A DNA stretch of 64,000 nt. Origin: Kingdonia uniflora (lineage: Eukaryota > Streptophyta > Magnoliopsida > Ranunculales > Circaeasteraceae). The position numbers and the translations under genes were made by a program. Below, one piece after another: positions 1 through 64,000 of this stretch. The notes under the pieces were generated by a model that saw nothing but the letters and a program-made list of their open reading frames with translations, had not been told where the DNA came from and did no database searches. The stretch is from the NCBI GenBank assembly GCA_014058105.1, contig JACGCM010001329.1:1054001-1118000 (forward strand). Reading direction: 5' to 3'. Position 1 is the first letter of the stretch, and every line of letters begins with the position of its first letter.

Positions 1-125
1 CTCTAGCGGGAAAATATGGCAAGATTATCTTCCCAGGGGAGGACGCTTCTTCAGTAGCTGAGCAGACCCCGACACCTTCTGTGGATGATGATCCGATCAA
101 GGAGGTAGCAGGATCTAAATCTTGA
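1..125 (+). pseudogene. 3' end of antisense gene AG3 of element A (frameshifted)
   Basis: This is the last part of the final AG3 exon, matching B 22529-22653 on the opposite strand. The ending ...DDDPIKEVAGSKS followed by TGA at 123-125 is nearly the same as in B (DDDPTKEVAGSKS). Near position 12 A has one extra base compared with B, so the frame is broken. The bulk of the gene lies beyond the window edge. Function unknown; see the AG3 entry of element B. Confidence 0.6.
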
Positions 126-270
126 TTCTGTAGTTGTAGTATAGATCTGGAGACTTAATTAAACTTTGTCCTTTGTATTGGTGGTAGAACTATTTTGTAC
201 GAGGTTTTGAAATTGTTGTGTTTGTTATTCATATATTCTTGTTTTGATGTGAATGTATGATTTGTGTGTA

Positions 271-2696
271 GGAGGTAGTTCATTTGAGGGGGAAAGTGAT
301 CGAGATGGAGAAGGCCTTGAGTCGAGCAAGGGATTCCATCAATCGTACTCAACAGGTACATAATAAACTTGAACATGAGAGACACCTTCATAAGTCAAAT
401 TTTGATAAAACCTTTAAGGAGTTATTCGAACTTCAATGTAGATATGGGAAGATAAAAATGGAGAGGGATGAGGTTTTGCGAAAAGAGAGCGATAGGTTCA
501 TTTTACTCCAAAATCCCTTAAGGATAAGTGATTTGTAAATGGGAGTGATAAGTTAGAGTGTCAAAGGTCATTATTGTCTTTGACGCTGTTCTTTGAGGCC
601 GAAGTTGATAGTGAGCGGGGTTTGAAAGAGGCCTACTTAGAACTGTTGACCGAGAGAGACATAGTGCCCGACCCAGCTTAAGTGAAATTCTTAGCACAAG
701 AAGCGTGCAATCGCCATAGTAGAGAGGCGCAAAGATGCTCAGCTCGGGCTGGAGTATCCATCATATGAGGCGGTATAGATTCATTGCCTAATGAGCTTGA
801 CTTTTGTAGGGGCAGAGGGCAATGAGGATTCTTTTCTTCAATATAAAAAAGGAGGATAGAAAGATCCACACACAATTAGAAAATGACCAGAGGCATGCTT
901 GTGATGAACTGGAAAATGCAAGGGTTATAATAGCTGTCTGGAGGTGGAAAATGTAGAGTGTGCCAGGCTATTGCAGAACTCTGAGAGGAGAGTTACCTTG
1001 TTAGAAACACGTTTACTAGATACGCAGAAATGTCTGCTAATATCCCAATCACGTTTGAAGAAGATAATTACGCCAAAGTGGGGGAAACGCGCTGCCGATG
1101 CGGACCTCGAACGTCAAATGGCCGACGTGATCGCATTTTACGGGTCGGAGCTCGAGAGAGTAGAAAATGAATTTAGGCGTTATATATCGAGCTGCGGTAA
1201 AGATGTGGAAGTAGAGAATGATAAGGTTGAAAATATGTGGTTTGCAAAAATGAATGAGGGTGGGAGAGCTTCAGACTCAAAATCACGAGCTGAAGATGCT
1301 GAGGAGGAGGAGGTCGAAGAGCTGCTACCTCACACACGGCATAAGAGCCGTCCCCAAGAGGTCGTAATCTTTTATAAACCTTTGCAAGTTGATGTTAGTG
1401 GTAGTAAGGTGTGGTCACAGACCCACTAGACTGTGGCATTTGGTTGTAAATTGCCTTAGTGTATTATATCATGATTTAGTAACACATGTTGTAAAATGAT
1501 ATGTCATGTAGGAATAAATATCTGTTGATACATATATTGTCTCCTATGATCTGTTCTTCTAGGTTGAGGACAAAGGGAATGACAACGTGGCTGCCGTATC
1601 TGCGTCTAATAAAAAATTATCCACCAAGTTGCAGCAATGTTTGTTGTTGGTTGAAAGAAAGACTTTGTTGAATTCAAAGCTGGAATCGGAGATGCTGGAA
1701 CTGCAGAGTCGATTAAATGTTGTGACTGTAGAGTTGTCATGTAAGGATGCCGAGATATTGACTGCTAATAATGAATCCGAACAGTGGAAAGAATCTCCGA
1801 AGAAGAAAAAATCGGAGACCATGGCTGCGAATCAACAGGTGCTAGATCTGTTAAGTACGGTTGAAAAACAGAAGAATGATCTCCGGTATCATTAGTCGGT
1901 GATAGCGACTAATACGGATCTCTTAAAGAAGCAAGATTCTAAAATTCTTTATATGCGTGATCGCTTGGAAAGGCTGAACAGTCATTTGCGTGAGGCTCGA
2001 GATTCATTCCAGAGAAAAAATGACCGTACCAAAAAGCACGAGGAGGAATGGTCCAAGAGAGAACGAGAGCTTCGTGAGGTTATTGATAAGTGTAATTCGC
2101 GGATCGCTGCTCTTGATCGGGACAAGCAATCTCTGGTACAGGAGTGCATTCAAGGTAATGAAGTTTTCGAGGAACTTCATGCGAAGTATAAAGAGTCGTA
2201 GAGGATGATGGACGCCGCTGAAAATGAGATAAATTATTCAAGGAACGTAGATCAAAAACTGGACCGTCAGAAGCAGGAGATGGAGCGCAGTGTGCAAATA
2301 ACGAGGCAATATAAATGCTCGTTTTTCCAGGAGAAAAAATCTCTAGAAGTTTGTTGTAAAGAGCTTGTCGACGAACTAAACAAGGTGAAAACCGAATTTT
2401 ATGAAGCTACACTTTCGACTTCAGAAAATGTTACGTTGCGATCTATGGCTATGCTGCATGCTGATGTAGAGAAATTTCAAACAGAGCGTGGGCCGATCTT
2501 GGCTGCCACAACTGAATATGTCACAGAATATGACTTGCGGCTAACACGATTGTCCTATATAGATAATTTGATGCCGAGGGTTACAGAACTGTTGAATGCA
2601 CCTTCTACAGTAGTGGAGGCGACTAGCCTGTCCCCTGTTTTACTTTCATTTGAGCCCGGGGAGAGTTCAAATGTTGTATCTCCAAAGTGTGAGTAG
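271..2696 (+). pseudogene. Antisense coiled-coil gene AG4 of element A (degenerate)
   Basis: Several overlapping open blocks (284-538, 944-1429, 1587-1895, 1899-2201, 2205-2696) encode a long, Glu/Lys/Arg/Gln-rich heptad-like protein typical of an extended coiled coil, ending near residues NVVSPKCE with TAG at 2694-2696. It lies antisense to the element's own gag-pol. Likely splice acceptors precede blocks at about 270 (tgtgtag) and 1561 (tcttctag), so it was probably a multi-exon gene. In-frame stops, for example the TAGs near 1893 and 2199, break it. The B copy at 19980-22400 is collinear. I recognise no named family; any structural role (particle or cytoskeletal) would be guesswork. Confidence 0.6.
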
Positions 2697-3029
2697 TAGT
2701 TCCGTGAGAAGAAACGTAAGTATGTCTTGGCTGGAAAAAAATGTCATATGTTGTTGTTATCTCTATGTATAATCGAATTTGGTGACCCAGCGAACGATCA
2801 TATAGAGATTTAATGATTTGGCGTTGTAAGTCAGTTGCAACTGTATAACGTGTATAAGTCACTTTGAACAAATCAATAAAGACTGTTATGAGATATTTAA
2901 AGGTCGCGTTATTTTCGAGTCGAATTGATTGTCTCAATAAGCAACCCTCTGGGTAGTGTGTATGTATGTCCCCGTTATGGGTCGATCTGAACGATCGTGT
3001 TGGGACATTAAATATTGCATAGCTGAGTG

Positions 3030-4170
3030 GCATCTTTGCCAGATCGAATTGAATGACTCAATAAGTGATCCTTGGAGAGCTATGAAGCAGGTCCCAGATA
3101 TAGGTCGAGCGTAGCGACCGTGATGGGACCTGTATTGAATATTGCATAGCTAAATGTGACGTCTCAGCAAGATTGAATAAGCGATCCTCGGAGAGCGTGA
3201 ATATATTTGGAGAGCTATGAGGCAGGTCCCAGTTATAGGTCGAGTGTAGCGACCGTGATGGGACCTATATTGAATATTGCATAGCTAAATGTAACATCTC
3301 AGCCAGATCGAATAAGCGATCCTCGGAGAGCGTAAATATATTTGGAGAGCTATGAGGCAGGTCCCAGTTATAGGTCGAGTGTAGCGACTGTGATGGGACC
3401 TATATTGAATATTGCATAACTAAATATGACGTCTCAGCCAGATCAAATTAAGCGATCCTCGGAGAGTGTGAATATATTTGGAGAGCTATGAGGCAAATCC
3501 CAGTTATAGGTCGAGCGTAGCGACCGTGATGGGACTTGTATTGAATATTGCATAGCTAAATATAACATCTCAGCCAGATTAAATAAGCTATCCTCGGATA
3601 GTGTAAATATATTTGGAGAGCTATGAGGCAGGTCCCAGTTATAGGTTGAGCGTAGCGACCGTGATGGGACATGTATTGAATATTGCATAGCTAAATATGA
3701 CGTCTCAGCCAGATTGAATAAGCGATCCTCGGAGAGCGTGAATATATTTGGAGAGCTATGAGGCAGATCCCAGTTATAGGTCGAGCGTAGCGACCATGAT
3801 GGGACCTGTATTGAATATTGCAAAACTAAATATGACGTCTCAGCCAGATCGAATAAGCGATCCTCGGAGAGCGTAAATATATTTGGAAAGCTATGAGGTA
3901 GGTCCCAGTTATAGGTCGAGCGTAACGACCGTGATGGGACCTATATTGAATATTTCATAACTAAATGTGATGTCTCAGCCAGATCGAATTAAGCGATCCC
4001 CGAAAAGTGTGAATATATTTGGAGAGCTATGAGACAGATCCCAGTTATAGGTCGAGCGTAGCGATCGTGATGGGACCTATATTGAATATTGCATAGCTAA
4101 ATATGACATCTCAGCCAGATCGAATAAGCGATCCTCGGAGAACGTGAATATATTGAGAGAGCAATGAGGC
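3030..4170. repeat. Tandem array, about 135-bp unit, 8-9 copies (element A)
   Basis: The segment gtcccagttataggtcgag recurs at 3091, 3226, 3361, 3497, 3632, 3767, 3902 and 4038, a spacing of 135-136 bp. Units are about 90-95% alike. The array lies between the antisense genes and the end of pol, where Tat/Ogre elements are known to carry variable tandem repeats. The B element has a related array with a longer unit (146 bp). Confidence 0.92.
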
Positions 4171-4292
4171 AAATATTGTAGTAGTAGGTCATTTTGAATG
4201 AACCATATGGAGACGAGTACGATCTTGAAATAGATTTGTAGCATGATGATGAAAGTTTGTTTTATTAATCAAAATCTGAAGTTACAGCCTGT

Positions 4293-5740
4293 TTAATTTC
4301 GATATAGCTTCAGTCGGCAGGTATTCCAGGGATTAGGTACGGGCACTCCGTCACGTGTACTAAGGTTGTAAGATCCTAAACCGCTTGCGCAAGTTACGAT
4401 AAAAGGACCTTCCCAATTATCAGCTAACTTCCCCGCATTAGGCGCTTTACGATGTTGGGGGATTTCCCTGAGAACGAGGTCCTTGATTTTGAATTCTCAA
4501 TGTCGAACGTGTTTGTTATAAGACCGTGATAAAGCAAGCTGATATCTTCCCAGATTTACAATGGCTCTTTCGCGTGTTTCTTCGATCATGTTCAGGTTGC
4601 ATGCGATCTGAAATTCGTTTTCTTCATCAGTCATCTCGTGATCGCATATTGGGTGATGGTACTGAGTAGGTATTACGGCTTCCGTTCCGTAGGCCAGTAA
4701 GAATGGAGTACAACCTGTTGCTCTTCTTGGAGTTGTTCGATATGCCCAAAGTACGTGTAGTAACTCGTTCGCCCAATTCCCTTTTTTTGTCATCTAAACG
4801 TTTCTTGAGTCCGTCCACAATCGTTCGATTAGTAATTTCAGCTTGTCCGTTTCCTTGAGGATAGTAAGGGTTTGATGGGGAGTGAATGATATTGTGTTGA
4901 TTGAGGAACGCGACGATTTTGGCGCCAACGAACTGTGGTCCATTATCGATTCAGATAAGATGCGGTCTGCCGAACCGAATGATAATGTGCTCCCAAAGGA
5001 ATCTGATGGCATCTTCTTCTCGTGTCCGACACAAAAGGACTGCCTCTACCCATCTAGTGAAGTAGTCCGTAGCGACCAACAAATGCTTTCGTTTTCCAGG
5101 TGCTGTAGAAAATTCTCCTACGAGGTCGAGAGCCTATCGTCGGAATGGCCAGGTGACTTGGCTTGAGTGTAGTTCGAGCGCTGTGGCTCGTATCTTTGGA
5201 CCGTGACGCTGGCAAGCGTCACACTTGCGTGCGCACTCGACCGCTTGAGCTTTCATCTTAGGCTAAAACATTCCTTGCGTTAATGCTCTGTTAGCAAGAG
5301 ATCGACCTGCGGCATGGGACTCGCATGTGCCTTTGTGTAGATCGTGCAAGAATTGTTGTGCTTTTTTTTCGGGTAGGCAGAGGAGGGATGAACCAGTGAC
5401 GGATATTTTGTAGAGGAGGTTGTCTTGGACAATATATCTTTTTGTATTGTCGATTAATCTCTGCCGTTCTGTAGGATCTTCTGGGAGTGGGCCATCGAAT
5501 TTGTTGTGAATTCCAATATATCTGATGAAGGGTTGTCTCCAATAACTTCCGATCTCCTCGTTGCCCCCAGTACTGATGGCGTTGGCTACGGTGACATTAA
5601 TACTAGGGTTAGAAATGACATCAAATTTTAAATAGCGAGCTTCTGATCCAAGGACCCCGGCGAGGTAAGCGAGTGCATCTGAATGTCGATTTTTTCCCCT
5701 TGGTAAATGTTCCATAGAAATTTTCTGAATTTGTTCATTC
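4293..5740 (-). pseudogene. Integrase region of element A
   Basis: Reading right to left, the block shows the histidine and cysteine residues of the zinc-binding domain (HKGTCESHAAGRSL and, past an altered codon, CDAC), a core collinear with B including the DNGPQFVG segment, and a C-terminal part ending with the conserved NTRRLKLYRN and stop at 4293-4295. Readable pieces lie at 5263-5715 and 4497-4793. Stops and frameshifts separate them, so no active integrase can be made. In an intact element this enzyme inserts the cDNA into the chromosome. Confidence 0.8.
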
Positions 5741-5840
5741 GTTCGACCACTGCTGCAACATAGTCAATCATTTTCCCATTGGTTTGATAGATACCCTCGT
5801 GGTGATTGACGATCGGTAATAAATCGGTGTAAACAGAGAT

Positions 5841-7544
5841 TTATGCTACGCCTAGTGTGAGTGCCATGTCCAAGCCATGAATTAGAGCCTCATATTCGGC
5901 TACATTGTTAGTCACTTCGAAATTAAGGCGAATAGATTTTTCGAGCCGATCATTGGAAGGAGTTATAAGAATAATTCTCACCTCTGATCCTGCTGGTTCG
6001 GTAGAGCCGTCCGTCAAAAGTTGCCAACCCTTCTTTGTTACCCAATCAGACTTTTCTTCAGGCTGTTCGGTGAGTGGTTCATCTTTGTTTTCATCAAGAT
6101 CTTCTTCCCAATCAAGATCATCTACTGGAAAATCAGCTAAAAAATCTGTTATAGCCTGCCCTTTCTCAGAATGGTGTGGCCCAAAGTGTATGTCGTGTTC
6201 TCCGAGTGCTACTAACCATTGCTGAATACGTCGATATTTTTCACGTTTAGATAGAATTTCACAGAGTGGATAGTTTGTTAATACCCGAACAACGTGGGCA
6301 TGGAAATACTGTTTCAATTTCTGGGAAGTATAGACAAGGGCTAAAAGAAGCTTCTCGATCTTGGTGTATCTTGTTTCCGCAGGGGTCAGAGTCTTGCTTA
6401 TAAAATAGACTGGTTTCTCGGTCTTGTCATCGAGGCGGAGAAGGACGGAGCTGAGAGAAGTATCTGTGATGGCTAAGTATACTGTGAGCTCTTCTCCATC
6501 TGTTGGTGTGCTCTTAACTGGTGGTTTACCCAAATATTGTTTGAATTCGAGGAAAGCGGCTTCGCATTTATCCGTCCATTCGATCTCGGGATCCTTCTTT
6601 GACTTTCCCTACAAAGTACCTTGTTTAAGCAGGTCGAATAGAGATCAGTATCTGTCTGATGATTTGGACACAAAACGGTTAAGTGCTACGATCTTCCCGA
6701 CTAGTTTCTGAACGTTCTTTTTTGTCTTAGGAGAAGGCATAGCCAAGATAGCGGGTATACGTGACGGATCCGCTTCAATTCCTCGTTTGCTTATGAGGTG
6801 GTCCAAGAATTTCGCGGATTGTACTCCGAACTGACATTTATCAGGATTCAACCGCATTTTGTAAGCTCACAGGGTCGCAAAAGTTGTTCGCAGATCCTCC
6901 AGGTGGTCTTCTTTCTTGAGACTCTTGCAAAGCATGTCGTCGATGTAAACCTCCATTGTTTTACCGAGCTGATCTTTGAACATTTGCATCATCAATCTCT
7001 AATAGGTAGCGCCGACATTTTTTAGGCCGAAAGGCATGACCTTATAGCAATACAGGCCTTGTTCGGTGATGAATGCAGTCTTGTCTTGATTTTCAGGAAA
7101 AAGTGGTATCTGATTGTACCCTAATGCATCATCCATCATAAAGAGGAGTTCGTGCCCGGCTGTTGAATCGAGCAAATGGTAGATGATTGGGAGTGGAAAG
7201 CTATCTTTTTGAGTGTGGCGACTGAGATCTGTGAAGTCGGCGAAGATTCTGATTTTGCCATTTTTCTTAGGAACTACGACAATGTTCGAGATCCAGTCCG
7301 GGTAAATAGCTTTACGGATAAAACCGACCTCAATCAATTTGTCAATCTCTTTGTTTACTTCGTCTCGTATCTTTGGAGCTAGAATTTGTTGCTTCTGCTT
7401 AACCGGTTCTGCCTTCTCTTTTAACTCGAGCTTGTGGCATGCCACGTCCAGATCGATCCCTGACATCTCGTGAAACGTCCATGTGAAAATGCCATGATTC
7501 TCTGAGAGGAACTGCATAAGACCTAAGCATTCATCTGCGCTCAA
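5841..7544 (-). pseudogene. Reverse transcriptase and RNase H region of element A, including the archaeal-type RNase H
   Basis: The RT part (7544-6999 and on to 6645) shows the KIRIFADFTDL segment and MPFGLKNVGATY; the YIDDM active-site box is readable near 6945 in another frame. The first RNase H (6533 downward) contains the FISKTLTPAETRYTKIEKLLLALVY stretch of gypsy elements. A second RNase H follows at about 6060-5841, with LTDGSTEPAGS and NNVAEYEALIHGLDMAL, the archaeal-type domain that marks the Tat lineage. A frameshift splits RT from RNase H near 6850. The collinear B copy is at 15470-17244. Confidence 0.85.
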
Positions 7545-7619
7545 GAGGGTCCCGATGTGAGTTCCTATTTGTGTGTCGTCGATCTCGATATATTCTGTTG
7601 GTTCGGCGCTTGGCAGCTA

Positions 7620-8549
7620 ATGTTCTGCTGGTGCTGAATGCTTTAATTGCTATGCTGGAGCTGCTGCAGCTGGCTCAGCTTCAATGGTATTATCGCAAGC
7701 TCGGGCTAACTTTTGGCTGCCTTTGATCTCGTAGATTCCTCCTTTCCAGTTGAAACGCAACGCTTGATGATATGTGGAGGGAATAGCTTTCATGTTATGC
7801 AGCCATGGTCGTCCCAGGATTTCCAGGTAACGGGATTTTGTATTGATGACGTAAAAAACTACGTCAAGTGTGACTGGTCCGGCCGTGATGGAAAGTGTTA
7901 TTTTTCCAATGCGTTCTTCCTTGGAACCGTTTAATCCAGAGACGTTGATGTCACTTGGTTCGACTCTATCCGCTAAACCCATTTGATCGATCGTGCTCAT
8001 GAATAGTAGTTCGACGCTGCTGCCGGTATCTACCATTATTCTATGCAGAACTATGTTCTACATTTTTAACATGATGACGAGAGCATCGTGATGCGGGAAG
8101 TTGACGTGACGCACGTCGCAGTCTTCGAAAGAAATTCCAGATCGTCGGCTGCTTGATTCTGGCAACAAACGGGCTTCTTTATCTACCATTATTAGATCAT
8201 GGCATTGTTCAATGCGCATGCGTTTTGATCTGTTGGAGTGGCTGACTGTCTGAGTTTCGATGAAGTATAGATGTTTTTCCTCATTTGCTTCGTCAGTCTG
8301 GACGACCGTGATTTCAGTTTTGTAACTGCCATCTTCGTAACTTTTAACGTCCACAATATACTCGAGCATACGACCATGCGAAAATATACTTAGGAGGAGT
8401 TTTAACACGAAACATTGCTCCGTGTCATGATGATGGATCTTGTGGTGAATGCAGTACGGTCTTCCTGGTATGGGTTGAAGAGTATTGGCATTTTTGAAGA
8501 GGTCATCCTTTTGCAGTAGTGGATATATGTTGGCAATGGTAGTTGTCAA
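7620..8549 (-). pseudogene. Zinc knuckle-like and aspartic protease region of element A
   Basis: Two open pieces (8549-8058 and 8036-7650) hold a C/H-rich segment (YCIHHKIHHHDTEQC) in the place of the gag zinc knuckle, and then the retropepsin active site MMVDTGSSVELL with the DTGS triad, followed by EILGRPWLHNM, the flap/C-terminal motif of Tat proteases. A stop codon at about 8055 separates the two pieces. In a working element the protease cuts the gag-pol polyprotein. Confidence 0.8.
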
Positions 8550-8612
8550 CCATGGTAAGCGCGAAACTGGTCTCTTTGACGGGCTCGATCATCGTAGGAC
8601 TTGAAACGTTTC

Positions 8613-9786
8613 TTATCGCCTCCATAGTCTTTTACTGCTGTTGTGAGTACATTCTCCGGTATGATCATTGGTGGATAGAGCGGTGCGCTGAGGTTTTTGT
8701 TTTTCAGTCGTTAGTCTTTCGAGGTCGATGAAATTGTTGACCTTTTCAATCATTTCTTCTAACGTCTGTGGGTTATTGAGGATCATATGTTCCTTGATTC
8801 GTCCATCTATGAGCAACGCATTTGTGAAAACGGAGATCGTGTTCTTTTTGTCGAGGTTATCAAGCTTTCGAGCCAGCCCGAAAAACTTCCTGGTAAATGT
8901 TTCTAACATCTCCCCTGGTGCTTGTTTGAGACTGAACAAAGAGTAAAGACTTTCCTCCTTGTCTTTATTATGCGAATAGTTCTTGACGAACAGTTCGCGA
9001 AGTTGCTCGAAGGTGACGATAGAGCCCTCATCCAGTGTATGAAACCATCGTAACGGTTTGCCTTTTAAGATGGTCGGGAATAATCGACAGTGGATGTGGT
9101 TGGAGGAGGAATACAGTCTCAAAGAATCTTGAAATTCTTGGACGTGTTCCACAGAATCCCCCCTTCGTATTTCTGAATCGTCGGAGTGCGAAAACTGGTT
9201 GGTACTTCTTCGTCTAACAACTCCTGTGCGAGCGGACTCTTCTGCAACCTTGCATAGTTGCTCATCCCGTTGAGTATTTGAGCGTCTAAGAGCTCTTTGA
9301 TGCGTTTATCCACCTGTTCTGGAGTGAGGTGTTGTCGACACGTGACAGCTCATTTTGTTGTTAGGCCTCTTGCAGGGTTGTGCTCTCCTGTTGCTTCTCC
9401 CATGCGGTAATAGACTGAAATTCGGGGTTTCTCCCTATTTTGCTCCTCTTGTGGCTGTAGATCTATTACCCCTCCAGCAGGCAATGGTGGATTGATGCGA
9501 CTCCGAGGTAGGACTGGCTCTTGCTGCATTTAAGGAAGTGCGGTGTTTCTGCCTTGATGTCCTAAACGATCATGGACTGATATCCTCGAGGCTGCGGGTA
9601 AAGCATTCTGTTGTCTCAGATTTGCCGTTATTTGAGCTTGGATTGCTCTGATTGTGTCCTGCATGCTGGCGAGCTATTTCTTCAGCTCCATTCTTCGTTC
9701 GGTTTCTGCTTGCACAGTTATTCGTAGATCCGTTCTCCTTCAGCAGTGTTAGGCAGAGCGTGGTGTGATTTGTCTTGATTTGCCAT
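8613..9786 (-). pseudogene. Gag region of element A
   Basis: The retrotransposon gag domain is readable at 9152-8613: RLFPTILKGKPLRWFHTL, then an LFSLKQAPGEMLETFTRKF stretch and a final KVNNFIDLERL. The N-terminal part begins with ATG at 9786 (MANQDKSHH in B). The region between is frameshifted. A has a single copy of the 169-bp block that is duplicated in B, so A keeps the ancestral gag layout there. Gag forms the virus-like particle in which reverse transcription takes place. Confidence 0.8.
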
Positions 9787-9846
9787 TTTTGAAAGATAAA
9801 TGTGGTGAAAAACTGGATTGGAGAACGCTGAGTGTAATCTTCGTTT

Positions 9847-9864
9847 CCCACAGACAAGGCCAAA
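9847..9864 (-). promoter_or_regulatory. Primer binding site of element A
   Basis: Directly inside the 5' LTR, the - strand reads tttggccttgtctgtggg, the position of the tRNA primer site. Element B has tttagcgccgtctgtggg at the same place, so A carries changes that may weaken priming. I do not assign the tRNA. Confidence 0.65.
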
Positions 9865-10625
9865 TGTAATAGCCTATTTTCTTAGAGGCCAAAAATAGTG
9901 CTTTACACTTTGAAATGGAGAATGCTGTAGATGAAATAGCTATAAACACAAAGTTTTAGCGTAGAAAACCGTTGAATGGGTAAAAAACCACGACCTCTCC
10001 TGGGGATTTTAGAAAGAAATATGTTTTTAGATGTTTGCTAGCTATTACAAAGAGAGATAGAGAGATGGAGAAATAATCTCTTAGAGGTTCTCAAAGCAGT
10101 CTCCCCTTAATCTGTAGCTATCTAGTCTTATTTATAAGTCTTATAATATGACCGTTGGTTACATTGATGAGAAACGTTATAATATCAGGCTTTGATGAGT
10201 CTTCATGGTGGACTTTGTAGCGTCCTGATACTTGTTGATCTGTAATGGATCTATTAACATTCTTTAGTTGTAGCTTCAGATCGTTGGGAATGTACGATTT
10301 CTTGTGATGCTCGTGTGCATGAGATTTGTTGACAAGTGGAGGAGTATCTTTTGTAGCGCGAAGTCACAGGATGCTTTGATATCTCCGAACTGTTTATGAA
10401 GATGCAATCTCTAATAGTGTTTGCGTGTATTCGAACTGTTGCTAGATATCTGAGTATTTTGTGACGTGCGATGTTATTTGATGCTTTGTCATTCCGAGCT
10501 GCAGATGGGGAAGTCTGTATTGCGATCTCCTTGCTTTAGTCCCTGATTGGTTATCAATGTGTTATCTCGAGCTATGTGAGGTCGAATATCGGACTCAGTA
10601 CGGGGATTAGAAATAAGCCCTTACA
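9865..10625 (-). repeat. 5' LTR of element A
   Basis: On the - strand the block starts TGTAAGGGCTTATTTC at 10625 and ends GGCTATTACA at 9865, the TG...CA ends of an LTR. It is about 761 bp and matches both LTRs of B along its length. A TATAAATA box lies at 10129-10136 (- strand). The LTR drives transcription of the genomic RNA leftward, away from PP2C. The base run just outside (10626-10630, ccgac) would be one half of the target duplication; the other half is outside the window. Confidence 0.9.
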
Positions 10626-11246
10626 CCGACCATGACCCGAGGGCATGGACGAGTTCTGCGTAGGTGTAGACCAAAAAGGAGTGGTTGAAATTGTTTTCAT
10701 TATAGATACGCAATAAGTGAAAGCAATGGGATAGGTTGCTCATAAATAAGTTGACCATATAAAACACGCTTTTAAGTCAATCCAGAATGGTTTGCTTTCA
10801 GACTTAAACAACCTATTGCTTTCATTAACAACAGTTTCGAGAGGTTTTACGACCTGAATGTCGCAGAATTTTGTGATGACTGATGAGTTGCACATCTATC
10901 TAAGTAGCCTTACCTGTTTAGAAACACAGTTTCGAGAGGTTTTAATTGAACAAATATTTAGAAACTTGCATGGTGCGAGTTGCCTTTAATATAGTACCGA
11001 CCTAAAGCCAAAAGTGCATCTCCAATAGTGTAACAAACACATCATTGATTAGTTGTTTTGTGTTAGATGTCAACTTGTACACATCATACGACACGACATC
11101 AAGAGGTTGTAATCTAGTGGTGATCGTTGACACACGTGTTACTCAGATGCCGTCATTACAGACTTTGTTTCTTAATATTAAAACCACAAAAATATTAACT
11201 TTCACACTTTGTACACCAAAGACCCAGAGAGTTGTTGTTGATTTTG

Positions 11247-11250
<4 letters not shown>
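10626..11250. promoter_or_regulatory. PP2C upstream region left between element A and the gene
   Basis: About 625 bp of non-coding sequence separate the A LTR from the PP2C 5' leader. I see no ORF or repeat worth naming. It must hold the remaining proximal promoter of the PP2C gene, if exon 1 is assigned correctly. Confidence 0.4.
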
Positions 11251-11280
<30 letters not shown>

Positions 11281-11282
11281 GA
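11251..11282 (+). repeat. (GA)n tract in the PP2C 5' leader
   Basis: A GAGAGA run directly precedes the proposed PP2C start codon. GA/CT tracts in the 5' leader are common in plant genes, and this one supports the start at 11284. Confidence 0.75.
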
Positions 11283-11283
11283 T

Positions 11284-11406
11284 ATGGTAGTAAACACAGA
11301 GATGGTTTGTCATCATCAGAGCATACGAATGGTGGATGTACCAACATACAGATGCAACGTTGCAGCAGCTAAAGTAAACGATGATATCTCATGCGACCAA
11401 GTTGTG
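11284..11406 (+). CDS. PP2C exon 1 (41 codons), separated from exon 2 by a 16.8-kb intron
   Basis: ATG at 11284 opens a 41-codon block starting MVVNTEMVCHHQSIRMVDV and ending CDQVV, followed directly by a GTGAGG donor. The end is in phase 0, and exon 2 (28212) also begins in phase 0, so the join is ...CDQVV/DVRFESN.... A short N-terminal exon with this kind of sequence is usual for group-G-like plant PP2Cs, as I remember that family. The intron (11407-28211) contains all of element B plus a 207-bp duplication. The assignment is an inference from phase, donor quality, GA leader and strand. If wrong, the gene would need another first exon, and I found none between 27.5 and 28.2 kb. Confidence 0.7.
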
Positions 11407-12070
11407 GTGAGGAGTTTTTTTTTTACTTGAATTAAGGTCTGTGATTTGTGGGTTTTTATCTGTATGCTTTGAAGATAATCCAATTGAGAGTAATTTTCAT
11501 TGTAACCCAATTTAGAGTTTGATGAAGTAACCCAATTTAGAAGAAGCTAGAGCTGATTTGAAGATAACCCAATTTTGGAATTTTTTTGGAAGATTTCCCA
11601 GTTTTAGAAAACCCAAATTTCCTCTAATCGTCGAAAATAAATAAATTTTTTATTGTTGTTTGGGGTGAAATATTCATATTAAACACCTTATTAAGGGAAA
11701 TCACAATTTGATTTCAGTTGTTAGCTAAAAGTTTGTATCAGGAAACATCTTGTACTTGGGAAAGCTTGAAAAGGCACTTAAATGGCGCTTTTGGGTTCTT
11801 TTTAATGAATAGCAATAATTTTGGCTTCTTGGGGAATTTCCTTTATCTATTTTATTGGAGATTACTGATGTAAGGTAAGGGATGAAAGTTATTTATTGAG
11901 ATAAAAGATAAGTTGAAGGCTGTGAAGTGCTTCGTACACTGCCCGCTAGAAGACTAAAGACCCTAGCATCCTATCTGAGAGGACATGATTAGGCTGTGGA
12001 GTAGCAATGAATATGACACACTTTACAAATTTCTATATGCTCCATTACCCTAATTTGAGCTTCCAATGCT
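11407..12070 (+). other. PP2C intron 1, 5' portion
   Basis: AT-rich non-coding sequence with a run of nine T bases just after the donor. A phrase close to aacccaatttaga recurs (about 11507, 11530, 11560), a short degenerate direct repeat. No ORF or element recognised. Confidence 0.6.
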
Positions 12071-12277
12071 ATCTGGGGTTCAAAGGTCTCGGCCTCCTGG
12101 CTGGATTTTTTGCCTTGATATGCCAAATAATGGCTGTGGAGAACCTCATTGCTGGAAATTGAGGCAAGATATCATTTTACCCTACGTGTGCGAACTGAGA
12201 AGCAAGTTGAGAGAGTGTGGATCATCTTCTTAGAGTGCGTGGATTTTTTTTGAGGTCTCACTGATAACGGGGTGAGT
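12071..12277. repeat. 207-bp direct repeat, left copy, abutting the 5' LTR of element B
   Basis: It begins atctggggttcaaaggtctc and ends ggggtgagt exactly before the TG of the LTR. The same 207 bases, with 6 substitutions by eye, follow the 3' LTR at 27295-27501. Neither a 4-6 bp target duplication nor any other repeat is seen at the LTR edges, so this long repeat takes its place. Confidence 0.92.
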
Positions 12278-13023
12278 TGTGAGGGCTTATTTCTAATCCC
12301 CGTACTGAGTCCGATACTCGAACTCACATAACTCACTGATAACCAATCAAGGACTAAAAACAAGGGGATCGTAATACAGACTTTACAGCTCGGGGATGAC
12401 AAAACACCCAATTACATCGTGCTACAGAATATACTCCTCCACTTATCAACAGTTCGAATACACGCGAACACTATTAGAGATCACATCTTCATCAACAGTT
12501 TGGAGATATCAAAGCATCTTGTGACTTCACACTACAGAAGATACTCCTCCACTTGTCAACAGATCGTATGCACGCGAGCATCACAGGAGATCGTATCTTC
12601 CCAACGATCGTTAGCTACATAGATCCGTTACAGATCAACAAGTATCAGGACGTTACAAAAATCCACCATGAAGACTCATCAAAACCTGATATTGTAACGC
12701 CCATTATCAATGTAACCAAGGGTCATATTATAAGACCTATAAATAAGACTAGATAGCTACAGATTAGGAGAGACTGCTCTGAGAACCTCTAGGAGATCAT
12801 TTCTACATCTAAATATATATATCTCTCTTTGTAATAGCTAGCAGTCTAAATATATATATCTCTCTCTCTTTCTAAAATCCTCAGGAGAGGTCGTGGCTTT
12901 TAACCCATTCAAAGGTTTTCCACGCTAAATCTAGTGTTGTTTGTTTCTTGTTCATAACTAAACATACTAGATTTCGAAGGTGTAAAGCGCTATTTTCGTA
13001 CAATACGAAAATAAGCTATTACA
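12278..13023 (+). repeat. 5' LTR of element B
   Basis: Starts TGTGAGGGCTTATTTC, ends AAGCTATTACA (746 bp). TATA box TATAAATA at 12738-12745. It lacks about 10 bp (cttcctcatc-like) that the 3' LTR has near 26641. Drives the genomic RNA rightward, in the same sense as PP2C. Confidence 0.93.
12738..12745 (+). promoter_or_regulatory. TATA box in 5' LTR of element B
   Basis: TATAAATA, also present at 27005-27012 in the 3' LTR and at 10129-10136 (- strand) in the A LTR. Its conservation in all three LTRs supports it as the U3 promoter core. Confidence 0.65.
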
Positions 13024-13042
13024 TTTAGCGCCGTCTGTGGGA
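13024..13042 (+). promoter_or_regulatory. Primer binding site of element B
   Basis: tttagcgccgtctgtggga follows the LTR end directly. The gcgccgtctgtggga form is common at the tRNA primer site of plant gypsy elements. The tRNA was not determined. Confidence 0.75.
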
Positions 13043-13099
13043 ACGAAGATTCTACTCAGCGTTCTCCAATCCAATTTTTACCACATTTATCTTTGAAAG

Positions 13100-14437
13100 A
13101 TGGCAAATCAAGACAAATCACACCACCCCCTGCCTGACGCTGCTGATGGAGTAACGGATCTGCGAACAACTGTGCAAGCAGAAATCGAGCGACAGATGGA
13201 GAAACAGCTCACCAACATGCAGGATACTATTAGAGCACCCCAATCTCAAATAACGGCAAATCCGAGACAACAGAACGCTTTGCCCGCAGCCTCGAGGATA
13301 TCAGTCCATGATCGCTTGGGACATCAAGGCAGAAACACCGCACTTCCTTAAATGCAGCAAGAGCCAGTCCTACCTCGGAGTTGCTTCAATCCACCATTGC
13401 CTGCTGGAGGGGTAATAGATCTACAGCCACAAGAGGAGCAAAATAGGGAGAAACCCCGAATTTTAGTCTATGACCGCATGGGAGAAGCAACATGAGAGCA
13501 CAACCCTGCAAGAGGCCTAACAACAAAATGAGCTGTCACGTGTCGACAACACCTCACTCCAGAACAGGTCGATAAACGCATCAAAGAGCTCTTAGACGCT
13601 CAAATACTCAACGGGATGAGCAACTATGCAAGGTTGCAGAAGAGTCCGCTCGCACAGGAGTTGCTAGACGAAGAAGTACCAACCAGTAACAACAAAATGA
13701 GCTGTCATGTCTCGACAACACCTCACTCCAGAACAGGTGGATAAACGCATCAAAGAGCTCTTAGACGCTCAAATACTCAACTGGATGAGCAACTATGCAA
13801 GGTTGCAGAAGAGTCCGCTCGCACAGGAGTTGCTAGACGAAGAAGTACCAACCAGTTTTCGCACTCCGACGATTCAGAAATACGAAGGGGGGATTCTGTG
13901 GAACACGTCCAAGAATTTCAAGATTCTTTGGGACTGTATTCCTCCTCCAACCACATCCACTGTCGATTATTCCCGACCATCTTAAAAGGCAAACCGTTAC
14001 GATGGTTTCATACACTGGATGAGGGCTCTATCGTCACCTTCGAGCAACTTCGCGAACTGTTCGTCAAGAACTATTCGCATAATAAAGACAAGGAGGAAAG
14101 TCTTTACTCTTTGTTCAGTCTCAAACAAGCACCAGGGGAGATGTTAGAAACATTTACCAGGAAGTTTTTCGGGCTGGCTCGAAAGCTTGATAACCTCGAC
14201 AAAAAGAACACGATCTCCGTTTTCACAAATGCGTTGCTCATAGATGGACGAATCAAGGAACATATGATCCTCAATAACCCACAGACGTTAGAAGAAATGA
14301 TGGAAAAGGTCAACAATTTCATCGACCTCGAAAGACTAACGACTGAAAAACAAAAACCTCAGCGCACCGCTCTATCCACCAATGATCATACCGGAGAACG
14401 TACTCACAACAGCAGTAAAAGACTATGGAGGCGATAA
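13100..14437 (+). pseudogene. Gag region of element B
   Basis: ATG at 13100 (MANQDKSHH) opens an 83-codon N-terminal block ended by TAA at 13349-13351. After a frameshifted stretch the gag domain proper is readable at 13898-14437 with RLFPTILKGKPLRWFHTL, LFSLKQAPGEMLETFTRKF and KVNNFIDLERL. A 169-bp tandem duplication (13521-13858) inside the region shifts the frame. The intact protein would assemble the particle that packages the genomic RNA. Confidence 0.85.
13521..13858 (+). repeat. 169-bp tandem duplication within gag of element B
   Basis: The block starting caacaaaatgagctgtca occurs at 13521 and again at 13690, with near-identical sequence through ...gaagaagtaccaaccagt. Element A has one copy. 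169 is not a multiple of three, so the copy shifts the gag frame. Confidence 0.9.
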
Positions 14438-15400
14438 GAAACGTTTCAAGTCCTACGATGATCGAGCCCGTCAAGGACAGAAGAGACCAGTTTCGCGCTT
14501 ACCATGGTTGACAACTACCATTGCCAACATATATCCACTACTGCAAAAGGATGACCTCTTCAAAAATGCCAATACTCTTCAATCCATACCAGGAAGACCG
14601 TACTGCATTCACCACAAGATCCATCATCATGACACGGTGCAATGTTTCGTGTTAAAACTCCTAAGTATATTTTCGCATGGTCGTATGCTCGAGTATATTG
14701 TGGACGTTAAAAGTTACGAAGATGGCAGTTACAAAACTGAAATCACGGTCGTCCAGACTGACGAAGCAAATGAGGAAAAACATTTATACTTCATCATAAC
14801 TCAGACAGTCAGCCACTCCAACAGATCAAAACGCAGGCGCATTGAACAATGCCATGATCTAATAATGGTAGATAAAGAAGCCCGTTTGTTGCCAGAATCA
14901 AGCAGCCGACGACCTGGGATTTCTTTCGAAGATTGCGACGTACGTCACGTCAACTTCCCGCATCACGATGCTCTCTTCATCATGTTAAAAATGAAGAACA
15001 TAGTTCTGCATACAATGATGGTAGATACCGGCAGCAGCGTCGAACTAATATTCCAGAGCACGATCGACCAAATGGGTTTAGCGGACAGAGTCGAGCCAAG
15101 TGATCTGGATTCAACGGTTCCAAGGAAGAACGTGTTGGAAAAATTACATTTCCCATCACGGCCGGACCAGTCACACTTGACGTAGTTTTTTACGTCATCA
15201 ATACAAAATCCCGTTACCTGGACATCCTGGGACGACCATGGCTGCCTAACATGAAAGCTATTCCCTCCACATATCATCAAGCGCTGCGGTTCGACTGGAA
15301 AGGAGGAATCTACGAAATCAAAGGCAGCTAAAAATTAACCCGAGCTTGCGATAATTCAATTGAAGTTGAGCCAGCTGCAGCAGCTCCAACATAGCAATTA
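14382..15400 (+). pseudogene. Zinc knuckle-like and aspartic protease region of element B
   Basis: A 267-codon open block (14382-15185) includes a Cys/His segment (YCIHHKIHHHDTVQC, a degenerate knuckle) and the retropepsin active site MMVDTGSSVELIF with Asp-Thr-Gly-Ser. The C-terminal protease motif, DILGRPWLPNM in another frame, lies at about 15220-15250, so one frameshift divides the protease near 15110. It would process the polyprotein. Confidence 0.8.
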
Positions 15401-15469
15401 CAACATTCAGTACCAACAGAATATATTGAGATCAACGGTACACAAAGATGAACTCACATCGGGATCCTC

Positions 15470-16222
15470 TTGAGCACGGAGGAACGTTCAGGTCTTATAC
15501 AATTCCTTTCAGATAATCACGACGTTTTTGCGTGGACGTTCCACAAAATGCTAGGGATCAATCCAGCCATGGCGTGCCACATGCTAGAGTTGAAAGAGAA
15601 GGTAGAACTGGTTAAGCAGAAGCAACGAACTCTAGCACCAAAAATACGAGATGAAGTAAACAAAGAGATCGACAAATTGATTGAGGTCGGTTTTATCCGT
15701 AAAGCTATTTACTCGGACTGGATCTCGAACATTGTCGCAGTTCCAAAGAAAAATGGCAAGAACAGAATCTGCGTTGACTTCACAGATCTCAATCGACACA
15801 CTCCAAAAGATAGCTTTTCACTCTCAATCATCAACCATTTGCTTGATTCAGCAGCAGGGCATGAACTCCTCTCTATGATGGATGCTGCATCACGGTACAA
15901 TCAGATACCACTTTTCCCTGAAGATCAAGACAAGATTGCATTCATCACCGAACATGGCCTGTATTGCTATAAGGTCATGCCTTTCGGCTTGAAAAATACC
16001 GGCGATACCTATCAGAGATTGATGACGCAAATGTTCAAAGATCAGCTCGGTAAAACAATGGAGGTTTACATCGACGACATGCTTTGCAAGAGTCTCAAGA
16101 AAGAAGACCACCTGACAGATTTACGAACAACTTTTGCGATCTTGCGAGCTTACAAAATGTGTTTGAATCGGAGTACAATCCGGGAAATTCTTGGGCCACC
16201 TCATCAACAAACGAGGAATTGA
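15470..16222 (+). pseudogene. Reverse transcriptase of element B
   Basis: An uninterrupted 250-codon block carries the RT core in order: IRDEVNKEIDKLIEVGFIRK, ICVDFTDLNRHTPKDSF, MMDAASRYNQIPL, MPFGLKN and the catalytic VYIDDM. The usual A in GAGATYQ is changed (NTGDTYQ), and a frameshift near 16185 cuts off the thumb. RT copies the genomic RNA in the particle. Apart from the frameshift it is one of the better preserved domains here. Confidence 0.88.
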
Positions 16223-16928
16223 AGCTGATCCATCACGTATACGAGCTCTCTTGGCTATGCCTTCTCTAAAGACAAAAAAAGATGTTCAGAAACTAGTCGG
16301 GAAGATCGCAGCACTTAACAAATTTGTGTCCAAATCATCGGACAGATGCCGACCTCTATTCGATTTGCTTAAACAAGGTACATCGCGGGGAAAGTCAAAG
16401 AAGGATCTCGAGATCGAGTGGACAGATAAATGCGAAGCCAGTTTCCTCGAACTCAAACAACATTTGGGTAAACCACCAGTTATGAGCACACCAACAGATG
16501 GAGAAGAGCTAACAGTATACTTAGCCTTCACAGATACTTCTCTCAGCTCCATCCTCCGACTCAATGAAAAGATCGAGAAACCAGTGTATTTTATCAGCAA
16601 GACTCTGACCCCTGCGGAAACAAGATACACCAAGATCGAGAAGCTTCTTTTGGCCCTCGTCTATATGTCGTAGAAATTGAAACAGTATTTCCAAGCCCAC
16701 GCTGTTCGGGTATTAACGAATTATCCACTCCGTAAAATCTTATCTAAGCGCGAAAAATCTCGACGTATTCAACAATGGTCAGTAATACTTGGAGAACACG
16801 ACATACATTTTGGGCCATGCCACTCTGAGAAAGGTCAGGCTATAGCAGATTTTCTAGCTGACTTTCCAGTAGATGATCCTGATTGGGAAGATGTTGATGA
16901 AAACAAAGATGAACCACTCACAGAATAG
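16191..16928 (+). pseudogene. Retroviral-type RNase H of element B
   Basis: Two blocks (16191-16673 and 16677-16928) separated by one in-frame TAG at 16674 encode the RT connection and RNase H: ALNKFVSKSSDRCRPLF, FISKTLTPAETRYTKIEKLL, RVLTNYPLRKILSKREKSRR, and an acidic tail. This domain removes the RNA strand during reverse transcription. Confidence 0.82.
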
Positions 16929-16989
16929 CCTACTCACAGAACAGCCTGAAGAAAAGTTCAATTGGGTAACAAAGAAGGGCTGACGACTT

Positions 16990-17244
16990 TTGACGGATGG
17001 CTCCGTCAGACCAGCGGGATCAGGAGTGGGGATTGTTCTTATTACTCCTTCCAATGATCGGCTCGAAAAATCCATTCACCTCAATTTTGAAGTAACCAAC
17101 AATGTTGCAGAATATGAGGCACTAATTCATGGCTTGGACATGGCACTCACACTGGGCGTAACAGAGTTCTCTGTCTACACCGATTCATTACTGATCGTCA
17201 ATCATCTCGCGGGTATCTATCAAGCCAATGAGAAAATGATTTGA
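16990..17244 (+). pseudogene. Archaeal-type RNase H (aRNH) of element B
   Basis: TDGSVRPAGSGVGIVLITPS, then TNNVAEYEALIHGLDMAL and VYTDSLLIVNHLAGIY show the catalytic Asp-Glu-Asp pattern of an archaeal-like RNase H. A second RNase H between the retroviral-type RNase H and the integrase is known from the Tat lineage and is the main reason for this classification. Stops on both sides (TGA at about 16981, TGA at 17242) separate it from its neighbours. Confidence 0.85.
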
Positions 17245-17257
17245 CTATGCTGCTGCA

Positions 17258-18714
17258 GTGGTCGAACGAATGAACAAATTTCAGACAATTTTTATGGAAC
17301 ATTTACCAAGGGGAGAAAATAGACATTCAGATGCACTCGCTTACCTCGCCAGGGTCCTTGGATCAGAAGCTCGCTATTTAAAAATCGACGTCATTTCTAA
17401 CCCCAGCATTAATGCCACCATATCCAACACCATCAATACTGGGGCCAACGAGGAGATCGGAAGTGATTGGAGACAGCCTTTCATAAGATATATTGGACTT
17501 CATAACAATTTCGATGGCCCACTCCCAGAGGATCCTACAGAACGGCGGAGATTAATCGACAATGCCCGTAGATATATTGTCCGGGACAACCTCCTCTACA
17601 AAATATCAGTCACTGGTCCATACCTCCTCTGCCTATCCGAAAAAGAAGCACAACAATTCTTGAACGATCTACATAAAGGCACATGTGGGTCCCATGCAGC
17701 AGGACGATCTCTTTCTAACAGAGCGTTAACACAAGGAATGTTATGGCCTAAGATGAAAGCTCAAGCGATTGAGTACACACGCAAGTGCGACGCTTGCTAG
17801 CGTCACGGTCCGAAGATACGAACCCCAACGCTCGAATTACACTCAAGCCAAGTCGCCTGGCCATTCAAACGATGGGCTCTCGATCTCGTAGGAGAATTTC
17901 CTACAGCACTAGGAAAACGAAAGCATTTTTTGGTCGCTACAGACTACTTCACTAAATGGGTAGAGGCAGTCCCTTTGTGCCGAACACGAGAAGAAGAAGT
18001 TATCAGATTCATTTGGGAGCACATTATCATTCGGTTCTGCAGACCGCATCTTATCAGAATCGATAATGGACCACAGTTCGTTGGCTTCAAAGTCGTCGCA
18101 TTCCTCAATAAACACAATATCATTCACTCCCCATCAAACCCTTATTATCCTCAAGGAAACGTACAAGCTGAAATTACTAATCGAACGATTGTGTCGGACT
18201 CAAAAAACGTTTAGATGACAAAAAAGGGAATTTGGTGAACGAGTTACCACACGTACTTTGGGCATATCGAACAACTCCAAGAACAGCAACAGGTTGCACT
18301 CCATTCTTACTGGCCTACGGGACGGAAGCCATAATACCCACTCAGTATCATCACCCAATACATGATCACGAGATGACAGATGAAGAAAATGAATTTCCGA
18401 TCGCATGTAACCTGAATATGATCGAAGAAACACGCGAAAGAGCCATTGTCAATCTGGGAAGATATCAGCTTGCTTTATCACGGTCTTATAACAAGCGTGT
18501 TCGACATCGAGAATTTAAAATCAAGGACCTCGTTCTCAGGGAAATCCCCCAACATCGCAAAGCGCCTAATGCGGGGAAGTTAACAGACAATTGGGAAGGT
18601 CCTTTCATCGTAACTGGCACGAGTGGTTTGGGATCTTACGACCTTAGTACACATAATGGAGTACCTGTACCTAATCCATGGAATACCCGCCGACTGAAGC
18701 TGTATCGAAATTAA
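17258..18714 (+). pseudogene. Integrase of element B
   Basis: Blocks at 17258-17800, 17930-18214 and 18232-18714. The zinc domain reads HKGTCGSHAAGRSL ... CDAC. Catalytic residues are visible in ALDLVGEFP (D), RIDNGPQFVG (D) and NVQAEITNRTI (E). The C-terminal part ends NTRRLKLYRN with TAA at 18712-18714. A TAG after CDAC (17798) and a frameshift near 18200 break it. Integrase joins the LTR ends to target DNA. Confidence 0.85.
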
Positions 18715-18839
18715 ACTGTAACTTCAGATTTCACTTAAAGCAAATTTTCATCATCATGCTGCAAATCTATTTCAACATCGTACTCATCTTCATATAGTTC
18801 GTTCAAATCGACCTACTACAACAATATCTGCTTCATAGC

Positions 18840-19720
18840 TCTTCAAATATATACACGCTCTCCGAGGATCGCTTATTAAGTCAATCAATTCGATCTGGCT
18901 GAGACGCCATTTAGCTATGCAATATTCAATACATGTCCCATCACGGTCGCTCTACTCGACCTATAACCGGGATCTGCTTCATAGCTCTTCAAATACATAC
19001 ACGCTCTCCGAGGATCGTTTATTGAGTCAATCAATTCGATCTGGCTGAGACGCCATTTAGCTATGCAATATTCAATACATGTACCATCACGGTCGCTCTG
19101 CTCGACCTATAACCGGGATCTGCTTCATAGCTCTTCAAATACATACACGCTTTCCGAGGATCGCTTATTGAGTCAATCAATTCGATCCGGCTGAGACGCC
19201 ATTTAGCTATGCAATATTCAATGCATGTCTCATCACGGTCGCTCTGCTCGACCTATAACCGGGATCTGCTTCATAGCTCTTCAAATACATACACGCTCTA
19301 CGAGGATCGCTTATTGAGTCAATCAATTTGATATGGCTGAGACGCCATTTAGCTATGCAATATTCAATACATGTCCCATCACGGTCGCTCTGCTCGACCT
19401 ATAACCGGGATCTGCTTCATTGCTCTTCAAATATATACGCGCTCTCCAAGGATCGCTTATTGAGTCATTCAATTCGATCTTGCAAAGACGCCATTCAGCT
19501 ATGCAATATTCAATACACGTCCCATCACGGTCGCTTAGCTCGACTTATAAACGGGATCTGCTTCATAGCTTTTCAAATATATACGCGCTCTCCAAGGATT
19601 GCCTATTGAGTCATTCAATTCGATATGGCAAAGACGCCATTCAGCTATGCAATATTTAATGCCCCATCACGGTCGTTTAGATCGACCCATAACTGGAATC
19701 TACATACACGCTGTCCAGAG
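18840..19720. repeat. Tandem array, about 146-bp unit, 6 copies (element B)
   Basis: gatctgcttcatagc recurs at 18971, 19117, 19263, 19409 and 19555, a spacing of 146 bp. The unit is the reverse complement counterpart of the 135-bp unit of A with about 11 extra bases. It lies right after pol. Confidence 0.92.
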
Positions 19721-19979
19721 GGTCGCTTATTGAGACAATCAATTCGACTTGGCAATAATGCGACCTTCAAATATCTCATTATGGTCTTTATTGATTTGTT
19801 CAAATTGACTTATACACGTTATATAGTTCAAACTGACTTACAATTCCACATTACTAAATCTCTATATGATCGTTCGTTGGATCACCAAGTTCGATTATAC
19901 ATAGAGATAATAACAACATTTGACATTTTTCTATAACAAAGTCATACTTACATTCTGTCTCATTACAAATGGAACTACT

Positions 19980-22400
19980 GCTCACGCTTTGGGGATACAA
20001 CATTCGAACTCTCCCCAGGCCCAGGCCAGATGAAAGTAAGGCAGGGGAAGGACTAGTCGCATCCACTACAGTAGAAGGTGCATTCAATAATTCTATAACC
20101 CTCGGCATCAAATTATCTATATAGGATAACCGTGCTAGCTACAAGTCATATTCCGTGACATATTCAGTTGTAGCAGACAAGATCGACTCATCTCATGCTC
20201 TGTTCGAAAATTTTCTACATCAGCATGCAGCATAGCCATAGCACGCAACGTAATGTTTTCCGCAGTCAACAGCGTAGCTTCATAAAATTCGGTTTTCACC
20301 TTGTTTAGTTCGTCGACAAGCTCTTTACATCGAGCTTTTAAAGATTTTTTCTCCTGCAGCAACGAGCCTCTATATTGCCTCGTTACCTACACACTGCGCT
20401 CTATCTCCTGCTTCAGACGGTTTAGCTTGTTATCTACCTTCCTCGAATAATTGATCTCGTTTTCAGTTGCGTCCATTATCCTCTGCGACTCGTTATACTT
20501 CGCATGAAGTTCTTCGAAAACTTCATTACCTTGAATGCACTCCTGTACCAGAGCTTGCTTGTCCCGATCAAGAGCAGCGATCTGCGAATTACACTTATCG
20601 ATGACCTCACGAAGCTCTCGATCTCTCTTGGAACATGCTTCCTCGTGAGTTTTGGCACGGTCGTTCTTTCTCTGACATGAATATCGAGCCTCACGCAAAT
20701 CCCAGTTCAGCTTTTTCAAGCGCTCACGCATATAAAGGATTTCAGAATCTTGCTTCTTTAAGAGATCCGTATTAGTCGCTATCACCGACTGATGATACAG
20801 CAGATCATTCTTCTGTTTTTCAAACGTACTTAACAGATCTAGCACTTGTTGATTCGCAGCCATGGTTTCCTACTTTTTCTTCTTCAGAGATTCTTTCCAC
20901 TTTTCGGATTCGTTATTAGCAGTCAATATCTCGGCATCCTTACATGACAACTCTACAGTCACAGCATTTAGCCGACTCTGCAGCTCCAGCATCTCCGATT
21001 CCAGCTTTGAATTCAACAAAGTCTTTCTTTCAACCGCCAACAAACATTGCTGCAACTTGGCAGACAATTTTTTATTTGACGCGGATAAGGCAGCCACGTT
21101 GTCATTCTCTTTGTCCTCAACCTAGAAGAGCAGATCACGAGAGACAATATATATATCAACAGATATTTATTCTTACAAGACATCATTCTACAACATGTTA
21201 CAACATCAAGCTATGATACACGAAGGCAACATACAACCAAATGCCACAGTCTAGTTGGTTTGTGATTGCACCTTACTACCACTAGCATCCACTTGAAAAG
21301 GTTCATTAAAGATTATAACCTCTTGCGGACGGGTCTTATGCTGTGTGTGAGGCAGCAGCTCTTCGGCCTCCTCCTCAGAGTCTTTAGCTCGTGATTTTGA
21401 GTTTGAAGCTCGCCCACCCTCATCCTTTTTTGCAAACCACATATTTCAACCTTATCATTATCTACTTCCACATCTTTACCACAGCTCGAGATATAACGTC
21501 TAAATTCATTTTCTACTCTCTCGAGCTCAGACCCATAAAATGCGATCACATCGGCCATCTGACGTTCGTGGTCCGTATCGGCAGCACGTTTTCCCCGCTT
21601 TGGCGTAATTATCTTCTTCAAGCGTGATTGGGATACTTACAGACGTTGCGAATCTAGTAAACGCGTTTCTAACATGGTCACTCTCTTCTCGGAGTTCTGC
21701 AACAGTCTAGCACACTCCACCTTTTCCACCTCCAAGCATACATTATGACCCTTGCATCGCTCCAACCCTTGCATCGCTCCAGTTCATCACAAGCATGCCT
21801 CAGAGATCGTTTTCTAATTGCGTGTGGATCTTTCTATCCTCCTTTTTTATATTGAAGAAAAGAATCCTCATTGCCCTTTGCCCTTACAAAAGTCAAGCTC
21901 ATCACGCAATGAACCTACACCACCCCATATGATGGATACTCCAGCCCGAGCTGAGCATCTTTGCGCCTCTCTACTATGGCGATTGCGTACTTCTTGCGCT
22001 AAGAATTTTACCTGAGCTGGGTCCGACACTATGTCTCTCTCGGTCAACAGTTCTAAGTAGGCCTCCTTCAAACCTCGCTCACTATCAACTTCGGCCTCAA
22101 AGTACAGCGTCAAAGACAATAATGACCTTTGACACTCTAACTTATCGCTTATCCTTAAGGGATTTTTGGAGTAAAATGAACCTATCGGTCTCTTTTCGCA
22201 AAACCTCATCCCTCTCAATTTTTATCTTCCCATATCTACATTGAAGTTCGAATAACTCCTTAAAGGTTTTATCAAAATTCGACTTATGAAGGCGTCTTTC
22301 ATATTCAAGTTTATTATGTACCTGTTGAGTACGATTGCTCGACTCAAGGCCTTTTCCATCTCGATCACTTTCCCCCCAAATGAACTACCTCCTACATACA
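19980..22400 (-). pseudogene. Antisense coiled-coil gene AG4 of element B (degenerate)
   Basis: Reading right to left, blocks 22218-21868, 21621-21251, 21097-20870, 20863-20387 and 20362-20135, with a tail to about 19990, encode a long heptad-rich protein collinear with AG4 of A. Typical stretches are ELDRDKQALVQECIQ-like and ERLKKLNWDLREARY. It has several stops and frameshifts. Gaps between blocks at conserved places (for example 21115-21250) suggest introns. It is coded against the retrotransposon sense strand. No family recognised. Confidence 0.6.
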
Positions 22401-22528
22401 TTCACATCAAAACCACAATATATGAACAACAATCACATAAATTTCAAAACCTCGTCCAAAACAGTTCTACAACCAATACAAAGGACAAAGTTCGATTAAG
22501 TCTCAAGATCTATACTACAACTACAGAA

Positions 22529-24439
22529 TCAAGATTTAGATCCTGCTACCTCCTTGGTCGGATCATCATCCATTGGAGGAGCCGGGGTCTGCTCAGCCAC
22601 TAAAGAAGCGTCATCCCCTGGGAAGACAATCTCACCATACTTCCCTGTAAGAGCAAGGTCGACATCCGTTGTGCTCAAACCCCAGACATAGATGGCTTGA
22701 ATCAGCTTATTGCGGGAAGCCACTGCAATATCAGCAGCTTTCTTCGCCTCATCTTCAACCTCTTGCTTTGTAGCGGCAGCTTCCTTCTCGAACTGCTCCC
22801 TCTGCAACACCTTCTCTTTCTCGAACTGCTCCCTCTGCAGCATTTTCTCCTGCTCAAATTGCTCCTGCAGAACAGCTTTTTCTGCATCATGTTGCTGACC
22901 AAGTTCAACACGATTCGCAGCAACTAACTTCAACACCTCTGCGGCCGACTTCCAAGCAACAGAAAGCTGCACCACATATACAGCAAAACAGTATTACAAG
23001 ATCGGATCATTATCTGAAAAAGATTTAATCAAATAACACAGCATACCTGAGAGATGCTGGATCGAATTTGAGTATCTAGACGGATGGGATCATGCGTAGC
23101 CAAGTCCAACGCCTCCTGCTCCACAACTTCGAGGTTGACACCCTTCGAAGAAGCTCGGATATCTTTCTCAGATTCTTTTTTCTGCTTCTTCAGAGGAGGA
23201 GCCATATTCACATCAGCAGCCACCCCCTCAGTTCCCACCGGCGGTAGCTGCACAGGCGCTGTTTGCTCAGAAGGCGACACCGACTTTTTCATTCTTGGTC
23301 GCCGAGCTAAGGAGCTCGAAGTACCCACATCACAGGCAGGAATCTCCATAACATCGGCATAAGCAGAGCCAGATGCAGCCATAGCTCGCTTTTGATGAGC
23401 TCGTTGCACTTTTTCAACTACAGAGTTAAGCCTCTTCTCTCTGCGAATTCCTAGTTCTCCGAGAACTTTGTTCAGTTCGTTCCCTTCTCGACTAACGATG
23501 TCGAACAAACTTGATGTATCAGCAACAACTTTTGGTTTAGGCTTTGCCAAAGCAGCAACAAAACTATGTTAGCAGCTCGCAGTAAGTTAAGAGACAAACT
23601 GCAGGCAGAATGAAGACACTTACTTTCGTTAAAACTCTTATATATCAGCTCGAGCGCGGGTTCCCCAGGCACTTGCATACAATTACCCCTCACCATCACA
23701 AGATGGTCGCACCAGGGCCTCCCAGAAGACTCAAAATCAAAGAATTTCGGCCTTGCCGAATCACTAAACAAGTATCCGATCTTTCACATACTTAAACTTA
23801 TAGTATTTCAAGACATCGTCCGCAATGAACTGTCTTGCAATACCACCATCTCTCCACTTCTGATTAAGGACTTCACAGACCCTCATCATCTCAAAGATGT
23901 TACCATTTAATTGACCAGGGCAACTCATTAGTGCATTCATTACCCCTTTTTGGAAAAAAGTTAAGGGGAATACTCAACCCATCTGCGACCTGGTTCAAAT
24001 AACAGAGAAATCTTTCCTCTACGACCTCTGATCCAGTTCCATTATAATAAACGATATCTATATCATCTCCTATATCCATACTTCTCTTCCAGCGATCCAG
24101 AGAAGGCACCTGATAATGCTCTACTTTACCGCTCGGTCTCACCAGAGTTCTAAACCACAACCCTGCATTCATCGCATAATCCCCCCATTCTCCGTCTAAA
24201 CTTTTTTTATACTGTAAAAATTTCTTCGCTACGTCTACATTCTTGGGATATTTAAAAAATTGCCCAGTTTTACCTCTAGCATGCAAACCCACACCACTCC
24301 CAGAAGACACAGACGGATTGTCAGCAGTCACAGTACTAATTACCACAGAATCATCCATAGTCCTATCAGACGATGATGATTCCTTACTACTGGCAGAGAC
24401 AACAAATTTACTATTGGGTTTCGGGTTTTTTGAGCGCAT
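22529..24439 (-). pseudogene. Antisense multi-exon gene AG3 of element B (two frameshifts)
   Basis: ATG at 24439 (MRSKNPKPNSKF) directly follows a tggtag acceptor, so a 5'-leader intron (24440-24610) is likely. Coding exons: 24439-23624, 23563-23047, 22966-22529. Introns have GTAAGT/TAG and GTATGC/CAG borders. Exon 1 carries the conserved core (FFKYPKN, GEWGDY, PGQLNGN, ARPKFFDFESSGRPW, MVRGNC, LIYKSFNESK); frameshifts near 23945 and 23775 break it. Exon 2 is basic and Ser-rich with a nuclear-signal-like KKQKK. Exon 3 is a coiled coil with a Gln/Glu/Lys-rich repeat, then a GLSTTDVDLAL segment, and TGA at 22529. Homologues with the same intron position are in C and E. Function unknown. Confidence 0.68.
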
Positions 24440-24699
24440 CTACCACACATAAAGGGAAAATCTATTCAGAGATTTTATTAATAAAACAGGCCTCCTGCCT
24501 CAGTTGTACCCAACACATTATTACTCCACCCAAACAGTTCACAAACACAGCCTACTAGTTTTTCAAGAAACTAATACAACAGAAGAAAATATGAAAACAG
24601 AGACACTAACCTGTACTAGAAGAGCAACAGTTGTCGACTCCGGTCACCGCTCGAACCTAAGACGACAAAACTTTGTCCTTCTTAGTAAGATCACACAAC

Positions 24700-24830
24700 A
24701 CTAGAGGACTGCATTCAAAATTCAAAGATTTTCTCTCTCTAGAAATGCTTCTGCCTTTCTCTGCAACTGAATGTGTTTTAAGAGAAGAGGGATAAAAAGC
24801 TTTTATATTATTACCCCTCGGTTTCTGAAA
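24700..24830 (-). promoter_or_regulatory. Likely promoter and 5' leader of AG3 (element B)
   Basis: On the - strand a TATATAAAAGCTTTT-like box lies at about 24795-24812, followed by a leader with a GT donor at about 24610. The same plan (TATA, leader exon, leader intron, ATG at the acceptor) is seen for AG3 in element C at 53287 downward. Confidence 0.5.
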
Positions 24831-25120
24831 CGACGGCTCTTCGGGATACGTGTCCACATCATCTCTCCTAACAGACACGTCTTTTCGTTTGCCCTCATAA
24901 TGGTTTTTGGGGTAATGTGTTATGTTATCACGTCTGTCCCTCTCCTCCGCCATTATTACAGACTCACTGCCCAAGAAGATTTATACAGATCTTACAACAC
25001 GATTACTTACAGCAATAACCTTCTACGGCTACACGATCCTGCTACACTTTTTTATAACATGGTTCCAGTTCAAAAAACCTAAGTACAGCTATTACAGCTG
25101 TCACTTACCACAATGTCGGC

Positions 25121-25495
25121 TTGGCAGACGCAAAAAAATCAGCGGCAAATCCTGCTTCAGTTCCATTTCATTCAAAAATTATCATAGATACAGAAAGCAA
25201 TGATGAGCCAACCTCAACACAAGCAAATCATTTTATTATGATCAATCGTCCGACCTTATATACAATGAGAGAACGGATAACTCTCTTCACTACGCAGAAT
25301 GGTTTCAATATCAACAGTTCTCACAAGTTTATCCAGCGCGTGCTCAAAGGCTCCGACCAAGTTTCACCGATGATAACAAGTATTCAAGTTAACAACGACA
25401 TGACTCTAAATATCTCATGGCACGAAAGGGATCACGACCTTGTCATCTCCACAGACATAACAACACTATATCTCAATAAGGCCACACATATATAA
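25121..25495 (+). other. Open reading frame of about 124 codons in the 3' region of element B (sense strand)
   Basis: An uninterrupted frame on the + strand contains NHFIMINRPTLYTMRERIT and ends NKATHI before TAA. It has no ATG at its start (the first codon counted is TTG). It lies between AG1 and AG3, where elements D and E carry AG2 on the opposite strand. No family is recognised, and it may be a chance frame opposite a promoter or intron. Confidence 0.25.
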
Positions 25496-25913
25496 GGGTG
25501 ACCTACATAGTTCAAATATATCAACACTACGACCTACATATTTTTGACCTATGTCATCAGTGACTAGTTCGATATTTGTTCAATAGTGTCTTACAACAGT
25601 TCTAAAAGTAGCTTCAAGCACTTACAAGACAAGATAATGAAGTTCGAATTTATTATTCAAGGAAAACAAGTTACAAGAACGAATACTTCAACCAGTTCGG
25701 AGATAAAGATTACAAGTTCTACAAACAATTTTGTCTTTTACAAAAGATAGCCTACGTTGCAGATGACAGTGCAACACTTGAAAAGAAACAATGGAGGGCC
25801 CAACAGAAAAACTCAAAGCTCAAGGATGGAAATTGGAATGAAGGAGAGGACAAAATTAATCCCACCACTCCATAACCCCCACCTCCGCTTCCAACGACGG
25901 ACCTCCTCCACCA

Positions 25914-26243
25914 TTACAATACCCAATCTTTCGCAGGGTATTGACAGTACTTCTCAGACGACTTCCCCGCCTTCTCGTCTTCCGCCAACACCGTATCTTC
26001 TGCAAGCATGCGCTGACAGGACCGACGGTGAGCAGCAAACAAAACCACATAATGGAATCGCCACAGTTGATGAAAATCATCCTCTGCCTCCTCTACTTCC
26101 CACGTCATCCCATGGAAAGTTGGAGGAACATGGATTGGAGTCGGCAACGAAAGGCTTTGGGTGCCAAAATAACGAGTTTGCAGACTTGCCATTTTTGTCT
26201 GAACTCTAACTTCATATGTTTGGCGTCGAGTTGTCACCATCAC
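25914..26243 (-). CDS. Small antisense protein AG1 of element B, 109 residues, intact frame
   Basis: ATG at 26243 gives MMVTTRRQTYEVRV..., then RYFGTQSL, VPPTFHGMT, an acidic stretch, LWRFHYVVLFAAHRRSC and ending YPAKDWVL before a stop. It is homologous to AG1 of E (58491-58823: MVKTRRQVYEERV ... RYFGNQAL ... VPPTYHDMT ... YPTRDWVMK) and more distantly to AG1 in C and its inverted arm. It is the only AG1 copy here without an internal stop. A TATA box lies 70-78 bp upstream. The start is supported by the shared M-x-x-T-R-R-Q opening. Function unknown. Confidence 0.65.
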   Translation of the reverse strand: MMVTTRRQTYEVRVQTKMASLQTRYFGTQSLSLPTPIHVPPTFHGMTWEVEEAEDDFHQLWRFHYVVLFAAHRRSCQRMLAEDTVLAEDEKAGKSSEKYCQYPAKDWVL

Positions 26244-26312
26244 TGCTACTCAACCCAACCTAAAAGACTGACAACGTTAACCAGGGTGAACAGTGATAGC
26301 AACTATTCACCA

Positions 26313-26321
26313 TATTTTATA
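26313..26321 (-). promoter_or_regulatory. TATA box of AG1 (element B)
   Basis: TATAAAATA on the - strand, about 70 bp before the AG1 ATG. AG1 in E and in the left arm of C has a TATA box at a similar distance (about 80 bp). Confidence 0.55.
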
Positions 26322-26524
26322 CCAGTAACATTTAATGCACTCCACAACTTCCAATAAGGTATTCATCACAAGTACAGGTCTCAAGAAAAATTTCTGGGAA
26401 ACCCAACAGTCGAAAGTACTATTCTTTTAAGATAAAATGGAGGCCATCAATACAACATTCAATTTAGACGACTGGACTTCTCAACCAACACCACTCGCAA
26501 CGTACGTTTCTCCTGCTATTGGCT

Positions 26525-26537
26525 GAGAGGGGGCAGT
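26525..26537 (+). promoter_or_regulatory. Polypurine tract of element B
   Basis: gagagggggcagt ends directly at the 3' LTR. A purine run in this place primes plus-strand synthesis. Confidence 0.8.
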
Positions 26538-27294
26538 TGTGAGGGCTTATTTCTAATCCCCGTATTGAGTCCGATACTCGAACTCACATAACTCACTGAT
26601 AACCAATCAAGGACTAAAAGCAAGGGGATCGTAATACAGACTTCCTCATCTACAGCTCGGGGATGACAAAGCTCCCAATTACATCGCGCTACAGAAGATA
26701 CTCCTCCACTTATCAACAGTTCGAATACACGCGAACACTATTAGAGATCGCATCTTCATCAACAGTTCGGAGATATCAAAGCATCTTGTGACTTCACACT
26801 ACAGAAGATACTCCTCCACTTGTCAACAGATCGTATGCACGCGAGCATCACAGGAGATCGTATCTTCCCAACGATCGTTAGCTACATAGATCCGTTACAG
26901 ATCAACAAGTATCAGGACGTTACAAAAATCCACCATGAAGACTCATCAAAACCTGATATTGTAACGCCCATTATCAATGTAACCAACAGTCATATTATAA
27001 GACCTATAAATAAGACTAGATAGCTACAAATTAGGGGGGGGACTTCTCTGAGAACCTCTAGGAGATCATTTCTACATCTAAATATATATCTCTCTCTCTC
27101 TTTGTAATAGCTAGCAGTCTAAATATATATCTCTCTCTCTTTTTAAAATCCTCAGGAGAGGTCGTGGTTTTTAACCCATTCAAGGGTTTTCCACGCTAAA
27201 TCTAGTGTTGTTTGTTTCTTGTTCATAACTAAACATACTAGATTTCGAAGGTGTAAAACGCTATCTTCGTGCAATACGAAAATAGGCTATTACA
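26538..27294 (+). repeat. 3' LTR of element B
   Basis: Starts TGTGAGGGCTTATTTC, ends AGGCTATTACA (757 bp). TATA box at 27005-27012. It matches the 5' LTR with about 20 substitutions by eye. Confidence 0.93.
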
Positions 27295-27501
27295 ATCTGG
27301 GGTTCAAAGGTCTCGGCCTCCTGGCTGGATTTTTTGTCTTGACATGCCAAATAATGGCTGTAGAGAACCCCATTGCTGGAAATTGAGGCAAGATATCATT
27401 TTACCCTACGTGTGCGAACTGAGAAGCAAGTTGAGAGAGTGTGGATCATCTTCTTAGAGTGCGTGGTTTTTTTTTGAGGTCTCACTGATAACGGAGTGAG
27501 T
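27295..27501. repeat. 207-bp direct repeat, right copy, abutting the 3' LTR of element B
   Basis: Same length as the copy at 12071-12277; 6 differences seen. Downstream sequence (tgtcttcaaaaatttg) is unique, which puts the original target at ...ggtgagt/tgtcttc.... Confidence 0.92.
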
Positions 27502-28211
27502 TGTCTTCAAAAATTTGAAGGCTAACTAAAGGTTAAATTATCTATGGTATAGCATTCTATGTATATTTGGTAGTGATTGCGACCGTATGTGTTTATTTGA
27601 TGGTTATCGTTTTGAGAAAGAAGCTCTTTGATCTTTTTAGTGCATGGCCTATGGAACTTTTAGGGGAGCCTTTTTCCAGAACTCTTTATCGAGATGGAGA
27701 TAATATTATGCCTCAACGTAATAGTTACTGTTGTACAGACGCTATTCGAGGACGAAAGGTGGATCCACGAATTAGGGGTTCGGGTCTTGATATAAACCCT
27801 TCTGTTTTTGGAGAAAGGAATGTCAATGTTGTTCTCATTTTTTATTGACCTTGAAAACATTGATCATCTATTATCATCATTCTTTCCGAGTGTACTGAAA
27901 TTTCCACGCAAATTCCAGTTGTTGTTTTCATTGTTCTTATTTTACTGTTTATTGTACATGAAATGGCTGTGCTCAACCTTCGAATCAAAGGATCCTTGAA
28001 GACTAATGCAACTAATCCTGTACAATATGTTACTTGATTGCTTTTATTGTTCTTTTTTCCATGTTTATTTTGTGTTACGGTATGGTTTTATGAAAATGTA
28101 ACTCTGATTTACGTTGTGTTGGCTATACAAAAATTTGTATAAATCCTAGTATGTAAATGTAACTCATATATTCAAAAGCAACTCTAACCTTTGTGTTCCT
28201 TTCTTTTACAG
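27502..28211 (+). other. PP2C intron 1, 3' portion
   Basis: Non-coding, T-rich, ending ttcttttacag before exon 2. A short open stretch at 27567-27848 shows no homology I can name and lacks a convincing start. Confidence 0.55.
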
Positions 28212-29656
28212 GATGTTAGGTTCGAAAGCAACATATCAGATGCCCCCCTTGAATCTTCTACAATTTCGTTCGTCCCAAGTATACGTTCTGGTAGCTTTGC
28301 TGATATCGGTCCTCGAAGATTCATGGAAGACGAACACATAAGGATTGATAATCTATCTTCGCATTTGGGATCTTTGTTCACGTGCCCCACACCAAGTGCG
28401 TTTTACGGGGTAACTAAATATTAGCCTTTCAAGTTGCAGTTTCTTATTAGCTCACGTTGCAGCACTTCTATAAATGGTGTTCTCACTATACTATTTTTTG
28501 TAAGTTAGTTGTGATGGAATTTTGTTACTTGATGTAGGTGTTTGATGGTCATGGAGGCCCTGATGCAGCAGCATATATGAAGAAGAATGCTATTAGGTTC
28601 TTCTTTGAGGCCGATGATTTTCCACAAACCGCAGATTTTGATGACGTATTCTTAGAAAAAGTTGAGAATTCTATTCGGAAAGCATTCCTTCTCGCTGATC
28701 TTGCTTTGGCCGATGACTGCACTGTAAACAGTTCTTCTGGGACGACAGCGCTTACTGCTCTTGTACTTGGAAGGTTTGTTCATTCATGCCTTAAAACCTT
28801 TCTTCTATTGAAAATTCTTTTCCTGAACCACTATAGTTAAATATTTACTTTCATCGAACTTTTAGCTTATAATATATGATGCCTTGATAAATTGAAATTG
28901 AAATTGAAGTTTATACTTGTAGCCTCCTCAAATGAAATACATTAAAATTCTTATTTTATATTGGTGATTATTTTCCCCGTTTCTTCTGTTGTATAATTTC
29001 ATAACGCTAAATTCGTTCTACATTTTTGTATGTATTTGGTCTTATAGAAATTTTGTTGAAACCTGTTTCTTAAATTTTCTTACTTCAGAAATCTATTGGT
29101 AGCCAACGCTGGTGACTGTCGAGCAGTATTGTGCCGTAAAGGACAAGCAATTGATATGTCCGAAGACCACAAACCCATCCATGCATTAGAACGTAAACGA
29201 GTAGAGGAACTGGGTGGGTACATAGATGATGGGTATCTCAACGGCGTACTTTCAGTTAGTCGAGCATTGGGTGATTGGGACATGAAATTACCAAAAGGCT
29301 CTTCTTCGCCTCTCATTGCAGATCCTGAGTTTCATCAAATGCTCCTCACTGAAGAAGACGAGTTCTTAATCATCGGATGTGATGGAATTTGGGATGTAAT
29401 GACAAGTCAGCATGCTGTAAGCATTGTTCGCCGTGGTCTCCGACGGCATGATAATCCAGGTCAATGCGCACGTGATCTTGTTATGGAGGCATTGCGTCTT
29501 AACACGTTCGATAACCTTACTGTGGTTGTTGTATGTTTTTCTTCTCAAGATCATCATCGGGAACTGTCCCCTCGTCCTACGCGGCAGATGAGATTGAAGT
29601 CTTGTAGCCTGTCCGAAGAAGCACTGTGTAATCTGAAAAACTGGCTGGACAAATGA
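28212..29656 (+). CDS. Protein phosphatase 2C (group-G-like), exons 2-4
   Basis: Exons 28212-28409, 28538-28773 and 29089-29656, with GT/AG borders at each junction and matching phases. With exon 1 (11284-11406) the protein has 374 residues, normal for this group. It is a Mg/Mn-dependent Ser/Thr phosphatase. Visible motifs in order: [28 protein letters not shown] (metal-binding Asp and Gly), [60 protein letters not shown] (metal-binding Asp), and [10 protein letters not shown]. It has no transmembrane segment or obvious targeting signal. All catalytic residues are present, so the enzyme should be active if the long intron 1 is spliced. Group-G PP2Cs have roles in stress signalling, but the substrate cannot be read from sequence. 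Confidence 0.93.
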
Positions 29657-30536
29657 GTACATATTTAAAATATAGTTGTTTCCAGAGTATAGAGAAGTAG
29701 CTAGAAAATTTTGTGGGTTTGTGGGATGGATAGGCTGTTTCTGTTGTTCACTTATGTTTTTGGGGGACAGAGATAAGCCTGTAGTATGGTGTATATAACA
29801 TAAAAGTTGGGTGGATGAATGAGATGTAGCTTTTACCACTGGTGAAATACATTTATTATTTTTTGTTTGTACTGTGTTTTATTTGCAGTTCTCTTTTCTG
29901 GTTTTCTTGGCTTACTAAGTAGTTGCACTGTTCGGACAGTTGCAGTTTTGAACCGTCTTGACTGTTGTTTGAGCGGTTTTGAACTGTCTTGATTTGGTTT
30001 GCTTGCAAAACTAGGTCACTCAGACTGGAAACTGAAAAAAAAAATCAATATCATAGCTTGGAAAAGTGGCAAAGTTCTCTAAAAATTGAAAGTTTGGTTC
30101 AATGGGACTGGTCTTTCTTACTCTGTTAAGTGCATATAAGAATTTCATCCTTCAGGGAGTTCAGAAAAAGAAAATATTCCATTCCAAATAAATTTGCTTT
30201 CTGTTAGGTGGCATCTCCGCTCCTTGGAAACAAATCGCAATGTCTATCTTTTTAAAACTTGTTACGAGTATAGAAATTATAGCAGAAAGCTCTCAGAAGT
30301 ACAAACTGGCTAAAATTTTCCATTCACACTTAAATTTCTGTAACAAGTAACATTAACAACAGGTCTACCAAAGCTGGAAAGATAACCAATCGAACACTAA
30401 AAGATCATTGATCAAACAGTAAAAATAATTCTGACTTGTGCAACTTCCAGCAGGTGCATGTCTAAATGAGTTCAATTCATCCACTATATCCACTCTGGTC
30501 CAGATCAAGTATAAGATATTGAAACCTCCACGTCCT
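29657..30536. other. Intergenic region between the convergent PP2C and RPAP2 genes
   Basis: Contains the 3' untranslated regions of two tail-to-tail genes. A short direct echo (gaaccgtcttgactg / gaactgtcttgattt) lies at 29952-29995. No ORF of note. Confidence 0.6.
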
Positions 30537-33500
30537 TTAGCCTCCCTTCTGGGCAGAAAAATCTGATACCCGGCCTAGCGGAAGTATGAGGTCTTTCAAC
30601 AACTCGTACTCCTCTACACTTACTTGACCTTCATCAAGTACCTGCATTGTCAAAAAATGCCGTGAGGTATATGTCAAAACGGTTCGGGAATATAGGCCAT
30701 TTTTTCTGATTGTCGCCCGCAGTATTATTGTCACTTATCACTCTCAAGTTTGTGTGGTGATAACAGTAGGGCCTTATCGGTGATGACTCAGGTATACTCT
30801 CAGTATGTAACTATATACACATTAAACACATTATACGACCATGCTATATTAGTTATGTACCAACAAACATTATTAGGCTGGCCATCTTTTAGAGAGAATG
30901 TATCTCATAGAAGGTGTGATATGGACAATGATTGTTTATATACAGCAACTGAGTTAACTCTGGGTACATACAAATATTAATATTACCAAAATATGACAAT
31001 ATTAAATTTTGATATCCATAAGACTAAGTCCTTTATAAGGCCACAGATATATAACATAAAAATAATATCTTATAAATTTCAAGTCATAGTATAGCCTAAC
31101 CCATAAATATTTTGAACCTTGACTTGTAAGATCCACCCGGAGGTTTATTTATACGTTTTCGAGCTGTCACATTCTTCACTTCATGATGCATAATAATGAG
31201 CTTCCATATTTTAATATCTCATAAGCATTGATAGAGTCAGACCAAAACTCAAGTCCAGGTGGCGCAAAAAACTCAATAAGGGCCATAAAATTACAGAGGA
31301 TTTTTTTTTTTTTTTTTCAGAAAAAGAGACAACTTCAAACTATGTTGGTTATTTGCATCTCACCTTGTGTATCAGCACCCTATTACTTGACAGGAATTCC
31401 CCAAGCCCGGGAATTCTAGAAACTGATAGAGCATCCATGAATAAAAGAGCAATCACTTTCCATTGTTTTGCCTTAAAAGGTGGCAGTGCATTCATAAAGG
31501 ACATTGTTCCCATTAACCCATCCTGCATTGAAGAAACTGATCAGCTAAACATTTATTCCCATATTGTCCACCAAGATTGTATGCGTATACTTGAGGACAA
31601 ACATGATCCACACATTTTTAGGATAACTTCTCTCTTACTATCACTCATGCTTTCTTTAGATAATCATTGAGCTTTATTTCCTAGATCAGAAATTCAGATC
31701 GAAAGGTAACTTTTAATCACAAGGCAACCGGTATTAAAATAACCAATGAGGTGATGAGCTAACATAATTTAGAATAAGAAAGACTCAAAAAATTAAAAAA
31801 TATGCGTTGTAAGAAATCGTATGGCATTAAATTAATATTCATTACTTATTTGTGGAGGAAAATAATGTTCTGAAATTTAGAAATGCTGCTGAATAGTTAA
31901 GAATATACTTGGTCTTTTGTTACGACATGGTATGTACTTGGCATTTGAAATGGTATATATTTCTCCAGAATTTTTAAGTCTGGTGAAATCAACCAAGTAT
32001 TCTCATGATATAACAAGATATACACTCTTTGAATTTTCATTATGTGTCATTTGTGGTAACAGTACTGTCGTTTCCATATTCTCAAGTAGTTCGAGAAAAA
32101 AATTCATTTATACTAACATGCCAAGCAACTATTCCGATTTACCACAAACATATGCAGTAAGGATGCACTGAAATCATCTAAATAAATACCATTCCTCGCT
32201 CCAAAGCTGTCAATGGTATTGGCAACTTTAGATCTTTGATGAGCTCAAACACGACCCGAGACAGACAAGCAGCCAAAGTTTGTTTAATTTCAGAAGAACG
32301 GCCACCAATCAAATAGACTTTGTGAAGATACTCCCTCCCCTCAACCAATGAAAACTCCTCACATGAATTTTCATCACGTCCATATATATAAGCCAGAGAA
32401 GATGATGTTATCCAGCCAAAAATCGATTTCCACATTGTCCCAAACGATGACAACTGGAAATAGTATGTAACGTATATGTTCAAGTTGTAAGTCGTAAGAA
32501 GAGAATAAAAAGTCATTTTCCATGAAACAGACTTTGTTCACTTACAGTTAGACTAAAGCCCTCAGGTCTACATTCATACCAAGGATGCTCGGGTTCCGAA
32601 TCAAAAACTTCAGGTTTCTTTGGCCACTTTAGAAGTCCGAGAACATCTTCGTCCTCGTCACTGTCCATTTCATCACTGTCCATTTCATCGGCATCCTGTG
32701 GTTGTGCTAATATAACTATTCCAGCTTCAGATACTGTCCAAAGAATGTGAAAGAAAGATAAAACAGTCACAAAACTAGGATGTACAATTCAAGATTTGGC
32801 AACTATTAGGCAGTGTGTGAGTTCAACAGTTATACTATAGTTTTTTTTAGAAGTTGGAACAATTCAATTAGTAGAAACGTCTCAGTTTTAGTCTGATTGA
32901 ATTCTTTACTGGATAGTTCCTTCTTAAGCAATAAACAAACTAAAGCATGTAATTGGTGTGGGCTTACTAGCATCCGTTATGTCCGCTTCTCCAGAAGCAA
33001 TGGCTTCTGCAGCCCTGGTCATTGCATCCGCACAGGCTTTTGCAGAAGTTAGCCGTAACGAATTATCGTCATCTTCCGCATTAGATTTGCCTGAGCCATC
33101 ACCACTTTCTAGAACTTCAAATAGATGGTCATTGCTCACATTACTAGTTTTACTTTGATCAGCCCAAGTAACACTTCTGGTTAAGTTTTTTGCACCCAAC
33201 GACTTCAAAGAGGATTTCGATGAGGCGTGATTAGTCTTCTGCCCAATAAATACATCTGTATTTGATTTATTCGCTAACTCTTCTTTTCCCTTCTTAGGCC
33301 TGACACTTCCATTTTTAGATCCTGCAACTTAAAATGCAAAAGGCTAAATATATTACACATCAATAAATCCTACATATTTAGAAGTGCTGAATGCATTAAA
33401 CTTGTGGGTCAAGCAGTCATCCGTTCCAGAGAACTCGTATGTGATAGTAATATTCATAGATATCTTTATACTTCTCAGATAACTCCACCGATAATCATAT

Positions 33501-34270
33501 ATCAGATCAATATATATTATGATCACGTAGTATCACCTATGTTGATATAAGGTATTGAGCTTAGGACCTTAACGATGCAACAAGCAACGAAAACAAGTTG
33601 TTTCCATTAGCTTCAATGCAGCAAGTAACGAAAACAAGTTGTTTCTATTACCTTCAATGCGGCTCTTGAAACGATAAGGCTTCCGAGTCGGATCACTCTG
33701 AGGAACATAACCATCAATAGCATCCGATGGACCAATCCAATCCTCAATCTTCACTTCCCCATTATTAACATCCACATTCTCATTAATCTTCAAATTAGAA
33801 AACCCCAAATCCCCTTTCTCCCCCAACCCCTCCTCTTTCCTCTTCTTCTTCTCCTCCTCCAAGCCCAACTCCTCAAACAACTTCAAAACCTCATCAACCT
33901 TAGCCGAACTCAAACTCCCTCCTCTCTCAACCCTCAAACTCCCCTCAAATGCGCCACTCTCCACCAAGCAATTCGATGAACAAAACTTATAAGTTTCCCT
34001 TAGATCATAGACCCTATGTTCACTCAACGAAATCCGATACTTCCGTTCTCGATCCCGTTCAGGGGGCAAGGGTAATGAATTAGGACAAAGGGGGTACCCA
34101 CAAAGCTTTTCGGTGGATCGCTCGATAATGACGCCTTCGTAATCGCTGCGATATAAAAGAGATCCCGCTGCGAAGAGCTGGGCTTCGCTGTGGATTCCGT
34201 CGAGGAGGGAGTCTTGGAGCTTTTGTATAGATTTGTTTAGATGAGTTAGTTGTTGTTGTTGTTCTGCCAT
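30537..34270 (-). CDS. RPAP2: RPAP2/RTR1-type RNA polymerase II CTD phosphatase homologue, six exons
   Basis: Exons on the - strand: 34270-33652, 33321-32968, 32733-32546, 32453-32190, 31522-31364, 30641-30537. All introns are GT/AG and phases agree, giving 562 residues. The N-terminal RTR1 domain shows the zinc ligands LCGYPLC and FCSSNC. Further on are SVTWADQ (exon 2), an acidic DEMDSDEMDSDEDED stretch, SSFGTMWKSIFGWI and the C-terminal MNALPPFKAKQWKVIALLF and DALSVSRIPGL blocks, all typical of the plant RPAP2 proteins. Yeast Rtr1 and human RPAP2 remove Ser5 phosphate from the Pol II C-terminal domain and help Pol II assembly or import. The protein is somewhat shorter than the Arabidopsis homologue as I remember it (about 735 residues), mostly in the middle. 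Confidence 0.93.
31523..32189 (-). other. RPAP2 intron 4
   Basis: 667 bp, AT-rich, between GTATTT donor and AATGCAG acceptor. No ORF or repeat of note. Confidence 0.75.
33574..33655. repeat. 41-bp tandem duplication across the RPAP2 exon 1 splice donor
   Basis: aacgaaaacaagttgttt occurs at 33586 and 33627. The copy used as exon end has gaag/GTAATAG; in the other copy, lying inside the intron, the donor GT is CT. Confidence 0.8.
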
Positions 34271-35527
34271 TGTTAATGGAGTTTGATTTTGATTATGGAA
34301 TTGTAAACCTTAGTTTGGTTGAAATTGGGGGTTTGATTCGTCGTTTTTGTTGGTTGGGTGTGTCGTAAATTAGTTGAGATTGAAGGTTTAGGGTTCAACA
34401 GGAAGAGAGAGAGAGAAGAGAGTTTTCCCGCGAAGCTATTTCTTCTATTCTCTAGACTCTCAATTTCGTTTCGTCGTTTATTTATTTTATCAGGAAGACA
34501 ACAAGAGCCGGTACCAACATCTCCAAAAGTTTTGATGAAAAGTTTTTGCTCTGTCGGTGAAAGCCACGTCCCACATACAATAATATGGTAACTTAGATTG
34601 GCTACAAAACCATCAATATTCTCCATTACAACTAGAGTATTTAAATACACTTATAAAACCAGACACTAAAGTCTCACTTAATAGGAACCACTCATCTCTA
34701 TTAAATGAGTTGCTCTTAAAATTGGTGATTTGTTATATAGGGAAATGAGGTGGAAAACTTATATTAGGTGGCAACCACGTCGCATTTCCTTAACTCTTAC
34801 AAACAAAGAATTCAAATCACTCTCTATTACATCACTCATCCTCCTTTCTCACTCTCTCTGTTACACTCACCCTCTCTCTCTCTCTTTCTTCACCATTAGA
34901 GGCGAAATTGGGAAAATCACTCATCTTTGTCACTGCATATCTCTCAAACAATTTCTCTCTCCATCTCGAAGCTTATCAGTTGTACTACCATTAGATGCAA
35001 AATTGGGTTTGAGAGCTCTGAAATTGGTTGTTGTTGATTGGAGAACTGTGGTGAACATTAGTACGTTGGGGCTTCCTTTAATTTGGGGGTTTCAGACAAG
35101 AATCTAGGGTTTGTTGTTGTTGTTGCAGATTGCCGTTGGTGTTGGAGATTGTTGTTGTTAAATATTGTTTCATCTTCAACAGTTTATTGGAGATTGTTGT
35201 TGTTTGTGTCATCAACCAAGGATTTTTCTGTCTATTCCAAGGTATGTTTGTGGTCGTCAATCCTCAATTTATATTCATTAGGCTTTGATGAAACAATTGT
35301 AATCCCATGGATGTATTTGGAAAGAAACAAATATTGATTCTTTTCCCGCGTAAATGGTTTTGTTTGGATATAGCTAGCATTTTTTCTTCTTCTTATGTAT
35401 GCTACCAAATAATATAAACTAGGGATCCTCATTATAGTTCATGTAGGGTTGTCTCCCCTTGTGTAATGCATGTTTACAGTCCAAATGTTAGTTCATGTCC
35501 CCTTGTGTAATGTATGTTTACATTCCA
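34271..35527. other. RPAP2 5' leader and promoter, then unassigned sequence
   Basis: 34271-34560 is the leader and proximal promoter of the RPAP2 homologue. 34850-34890 is CT-rich. GTT/TTG-rich sequence at 35030-35180 leads to a good GTATGT donor at about 35240, which could be a 5' leader exon for the PMD-type gene to the right. A 25-bp direct repeat (ccccttgtgtaatg) is at 35456 and 35498. No convincing coding region. Confidence 0.4.
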
Positions 35528-35840
35528 AAATTGTCGAGATCAACAATTTTATGGAGTTAATATTCTCTGTACTAGGTAATTATGCTTGTTTATGTGAAGG
35601 CTTGCATTAATAATATTGCCGAGATCGACAATTATGTTAATGTATAGGAAGACTTGCATATAAAATATTGTCGAGATCGACAATTTCATTAGTGTATGTA
35701 AAGACTTCCATATATAATATTGTCGAGATCGACAATTATGATAGTGCATAAGAGGACTTGCATATACAATATTATCAAGATCAACAATATTTTAGTGTAT
35801 GCTGAGACTTAGACATACAACATTGTCAAATAATGTATTA
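35528..35840. repeat. 52-bp tandem array, each unit with an 18-bp palindrome
   Basis: Units begin at 35615, 35667, 35719, 35771 and about 35822, with a partial one at 35531. The best copies contain ATTGTCGAGATCGACAAT, two 8-bp arms that are reverse complements around GA. Similar CGACAAT/ATTGTCG words recur near 39.6, 40.1 and 41.7-41.9 kb, as expected for subterminal transposase-binding repeats of a DNA transposon. Confidence 0.85.
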
Positions 35841-35919
35841 CCCGACAATATGTACACAGTCAATCCTACCTACTATTATTTTCCCACTTGAATATGGTGT
35901 GCTTCCATCTACAGGTAAC

Positions 35920-38900
35920 ACAATGAAAGAGAAACTGCCTCCAATAGCTTCCAATAGAAGAAAAAAAGAGTTGGGCAGAACAGACCCAGAATACCCAGAC
36001 ATTGAAAATCCAAACAGAAGGTCGATAAAGAGAATAGTAGTCCCTCCAAATACTGTTGAACACATACCAAATTTTGAAACTACGGATGAGGGTGTTTTAT
36101 CGTCAACACAGTAGAGCTGATACAATGGATGAAAGTGATAATATAGATAAAGACATGGTTAATGAAGATTGTCAGGAACAGGATATTGAAGATGGTGACA
36201 AGCCTCAAGTAAGTTTGGGTTCTAAAATTTAGGGTAAGTCTGCCCAAGCTGCTTTGGGAGCTCAACCAACAGTCGGTGAATGTCGGAAGGACCCGATTCT
36301 GAGGTTAATATTTTTAATAATGACGCTGATGAGGGTAATTGTCAACGTAGTGATGGGGGTAATTGTGAAGGTGAGGGGGCTACAAACAACAAAGATGTAT
36401 GACCTATTGATAATAGTTTGCTCAGGAGTTTCAAGTTCCATAGAGGGAGGTCGATCTCACTAGGGCAAGTATACTATTTATTATTGTTCCCATTATTGTT
36501 TGTTACAGTTTAAAAATTTAAATAGTTACTTTTTCTTTGTTAATCACATTTTTGTGACATAATCAATGTTATTATTCAGGGAAAGTCATGCTTTCGTGTT
36601 CATCATCAGCCGTCAATGTGAGATCTTACAAGGGAACCACAAATGGTCCAAGAATTGGTTAAGTTGAAGGGTTTTGATAGAATTAGGGCTATATCGTATG
36701 ACTATTATAACTCGATGGTGATGCCACGGTAATTGGTGGCACTTGGGGATTCCTCGCCATTGTCGATGTTTTTTAGAAGATTCTTTTGCTAGATCTTGTT
36801 GACTTCAAAACTATGAAAGCTGGTGATAAAGGGATTTTTTTTGTCACTGTCTAAACTAAGAGAACATTTTGCATACAAATTGGAGAAGGTTATCAGTGAT
36901 GGTACTACTACAGCAGCTAAGAAGAATGGGTTAACAGTCATTTTTGTTGCTTGTGCGTACATGTTATATATACTCGGTTCATTTTTATTTCCTAGTAAAA
37001 AGGGCATTGATGTCAGCGCGCGGTATCTTAACTTGTTTGCCAATGACAAAGCGACAAAGAAGTGGTCATGGGGATCAACAGTTCTTGTACACATGTATCA
37101 CAATATCGGTGCAACATCTCGAGATGATGGGAGACAATTTGCATGTTGTACCACGTTACTCGAGGTAATTCCCATACTCCTTTACTACTGTTGTATATAT
37201 ATAGTAGTTATTCATGTAGTTTTTAGATATTAACAACCACTTGGATAACTTATTTCCAGATATGAACTGGCTCTTCGATAAGCAGTTTCTGATTGAATGT
37301 ATGAGATGGTACTATTATAGGATCTTAGTCTGCACAATTATTGACATATGTATGAACCAGTTTACTAATTTAATTTTGTTTATCAATATACATGTAGTCG
37401 TGAATCTTTGCGCATTTCCTAAAGCTTTCTGGGATACCGAAGGAGCTACATTCAGATAACAACGAGCACTGTACTTATTAGAAATGGGGTAGATCTGTTA
37501 CAGATAGAAACGGTGATCCGGCTTTACTAAAGTTCATGGAAGCATTGGACAATTACAAAGTCGAGGATACAAGTTGATTAGATGCCTTCCCCATCTTTAT
37601 TTGGTGTTTGTACAGTTTTTTCTTTAGATCTCTTTCTTGTCTCTTTTGCTCTTCTTAACATAATCTAGTTGGCTCATTTTTTGCATAGGTTGTATGGGAC
37701 CCATATAGAGATAAAAGGGATACTGCACATGCGTTCAAGGATATCACCTATTTCTATGGGGCGCTAGCAAGTCTAGATAATGTTCAGCCCTACTACTCAA
37801 ATAGGGTTGTGCAATAGTTCTCTCGAATTCAAGGCATCCCCACAAAGTCAAGATGTCCAGATGTGTGTAACCTATAGATCTCAAAAGATCCAAGAAAATA
37901 TATATAACCCTAAGTATGAGTGGGTTGATTGATTGTCTTGGAAGAAGTGGAAAGAATGGGTATTGAAGAAGGATGAAAAGGGGCAGAGGGTACGAGAATC
38001 TGTCCCATTACTATTGACTTGGTTGTAGATGATGATGTTAGGTTATCTGGGATTCATCAGCGGATGGAAGCCTGTGTCAATGAGGAGGGTAACATACTCG
38101 TAGACCAATGTCAAGATAATGGCGAAAAATATAATGCACCAGTTAGTAAATCTTATGACAATTTTATTAACTTATTTGCCTTATAGAAGCCAACAAAATT
38201 ATTCTCTAATATTCTGTTCCTTCTATGCCCTACTTTTGTAGCTCAATGTCCATGTCAATCTATCTCCAAATGGGCATAATTTCATACAAGCACGAGGCGA
38301 ATCTGACAGGTTGGATCAGCAAATATCCTTCTTAAATGGTGAACTTTAAAAGCTAAAGAAAGACAAAGATAAAGAGTCTGAAGCCACCATAAAGCTAGCA
38401 GAGGCCCTAAAAGAGAAGGTCAGTTATACTTGCCATGATGCGTATTGTTCACTATCTGTAACTTTATATAATAGGACCGCTTATATAATTGTTTGATATG
38501 AGAGACAATTATCTTTTTAGACAGTATAACATTATTATCGGATAGGTCCCCATAATCGATAATAATCTAGTAAGACATGCTAGGAAATTATCAAATTTAC
38601 AGTGAGTTGACAATTTAGAGCTTATTTTGGATTGAAGTTCACATGTTCAGTTTAAATTGGGTTCTAGAATAACTATTTTATCTTATCTTAACCTCAGACA
38701 AGTTAATGTAATTTGCTGAGAGAAATCTTTGATCAAATGAGGGAGGAGATACAACTGAAATGTATACTTGACGAACAATGTGCAATAGCGTACGCAGATC
38801 TACTGAGGCAGTTAGATGTGAAGGTAAGATCTTAGGAAAATGTTATTATCCCCCCCCCCCCCATTATTTGTTTTATTCCAAACCCTGATGGTCATAATAC

Positions 38901-41347
38901 AAATTTTGATTGTAGATATGGGAGTGCAAGAATTTACAAGAAAAAAAATATAATTTTAGGGGCAGAGCTAAGGTAAAGATCTGGCCTTGAAGACTGTAAT
39001 GAGAATTTATCTATTGAGTTGAATAAGAATGTAATGCTGTGTGTAGATGTTAATAACCCCCAATTACTCATTCATGGATGTGGTGTATTTATTTTGCAAA
39101 TGTGTATAGTCTAAAGAGAAGGATAAACTAAAAGAGATCAACGTCCTTTTGATATAACAGTTGGACATTCAATCAACTTCTACCAGCTACACCTGTGAGT
39201 TTACAAAACCTTCTATTGGATTGTGGCTGCATTATTTGTAACTCTGGTAACATTGTTCTTGTGCTACATATTTTAAACAGTTTGTTATCATCCCATTACA
39301 TCACCCTAAGCCAGGCCTAAACCTTAAACAGAAGTATGATGATGTATTGTCTGCATATGATGAAGTTAAGAAGAAGTTGACTGCAAAAGAAAATTTTGTA
39401 AGTCATTCAAAATGAATAAAATTAGTTGTAGTTAGTGAAGGGTTGTTTGTGTTTGATTATCGAACCATGGAATATCTTTTCATTTGGGTTTTATAGTAGT
39501 GACTTTATTTGAGTTTAATAATGTGCATGACTTTATTTTGTTTGTAAATTAGATGTTGTATTCAATTTGGAGTCCATGTTCAATACGGGGGAATGGTTAT
39601 GGTACAGATGAATTTCCATTTGGTATTGTCGGTTAACTCTTTTAATTGACAATTATAACTAAACTAATTGTCGATTTAGTACCCTCCCGACAATTAGTTT
39701 TGCTTACAGAGCACAGTATTGTCGAGGGATGCAGTAGTCGACAATAAATGACACTCATATCACCATTAACTGAACTGGATATATATAACTCATCTCCTTT
39801 ATGTCTTTGGAACAGATACTAAACTGGACATCCATCTCGTAAGCCCCCCCACCCCCATATTAATTTCATGGAATAAAATTAGTTGTAGTTAGTGAAGGGT
39901 TGTTTGTGTTTGATTATCGAACCATGGAATATCATTTAATTTGGGTTTTATAGTAGTAACTTTATTTAAGTTTAATAATGTGTATGACTTTATTTTTTTT
40001 GTAAATTAGATGTTGTATTCAATTTGGAGTCCCTGTTCAATATGGTGGAATGGTTATGGTACAAATGAATGTCCATTTGCTATTGTCGGTTAACTCCTTT
40101 AATCGACAATTATAACTAAACTAATTATCGATTTAGTACCCTCCCGACAATTAGTTTTGCTTACAGAGCACAATATTATTGGGGGATGCAGTAATTGACA
40201 ATAAATGGTAGTCATATCACCATTAACTGAACTGGATATATATAGCTCGTCTCCTTTATGTCTTTGGAACAAATACTGAACTGGACATCCATCTCGTAAG
40301 CCTCCCCCATATTAATTTCATGGAATGCTTATTTCACTATTTATCCTAATCTTGAAGTTTTTTTTTCAGCGTAAGGAGTTACTTAATGTTGAAAAGATGA
40401 AGAAAACTTTGGAAGCAGATAACAATGAATGGGTATGACCTATTCCTAACTCTTGTACCTATGTCACCCCATGTCATTATTGATAAACTTTCTTGATGCA
40501 CTTATTTATAAGGCTGTGATATCTAGTTATTGTTATTGCAGGAGGTTTGGCATCAGTCATTGTAGAAGACACTCGCGAATGAAGGGATGGAAGACATGGG
40601 GGACCCAATCTTTGAAGAATTTTTTGACCAGAACGAAAGATTATTCACAATAGCACAGCAGGGGCCCAAGAAAAATTATCATGAAGACTTGATCTCCACG
40701 GGGCTAACTCTTAAAAATGTCATCATTGCTAGGAGAGAGCTGAAAATGTCATCATTGATAGGAGGGAGAATATGTCTAAAAAGAAGAAGTTATAAGAAGT
40801 TTTATTCTAACCGTGGGCAAACTATCTTCTAGATGTTTGTGGCGTCGACGTGGATGATAACAATTCTTGTTTTAGGGTTCTGGCAACGATTCAACATAGA
40901 TTCCAGGATGTAATAAAAATGTTGAAGTCCTTCACCACTAAAGACCCCGTATTTTGGAAGAGTGTCTCCACTCAGACATTAGTTGTACGATTCAGTCTAG
41001 CCGGTGAGAAGGTGTATGAATCTTTGTTGTGGGCATTTTTATTTGGTCATTAGTATGTTGAGTATAGGCATATGGGGCATTTACTATCCACTTGCTATGA
41101 GAAGGTTGTGGTCTTCATTAGCCACACTGAAGCTTATACAGTCTTACCCCTTTTTTGGGCAAAGAAGAAAATCTCATTGTCGATAGAGGAGAGGTTCCAG
41201 AACCTTCTTATGGATACTAGTAAGTACTGGTGGTTTGGTTTGGGGATGGACAAACACTATGTTCGTTTGTTTCCAAGGTTTGATGCACCAATTCTTCCAG
41301 TTTCCACTATTTTCTTCGATCATGCAAAATTAGATATTCTTATGTGA
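35920..41347 (+). pseudogene. Transposon-type gene with plant mobile domain (PMD), degenerate, multi-exon
   Basis: The PMD core is readable at 36823-37167: VIFVACAYMLYILGSFLFPS, then ARYLNLFANDK and HMYHNIGATSRDDGRQF, ending before a GTAATT donor. The C-terminal PMD block lies at about 37690-37820: VVWDPYRDKRDTAHAFKDI, YFYGALASLDNVQPYYSNR. PMD occurs in DNA transposons, retrotransposons and the host MAIN/MAIL proteins. Downstream, short exons with Lys/Glu-rich sequence (38250-40440) look like a coiled coil. A last block at 40850-41347 (EAYTVLPLFWAKK, HYVRLFPRFDAPI) is unassigned. Stops in the PMD (for example within NRVVQ/FSRIQ) show it is dead. The flanking CGACAAT-type repeats suggest a DNA transposon, but no terminal inverted repeat was found. 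Confidence 0.6.
39414..40328. repeat. 457-bp tandem duplication within the PMD region
   Basis: gaataaaattagttgtagtt begins copies at 39414 and 39871. Both copies run through a block with three ATTGTCG/CGACAAT words to ...catattaatttcatggaat. They differ by a few percent. Confidence 0.88.
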
Positions 41348-41689
41348 GGACCTTTAAGGCATTACTGAGAGACCACAAAGTGAAGGGCTATCAATTGAAT
41401 GACTTGATCGCTGTTTGTTTGTGACGGTACTCTTATCCTTTCATTTTTGGATAACCATTGTAGGCCCCTGTATGTATAGGGTTATAACTTCTTAAGATAT
41501 ATGTTTCTCAGGTGGCCCTTGTTGATTTATTTTTTGTCGACAAGTGTTTGTATATCTCATTTTTTGTAGTATACATAGGTATATTGGCTCACTATTATAT
41601 ATGAATCTCAATTATGACTGTTGAATTCCAGTAATATTGCATGTGTAGAATATTTTAGCAGTGCTTCAACGATTATTTGCATGCTGTTA

Positions 41690-41900
41690 TCTTCAGGTGA
41701 GAGTTAACTTGTCGATAATCTACAATATATTATATATTTTTGTTGTGCAATGGATTTATGTTAGCTGTCATTGTTGATGATCGACAATATAGTTAAATTA
41801 TTGTCGGACAAATGCAGCCAACTGACAATTTACTACTACATATCCGACAATTTACCACCATAATAAAATACTGTATGTGTTACATTGTCAGTATCGTTGA
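41690..41900. repeat. Right-hand cluster of ATTGTCG/CGACAAT words
   Basis: Words tgatcgacaat, attgtcgga, actgacaattta and tccgacaattta lie within 200 bp, mirroring the left cluster at 35528-35840. They probably mark the other subterminal region of the same transposon. Confidence 0.55.
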
Positions 41901-42400
41901 GGAATCTCCAAATTTAGAGAGGGAATATAAAGTACAATACATTGCTACTATCCTATTTTCACACACAAATTCCAAATACAAAGCAAACTAAAAGTTGAAA
42001 CAACACAAGAGTCCCTTTTCAACATTAATAATGAAATAAAGATTTATTATAAAAAGGAATTCGGAATGCAAGGCAAGTCCTTCTGTTTTCCTAAATGTCA
42101 TGGTTGTCAAGATTTTCTTGCAACGGCTGAGCAAAATCCCCATTAGCATCTCCTACATGAAATTCATTCTGATTATAAATACAGAATAAATACATGGTAA
42201 ACACATTATAGAGTAATCATGGAATATGACGTTTATGTGGAGTGTCAAATATGTACTTGATTCCACTATCTTCGTTTTGAGAAGTGGGCATGACCGTTTG
42301 TCATGGTTGTCAAGTACTTCATAACTTCTGCATGTTCTCTTCTTCTTCTTCTTCTTCTTCTTCTTCTTCTTCTTCTTCTTCTTCTTCATAATAGCCTTTT
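41901..42400. other. Sequence between the PMD region and the FRS 3' end
   Basis: Non-coding. Contains a (CTT)n microsatellite at about 42336-42387. The 3' untranslated region of the FRS gene would lie here. Confidence 0.5.
42336..42387. repeat. (CTT)n microsatellite
   Basis: About 17 units of ctt in a row, just past the stop of the FRS pseudogene. Confidence 0.95.
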
Positions 42401-42742
42401 TCATCCCCCCTTCTTAAGATCAGTCTTCGCTCGTCCTTTGGTTTGAACCACGAAAGAGTTTAAAATGATAGTTCCTGATATCCTATAATCTGGTAAAGAA
42501 GTTGAGATGTCTGGTTGCAATGTATCTATCTGTGTTAAAGACTTATCCCAGTGGTCAAGGTAAGACTCTATCTCGTCTAGCTTCAAAACCACAAAATTAA
42601 AACTTTCTTTAATCTTCGAGGCCCTTTTGAATAACTTTGATGCACAAAGGGATAGATGGCTATGCCGTAAGGGATGTCATAAGTTCTTTGCTGTCAAGTG
42701 AGTCTCATCATACGACCTTGAGAACTTGCTTGCACCAATCTT
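42401..42742 (-). pseudogene. C-terminal fragment of the FAR1-related (FRS) gene, beyond the element C insertion
   Basis: On the - strand this piece resumes the SWIM-domain frame of the larger FRS block across element C: ...DAFITIRC then KIGASKFSRSYDETHL. It ends with SFVVQTKGRAKTDLKKGG and a stop, like the (V)-x-T-K-G-R-P-K tail common in FRS proteins. An in-frame TGA after AKNL shows further decay. The join is precise if one copy of the AATCT target duplication is removed. Confidence 0.75.
42738..42742. repeat. Target-site duplication of element C, left copy (AATCT)
   Basis: AATCT directly before TGTAGGGG. The right copy is at 55937-55941, directly after CCCCTATA. Confidence 0.85.
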
Positions 42743-43476
42743 GTAGGGGCCTAACTTCTTTCTGAGGGGAAGTCGACTCTTACAACACGGGGTTAATCTT
42801 CAATCAAAAGGAATGCAAGTAAATAATTTAAAGTATATGCAATCTATAGACAAATTACTTGCGTAGAGGCTCGAATGTGACTCTCTACGACCTCTGATGA
42901 GGATTTTTAAGTATGCTGTTATTACTAATGAGTAATCGAAGGTTCGAGTACTGGGCTTTACAGGGTGGTCGAAGGTAAACTACAAAGGGGCTGGAGAGGA
43001 TTTTTCTAACCTTTTCTTGGTTCCCCATCTCTCCTATTTATAGAACATAGAAAGAGCTGAGTCACCAAGGTTAGGCCAAATTACAAGGCTACTATCCGGA
43101 TATCCCGGCGGGGGTATGAGCGCTGGACATGTTTGCACTGTTACTATAACAGTTGTTGAAGATGTCTATGTACTTTGGTACTGTGGCAGTGGTTGGGCCT
43201 GTCACTATAGCTGCAAGGACTAACCACTGCGCCGTCTTGTCTGATGAGCTGGCTGCCTGTCCTATCATATTTTGACCATGTGCAAATATGGTCGAATGGT
43301 TTCCGCTGCGATGTGTGTAGATCGTCCTCGAGGCTTGTTAGAGTCAAAGCTTTGTCTTCAGGGGATCTCTGGAGGACTTGTTTTAAGGATTGAATGGGCT
43401 TCGATATATTCGGGTAGGCTGCGAAGTAGCCTTCGAGTATCTGAGTGGGGTCGAAGGTTGCGAGTAGGCTACTACA
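42743..43476 (-). repeat. Left LTR of element C (inverted relative to the right LTR)
   Basis: On the + strand it runs TGTAGGGG ... GGCTACTACA (734 bp), the reverse complement of the right LTR (55200-55936). Its outer end is the U5 end. A related solo LTR is at 59313-60050. Just inside lies ttTGCCCCCTCTCAACG, the complement of the polypurine tract. Confidence 0.88.
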
Positions 43477-43490
43477 TTTGCCCCCTCTCA
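43477..43490 (-). promoter_or_regulatory. Polypurine tract of the left arm (inverted)
   Basis: On the - strand gagagggggcaaa lies next to the LTR's U3 end, the same relation as on the right side at 55188-55199. Confidence 0.65.
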
Positions 43491-43641
43491 ACGAGGGTCT
43501 TAAGGCCTGGTGGTGAGGCATTCGCTGAGAAAATTGTTTGGCCCTAGAATTCGAGTGGTTTGACTGTTGGTTTTCGGGTAAGTAATAAAATAGGGTAATT
43601 AAGAAGTATTGGTGGTCATAGGGCAATAAATGAAATGAGGC

Positions 43642-43649
43642 TATAAGTA
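43642..43649 (+). promoter_or_regulatory. TATA box of AG1, left arm of element C
   Basis: TATAAGTA, 81 bp before the AG1 ATG at 43730. Confidence 0.45.
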
Positions 43650-43729
43650 TGGGTTATTGGGTAGGGATACTGTGCAGCCTTCTTATTTCCCATTCTTCAC
43701 TCTTTCCTCTACAAAATTTTGAAAACTCT

Positions 43730-44068
43730 ATGGATACCACGCCCAACACGCGATATTAGAAGAGGATGGGGTTCGCCCGAGACCGTCGCGTAGGGTGGAA
43801 GACTAGTGAACTGCATATAAAGTTCTTTGGGCATCATGATCTGGACTGGGACATGCCCAAACTGGTAGAGGTAGAGGTTGGAGTGCTCATCAACGGGGAG
43901 CCTTTTGCCTATCTTTGGGACCGACTGAAGTACGACTTTACTACTGCAGAGTAGCGTTATCTCTTTCTGTCGGCTTTGGCCGAATGTCTTGTTTGTGCGG
44001 AAGAGGAGATGGAGGAGAAAAGTACGGTGAGTGGAGCTGGGCCTTCTGGAAGTAGGGCTACTATTTGA
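43730..44068 (+). pseudogene. Small antisense protein AG1, left arm of element C
   Basis: ATG at 43730 (MDTTPNTRY) opens a 112-codon frame with two TAG stops, one where the right arm has a CAG codon and one after DFTTAE. Content: GFARDRR, HIKFFGHHDLDWDMP, EVGVLINGEPFAYLWDRLKYD, RYLFLSALAECLVCAEEEME. The right-arm copy at 54608-54946 is the same length but has a different stop (TGG to TAG after YAYL). AG1 of B and E are distant homologues. Function unknown. Confidence 0.62.
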
Positions 44069-44559
44069 GGTGGTGATGATTGGTCTTTCTGTATTATGAG
44101 GTTTTACGTAAAGGTTTTTATTTGTTTTCGAAATTTTGTTGCTTTTTAAATTAGATAATGGAATGGAAGCATTATTTTCTGAAACTTTGTGTGACTATGT
44201 CTAGTTGATGTTATAGATGAATACTCTCATAGGCGCGCTTAGCATATGCATGTCATCGAATTGTTAATAGTGGGTAAAAAATGGTATCGAAGCATAATGG
44301 TATGATCGAAGGTTATAGACTTTGTTATTGGTTAAAACTTGGTACAAGGAATTGGGGTCGAAGTGTGAAGATGGTCGAACGTTCGATGCTGGAGGTTTGC
44401 TCAACGATAAGTCCTCGGGAATGAGGTTTAAATTTAGGTACTGATGAATCAGTTACGTCTAGGAAGCTGGAAAGTCATGACTGTTAAATTTTTAAGGTGG
44501 GAATTGAAGGTAGCAATTAAGTCGGCTTGGGGGAGGGAAAGTTGAAATCGTTCTTCAAG

Positions 44560-44567
44560 TATAAAAG
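44560..44567 (+). promoter_or_regulatory. TATA box of AG2, left arm of element C
   Basis: TATAAAAG, 74 bp before the ATG at 44641. This promoter segment is missing from the right arm. Confidence 0.5.
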
Positions 44568-44640
44568 GAACTATGGTGGAGGGGATTTCTCATCATTCTG
44601 CATTCTGTCTTCATCTTTCTTCTTATTTGCTCGGATCAGA

Positions 44641-44860
44641 ATGACAGCATATTCCCCCACACAAGAGAACCAGGCGATAGTGAGAATCAGGCAAATACAG
44701 GAGAAGAAGTTGGAGCTACAACGGAGGTTTGGGATTAATCAGGATATTGATGCGAAAATACCGAACCTCTTTGAAGTAGAACCCGGGGCACCCATTGCCG
44801 GTATGTCTTTTGCATACTGGTGGGGAATTCTTCAGATGATGGATCCATTTCTGGGGCACC
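44641..44860 (+). pseudogene. Small antisense protein AG2, left arm of element C, cut at the internal junction
   Basis: ATG at 44641 (MTAYSPTQENQ) leads through QEKKLELQRRFGINQDIDAK, LFEVEPGAPIAGMSFAYWWG to MMDPFLG. After about 44857 homology to the right arm stops and gag sequence begins. The RRFG...D-D-A and FAYWW pattern resembles AG1 (KFFG...DLDWD, FAYLW), so AG1 and AG2 look like ancient duplicates. The E element has a likely AG2 at 60491. Confidence 0.55.
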
Positions 44861-45883
44861 CTCAAAGAGATGCTCTCAAAAGTCAACGGTTATATTGACC
44901 TCGAACGCCTCCGCGAGTCACATAAATCGAGCAATCCTTCGACCCCAGCTATCAACAAACCTCGACAAAACCCACCTGCTACTCCAACAACCCTGATCAC
45001 TCCCGTCTCACAGGTGACGGAGAGCCGCAAATGCCCTAACACCGACAGCAGTGCTGAAGCTCACAAGAAGCGACCGAGGCCAGTTTTACCGACACTCACC
45101 GCCCCTTTCAGTACCCTTCTACCACATATACATGCAGACCCTATCTGGCGCATCCCTTTCCCTATCGAAGTGAGACCAGGCAAACCTTATTGCGCCAATC
45201 ACATATGTAACTGTCATCATACCAATAATTGTTTCGCCCTCCAGCGCTCTCTCGAACTCATCCTCAAAGAAGGTCGTCTACACCAATATATTGTCAGCCT
45301 TCCCAGCTACCTTGACGGGTCTTACCTCCAACCTCAATCCACCCCTACTGCTGACCCGGCCATGGTACATATCTACAGATTATGCTTTATCGATGTCAAC
45401 AACATAGACAGCGGTTGTTCCAAAAGTAAATGTAAGTGCGTCGAAGAATGTTGCAAACTCACCTATCCGGAGAAACTTCTTACCCTCCTGCCAAAATCAA
45501 GCCCTCACCCTCGATTCGAAGGCATTTCATTCATCAAATGTGATACATCTCACGTCCCTTTTCTCCATTCCAATTCCCTAGTCATTATTATTAAGATCAA
45601 GAACCTCATCCTTCACACAATGCTCTTAGACACAGGGAGCGTAGCTGATGTCCTTTTTCTCCCAACTTTCAAAACCATGAAGAAAAATGACTTCATAATT
45701 GCTGCCAATGTCGAATTGAAGGGCTTCAATGGGGCCACAGAGGTCGATGTTGGCCGAATTAATCTACCAGTTACCACAAGCCCCATTACACTACAAACCA
45801 GCTTTCTGTCATTGATAAGAAGTCAGAATACCTCGGTATCCTCAGGCGTGACTGGCTCCACGCCATGCATGCCATACCTTTGA
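44857..45883 (+). pseudogene. Gag C-terminus, zinc knuckle-like segment and protease of element C
   Basis: The frame starts in gag at TLKEMLSKVNGYIDLERL, matching B's gag end (TLEEMMEKVNNFIDLERL); the gag domain before it is absent. It continues through a basic linker (KKRPRP), YCANHICNCHHTNNC, and the retropepsin site MLLDTGSVADVLF. An open stretch of 337 codons runs to 45883, where a frameshift enters the protease C-terminus. Without the gag domain no particle could be made. Confidence 0.8.
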
Positions 45884-46040
45884 CCTACCACCAGACCCTC
45901 GTTTTACCACTCCCGAAGGTACTTGGAACTTGAAAGGCTCCCAGCGCCTCGCCCGTTCATGCGAGCACCCAGAGATCGATCAGACCCATAAACTCGTAAG
46001 CCGGCCATAGAAATCACTGTATCTTTCTATCCCTACACCT

Positions 46041-46760
46041 TTGACAGATACCACCTCACCCATCGAACCCACCATTTATATCGAACTCGGCGGTCCTGGT
46101 CGAGCTACATTCATTGGAACTTTTCTAGATAAGGCAGAATGCTTCGAGCTTACAGACTTCCTTCGAACAAACAAATATGTCTTTGTATGGACATTCCAGG
46201 AGATACCCGGTGTCGACCCCATCTTGGCGTGCCATTGCCTCAACCTCATTCCCTATTCCTCAACAATAAAACAGAAGAAGCATAACCTGGCACCGCGACT
46301 CTGAGAAGTAGTGAACCTTGAAGTGGACAAGCTCATAGCCGCAGGGTTTATCAGAGAAGTGAAGTACGCTGACTTGATATCAAACATTATGGCAGTTCCC
46401 AAGATGAACGACAAGATAAGAATCTGCGTCGACTTCACAGACCTCAAAAAACACACACCAAAGGGCAGCTTCCCCCTCCCGATCATCTCAATACTCCTCG
46501 ACGCTACTGCTGGATATGAGCGACTATCCATGATGGACGCAGCTTCGGGTTACAATCAGGTACCCCTACTCCCTGAAGATCATCTTAAAACTTCATTTAT
46601 CACTGAACAAGGCCTTTACTGTTTCAATGTTATGGCCTTCGGCCTTCAAAATATGGGAGCCACTTACCAACGCCTTGTCACAATCATGTTTAAACCCTTG
46701 CTTGGCAAGTCGGTCGAGGTTTACGTCGATGACATGTTATGCAAGAGCCTCAAGAAATAG
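46041..46760 (+). pseudogene. Reverse transcriptase of element C
   Basis: Motifs: FIREVKYADLISNIMAVPK, ICVDFTDLKKHTPKGSF, MMDAASGYNQVPLLPED, VMAFGLQNMGATYQRL and catalytic VYVDDML. A TGA at 46302-46304 splits the N-terminal part from the core, and TAG at 46758 precedes the connection. The copy is more diverged from A/B than those are from each other. Confidence 0.85.
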
Positions 46761-46811
46761 ACCCATATCCAAGACCTAGCCAAAGTATTCTCAATACTTC
46801 GTACATATAAC

Positions 46812-47456
46812 ATGAAATTCAGCTCAAAAAAATGTCAATTTGGCATTTTGTTTGGTAAATTTTTGGGCTACCTTATCAGTAAACGAGGTATCAAGATTGA
46901 CCCCACCCATATTCGAGCCCTCATCGATATGCCTTCGCCCCGAACCAAAAAAGATGTTCAAAAAGTGGCTGGTAAAATAGCAGTCCTCAACCGTTTCATT
47001 TCTAAATCCTCAGATAGATGTGCTTGGTTGTTTTCCCTCTTACGCGACCAAGGCGTCTGCAAAGTTTAAAAGAAAAACAACCCTGAAATCAACTGGACAC
47101 CCGAGTGTGAACAAACCTTCCTCAAACTCAAAAATTATCTTGGCCGACCACTCATTATAAGCAGACCTATCGAAGGCAAAACACTCTCTTTGTACCTTGC
47201 TGTCATAGACACTTTTGTCAGTTCAGTGCTTATTCGACTCGACTCAAACGTCGAAAAGCCCATATATTTTATTAACAAAACCCTGACACTTGTAGAAACT
47301 CGATATTCGAAACTTAAGCGTTTGTTCCTTACCCTTATCTATTCAGCCTGCAAACTCAAACCATATTTTTTAGCCCACCCCATCTGTGTTATAACAAGTT
47401 ACCCCCTTCGAGAAGTACTCAGCAAAAATGAGAAATCCAGACGAGTACAACAGTGA
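46812..47456 (+). pseudogene. RT thumb/connection and retroviral-type RNase H of element C
   Basis: Blocks 46812-47069 and 47190-47456: FLGYLISKRGIKIDPTHIRA, MPSPRTKKDVQKVAGKIAVL, FISKSSDRCAWLF, then YLAVIDTFVSSVLIRLD and FINKTLTLVETRYSKL. A TAA at 47067-47069 and a TGA near 47454 interrupt the frame. Confidence 0.8.
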
Positions 47457-47459
47457 TCT

Positions 47460-47945
47460 GCGTACCTTGACGAACATGACATTATAGTCGAGAAACAAAT
47501 ATCTCAGAAAGGCCAAGCAGTAGCAGACTTCCTCGCCGACTTCCCGGTCAAAGATGTCGATTGGGAAGAACATGAAGATGACTTAACAGAGGACCAACCC
47601 GAAGCAACAGATCCCTGGAACCCCAATACTGGCTGGTGTTTATTCACAGATGGATCCGTTGAACCTAATGGCTCAAAAATTGGTATTGTCTTGGTCGCAC
47701 CCACTAATGATCAAATAGAGAAAGCCCTCAAACTTACCTTCGAATGTTCCAATAACGAAGCAGAGTACGACACCTTGATCCATGGCCTCGACCTCGCTCT
47801 CAACCTCGGCATTCCCAAACTTACCATTTTCACAGATTCCCAACTTATTTAAGGACATTACATAGGAGAAAATCAAGCTCATGGTCGCATGGCTGACTAT
47901 GCTCTTTTCGTTAGACAGCGCATGGATCGTTTTCCTTAAAAATCT
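47460..47945 (+). pseudogene. Archaeal-type RNase H of element C
   Basis: LFTDGSVEPNGSKIGIVLVA, CSNNEAEYDTLIHGLDLAL and IFTDSQLI mark the second RNase H of Tat elements; a stop (TAA at about 47850) follows. The N of TNNxAEY is kept, T is S. Acidic linker (about 47560-47610) precedes it as in A and B. Confidence 0.75.
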
Positions 47946-47984
47946 ACTATCACTCATTATCCTCAAGGAGAAAACCAACATGCA

Positions 47985-49382
47985 GATGCCCTCACCTATA
48001 TCGCAGCCATGCTCGGACAGTCAGAATCCCCGACCCTTCATATCGAAGTACTCGAATGCCCAAGTATCGACCTGATGGAAGTCAATGCCATCAATATTGG
48101 GGGCAAGAGTCTCGATCCAGAAGACTGGCGCACACCATTCCTCCATTACCTCAACAAGGCTACCCTCCAAGATGATCCCAAAGCCAGACGATCCTTGTTA
48201 GAAAATTACCGCAGATACATTATCTACAAACATGAATTACATCGCAAATCCCCAAATGGCGTCCTCCTTTGATGCATATTCCAAGCTGAAGCTTCTACAA
48301 TTTTAGCCGAACTTCATGAAGGAACCTGTGGTGCTCACACTGCTGGTCGTTCTATGTCTCTTTGAGTCGTCTCTCAAGGATTATTTTGGCCGAATATAAA
48401 AAAATAAGCTGAAGAGTATGCCAAGCACTGTGACAAATGCCAACATCATGCTCATGACATTCATTTCCCTTTTCAAGACCTCCATTTTAGTCAAGTTTCC
48501 TGGCCCTTCAAAAGATGGGCTATCGATCTCATCGGCCCCTTCCCTAAAGTATCGGGTAACAGAGAAAACGTTCTTGTTGCAACAAATTACTTCACCAAAT
48601 GGGTTGAAGCTATACCTTTGTGCCGAACTATAGAAGCAGAAGTTATCAAGTTTTTATGGGAAAATATCATCACACGCTTCCGTTTCCCCCATATGATTCG
48701 ATACGGCAATGGTCCCCAGTTCGTCGGCAACAAAGTCAGAAACTTTCTCATAAACACAACATCGTCCTCTCACCCTCAACACCTTATTATCCCCAAGGAA
48801 ACGGTCAAGTCAAAGCGATCAACAAAACCATTGTGGATGGTCTCAAGAAAAGAGTCGACGCGAAGTAAGGTTGATGGTTTTAAGAGTTACAGCACGCCCT
48901 TTGGGCCTATCGAACAACCCCAAGAAAATCTACAGGCTACACCCCTTTCCTCCTAGCATATGGTACCGAAGTTGTGCTCCCTACTCAATTCAAAGTACCT
49001 ACACGAGATCCTAACCTCCCAGATGAAGACAATGAGTTTAAGCTCGCATGCAATATGTTACAAATCGACGAAACCAGAGACTGAGCCATCGCCAATCTTG
49101 GCCGGTACCATACATCACTTTAGAAATCCTATAACAAGAGAGTTTGACCACGAAGTTTCAACATCAGAGATCTAGTACTTCGACGAATCAATCAATCCTC
49201 AAAACCTCGAAATGCCGGCAAGCTAGCCTAATCCTGGGAAGGACCTTATGTCGTGTACGATAAAGCTGACAAAGATTCTTACTATTTGATGACGGAAAAC
49301 GAGGAGCCTTTACCAAACCCGTTGAACACAATACAACTGGTTTTCTATAACAGGCCACGACCTCAACCTTGTACAACTGATG
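47985..49382 (+). pseudogene. Integrase of element C
   Basis: Pieces 48009-48272, 48418-48956 and 48960-49382 show LHEGTCGAHTAGRS (zinc-binding His), CDKCQHHAH, FKRWAIDLIGPFP (first Asp), [10 protein letters not shown] (second Asp position altered: RYGNGPQ instead of R-x-DNGPQ) and [13 protein letters not shown] (usual Glu changed to Lys). Two of the three catalytic positions therefore look mutated, in addition to frameshifts. Confidence 0.78.
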
Positions 49383-49439
49383 TAACACATAATTATGAAT
49401 AAGAAACTTTTCAGCCCATACTTCATCTCCTCTTTTAAT

Positions 49440-50210
49440 TAAATTTCTTGGTTTAACTTAGGTATCATGTCAACCCTTCGACCCGACTGATACTTAGGAG
49501 CGACCTAGAGATTTTTGAAGCTTCCAATTTTGAGCAAACTCGGGGGGCAAGGATGGTTGACAGATCGGACCCTCGAGGATGCATTGGGGGCGAACAGTTA
49601 TGCTTTGATCAGGCTCTGAAACCGTCGAAGTCTAGTCGATTTCCTGGTTTCTTTTAAGTAACATGTCAACCCTTCGACCTGACTGATGCTTAGGAGCGAC
49701 CTAGAGATTTTTCAAGCTTCCAAATTCGAGCAAACTCGGGGGGCAAGGATGGTTGAAATACTAGACCCTTGGGGATGCATTGGGGGCGAGCAGTTATGCT
49801 TCGATTAGGATCTGAAGCCGTCGAAGCCCAGTCGATTTCCTGGTTTCTTCTAAGTATCATGTCAACCCTTCAACCCGACTGATACTTGGGGGCGACCTTG
49901 AAATTTTCAAGCTTCCAAATTCGAGCAAACTCAGGGGGCAAGGATGGTCGAAAGACTGGACCCTCGGGGATGCATTGGGGGTGAACATTTATGCTTCGAT
50001 CAGGCTCTAAAATCGCCAAAGTTCAGTCGATTTCCTGGTTTCTTCTAAGTATCATGTCGACCCTTCGACCCGACTGTTACTTGGGGGCGACCTTGAAATT
50101 TCAAGCTTCCAAATTCGAGCAAACTCGGGGGGCATGGATGGTCGAAAGTCCTGACCCTCGGGGATGCATTGGGGACGACCACATCTTACATCGCTGTGGC
50201 TTCGGCCTTC
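49440..50210. repeat. Tandem array, about 196-bp unit, 4 copies (element C)
   Basis: atgtcaacccttcgacc recurs at about 49471, 49667, 49863 and 50058 (spacing 195-196 bp). Each unit also holds gatgcattgggggcga. It occupies the same place after pol as the 135/146-bp arrays of A/B but is unrelated in sequence. Confidence 0.92.
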
Positions 50211-50690
50211 GATGTCCAGCAGATCCTTCAAACTCAAAAATTATATCACAATACCCTCAAAGCTCTTAAGGGTTCGATTGCAGTCATTACACGCAGATAC
50301 TATTGTACAAGAATACTTACAATTCTATTAAGTCCAAAGAAGTTTCAAAACCTCATATGTCAGAGAAACAATTGTATTACAACTTAAGCTAAGTCATCAA
50401 AAGTTCAATTCAAGCCAAGCCAACAGAATGCGCATCAATATTTCAGCAATCCAGAATAAAGCAAGGCCCAAACAAGACAATAAATTTAGCTCAGAACATC
50501 AGACATCAATTTAAAAGCAGTTCAGAATCAACTTCAGAAGTTCCACAGATAACTACCATCAATGCAGTACAACAGCTCAAAGACATACCAAGTTCAAAGA
50601 CTAATGCAAATAAATAAATAAACATGGATCAAAATATTACAACTCAATAACAAATCAGAAAAGGAAGGCATGGAACCTCACTACCAAATA
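50211..50690. other. 3' non-coding region of element C
   Basis: A-rich on the + strand, between the tandem array and the AG3 stop. Would hold the AG3 3' untranslated region. No ORF recognised. Confidence 0.5.
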
Positions 50691-50692
50691 CT

Positions 50693-52860
50693 TCATATCG
50701 GCGCGGTTGCAACTCTTTCCTCTACAGGTCCCCCAGTGCCAGCACCCTCAGCACCTTCAGTCGAAGGCTTCGACCCCGCGCCATTGACAACCACACCATC
50801 CACAGTTCCACCACTAGCCGCTCCAATAACTGAAGCCCCCATACCACCTCCAGTACCTCTAACTGCCCCATCAACAACACTTACCTCTCCTTTCCCCATC
50901 TGTAAATCATCTCCAGCAACAAGTTCTGGGGAAACAGGGAAGGGTTCCAAAATATCGGGGTCATACCCCTTATCTTCTATAAACACCTTCAACCTGACAG
51001 TCACCTTATATTATCATCAAACTGCCGCTAGTAACTCACCTTCTGTTATGCCTTTTCCCTCTCTTTTACCGCAAGCTTTGCCGACCACTCCCGCTCCTGC
51101 CTTGATCGCTGAAGCCCGAGCCTCTCATCAGACGAGTCTGTAATCATCGCTAGATCTCGCTTCAACTTCTTGACTTCAATTAATAATGACGCCTCAGTAC
51201 CCCGAGCAAGATCCTGACTTTCTACTGCTTGTCGCAACTTCCATTTTACTGACTTCATTACCTTGTTGTAAGATTGTGTCCAAGCATCCGTCTGCTAGAA
51301 TATTCAAGCAGTCAGTACCCCTCGAAACTTGTAGAACCTAAAAGAAATTTCAGACTCTCACAAAAGAAATTTATAGATAGTTACCTAAAACATAGTCCAC
51401 TTTATTTCCTTCGAAGCCTCGTCTGGGTCGTCCTCGCAGAGCTCAACCATCGAAGCATGTTTGGCCACTGCTTGCTCCTGTTGTTCAGCCTCTGTCATCT
51501 CTTCATCCTCATTTGCTGCATTATCTTCTCCCAGTGCCCTGCGCCTTTTGCGCTGAATAACCTTCATCTGTTGCACCTTCAAAACTTTGGGAACAACCCG
51601 GCCCTTCCCCTTCTCAGCCTGTATTGGAACCTGCCTCGGTCTCAGTCTCGAAGCATCGCAGGCCACTTTGGGAACTTGCACTACTTGCTTCGACCCCCTC
51701 CACTTTTTTGGAGCATACTAAAAATTTCTTGGCAACTCTTCCCCTCCCATTTCTTCTGGACCCTTCGAATAACCTTCGCCTCCCCTTCTATTCGATGGCT
51801 TCGGCATAACGGGTACATTTCGAGGTAGGGAATCCATCTTTTTCCTCCTCTGCCTCTTGATGCCAAGAATGTCAAAAACAGAATTTACCCAATCCTCACT
51901 AGCTTCGAGCATGGTATTGATATAGTTTCTCAGATTGTTCCAAGGCAGATTCTTCGGACCTGCAGAATAAATAAAATATAATTACCACTTATTCAAGACA
52001 TACATCAACAACAATCCTTCGACAACAAACTTACTCTGATTATACACCCTATGATGGAACTTATAAAGGTCCTCCCACTCAACATTCTCGTAGTTACCCA
52101 GTACTATCAATAAATCTTTATTCCACCCTCGACCTGTCGAGCACAGGTCAAAGAACCAGAGATTCTTTACGCGACACTGGCTCACCTTCTTCGAGTAGAA
52201 GGTAATAATATCAAACCACTTAATCAAACCCCTACCCTCACTGCTTAACTTCGCATTCATGCCTTCAATTACCCTCATCATCTCACAAAATTTTCCATTC
52301 ATTTGTTCCGGAGCTACCTCCCAAAAATTTAACACCTCTTTTACCAGCCTTCGAAGAGGAAGTTCCATCTCCAGTCGAATCTGGCCTCTATATGCCATTA
52401 TTCAATCTTCAGGGTTTGATTTGAAAGTTAACCTTGCACCCGCCACACTCATTAACACCCCCATCATCGACAGCTCCAGCTTGGTAGCAAATTGATCTAT
52501 TATAACCTTATCTCTAGTTAAAATGATACCTTCGACCCTATCCGACTCAGTCGAATTCCCACTTTCATCACTTTGCCCCCCTTCTCCCTTTCCAACACCA
52601 GAGGGCCCCATATTACCCTCGCCTCTCTCCCCTCACACTACCTCCTCTTTCTCACTATCTTCAGTAACTACTGTCCTACAACGTCTCATAATCAGAAGCT
52701 CACCAGTGGGCAATACCATAGACAAAGGGGCATCGGTTAAAATATCTAACACTTCTAAGTCGTTGCCCTCATCCATTAGGGCACGACCTGAAATACTAGC
52801 CTCGAATGCTTCGATTTCTTCATCTATTAGCCTCTGTCTCGAAGCTTGACGGGTATGCAT
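50693..52860 (-). pseudogene. Antisense multi-exon gene AG3 of element C (stops present)
   Basis: ATG at 52860 (MHTRQASRQRLIDEEIEAF) follows a tgtagggtaag acceptor. Blocks: 52860-52402, 52398-51982, 51912-51385, 51258-51046, 51004-50693. The conserved core is FWEVAPEQMNGKF, EMMRVIEGMNAKL, ILxFYSKKV-like, NLWFFDLCSTGRGWNKDL and KFHHRVYNQSK, after which an intron (GTAAGT ... CTGCAG, about 80 bp) falls at the same place as in B and E. Exon 2 is basic (VIQRKRRRAL) with acidic runs. The C-terminal part is a coiled coil ending FIEDKGYDPDILEPFP and a Gly/Val-rich tail. Stops between blocks 1 and 2 and elsewhere. Function unknown. Confidence 0.66.
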
Positions 52861-53286
52861 CTTACCCTACAGAAGAAGAGGCACGCAATTAGATCAATAT
52901 ATTCGATAATTTCATGTCAATAACTCATAGCCCATCTACCCCCTTGAACTGATTTATGTGCATTCGACATTCGACCCTAAACTAAAGACTCCTTCAAAAA
53001 CCCCCAAAATCCTAGAATGGATCGAAACCTTGATTCATAAATTCTCTTATCTTCGACGATAACCTCCAAATCCCGAACCCAGAAGATGCTACTCCCAGAC
53101 ACATAAGGGAAAACAAAACAACATTTGCAGAGCTCAAATGACATACCTGTGAGAGAAGCACTATACTTAAAGCAGCGAGATCAATGCATCAATTCCAGCA
53201 CCGGCAGTAATGGTGTACATTCTTCTTCTCTCACTGTTTCTCTAGTTTTTTCTCAGTGAATAGTATAGTGGTTACTTCTCTCACAC

Positions 53287-53294
53287 TTATATAC
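53287..53294 (-). promoter_or_regulatory. TATA box of AG3 (element C)
   Basis: TATATAAG on the - strand, followed by a leader of about 140 bp, a CAG/GTATGT donor (about 53140) and a leader intron ending just before the ATG at 52860. Confidence 0.55.
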
Positions 53295-53299
53295 CCTCT

Positions 53300-54200
53300 C
53301 AGAAAACCAAAACCGCCTTAATTTTTAAACCATTATTATTTCCACGACCCCACTACCCCGGGTTTTCGGCTGCAATGTGTTTTGACCAATTTACCCCATA
53401 TATCTCTCACATGCGAGTTGCACGCTCACTTCAAATTACCTACAAAACTAAAGCTTCTCGAACCCTTTTTCCCTCACTCGAAGTTAAACAGTCAAATCTC
53501 AACATCCAATCAAACTTTTCCGTAAAAACGAGCAAAAATCATGATTACTTTTTGGCACACTGCCCCAGGCGCACGTGCCATCCTAATAGACCGGCTGTCT
53601 GGGCTATCAGTACGAGCAGTCAAATGAAACAAAACCTTCGACACACTCCTTATATTCGAGTAATCAACTATACAACGTCTCGAAGACTTGTCAATAGACA
53701 ACCTCATATTCGACCCCCAAGTATACCAACCATTCGATCTACGACATATTTGACACTTCCAAAATTTATTGCATTGACAGATAACCTTCCCACTTCAACA
53801 GACTACAGCTTTTTACTTCGACAATTCAAGATTTTTCTTCGATAACCCAAACACTCTACTTCGATGGCTATACTATTAATTCGACAGCTCATGATACTAC
53901 TTCGAGAACATAGAATCCTCTTTTGACAGATTTTACATTGCAATGACAGTAGTCCAAAATTCTAATTTCATTCAACAAGAAAATACATCCAGTCTTCAAC
54001 TACAGACCCCATATACAAAAAAAAATGAGGAAAGAAAGAGCAACAACAAAAATAAGCAACACACAGATCAATCAAAGAGCCCAACAATACAATTGAACGA
54101 GGACCCTAATTATTGACGGGATGCTCTTCTTCAACCGCGGGCACAATACTAGCATCCTCCTGGTCCACTATTTATTCCGTGAAGGACTCCATCAGAGACA
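53300..54200. other. Spacer between AG3 and AG2 in element C
   Basis: Non-coding, rich in short ttcga/tcgaa words. An open stretch at 53375-53845 (+) has no recognised homology and low-complexity content; I do not call it a gene. Confidence 0.45.
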
Positions 54201-54345
54201 ACCGATGACCCAGAAATGGGCCCATCATCTAAAGAATTCCCCACCAGTATGCAAAAGACATTCCGACAATGGGAGCCCCGGGTTCCACTTCAAAGAGGTT
54301 TGGAATTTTTGCATCAATATCCTGATCAATCCCAAACCTCTGTTG
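54200..54345 (-). pseudogene. AG2 remnant in the right arm of element C (5' half deleted)
   Basis: On the - strand: RFGIDQDIDAKIPNLFEVEP, APIVGMSFAYWWGIL. About 390 bp present in the left arm (44317-44707: TATA box, ATG and first AG2 codons) are missing here, so the deletion joins the AG1 3' flank directly to AG2 codon 25 or so. Confidence 0.65.
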
Positions 54346-54607
54346 TAACTCTAACGTCTATAACCTTCGATCATACCATTATACTTCGATACCATTTTTT
54401 ACCCACTGTTAACAATTGGATGACATGCATGTGCTAAGCGCGCCTATGAGAGTATTCGTCTATAATATCAACCAGTCACAGTTACACAATGTTTCAGAAA
54501 ATATTGCTTCCATTCCATTATCCAATTTACAAAACAGAGATATTTTGAAAACAAATAAAAACCTCTACATAAAACCTCAGAATATAGAGAGACCAATCAT
54601 CACCACC

Positions 54608-54946
54608 TCAAACAGCAGCCCTACTTTCAGAAGGCCCAACTCTACTCGCTGCACTTTGCTCCTCCATCTCCTCTTCCGCACAAACAAGACATTCGGCCAA
54701 AGCCGACAGAAAGAGATATCGCTTCTCCGCAGTAGTAAAGTCATACTTCAGTTGGTCCTAAAGATAGGCATAAGGTTCCCCATTGATGAGCTCTCCAGCC
54801 CCTACCTCCACCAGTTCGGGCATGTCCCAGTCCAGATCATAATGCCCGAAGAACTTTATATGTAGTTCACCAGTCTTCTGCTCTATGCGACGGTCCCGAG
54901 CAAACCCCATCCTCTTCTGATATCGCGTGTTGGGCGTGGTATCCAT
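54608..54946 (-). pseudogene. Small antisense protein AG1, right arm of element C
   Basis: ATG at 54946 (MDTTPNTRYQKRMGFARD), 112 codons with one TAG stop after INGEPYAYL (a Trp codon in the left arm). Stop TGA at 54608-54610. AG1 faces away from the adjacent 3' LTR, with a TATA-like TATAAGTA about 80 bp upstream as on the left. Confidence 0.65.
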
Positions 54947-55187
54947 AGATTTATCAAAAATTTATAGAGGAAAGAGTCAAGAATGGGAAAGAAGAAGGTT
55001 ACATAGTATCCCTACCCAATAAGCCATACTTATAGCCTCATTTCATTTATTACCCTATAACCACCAATACCTCTTAATTACCCTCTTTTATTACTTACCC
55101 ACAAACCAACAGTCAAACCACTCAAATTCTAAGGCCAAACAGTTTTCTCAGCGATCGCCTCACCACCTGGCTTCGAGACCCTCGCTA

Positions 55188-55199
55188 AGAGGGGGCGAA
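55188..55199 (+). promoter_or_regulatory. Polypurine tract, right end of element C
   Basis: agagggggcgaa directly before the right LTR. Confidence 0.75.
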
Positions 55200-55936
55200 T
55201 ATAATAGCCTACTCGCAGCCTTCGACCCCACTCAGACACTCGAAGGCTACTTCGCAGCCTACCAAAATATATCAAAGCCCATTCAATCCTCAAAACAAGC
55301 CCTCCAGAGATCCCTTGAAGATGAAGCTTCGACTCTAACAAGCCTCGAGGGTGATCCACACACATCACAGCGGAAACTCTTCGACCATATTTGTACATGA
55401 TCGAAATATGATGGGACAGGTAGCCAACTCATCAGACAAGACGGCGCAGTGGTTGGTCCTTGCAGCTATAGTAATAGGCTTAACCACTGCCTCAGTACCT
55501 AAGTATAGAGACATCTCCAACAATTATTACAATGGGCGGTACAGATATGTCCGGCGCCCATATCCTCATCGGAGTATCCAGACAGTACCCTTGTAATCTG
55601 ACCTAACCTTGGTGACTCAACTCTTTCTATGTTCTATAAATGGGAAAGATGTGGAACCAAGAGAAGGTTAAAAAAATCATCTCCATCCCCTTTGCAGTTT
55701 ACCTTCGGGCACCCTGTAAAACCCATTACTCGAGCCTTCGATTACCCCTCAATAATAAAAATATACATTTAAAATCCTCATCAGAGGTCGTAGAGAGTCA
55801 CATTCGGGCCTCTACGCAAGTAATTTGTCTATAGATTGCACATACTTTAGATTATTTACTTGCATTTCTTTTGATTGAAGATTAACCCCGTGTTCTAAGA
55901 GTTGTCTTCCCCTCTGAAAGAAGTTTGTCCCCTATA
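55200..55936 (+). repeat. Right (3') LTR of element C
   Basis: TATAATAGCCTACTCGCAG ... CCCCTATA, 737 bp. The inverted left LTR has TGTAGTAGCC ... CCCCTACA, so both ends here show G-to-A or C-to-T changes. AATCT follows at 55937. Confidence 0.88.
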
Positions 55937-57735
55937 AATCTTACACCTTATCGTAATGAAAGCATCAGCTATTTTGAGAATGTCATATTTCGAGAAAACC
56001 TTTATGGGGTGGCAACACAAGAGTCCAATATGCTCAAACAACTTATATCCACAATTACCAGTTAGCTTTTTTAAGTCTATATTTAGCTCGAATGACTGGG
56101 TACGACCACTATGGGACTTCTCCGTAAGTTATCAGAGGCTGCCTTCTACGTTTCTTTTTATTGCAACGAAGTGGACGACCTGGTCAAACTGATCCTCAAG
56201 TTTATGAAATATTGTTCTTGTGCATATCTTTGCAGCATCTTTGAGTAGTACTTGATGAGGATCAACTTGACGATATTTGTGTTCTGACACAAAGTCTTCT
56301 CCACTTTCCTTATCATATACTTTTAAAAGGGGAGCCTCGTACTTGGTGACAAAACTGTACAATCCAGTTATTATTGACAACCAACCATTAAAGAAGTTGT
56401 TTGTGGACTTACTCCTTGTAGTGCTCATGCCCGCAAAGAAGGTTAACCTATTCCATAACGGTATCCATCTATGTCTAATATTGAAGATGCATTACATCCA
56501 AAGGTTACCATCCAATTTATGTTTCTTCATTAGTTTCATCCACCTAGTTTCAAAAAGCATGGGCTCATATGTGTTGTGCATTATCAAATCATTATCTTCT
56601 TTGAATATAGATGGGTCTGAATAAACATGGCCAATTTTCTCAGGGAATTTGTTTGTGATGTACCATAGACACAATCGATGTATGGTGTTGGGGAAGACTT
56701 GTAAATAAACTAGAACTTATAATTAATGGGGAAATTGGATATTAGTTAATATTCTCGATCACAAGCCAAAGTCGACAAAAGCATGCCGACACCTGCTCGT
56801 AATCGAACATATAATGTCAACTAAGATGGTAAATATACACTATATCTAACATGTCAAATTCGAACTACTTCTTTACCTTGGGCACAATGGCGGCCATAGC
56901 TGCATCTTGATCAGTGATATTTAAAACACGGTGTTTGTAGTTCATTGCCTTGAGCCAAGTATGAAAGAACCATACAAATATTTTTTTTTGTTCATTTCTT
57001 AGTAGAGTACATCAGTATTGAATCCTTTGGTAGTGGTTGTTGATCCTTGCAAAACGGAGCAAATAGCATCTTGTAAACATTGGTTCGGTACATAGTATCG
57101 AAAGTGATGACATCCCTAAATGTCTTGTATGCGCACCTTGAACGTCTATTGATCCAAAAAAATTGAGTGCTCCGTTCCTCATCCAATTTTTTATCAAAAT
57201 AAAACATCAGATCTTCATTTTGCTTATTCCTAAACCACTCCAATGCAACTTGTACATCTCCTTTGGATAGTCGTTCCTTATTTACTTTAGTGTTGTGGTT
57301 GTAATAATCCCATTTGTTAAATTTTTTATCTCAGAATAATGCCGGCACCTTACTCACCGAAATATTGTAGAGTTCAAATGTCGTTGTTAGAATTTTTGCT
57401 GCTTCTAGAAAAAATTTGTTAACCTTCATACGATAATGATTATGAGGAGATATAAGTTTATGATTATGGATATCCATGAAACTTGTGACAACATACTCGC
57501 CTATTTTGGTATTCCAATTAATGTTCATTGCTATTTTACACCTACACTTATCAGATGATCTTTTGTTTCCATCTATTTTGCTTATCTCTGGATCTATCCC
57601 AAGGTTTTTCTTTGAAAAGTCATTGCTCATACAACTGAAGTGGGCTCTGCCTATATCCTTAGATCTTGGACGTTTAGTAGAATTGCGTATCTTGGTGAAG
57701 AAACCATGCCCTCCTCCATAACATTCGTACCACAT
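55937..57735 (-). pseudogene. FAR1-RELATED SEQUENCE (FRS) gene, N-terminal and transposase-like part, broken
   Basis: FRS/FHY3/FAR1 proteins are transcription factors derived from MULE transposases. The - strand from 57735 shows the FAR1 DNA-binding region (CRCKIAMNINWNTKIGEYVV, DIHNHKL), then GDVQVALEWFRNKQNEDLMF, DVITFDTMYRTNVYKMLFAPF (first catalytic-type Asp), ITDQDAAM in a shifted frame, a likely intron (about 56870-56690), HRLCLWYITNKFPEKIGH, IRHRWIPLWNRLTFFAGM, FVSEHKYRQVD and the SWIM-like NCGYKLFEHIGLLCCHPIKVF. A TGA after KVPALF, a frameshift near 57030 and a stop after NVEGSL break it, and element C then cuts it inside the SWIM region. Confidence 0.82.
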
Positions 57736-58138
57736 ACTAGTTTTTTAACAAGTGATTTCTCAAACTTTAAATGCTTGATTTTGAAATAAGAACTCTTGTG
57801 GTGTTTAGAATCTAGAAATTCCTGTGTTAGAATCTAAAAAATTTGGTATCTATCTCTTTTGGAACTTTTTCTTTATATTAACCTTACATGTAACTCATTA
57901 TCGTGTAGAAGCACATTCTCCAGATAATGAGGTAAGTGGTAGTTGAGTGTGTAACTGCTACTTCGTGGGAGACAAGTATCTTTGACTTGCTTATATTCTG
58001 CTATAGTGCTCGATCCACGTTTTTTAATCAGTTCATGGTCTAGGTGTCAATGCTAATTGTATATGTTACATGTATAATACGTGAGTTTGATATTGTGGTA
58101 GTTCGAGTTTGGACTAGGTCGAGGGATAAGTCCCTACA
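57736..58138 (-). repeat. LTR remnant of element E
   Basis: The inner edge reads ...TCCCTACA/ATCGCCCCCTCACAAC on the + strand, the same arrangement as LTR/polypurine tract in the left arm of C. The outer edge could not be fixed: the FRS coding region begins at 57735, so this LTR is short or truncated. Confidence 0.45.
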
Positions 58139-58402
58139 ATCGCCCCCTCACAACTAAAGGCACAGGTGGCTTTAGTTGAGAAAGAATCTTGTTTGAGAAT
58201 ATGTCTTGGAAGTTGGAAAGGGATGATGTATTGATGTGGAATTTGACTGGCTAGGTACTTGGTATTTCTTTATGAAAGACTGTATCTGGCATTTATTATG
58301 GTGGAAAGGATTGATGTACTAGACATTTGGGGTTCTCAAATAAGTTGTTCTTTGAATGATAACTGCGCTAGAAATCTATTTTTGCATTGAATGCATGTCA
58401 GG

Positions 58403-58410
58403 TATAAATA
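58403..58410 (+). promoter_or_regulatory. TATA box of AG1 (element E)
   Basis: TATAAATA, 81 bp before the ATG at 58491. Confidence 0.55.
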
Positions 58411-58490
58411 GTACTTGTACTGCAGTATCTGTCTTCTCTCTGAAAGTACCCTATGGCTCTGAATATCTCTTGGTGTATGCTATCTTGGGA

Positions 58491-58823
58491 ATGGTAAAGA
58501 CCAGGCGGCAGGTATATGAAGAGAGGGTGGTTGCTGAAGCTCAGAGGCTATAGTTGCGTTACTTTGGCAACCAAGCTCTGGAGATGCCCATGCCCATTCC
58601 AGTACCACCAACTTACCATGATATGACAGAGGAAGATATGGCTGAAGCTGAGGTTGATTACTACCACATGTGGCAGTTCTATTATTTGATTCTATATGGG
58701 GAACATCGTTGGATATGCCTTCACCTGTTGGTAGAGGACAAGGTTGAGAAGACAGATGTGGAGGCCGGCGTACATAACAGAAAGTACTACTGGTATCCGA
58801 CAAGAGATTGGGTTATGAAGTAG
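58491..58823 (+). pseudogene. Small antisense protein AG1 of element E (one stop)
   Basis: ATG at 58491: MVKTRRQVYEERVVAEAQRL, TAG at 58551, then RYFGNQALEMPMPIPVPPTY, an acidic stretch, MWQFYYLILYGEHRWICLHL, VEDKVEK and YPTRDWVMK before TAG. It is clearly homologous along its length to AG1 of B (109 residues, intact), though the two elements are different families. The stop is the only visible lesion. Confidence 0.65.
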
Positions 58824-59307
58824 AATCTTCCTTTAATCTCTACTAACTCGAAGCTGGTGGGGGTTATGGAGGAAGAAACGGCGATGGTGGAGAAGGAAGA
58901 CAGAGATTAGAAATCTTTTTAAGCATAATCATCGCCCTTCGTCTGTAAGGAGTGTTTCATGCTTGAGGTTGATTCAGGCACTGTTACAACTAGCTTCCTT
59001 AGTTTCTTGTAGAAGTAAATTATGTTGGAAGTATACTCAAGCTCTGTGATAACCATTGTTGGGACTTTCTTGTAGAAGAGTTTTGGCATGAAACAGTGCT
59101 AAAAACTAAAATGTGATATAACTTGTAGATCGATTTGTAGAAATTTCTAAAAAATTTACTCTCTGTAAAATATTCTGTAAGTAATATTCGATCAAATAAA
59201 GCAGATATTTGTTCAAAAATTGTGTTGATAGATTGAATTAACAATTAGTAATTTAATTGAACTAAAATAAAAAGATGTTGGAGTATAAAAATGTAATGTT
59301 ATGTTTG
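58824..59307. other. Non-coding sequence between AG1 and the solo LTR in element E
   Basis: AT-rich with several tcttgtagaa/ctgtag words. The AG1 3' untranslated region probably lies here. Confidence 0.5.
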
Positions 59308-59312
59308 TAGAA

Positions 59313-60050
59313 TATAGGGGTCAAGTTTCGTATGAGAGGAAATCGACTCTTACAGCAAGGGGTTTATCTTTGACTAGGGGTTTGTAAGCATATAAATAAC
59401 AATAATAAGAGATACTACTGAGATAATACACTTGCGTAGAAGCCTATAATAGGTTACTCCACGACTTCTAGTGAGGATTTTAAGGAGAAATGATATATAT
59501 TGAGTTAGTTAAGGGATCGAGGAGTAGATTTTTACAGGGTATTCGAAGGTAATCTTGTAAGGCTTAGCAGGAAAGATTTTCTAATCCCTTCATAGTGCCT
59601 CCTTCCTCCAATTTATAGGATATAGAAAGGGTTGAGTCGGAATGGGAGGCTAAGTTACATGTATACTCCTTGGGGATAACTGACTTGTAGCCAGAGTCGG
59701 TTATGACACTATAGCTGTTGGTTATGTCACTGTAGTTCTTGGTCTGGTACTGTAGCTATCGAGTGGCTTATTTCACTATTCTGTCTGGTGAGCTGGCTGT
59801 CAGACGTGCCTGCCTTCAACCCTGTACGTCCATGGTCAAAGTATTTTTGGTCTTGAAGCTGAGTTCTGGCGCTGCTCATCTATCTTCGACTGCGACAGTT
59901 AGCCTCGCTGATTCCTTTAAGTATTTAATTAGTCTCGGAAGGCTTCATGGACTTAGTTACTGTATTATTAGGCCTCGAGTCTTTAGGTAGGCTTCGATGT
60001 AGCCTTCGATCATTTGACTAGTGCAAGAAGGCTGCGAGTAGGCTACTACA
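59313..60050 (-). repeat. Solo LTR of the element C family, with TAGAA target duplication
   Basis: On the + strand TATAGGGGTCAAG ... GCGAGTAGGCTACTACA, 738 bp, matching the C LTRs end to end. TAGAA lies directly on each side (59308-59312 and 60051-60055). No internal sequence remains, as expected after LTR-LTR recombination. Confidence 0.88.
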
Positions 60051-60440
60051 TAGAAAATGAACTAAAAATGAGTACTATCAGTCGAACTGCTATAATGTAT
60101 CAATCGACCTGTTGAAGATATATGTGAAGATGAAAAATAGATACATGTGGTACGAGTATCGAACTGATGATATGTCTAGAATCGAGCTATGAGGGCATCA
60201 TTTATGTAGAATAAAATATGCAGAAATCGAATATTGAGCTTTAGAGGTATTTTAGTAATGTATAATAGAGGGCAGAGATTGGGAAAGTTAGTTCAAACAA
60301 GTGATGGACAAATTTTAATGAGGCCTATGTTGAAAGATAAGTTTAAATAACTTTCTATCATGATCTTAGGATTTCCAGTTATGGAAAAATAAATTATACT
60401 ATATGCAGAATGTGAAGGATTTGATGTTATCTCCAGGATG

Positions 60441-60450
60441 TATATAAATA
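60441..60450 (+). promoter_or_regulatory. TATA box of AG2 (element E)
   Basis: TATATAAATA, about 41 bp before the ATG at 60491. Confidence 0.45.
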
Positions 60451-60490
60451 ATGCTTGAAATGTTATACAGAGAGATGTAAACATATAAAA

Positions 60491-60850
60491 ATGGTGAGAA
60501 CTCGTTCTCAAATAGCTCATCGTGCGTTAGAGGGGCACTTAAAAATAAAGATTACAGAAGTGCGGGAGAAGATTTTTGGGTCGTTAGATTATGATGCTAC
60601 TTGCCTGAATATGAAATCCAATTTGAAGGTTTAAATGCGAGGATGAGGGAGTGCAAGATTGGGTATCACTTTTATTCTGAGATATTCAGTGAATTGGTGT
60701 TGGATCCTGAAGCTAGAAAAGCTGTTGTGAGGTAAATTATAATAGAAGAGATAGTTGAGGAAGATAAGAGGATGGCTGGGGGGAAATTGATTAGGTGTGG
60801 CACTCTAGGGCATCTTGGATATTTCATGTATGATTATGTATGAGGGAGCG
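60491..60850 (+). pseudogene. Small antisense protein AG2 of element E (frameshifted)
   Basis: ATG at 60491: MVRTRSQIAHRALEGHLKI, then VREKIFGSLDYDATCLN, a one-base shift, MRECKIGYHFYSEIFSELVL, DPEARKAVV and a stop; a further stretch reads CGTLGHLGYFMYDYV. The FG-x-x-D-x-D-A and YHFYSEIF pattern lines up with AG2 of C (RRFGINQDIDA ... FAYWWGIL). The MVxTRxQ opening is shared with AG1 of B and E, which supports a common origin of AG1 and AG2. Confidence 0.5.
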
Positions 60851-61692
60851 AACTGATTGAGATCGAATAACTGTAATTTGAATGTAGGTAGAATGTTTCT
60901 TCTGAATGTATTCCTATTTTATTGTAAATATTGTTGGAAACTTTTGTGAAGAAAAATTTGAAATTTGAAATGTTATAGCATTGGAAATGACGTCAGTAGG
61001 CCTATAAATTGCATAAGTAGGAATAAAGAAATCAGATCAGCTTTAATTTTTGTCTTTTGTGTTAGGGAAGAAAAAGTTTGATTACGTGTGAGTATAGAGC
61101 CATCATGAGTGTGGGAAGGTCTGAGAGAGATTTGGGTAGGAGACAGAAAAATATATTTCAAATATAGGATGTAGGATAATGATGGGAAGACATTTTCACC
61201 AAAAAAGTATAAAACGTCTAATATTAATTGTGGATGGGACGCATCGATTTCAAAACCAAAGGCGGCTTGTGTGAGGCCCAATAACTGCTAGTAGTTAGAG
61301 AGAAAAAGTATAAATAATAGTTCTTCTTCCTTATTGAAACGTTTACCAAACTCAGAAAAATGAAGGAACAGAGGGAGAAAAAATAGATTATGTTGCAGAG
61401 ATTCGAGTGAGAGATTGGGAAAAGGTAATCATCATAAAAGGAGGGAGAAGGTTGCAGAGGCAGAGTCATGACATTGGTCGTACGGTGCCATGGTGAAAGA
61501 GAGATTGGGTATTGTTACTGACTCGTACTCAAATGTTGAAGGTTAGTGATTGAGTTATGATTTTGGGATTGTGAAGTTTGAGATGGAAATTACAATATTT
61601 GTAGGTTTTCAAAATTTGAATATTTTTCTATTTATAGTAAACTTTTTAAAAATCAATTTGATTTGCATGGAAAAAGATATATGTATATGATG

Positions 61693-61726
<34 letters not shown>

Positions 61727-61850
61727 TGTGTATAGACAAAAGATAATGATTAAGAAAATTGACAGAATACCTAGACTTGTATATAGTTTGAGGTGTGAGG
61801 AGACTCTGTTATTGAAATAAGCCTCATCCTCAAGCCTATATTTGATATAG
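60851..61850. other. Spacer before AG3 in element E
   Basis: Non-coding, AT-rich, likely to hold the AG3 promoter and leader. A (TATG)n microsatellite lies at about 61697-61730. No gene seen. Confidence 0.45.
61697..61730. repeat. (TATG)n microsatellite
   Basis: About eight tatg units in a row. Confidence 0.9.
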
Positions 61851-61859
61851 AACCTTCAC

Positions 61860-63741
61860 CTGATATGGATATTTTGACCCCTGGTCATGTGGAGGAAGTA
61901 GCATCTGATGAGTTTTAAAATATAGAGGTTGTAGATGTAGATTTTGAGAGGGAGGAATAGTACAAGTTGTACAATTTCCAGATTTCCCTGGTAATTTGTT
62001 ATACTATCCTCCAAAGTCTGATGTATTCAAAGAATTTTGTAAAATTAAAGGTAGTTTAGGTGGAAAATGGGGGAATATTACAGAACATATCGGGAGGTTG
62101 TTTAAGGGTTGTACTATGCCAACTAGTGAAGAAAATTTCTTCTTGTTGCCCGACTTAGAGCAGGAAAAATCAGAGATGAGAGTGTTGGAATCGATCTTCT
62201 TTAAGTACTTTCATGGGAATGTCTAAGGAGACCTAGATCAAGTATTTTTGTGTTACATTTCTCAGTCAAAATATGGACTGATGTTGCCTCTTAGCAATCT
62301 TGCTAAAGGTATTTTGAATACCATAATGGCTTATCCTGCCCAATTGAATGGGAATGTATGGAAGGTGATAAAGGTCTGTGGTAATCTAAATAGATTGTAG
62401 GAGAAGAATGAGCTGGAGAGGAGAATAACTTCTTTAGATGTTTTGCAGTATTATACTGTGAAATATTATGCGGCAACTGGAGAGGCATACTTCTCTTCTA
62501 GTTTATCGCGACCTTTGTTCTTCAATCTGAATTTAACAAGTCGAGTCTGGAATGATAATATGATATGGGTGAAAGGTGATTGTCTTAAGAGAATGGATAA
62601 GGAACCAATGGACTTTATATATAAAACCTTAAAGAAAAGTAAGTAATAGTGTGTAATATCAAACTGTTGTAGTTGTAGGAACGTTTTGAGTTTGTTTAGC
62701 AATTTATTGTGTTATAATGCAGGTCCTCAATCTCAAGTACCGAGAAGAGAATTATTGATAGATACTGTAGCTCGAGAAGGTACCGGGCTTGAGATTGTTC
62801 TGAAAAATCTCGATATCAGCAAATAGAAAAGAGCTAATAGCAGGTCAGAGAAAGTGTAAAAGTCTCAAGCCAAGATACAGATGACAGGAACTGGAGTGGG
62901 AATGAAAATATTAGTCGACGGGGAAGAGCGTCCGATATTACCGAAGGCTACTTCAATGTCATTGAAGACTGGTTCAGGGGGTACTACTTCAAGCAAACTA
63001 GCTCAAAGGCACCTAAAGAGGAAGGCAGTGAAGGGTGACTCCGCCTCGGGGACTACGGTGAATGGTGAGGTCGGGATGAATATGAAGAAGAGGAAGGTGG
63101 ACTCGCCTGCTACTGTGAGTGAGACAAAGGTTGCGAATAGCCAACCTGTTGGGAAGGATGAGCTGTTGGCCATGGAGAACAGACTGAGACTAGCAGTTCG
63201 AAGGGTGATAAGAAGCTGAATGCTTCCGTACAGTTGAAGTTGAACAAGATTAGTTGATGTCGTTGTGATATTTGAACTTGTATTTGTTTTCGAGCTAAAA
63301 CTGTGTCTATTTCTGTTGTAGGCTACTTGCATGTTAAAGGGTATCTGCCTTGGGCTCGAGGAAGGAAGGGCGGAGCTCGAGGGTGAGAGAGCCAAGCTCG
63401 AGAAGAGGGTGGTTCCACTCAAGTTTGATTTGGCATTAGAGAGAGGGCGCTTTGTTTCTGTGAAGGACTGACATTGGGTGATGATTCGTAAACTCACGGA
63501 TGAGGCGCAGAAGAATGTTGATGAAGTTGTAGCTGCTCAGGACAGCCTTGGGCACCATCTTCTTGAAATGGGGTACTTTGTTGCTGACCTCGAAGCCATT
63601 ATAGCAGGACATTATGTTGAGGAGGCCGAAGCGGAAGAGGAGCTCCAGGTTAATGGTGGCTCTCTCCCAGGTATGGTAACAGGGTTGGATTCGGTCTCTG
63701 CTAGAGCTAACCTAGATAACTGTGATGGAGATAATGAGTAA
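61860..63741 (+). pseudogene. Antisense multi-exon gene AG3 of element E (stops present)
   Basis: Exon 1 (to about 62640) carries LYYPPKSDVFKEFCKIKGSL, GGKWGN, FLCYISQSKYGLMLPLSNLA, AYPAQLNGNVWKVIKVCGNL, VLQYYTVKYY, RPLFFNLNLTSRVWNDNM, WVKGDC and FIYKTLKKS, then a GTAAGT donor. Exon 2 starts at 62723 after ATGCAG (GPQSQVPRRELL), includes basic MKKRKVDS, and ends about 63215. Exon 3 (63322 on) is charged and coiled-coil-like with LEMGYFVADLEAIIAGHY and stop at 63739-63741. Stops interrupt exons 1-3. Domain order and the first intron position match B and C. Function unknown. Confidence 0.68.
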
Positions 63742-63849
63742 AGTAAAATTGTTTAAACTTATTTAGTGATTTTTTTTTGGTTTAAAAATTGGAAATGTAT
63801 GGTACATTAATTTGTAGGATAAATTTGAGATAGGCTAAGGGATATTTGT

Positions 63850-64000
63850 AAACATTAATTTGTAAAAACTTAAAGATATGCGCCTCAGAATTAAGGACTT
63901 AGAGAAAAAAACTCACTAAGGAGCAAAATGCATCAGCAACTCTGTTGACTTCGCAAGCGGAGCTACAGGTTAGAAAAGGGCTAGAAATATATTACTTGTA
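63850..64000 (+). pseudogene. Start of a possible AG4-type coiled-coil block of element E
   Basis: LRIKDLEKK and, shifted, QNASATLLTSQAELQVRKGL are charged, heptad-like segments in the place where AG4 follows AG3 in elements A and B. Cut by the window edge. Confidence 0.35.

What the first reader, a model, noticed from the sequence alone, without database searches (positions are those of the whole stretch)
42738..55941. A retrotransposon with inverted LTRs that appears to have integrated as one unit
Seen directly: the left LTR (42743-43476) is the reverse complement of the right LTR (55200-55936); both outer termini are the U5 end; AATCT flanks both outer edges; and the FRS reading frame (...DAFITIRC / KIGASKF...) can be followed across the site once one AATCT is removed. 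Known: gypsy LTRs are direct repeats with a U3 end on the left, and integrase leaves a 5-bp target duplication. Inference: a cDNA with two U5 ends and an inverted 3' arm was made and inserted by integrase. Nesting or a later inversion would not leave matched target repeats at two U5 ends.
Basis: partly seen in the sequence, partly recalled or inferred. Interest (0 to 1): 0.88.

Follow-up and report, generated by a model that had tools for sequence, protein, structure and literature searches.

The report
Inverted-ended retrotransposon inserted as one unit
In a wild herb's genome, a mobile element sits in a gene with both of its outer ends being the same (tail) end of the element, as if two copies joined front to front were inserted in one step; a second such case in the same genome suggests that it is not a one-off.

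Summary
Confirmed. Window 42742-55936 is a Ty3/gypsy element whose two LTRs point outwards; both outer termini are U5 ends, flanked by AATCT. It interrupts a FAR1-related (FRS) gene; joining the flanks at one AATCT gives a frame that aligns without a gap through the site in 9 of 10 aligned Kingdonia uniflora relatives. The left arm is the inverted last 2.1 kb; the rest runs forward from inside gag to the 3' LTR, without a 5' LTR and about 1.2 kb. The inner junction (44858/44859, 1-nt overlap) is in none of the 39 other scored genome hits. The arms differ by 11-14%, at or above five ordinary LTR pairs (5-12%), and share 18 derived changes (about 4 expected), so a common parent is favoured, though tree support is weak. 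Best reading: two 5'-incomplete cDNAs were joined head to head and inserted by integrase through two U5 ends; whether joining came before or during integration is open. A partial census (173 of 1175 sites seen) gave a second U5-U5 unit, contig C235, with TSD GCTCT and a different inner join, which speaks against later inversion or nesting. New variant of known complex LTR insertions.

The parts
42737..42741 (.). left target-site duplication AATCT
   Evidence: sequence
42742..43476 (-). left LTR (a 3' LTR read on the minus strand); outer terminus 42742 is the U5 end
43477..43489 (-). polypurine tract next to left U3 (GAGAGGGGGCAAA on the minus strand)
43477..44858 (-). rest of inverted left arm: 3' non-LTR region, including 381 nt (44324-44704) absent from the right arm
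44858..44859 (.). inner junction: antisense 3' region meets sense gag, 1-nt overlap (A)
   Evidence: none of the 39 other scored genome hits spans it
44859..45880 (+). gag C-terminal part/protease region, open frame from 44861 (no Pfam hit); homologous to the gag region of longer copies, which carry about 1.2 kb more plus a 5' LTR upstream
46305..47066 (+). reverse transcriptase (PF00078; first part above the cut-off, second part below it), broken by a stop
47070..47849 (+). RNase H domains (PF17919/PF17917, then PF13456/PF00075)
48408..48953 (+). integrase core (PF00665 rve, just above its cut-off)
49443..50181 (+). 195-nt tandem repeats between pol and the 3' region
54206..55199 (+). right arm, 3' non-LTR region ending in polypurine tract (to 55199)
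55200..55936 (+). right LTR (3' LTR); outer terminus 55936 is the U5 end
55937..55941 (.). right target-site duplication AATCT
   Evidence: sequence
42401..42741 (-). FRS (FAR1-related) gene, downstream part of the interrupted frame (has a stop of its own)
55942..56491 (-). FRS gene, upstream part of the interrupted frame (has stops of its own)

Best explanation
Two reverse transcripts of one source element (or near-identical sources), each complete at its 3' LTR (U5) end but incomplete at its 5' side (one only about 2.1 kb long, one reaching into gag), were joined head to head at their 5' sides, essentially end to end. The element's integrase inserted the pair with its two U5 termini into AATCT of an FRS gene, leaving the normal 5-bp duplication. 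Shown: anatomy, termini, target duplication, continuous host frame at the site, an inner junction found in no other scored hit, shared derived changes. Inferred: joining by end-joining, and that it came before integration or as the closing of a two-donor integration. The locus then decayed (11-14% arm divergence, 381-nt loss in the right arm).
For: Exact U5 termini and AATCT on both sides; host protein aligns without gap at the site in 9 of 10 aligned relatives. Inner junction touches no LTR end and has a 1-nt overlap; none of the 39 other scored hits spans it. Arm divergence K2P .139 in the LTR and .113-.115 outside, against .052-.119 in five LTR pairs taken as ordinary. Arms share 18 derived changes at 1550 clear-majority sites, 13 of them absent from all 13 other subfamily copies, about 3.8 expected by chance without rate variation; second of 105 pairs by normalised sharing; spread over 54376-55902. 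Outside the LTR both arms carry equal private changes, 35 and 34. Second locus C235:73134-84266: outer U5 ends with GCTCT/GCTCT, left LTR-b lacking about 28 nt of U3 joined to the intact U3 start of LTR-c, no GCTCT at that join.
Against: The tree joins the arms only weakly (47/92; sister in 94 of 200 resamplings). A whole-arm tree, probably with the right arm misaligned at its deletion, placed them apart, and the LTR-only tree does not join them. Against all 28 other copies only 4 sites are shared by the two arms alone. The LTR has unequal private changes, 23 left and 42 right, and K2P .139 lies above all five other pairs. No reads, no empty allele. The join alone cannot tell end-joining from a reverse-transcriptase switch.
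Confidence: 0.6

Rival explanations
1. Reverse-transcription switch or fold-back: a nascent minus-strand cDNA switched onto another (or its own) minus strand, copied it back to its U5 end, and the resulting palindromic-ended cDNA was integrated.
For: Gives the same final anatomy with arms identical at birth; shared derived changes and the 1-nt overlap are compatible; template switching in plant LTR elements has been argued from complexes with TSDs (PMC1950507).
Against: Needs a way to make the second strand across the whole product; C235 joins an intact U3 terminus to a slightly shortened LTR, which looks like joining of finished cDNA ends.
Confidence: 0.22
2. Two independent insertions in opposite orientation at the very same 5-bp target, followed by a deletion of about 10 kb or more that fused them.
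For: Would also leave AATCT on both outer edges.
Against: Needs a second hit on the same 5 bp and a deletion that removes every trace; arms share derived changes. In C235 the repeat that this route would leave between the units is absent, unless a deletion took it too.
Confidence: 0.07
3. An ordinary insertion rearranged later (inversion, copying of its 3' end to its left end).
For: Arms are old and diverged, so there was time.
Against: The left breakpoint would have to fall exactly between AATCT and a U5 terminus with no homology seen to guide it; it would have to happen twice (C235).
Confidence: 0.06
4. Assembly or read artefact.
For: Palindromic reads are a known source of false inverted repeats (recalled).
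Against: Arms differ by 11-14%, mostly transitions (148 transitions to 48 transversions) with two single-base gaps plus one 381-nt loss; similarity stops at the LTR ends and the flanks are two halves of one gene.
Confidence: 0.03

Closest known systems
Template-switching complex LTR retrotransposon insertions (Sabot and Schulman 2007, PMC1950507; main text read)
   Same: Abnormal composite of two element copies, inserted in one step with a 5-bp TSD
   Different: Those have three LTRs in the same orientation and U3/U5 outer termini; here two LTRs face outwards and both outer termini are U5
Two-donor concerted integration by retroviral integrase in vitro (recalled, no call)
   Same: Two LTR ends of different molecules serve as the two ends of one integration event
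   Different: Recalled as a test-tube product; here a genomic insertion with the far ends joined
Palindromic or inverted unintegrated retroviral DNAs (recalled, no call)
   Same: Inverted LTRs at both ends of one DNA
   Different: Not recalled as integrated units with target duplications
DIRS elements, whose LTRs are inverted (recalled)
   Same: Inverted terminal repeats on a retroelement
   Different: Here rve-type integrase and a 5-bp TSD; in the seven other contigs with nearby pairs of LTR hits both LTRs lie on one strand

Membership tests
Ty3/gypsy LTR retrotransposon | RT - RNase H - integrase order | tested here: met
   Pfam hits in that order
Ty3/gypsy LTR retrotransposon | 5-bp target-site duplication | tested here: met
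   AATCT here; AACAA and GATCC at the two relatives checked
Ty3/gypsy LTR retrotransposon | two direct LTRs with U3 at the left outer end | tested here: not met
   LTRs inverted, both outer ends U5; in seven other contigs with nearby pairs of LTR hits both lie on one strand
Tat-type lineage of Ty3/gypsy (traits recalled) | second RNase H and antisense frames between pol and 3' LTR | tested here: inconclusive
   two RNase H-type regions, antisense frames and tandem repeats; no phylogeny made
Template-switching complex (PMC1950507) | flanking TSD around the whole composite | tested here: met
Template-switching complex (PMC1950507) | third, internal LTR shared in direct orientation, two complete core sequences | tested here: not met
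   no internal LTR in the window element; C235 has internal LTRs but also an inverted half
DIRS-type inverted-LTR element | tyrosine recombinase instead of integrase, no TSD | tested here: not met
   rve integrase found, no recombinase among the 9 frames scanned; TSD present

The most novel reading that the evidence does not exclude
In this plant, LTR retrotransposons recurrently integrate through two U5 ends: incomplete or complete cDNAs are joined head to head and inserted as inverted units. This is a minor integration route that keeps producing loci able to yield hairpin RNA and so to start silencing of their own family.
Probability: 0.35. Interest if true: 0.78.

Novelty: new variant of a known kind. 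Interest (0 to 1): 0.6.

Why it matters
If right, integrase of a plant LTR element can use two U5 ends in a living genome, so that incomplete cDNAs can still be inserted. It adds an inverted class to the known direct complexes. Inverted LTR units are natural candidates for hairpin RNA that starts silencing of a family: an Arabidopsis EVD study looked in short reads for LTR pairs in opposite orientation, found none, said that the library insert size limited the search, and found one antisense nested insertion instead (PMC11624286, passages read). An LTR search that demands direct repeats would pass over such units, so their number in genomes is unknown.

Tried and rejected
C158 (PPT-U3 sites 1064459 minus and 1086203 plus, 21.7 kb apart) was checked as a further case: outer flanks GATTT and GTTTT (read by eye) differ in one letter, so it is not counted. 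I first took C235 for two ordinary small elements because of an internal LTR, then saw the matched GCTCT and the LTR-b/LTR-c join, and reversed that. A first arm alignment misplaced the 381-nt gap; a tree on an alignment made the same way was replaced by one on arms split at the deletion. A smaller sample gave higher support for the arms as sisters (87/92) than the larger one (47/92). Sites shared by the two arms alone fell from 9 (13 and 14 other copies) to 4 (28 others). LTR-only sharing is uninformative: 1 site for the window arms, 0-10 in six ordinary pairs. A right-LTR query, a DNA-level empty site, a longer PPT pattern and the head-to-head U3 junction pattern did not complete.

Paper searches: on the structure and on the plant (open-licence PMC papers only). 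By the titles and abstracts listed, none is on an inverted U5-U5 LTR insertion with TSD; this is no proof of absence from print. PMC8786324 (passages) says that locust Gypsy-25 has an inverted pair of LTRs, which I did not check. PMC12312487 (passages) concerns head-to-head DNA transposons and was not used.
Full report
Setting. The window is C1115:1054001-1118000 of a 1.003-Gb assembly in 2693 contigs. The 36 protein hits of the interrupted FRS gene are all named Kingdonia uniflora, and two contig lengths listed there (2781057, 6215404) equal those of C643 and C1293 of this genome. So the genome is very probably that species, a member of the Ranunculales.

Anatomy. The element spans 42742-55936. 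Left LTR 42742-43476 and right LTR 55200-55936 are inverted. Each has its polypurine tract and U3 start on the inner side, so both outer ends are U5 ends. The left arm is the inverted 3' end of the element: LTR plus 1.38 kb, to 44858. From 44859 the sequence runs forward through the gag C-terminal part, reverse transcriptase, RNase H and integrase, tandem repeats and the 3' region to the right LTR. Longer copies show what is missing: in L043 the 5' LTR match ends at 747 and the gag match starts at 1967, so a 5' LTR and about 1.2 kb are absent. The right arm lacks 381 nt held by the left arm; 27 of 28 relatives span that stretch whole (L064 with a gap of about 60 nt) and L074 spans most of it, so the loss is private.

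Target site. AATCT stands at both outer edges. Joined at one AATCT, the FRS frame continues, and 9 of 10 aligned Kingdonia relatives run through the site without a gap. Nothing of the gene was lost at the site and only five bases were doubled, as in the two ordinary insertions checked (AACAA at C850, GATCC at C2674).

Inner junction. In a longer copy (L043) gag reads ...CAAA|CCCTCGAAGAG, and the antisense 3' region (L030) reads ...GGGTCA|TCG; the window reads ...GGGGCA|CCCTCAAAGAG. The overlap is one base. A 401-base query over the junction gave 40 scored hits: the window itself in full, and 39 that match only the gag part. As far as that capped search reaches, the unit has not multiplied as such.

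Were the arms born together? LTR K2P between arms is .139, and .115 and .113 in two further stretches. Five LTR pairs taken as 5'/3' ends of ordinary elements gave .052.100.106.115 and .119 (the .100 pair at C2025 comes from a more complex locus). With 13 other subfamily copies, the arms share 18 derived changes at 1550 clear-majority sites against about 3.8 expected without rate variation, second of 105 pairs by normalised sharing. Thirteen of the 18 occur in none of the 13 copies, and the 18 are spread over the arm; with 28 other copies, some from outside the subfamily, 4 sites remain that only the two arms share. Private changes are 58 left and 76 right: equal outside the LTR (35, 34), unequal in it (23, 42). 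The best tree joins the arms but with weak support (47/92; 94 of 200 resamplings, next best 32); an LTR-only tree and a tree on a probably flawed alignment do not. I read this as a common parent and one birth, favoured but not proved. At a recalled rate of 1.3e-8 per site and year the insertion would be about 4-5 million years old.

A second case. The 21-base PPT-U3 edge occurs 1175 times (604 + 571, control 0); 100 places were listed. Its A variant occurs 240 times, 100 listed, 27 of them already in the first list. So 173 distinct places of 1175 were seen, and the second list shows pairs of the variant only. By eye, one outward-facing pair lay under 13 kb: C235, 74001 (-) and 83512 (+), in a related element (LTRs about 75-77% like the window's over their alignable part). 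Its outer LTR ends are U5 ends at 73134 and 84266, flanked by GCTCT on both sides. Inside are an inverted unit (LTR-a, body, LTR-b) and a forward tandem (LTR-c, body, LTR-d, body, LTR-e). LTR-b lacks about 28 nt of its U3 end and meets the intact TGTAGTAG start of LTR-c. There is no GCTCT at that join, as a second hit on the same target would leave, and after LTR-e the GCTCT follows at once, so the forward unit is not nested in LTR-b. The ten LTR pairs of that locus differ by K2P .081-.114 over about 500 bases, the two outer ones least, so they do not by themselves date the parts. One further pair at 21.7 kb (C158) had flanks that differ in one letter. Among the 40 best 3'-region hits only the window's own two face outwards within 15 kb. 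The window's right LTR departs from the 21-mer, so this census would miss such units.

Mechanism. Both loci fit one rule: two cDNAs, each with a U5 end free, joined at their 5' sides. In the window two truncated cDNAs are joined; in C235 two nearly finished ones. The window's join involves no LTR end; the C235 join has an intact U3 end on one side. The simplest single account is end-joining of cDNA 5' sides with insertion through two U5 ends (inferred). A strand switch in reverse transcription explains the window as well, C235 less well. Independent double insertion, later inversion and artefact are unlikely for the reasons given under the rivals.

Compared with what is known. Sabot and Schulman (PMC1950507) describe direct three-LTR complexes with TSDs and propose template switching between R regions. 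The present unit shares the single TSD and the composite make-up but not the orientation. Two-donor integration and palindromic retroviral DNA are recalled from the retrovirus field, not looked up. By listed titles and abstracts, nine paper searches on the structure gave no inverted U5-U5 insertion with TSD.

Noticed in passing
window 12071-27501: A plus-strand LTR element (12278-27294, LTR K2P .030) is flanked not by a 5-bp repeat (TGAGT / ATCTG) but by about 207-bp direct repeats that abut its LTR ends and have the same divergence (.030): it looks like a 207-bp target-site duplication.
   Followed up: partly
window 1-10624: A second copy of that family lies head to head with it on the minus strand (5' LTR about 9864-10624), arms 85-88% alike, running off the window start.
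   Followed up: partly
window 59333-59667: Stretch 68% like the left LTR (42763-43093) in the same orientation: remnant of a related LTR beyond the FRS gene.
   Followed up: no
window about 43730-43957 and 44641-44857: Two small antisense reading frames in the 3' region (the first broken by stops; both translated by hand) share a motif (VEVEVGVLINGEPFAYLWDRL / FEVEPGAPIAGMSFAYWWGIL), apparently paralogues; TATAAAAG lies ahead of the second, which has no Pfam hit.
   Followed up: no
L012 (C2025:16640-18620): An LTR with a polypurine tract upstream and a primer-binding-like site downstream, i.e. a middle LTR, with another LTR about 1.1 kb away: perhaps a direct three-LTR complex.
   Followed up: no
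C235:76853-84266 (L089, L086): Forward half of the second U5-U5 unit is itself a tandem with three LTRs; their U3 holds short tandem units.
   Followed up: partly
window 42401-56491, FRS gene: 36 FRS-like Kingdonia proteins related to this one were listed, many near 70% identical: an expanded FAR1-related family.
   Followed up: no
window 39414-40326: Tandem duplication of about 460 bp, 93% alike.
   Followed up: no
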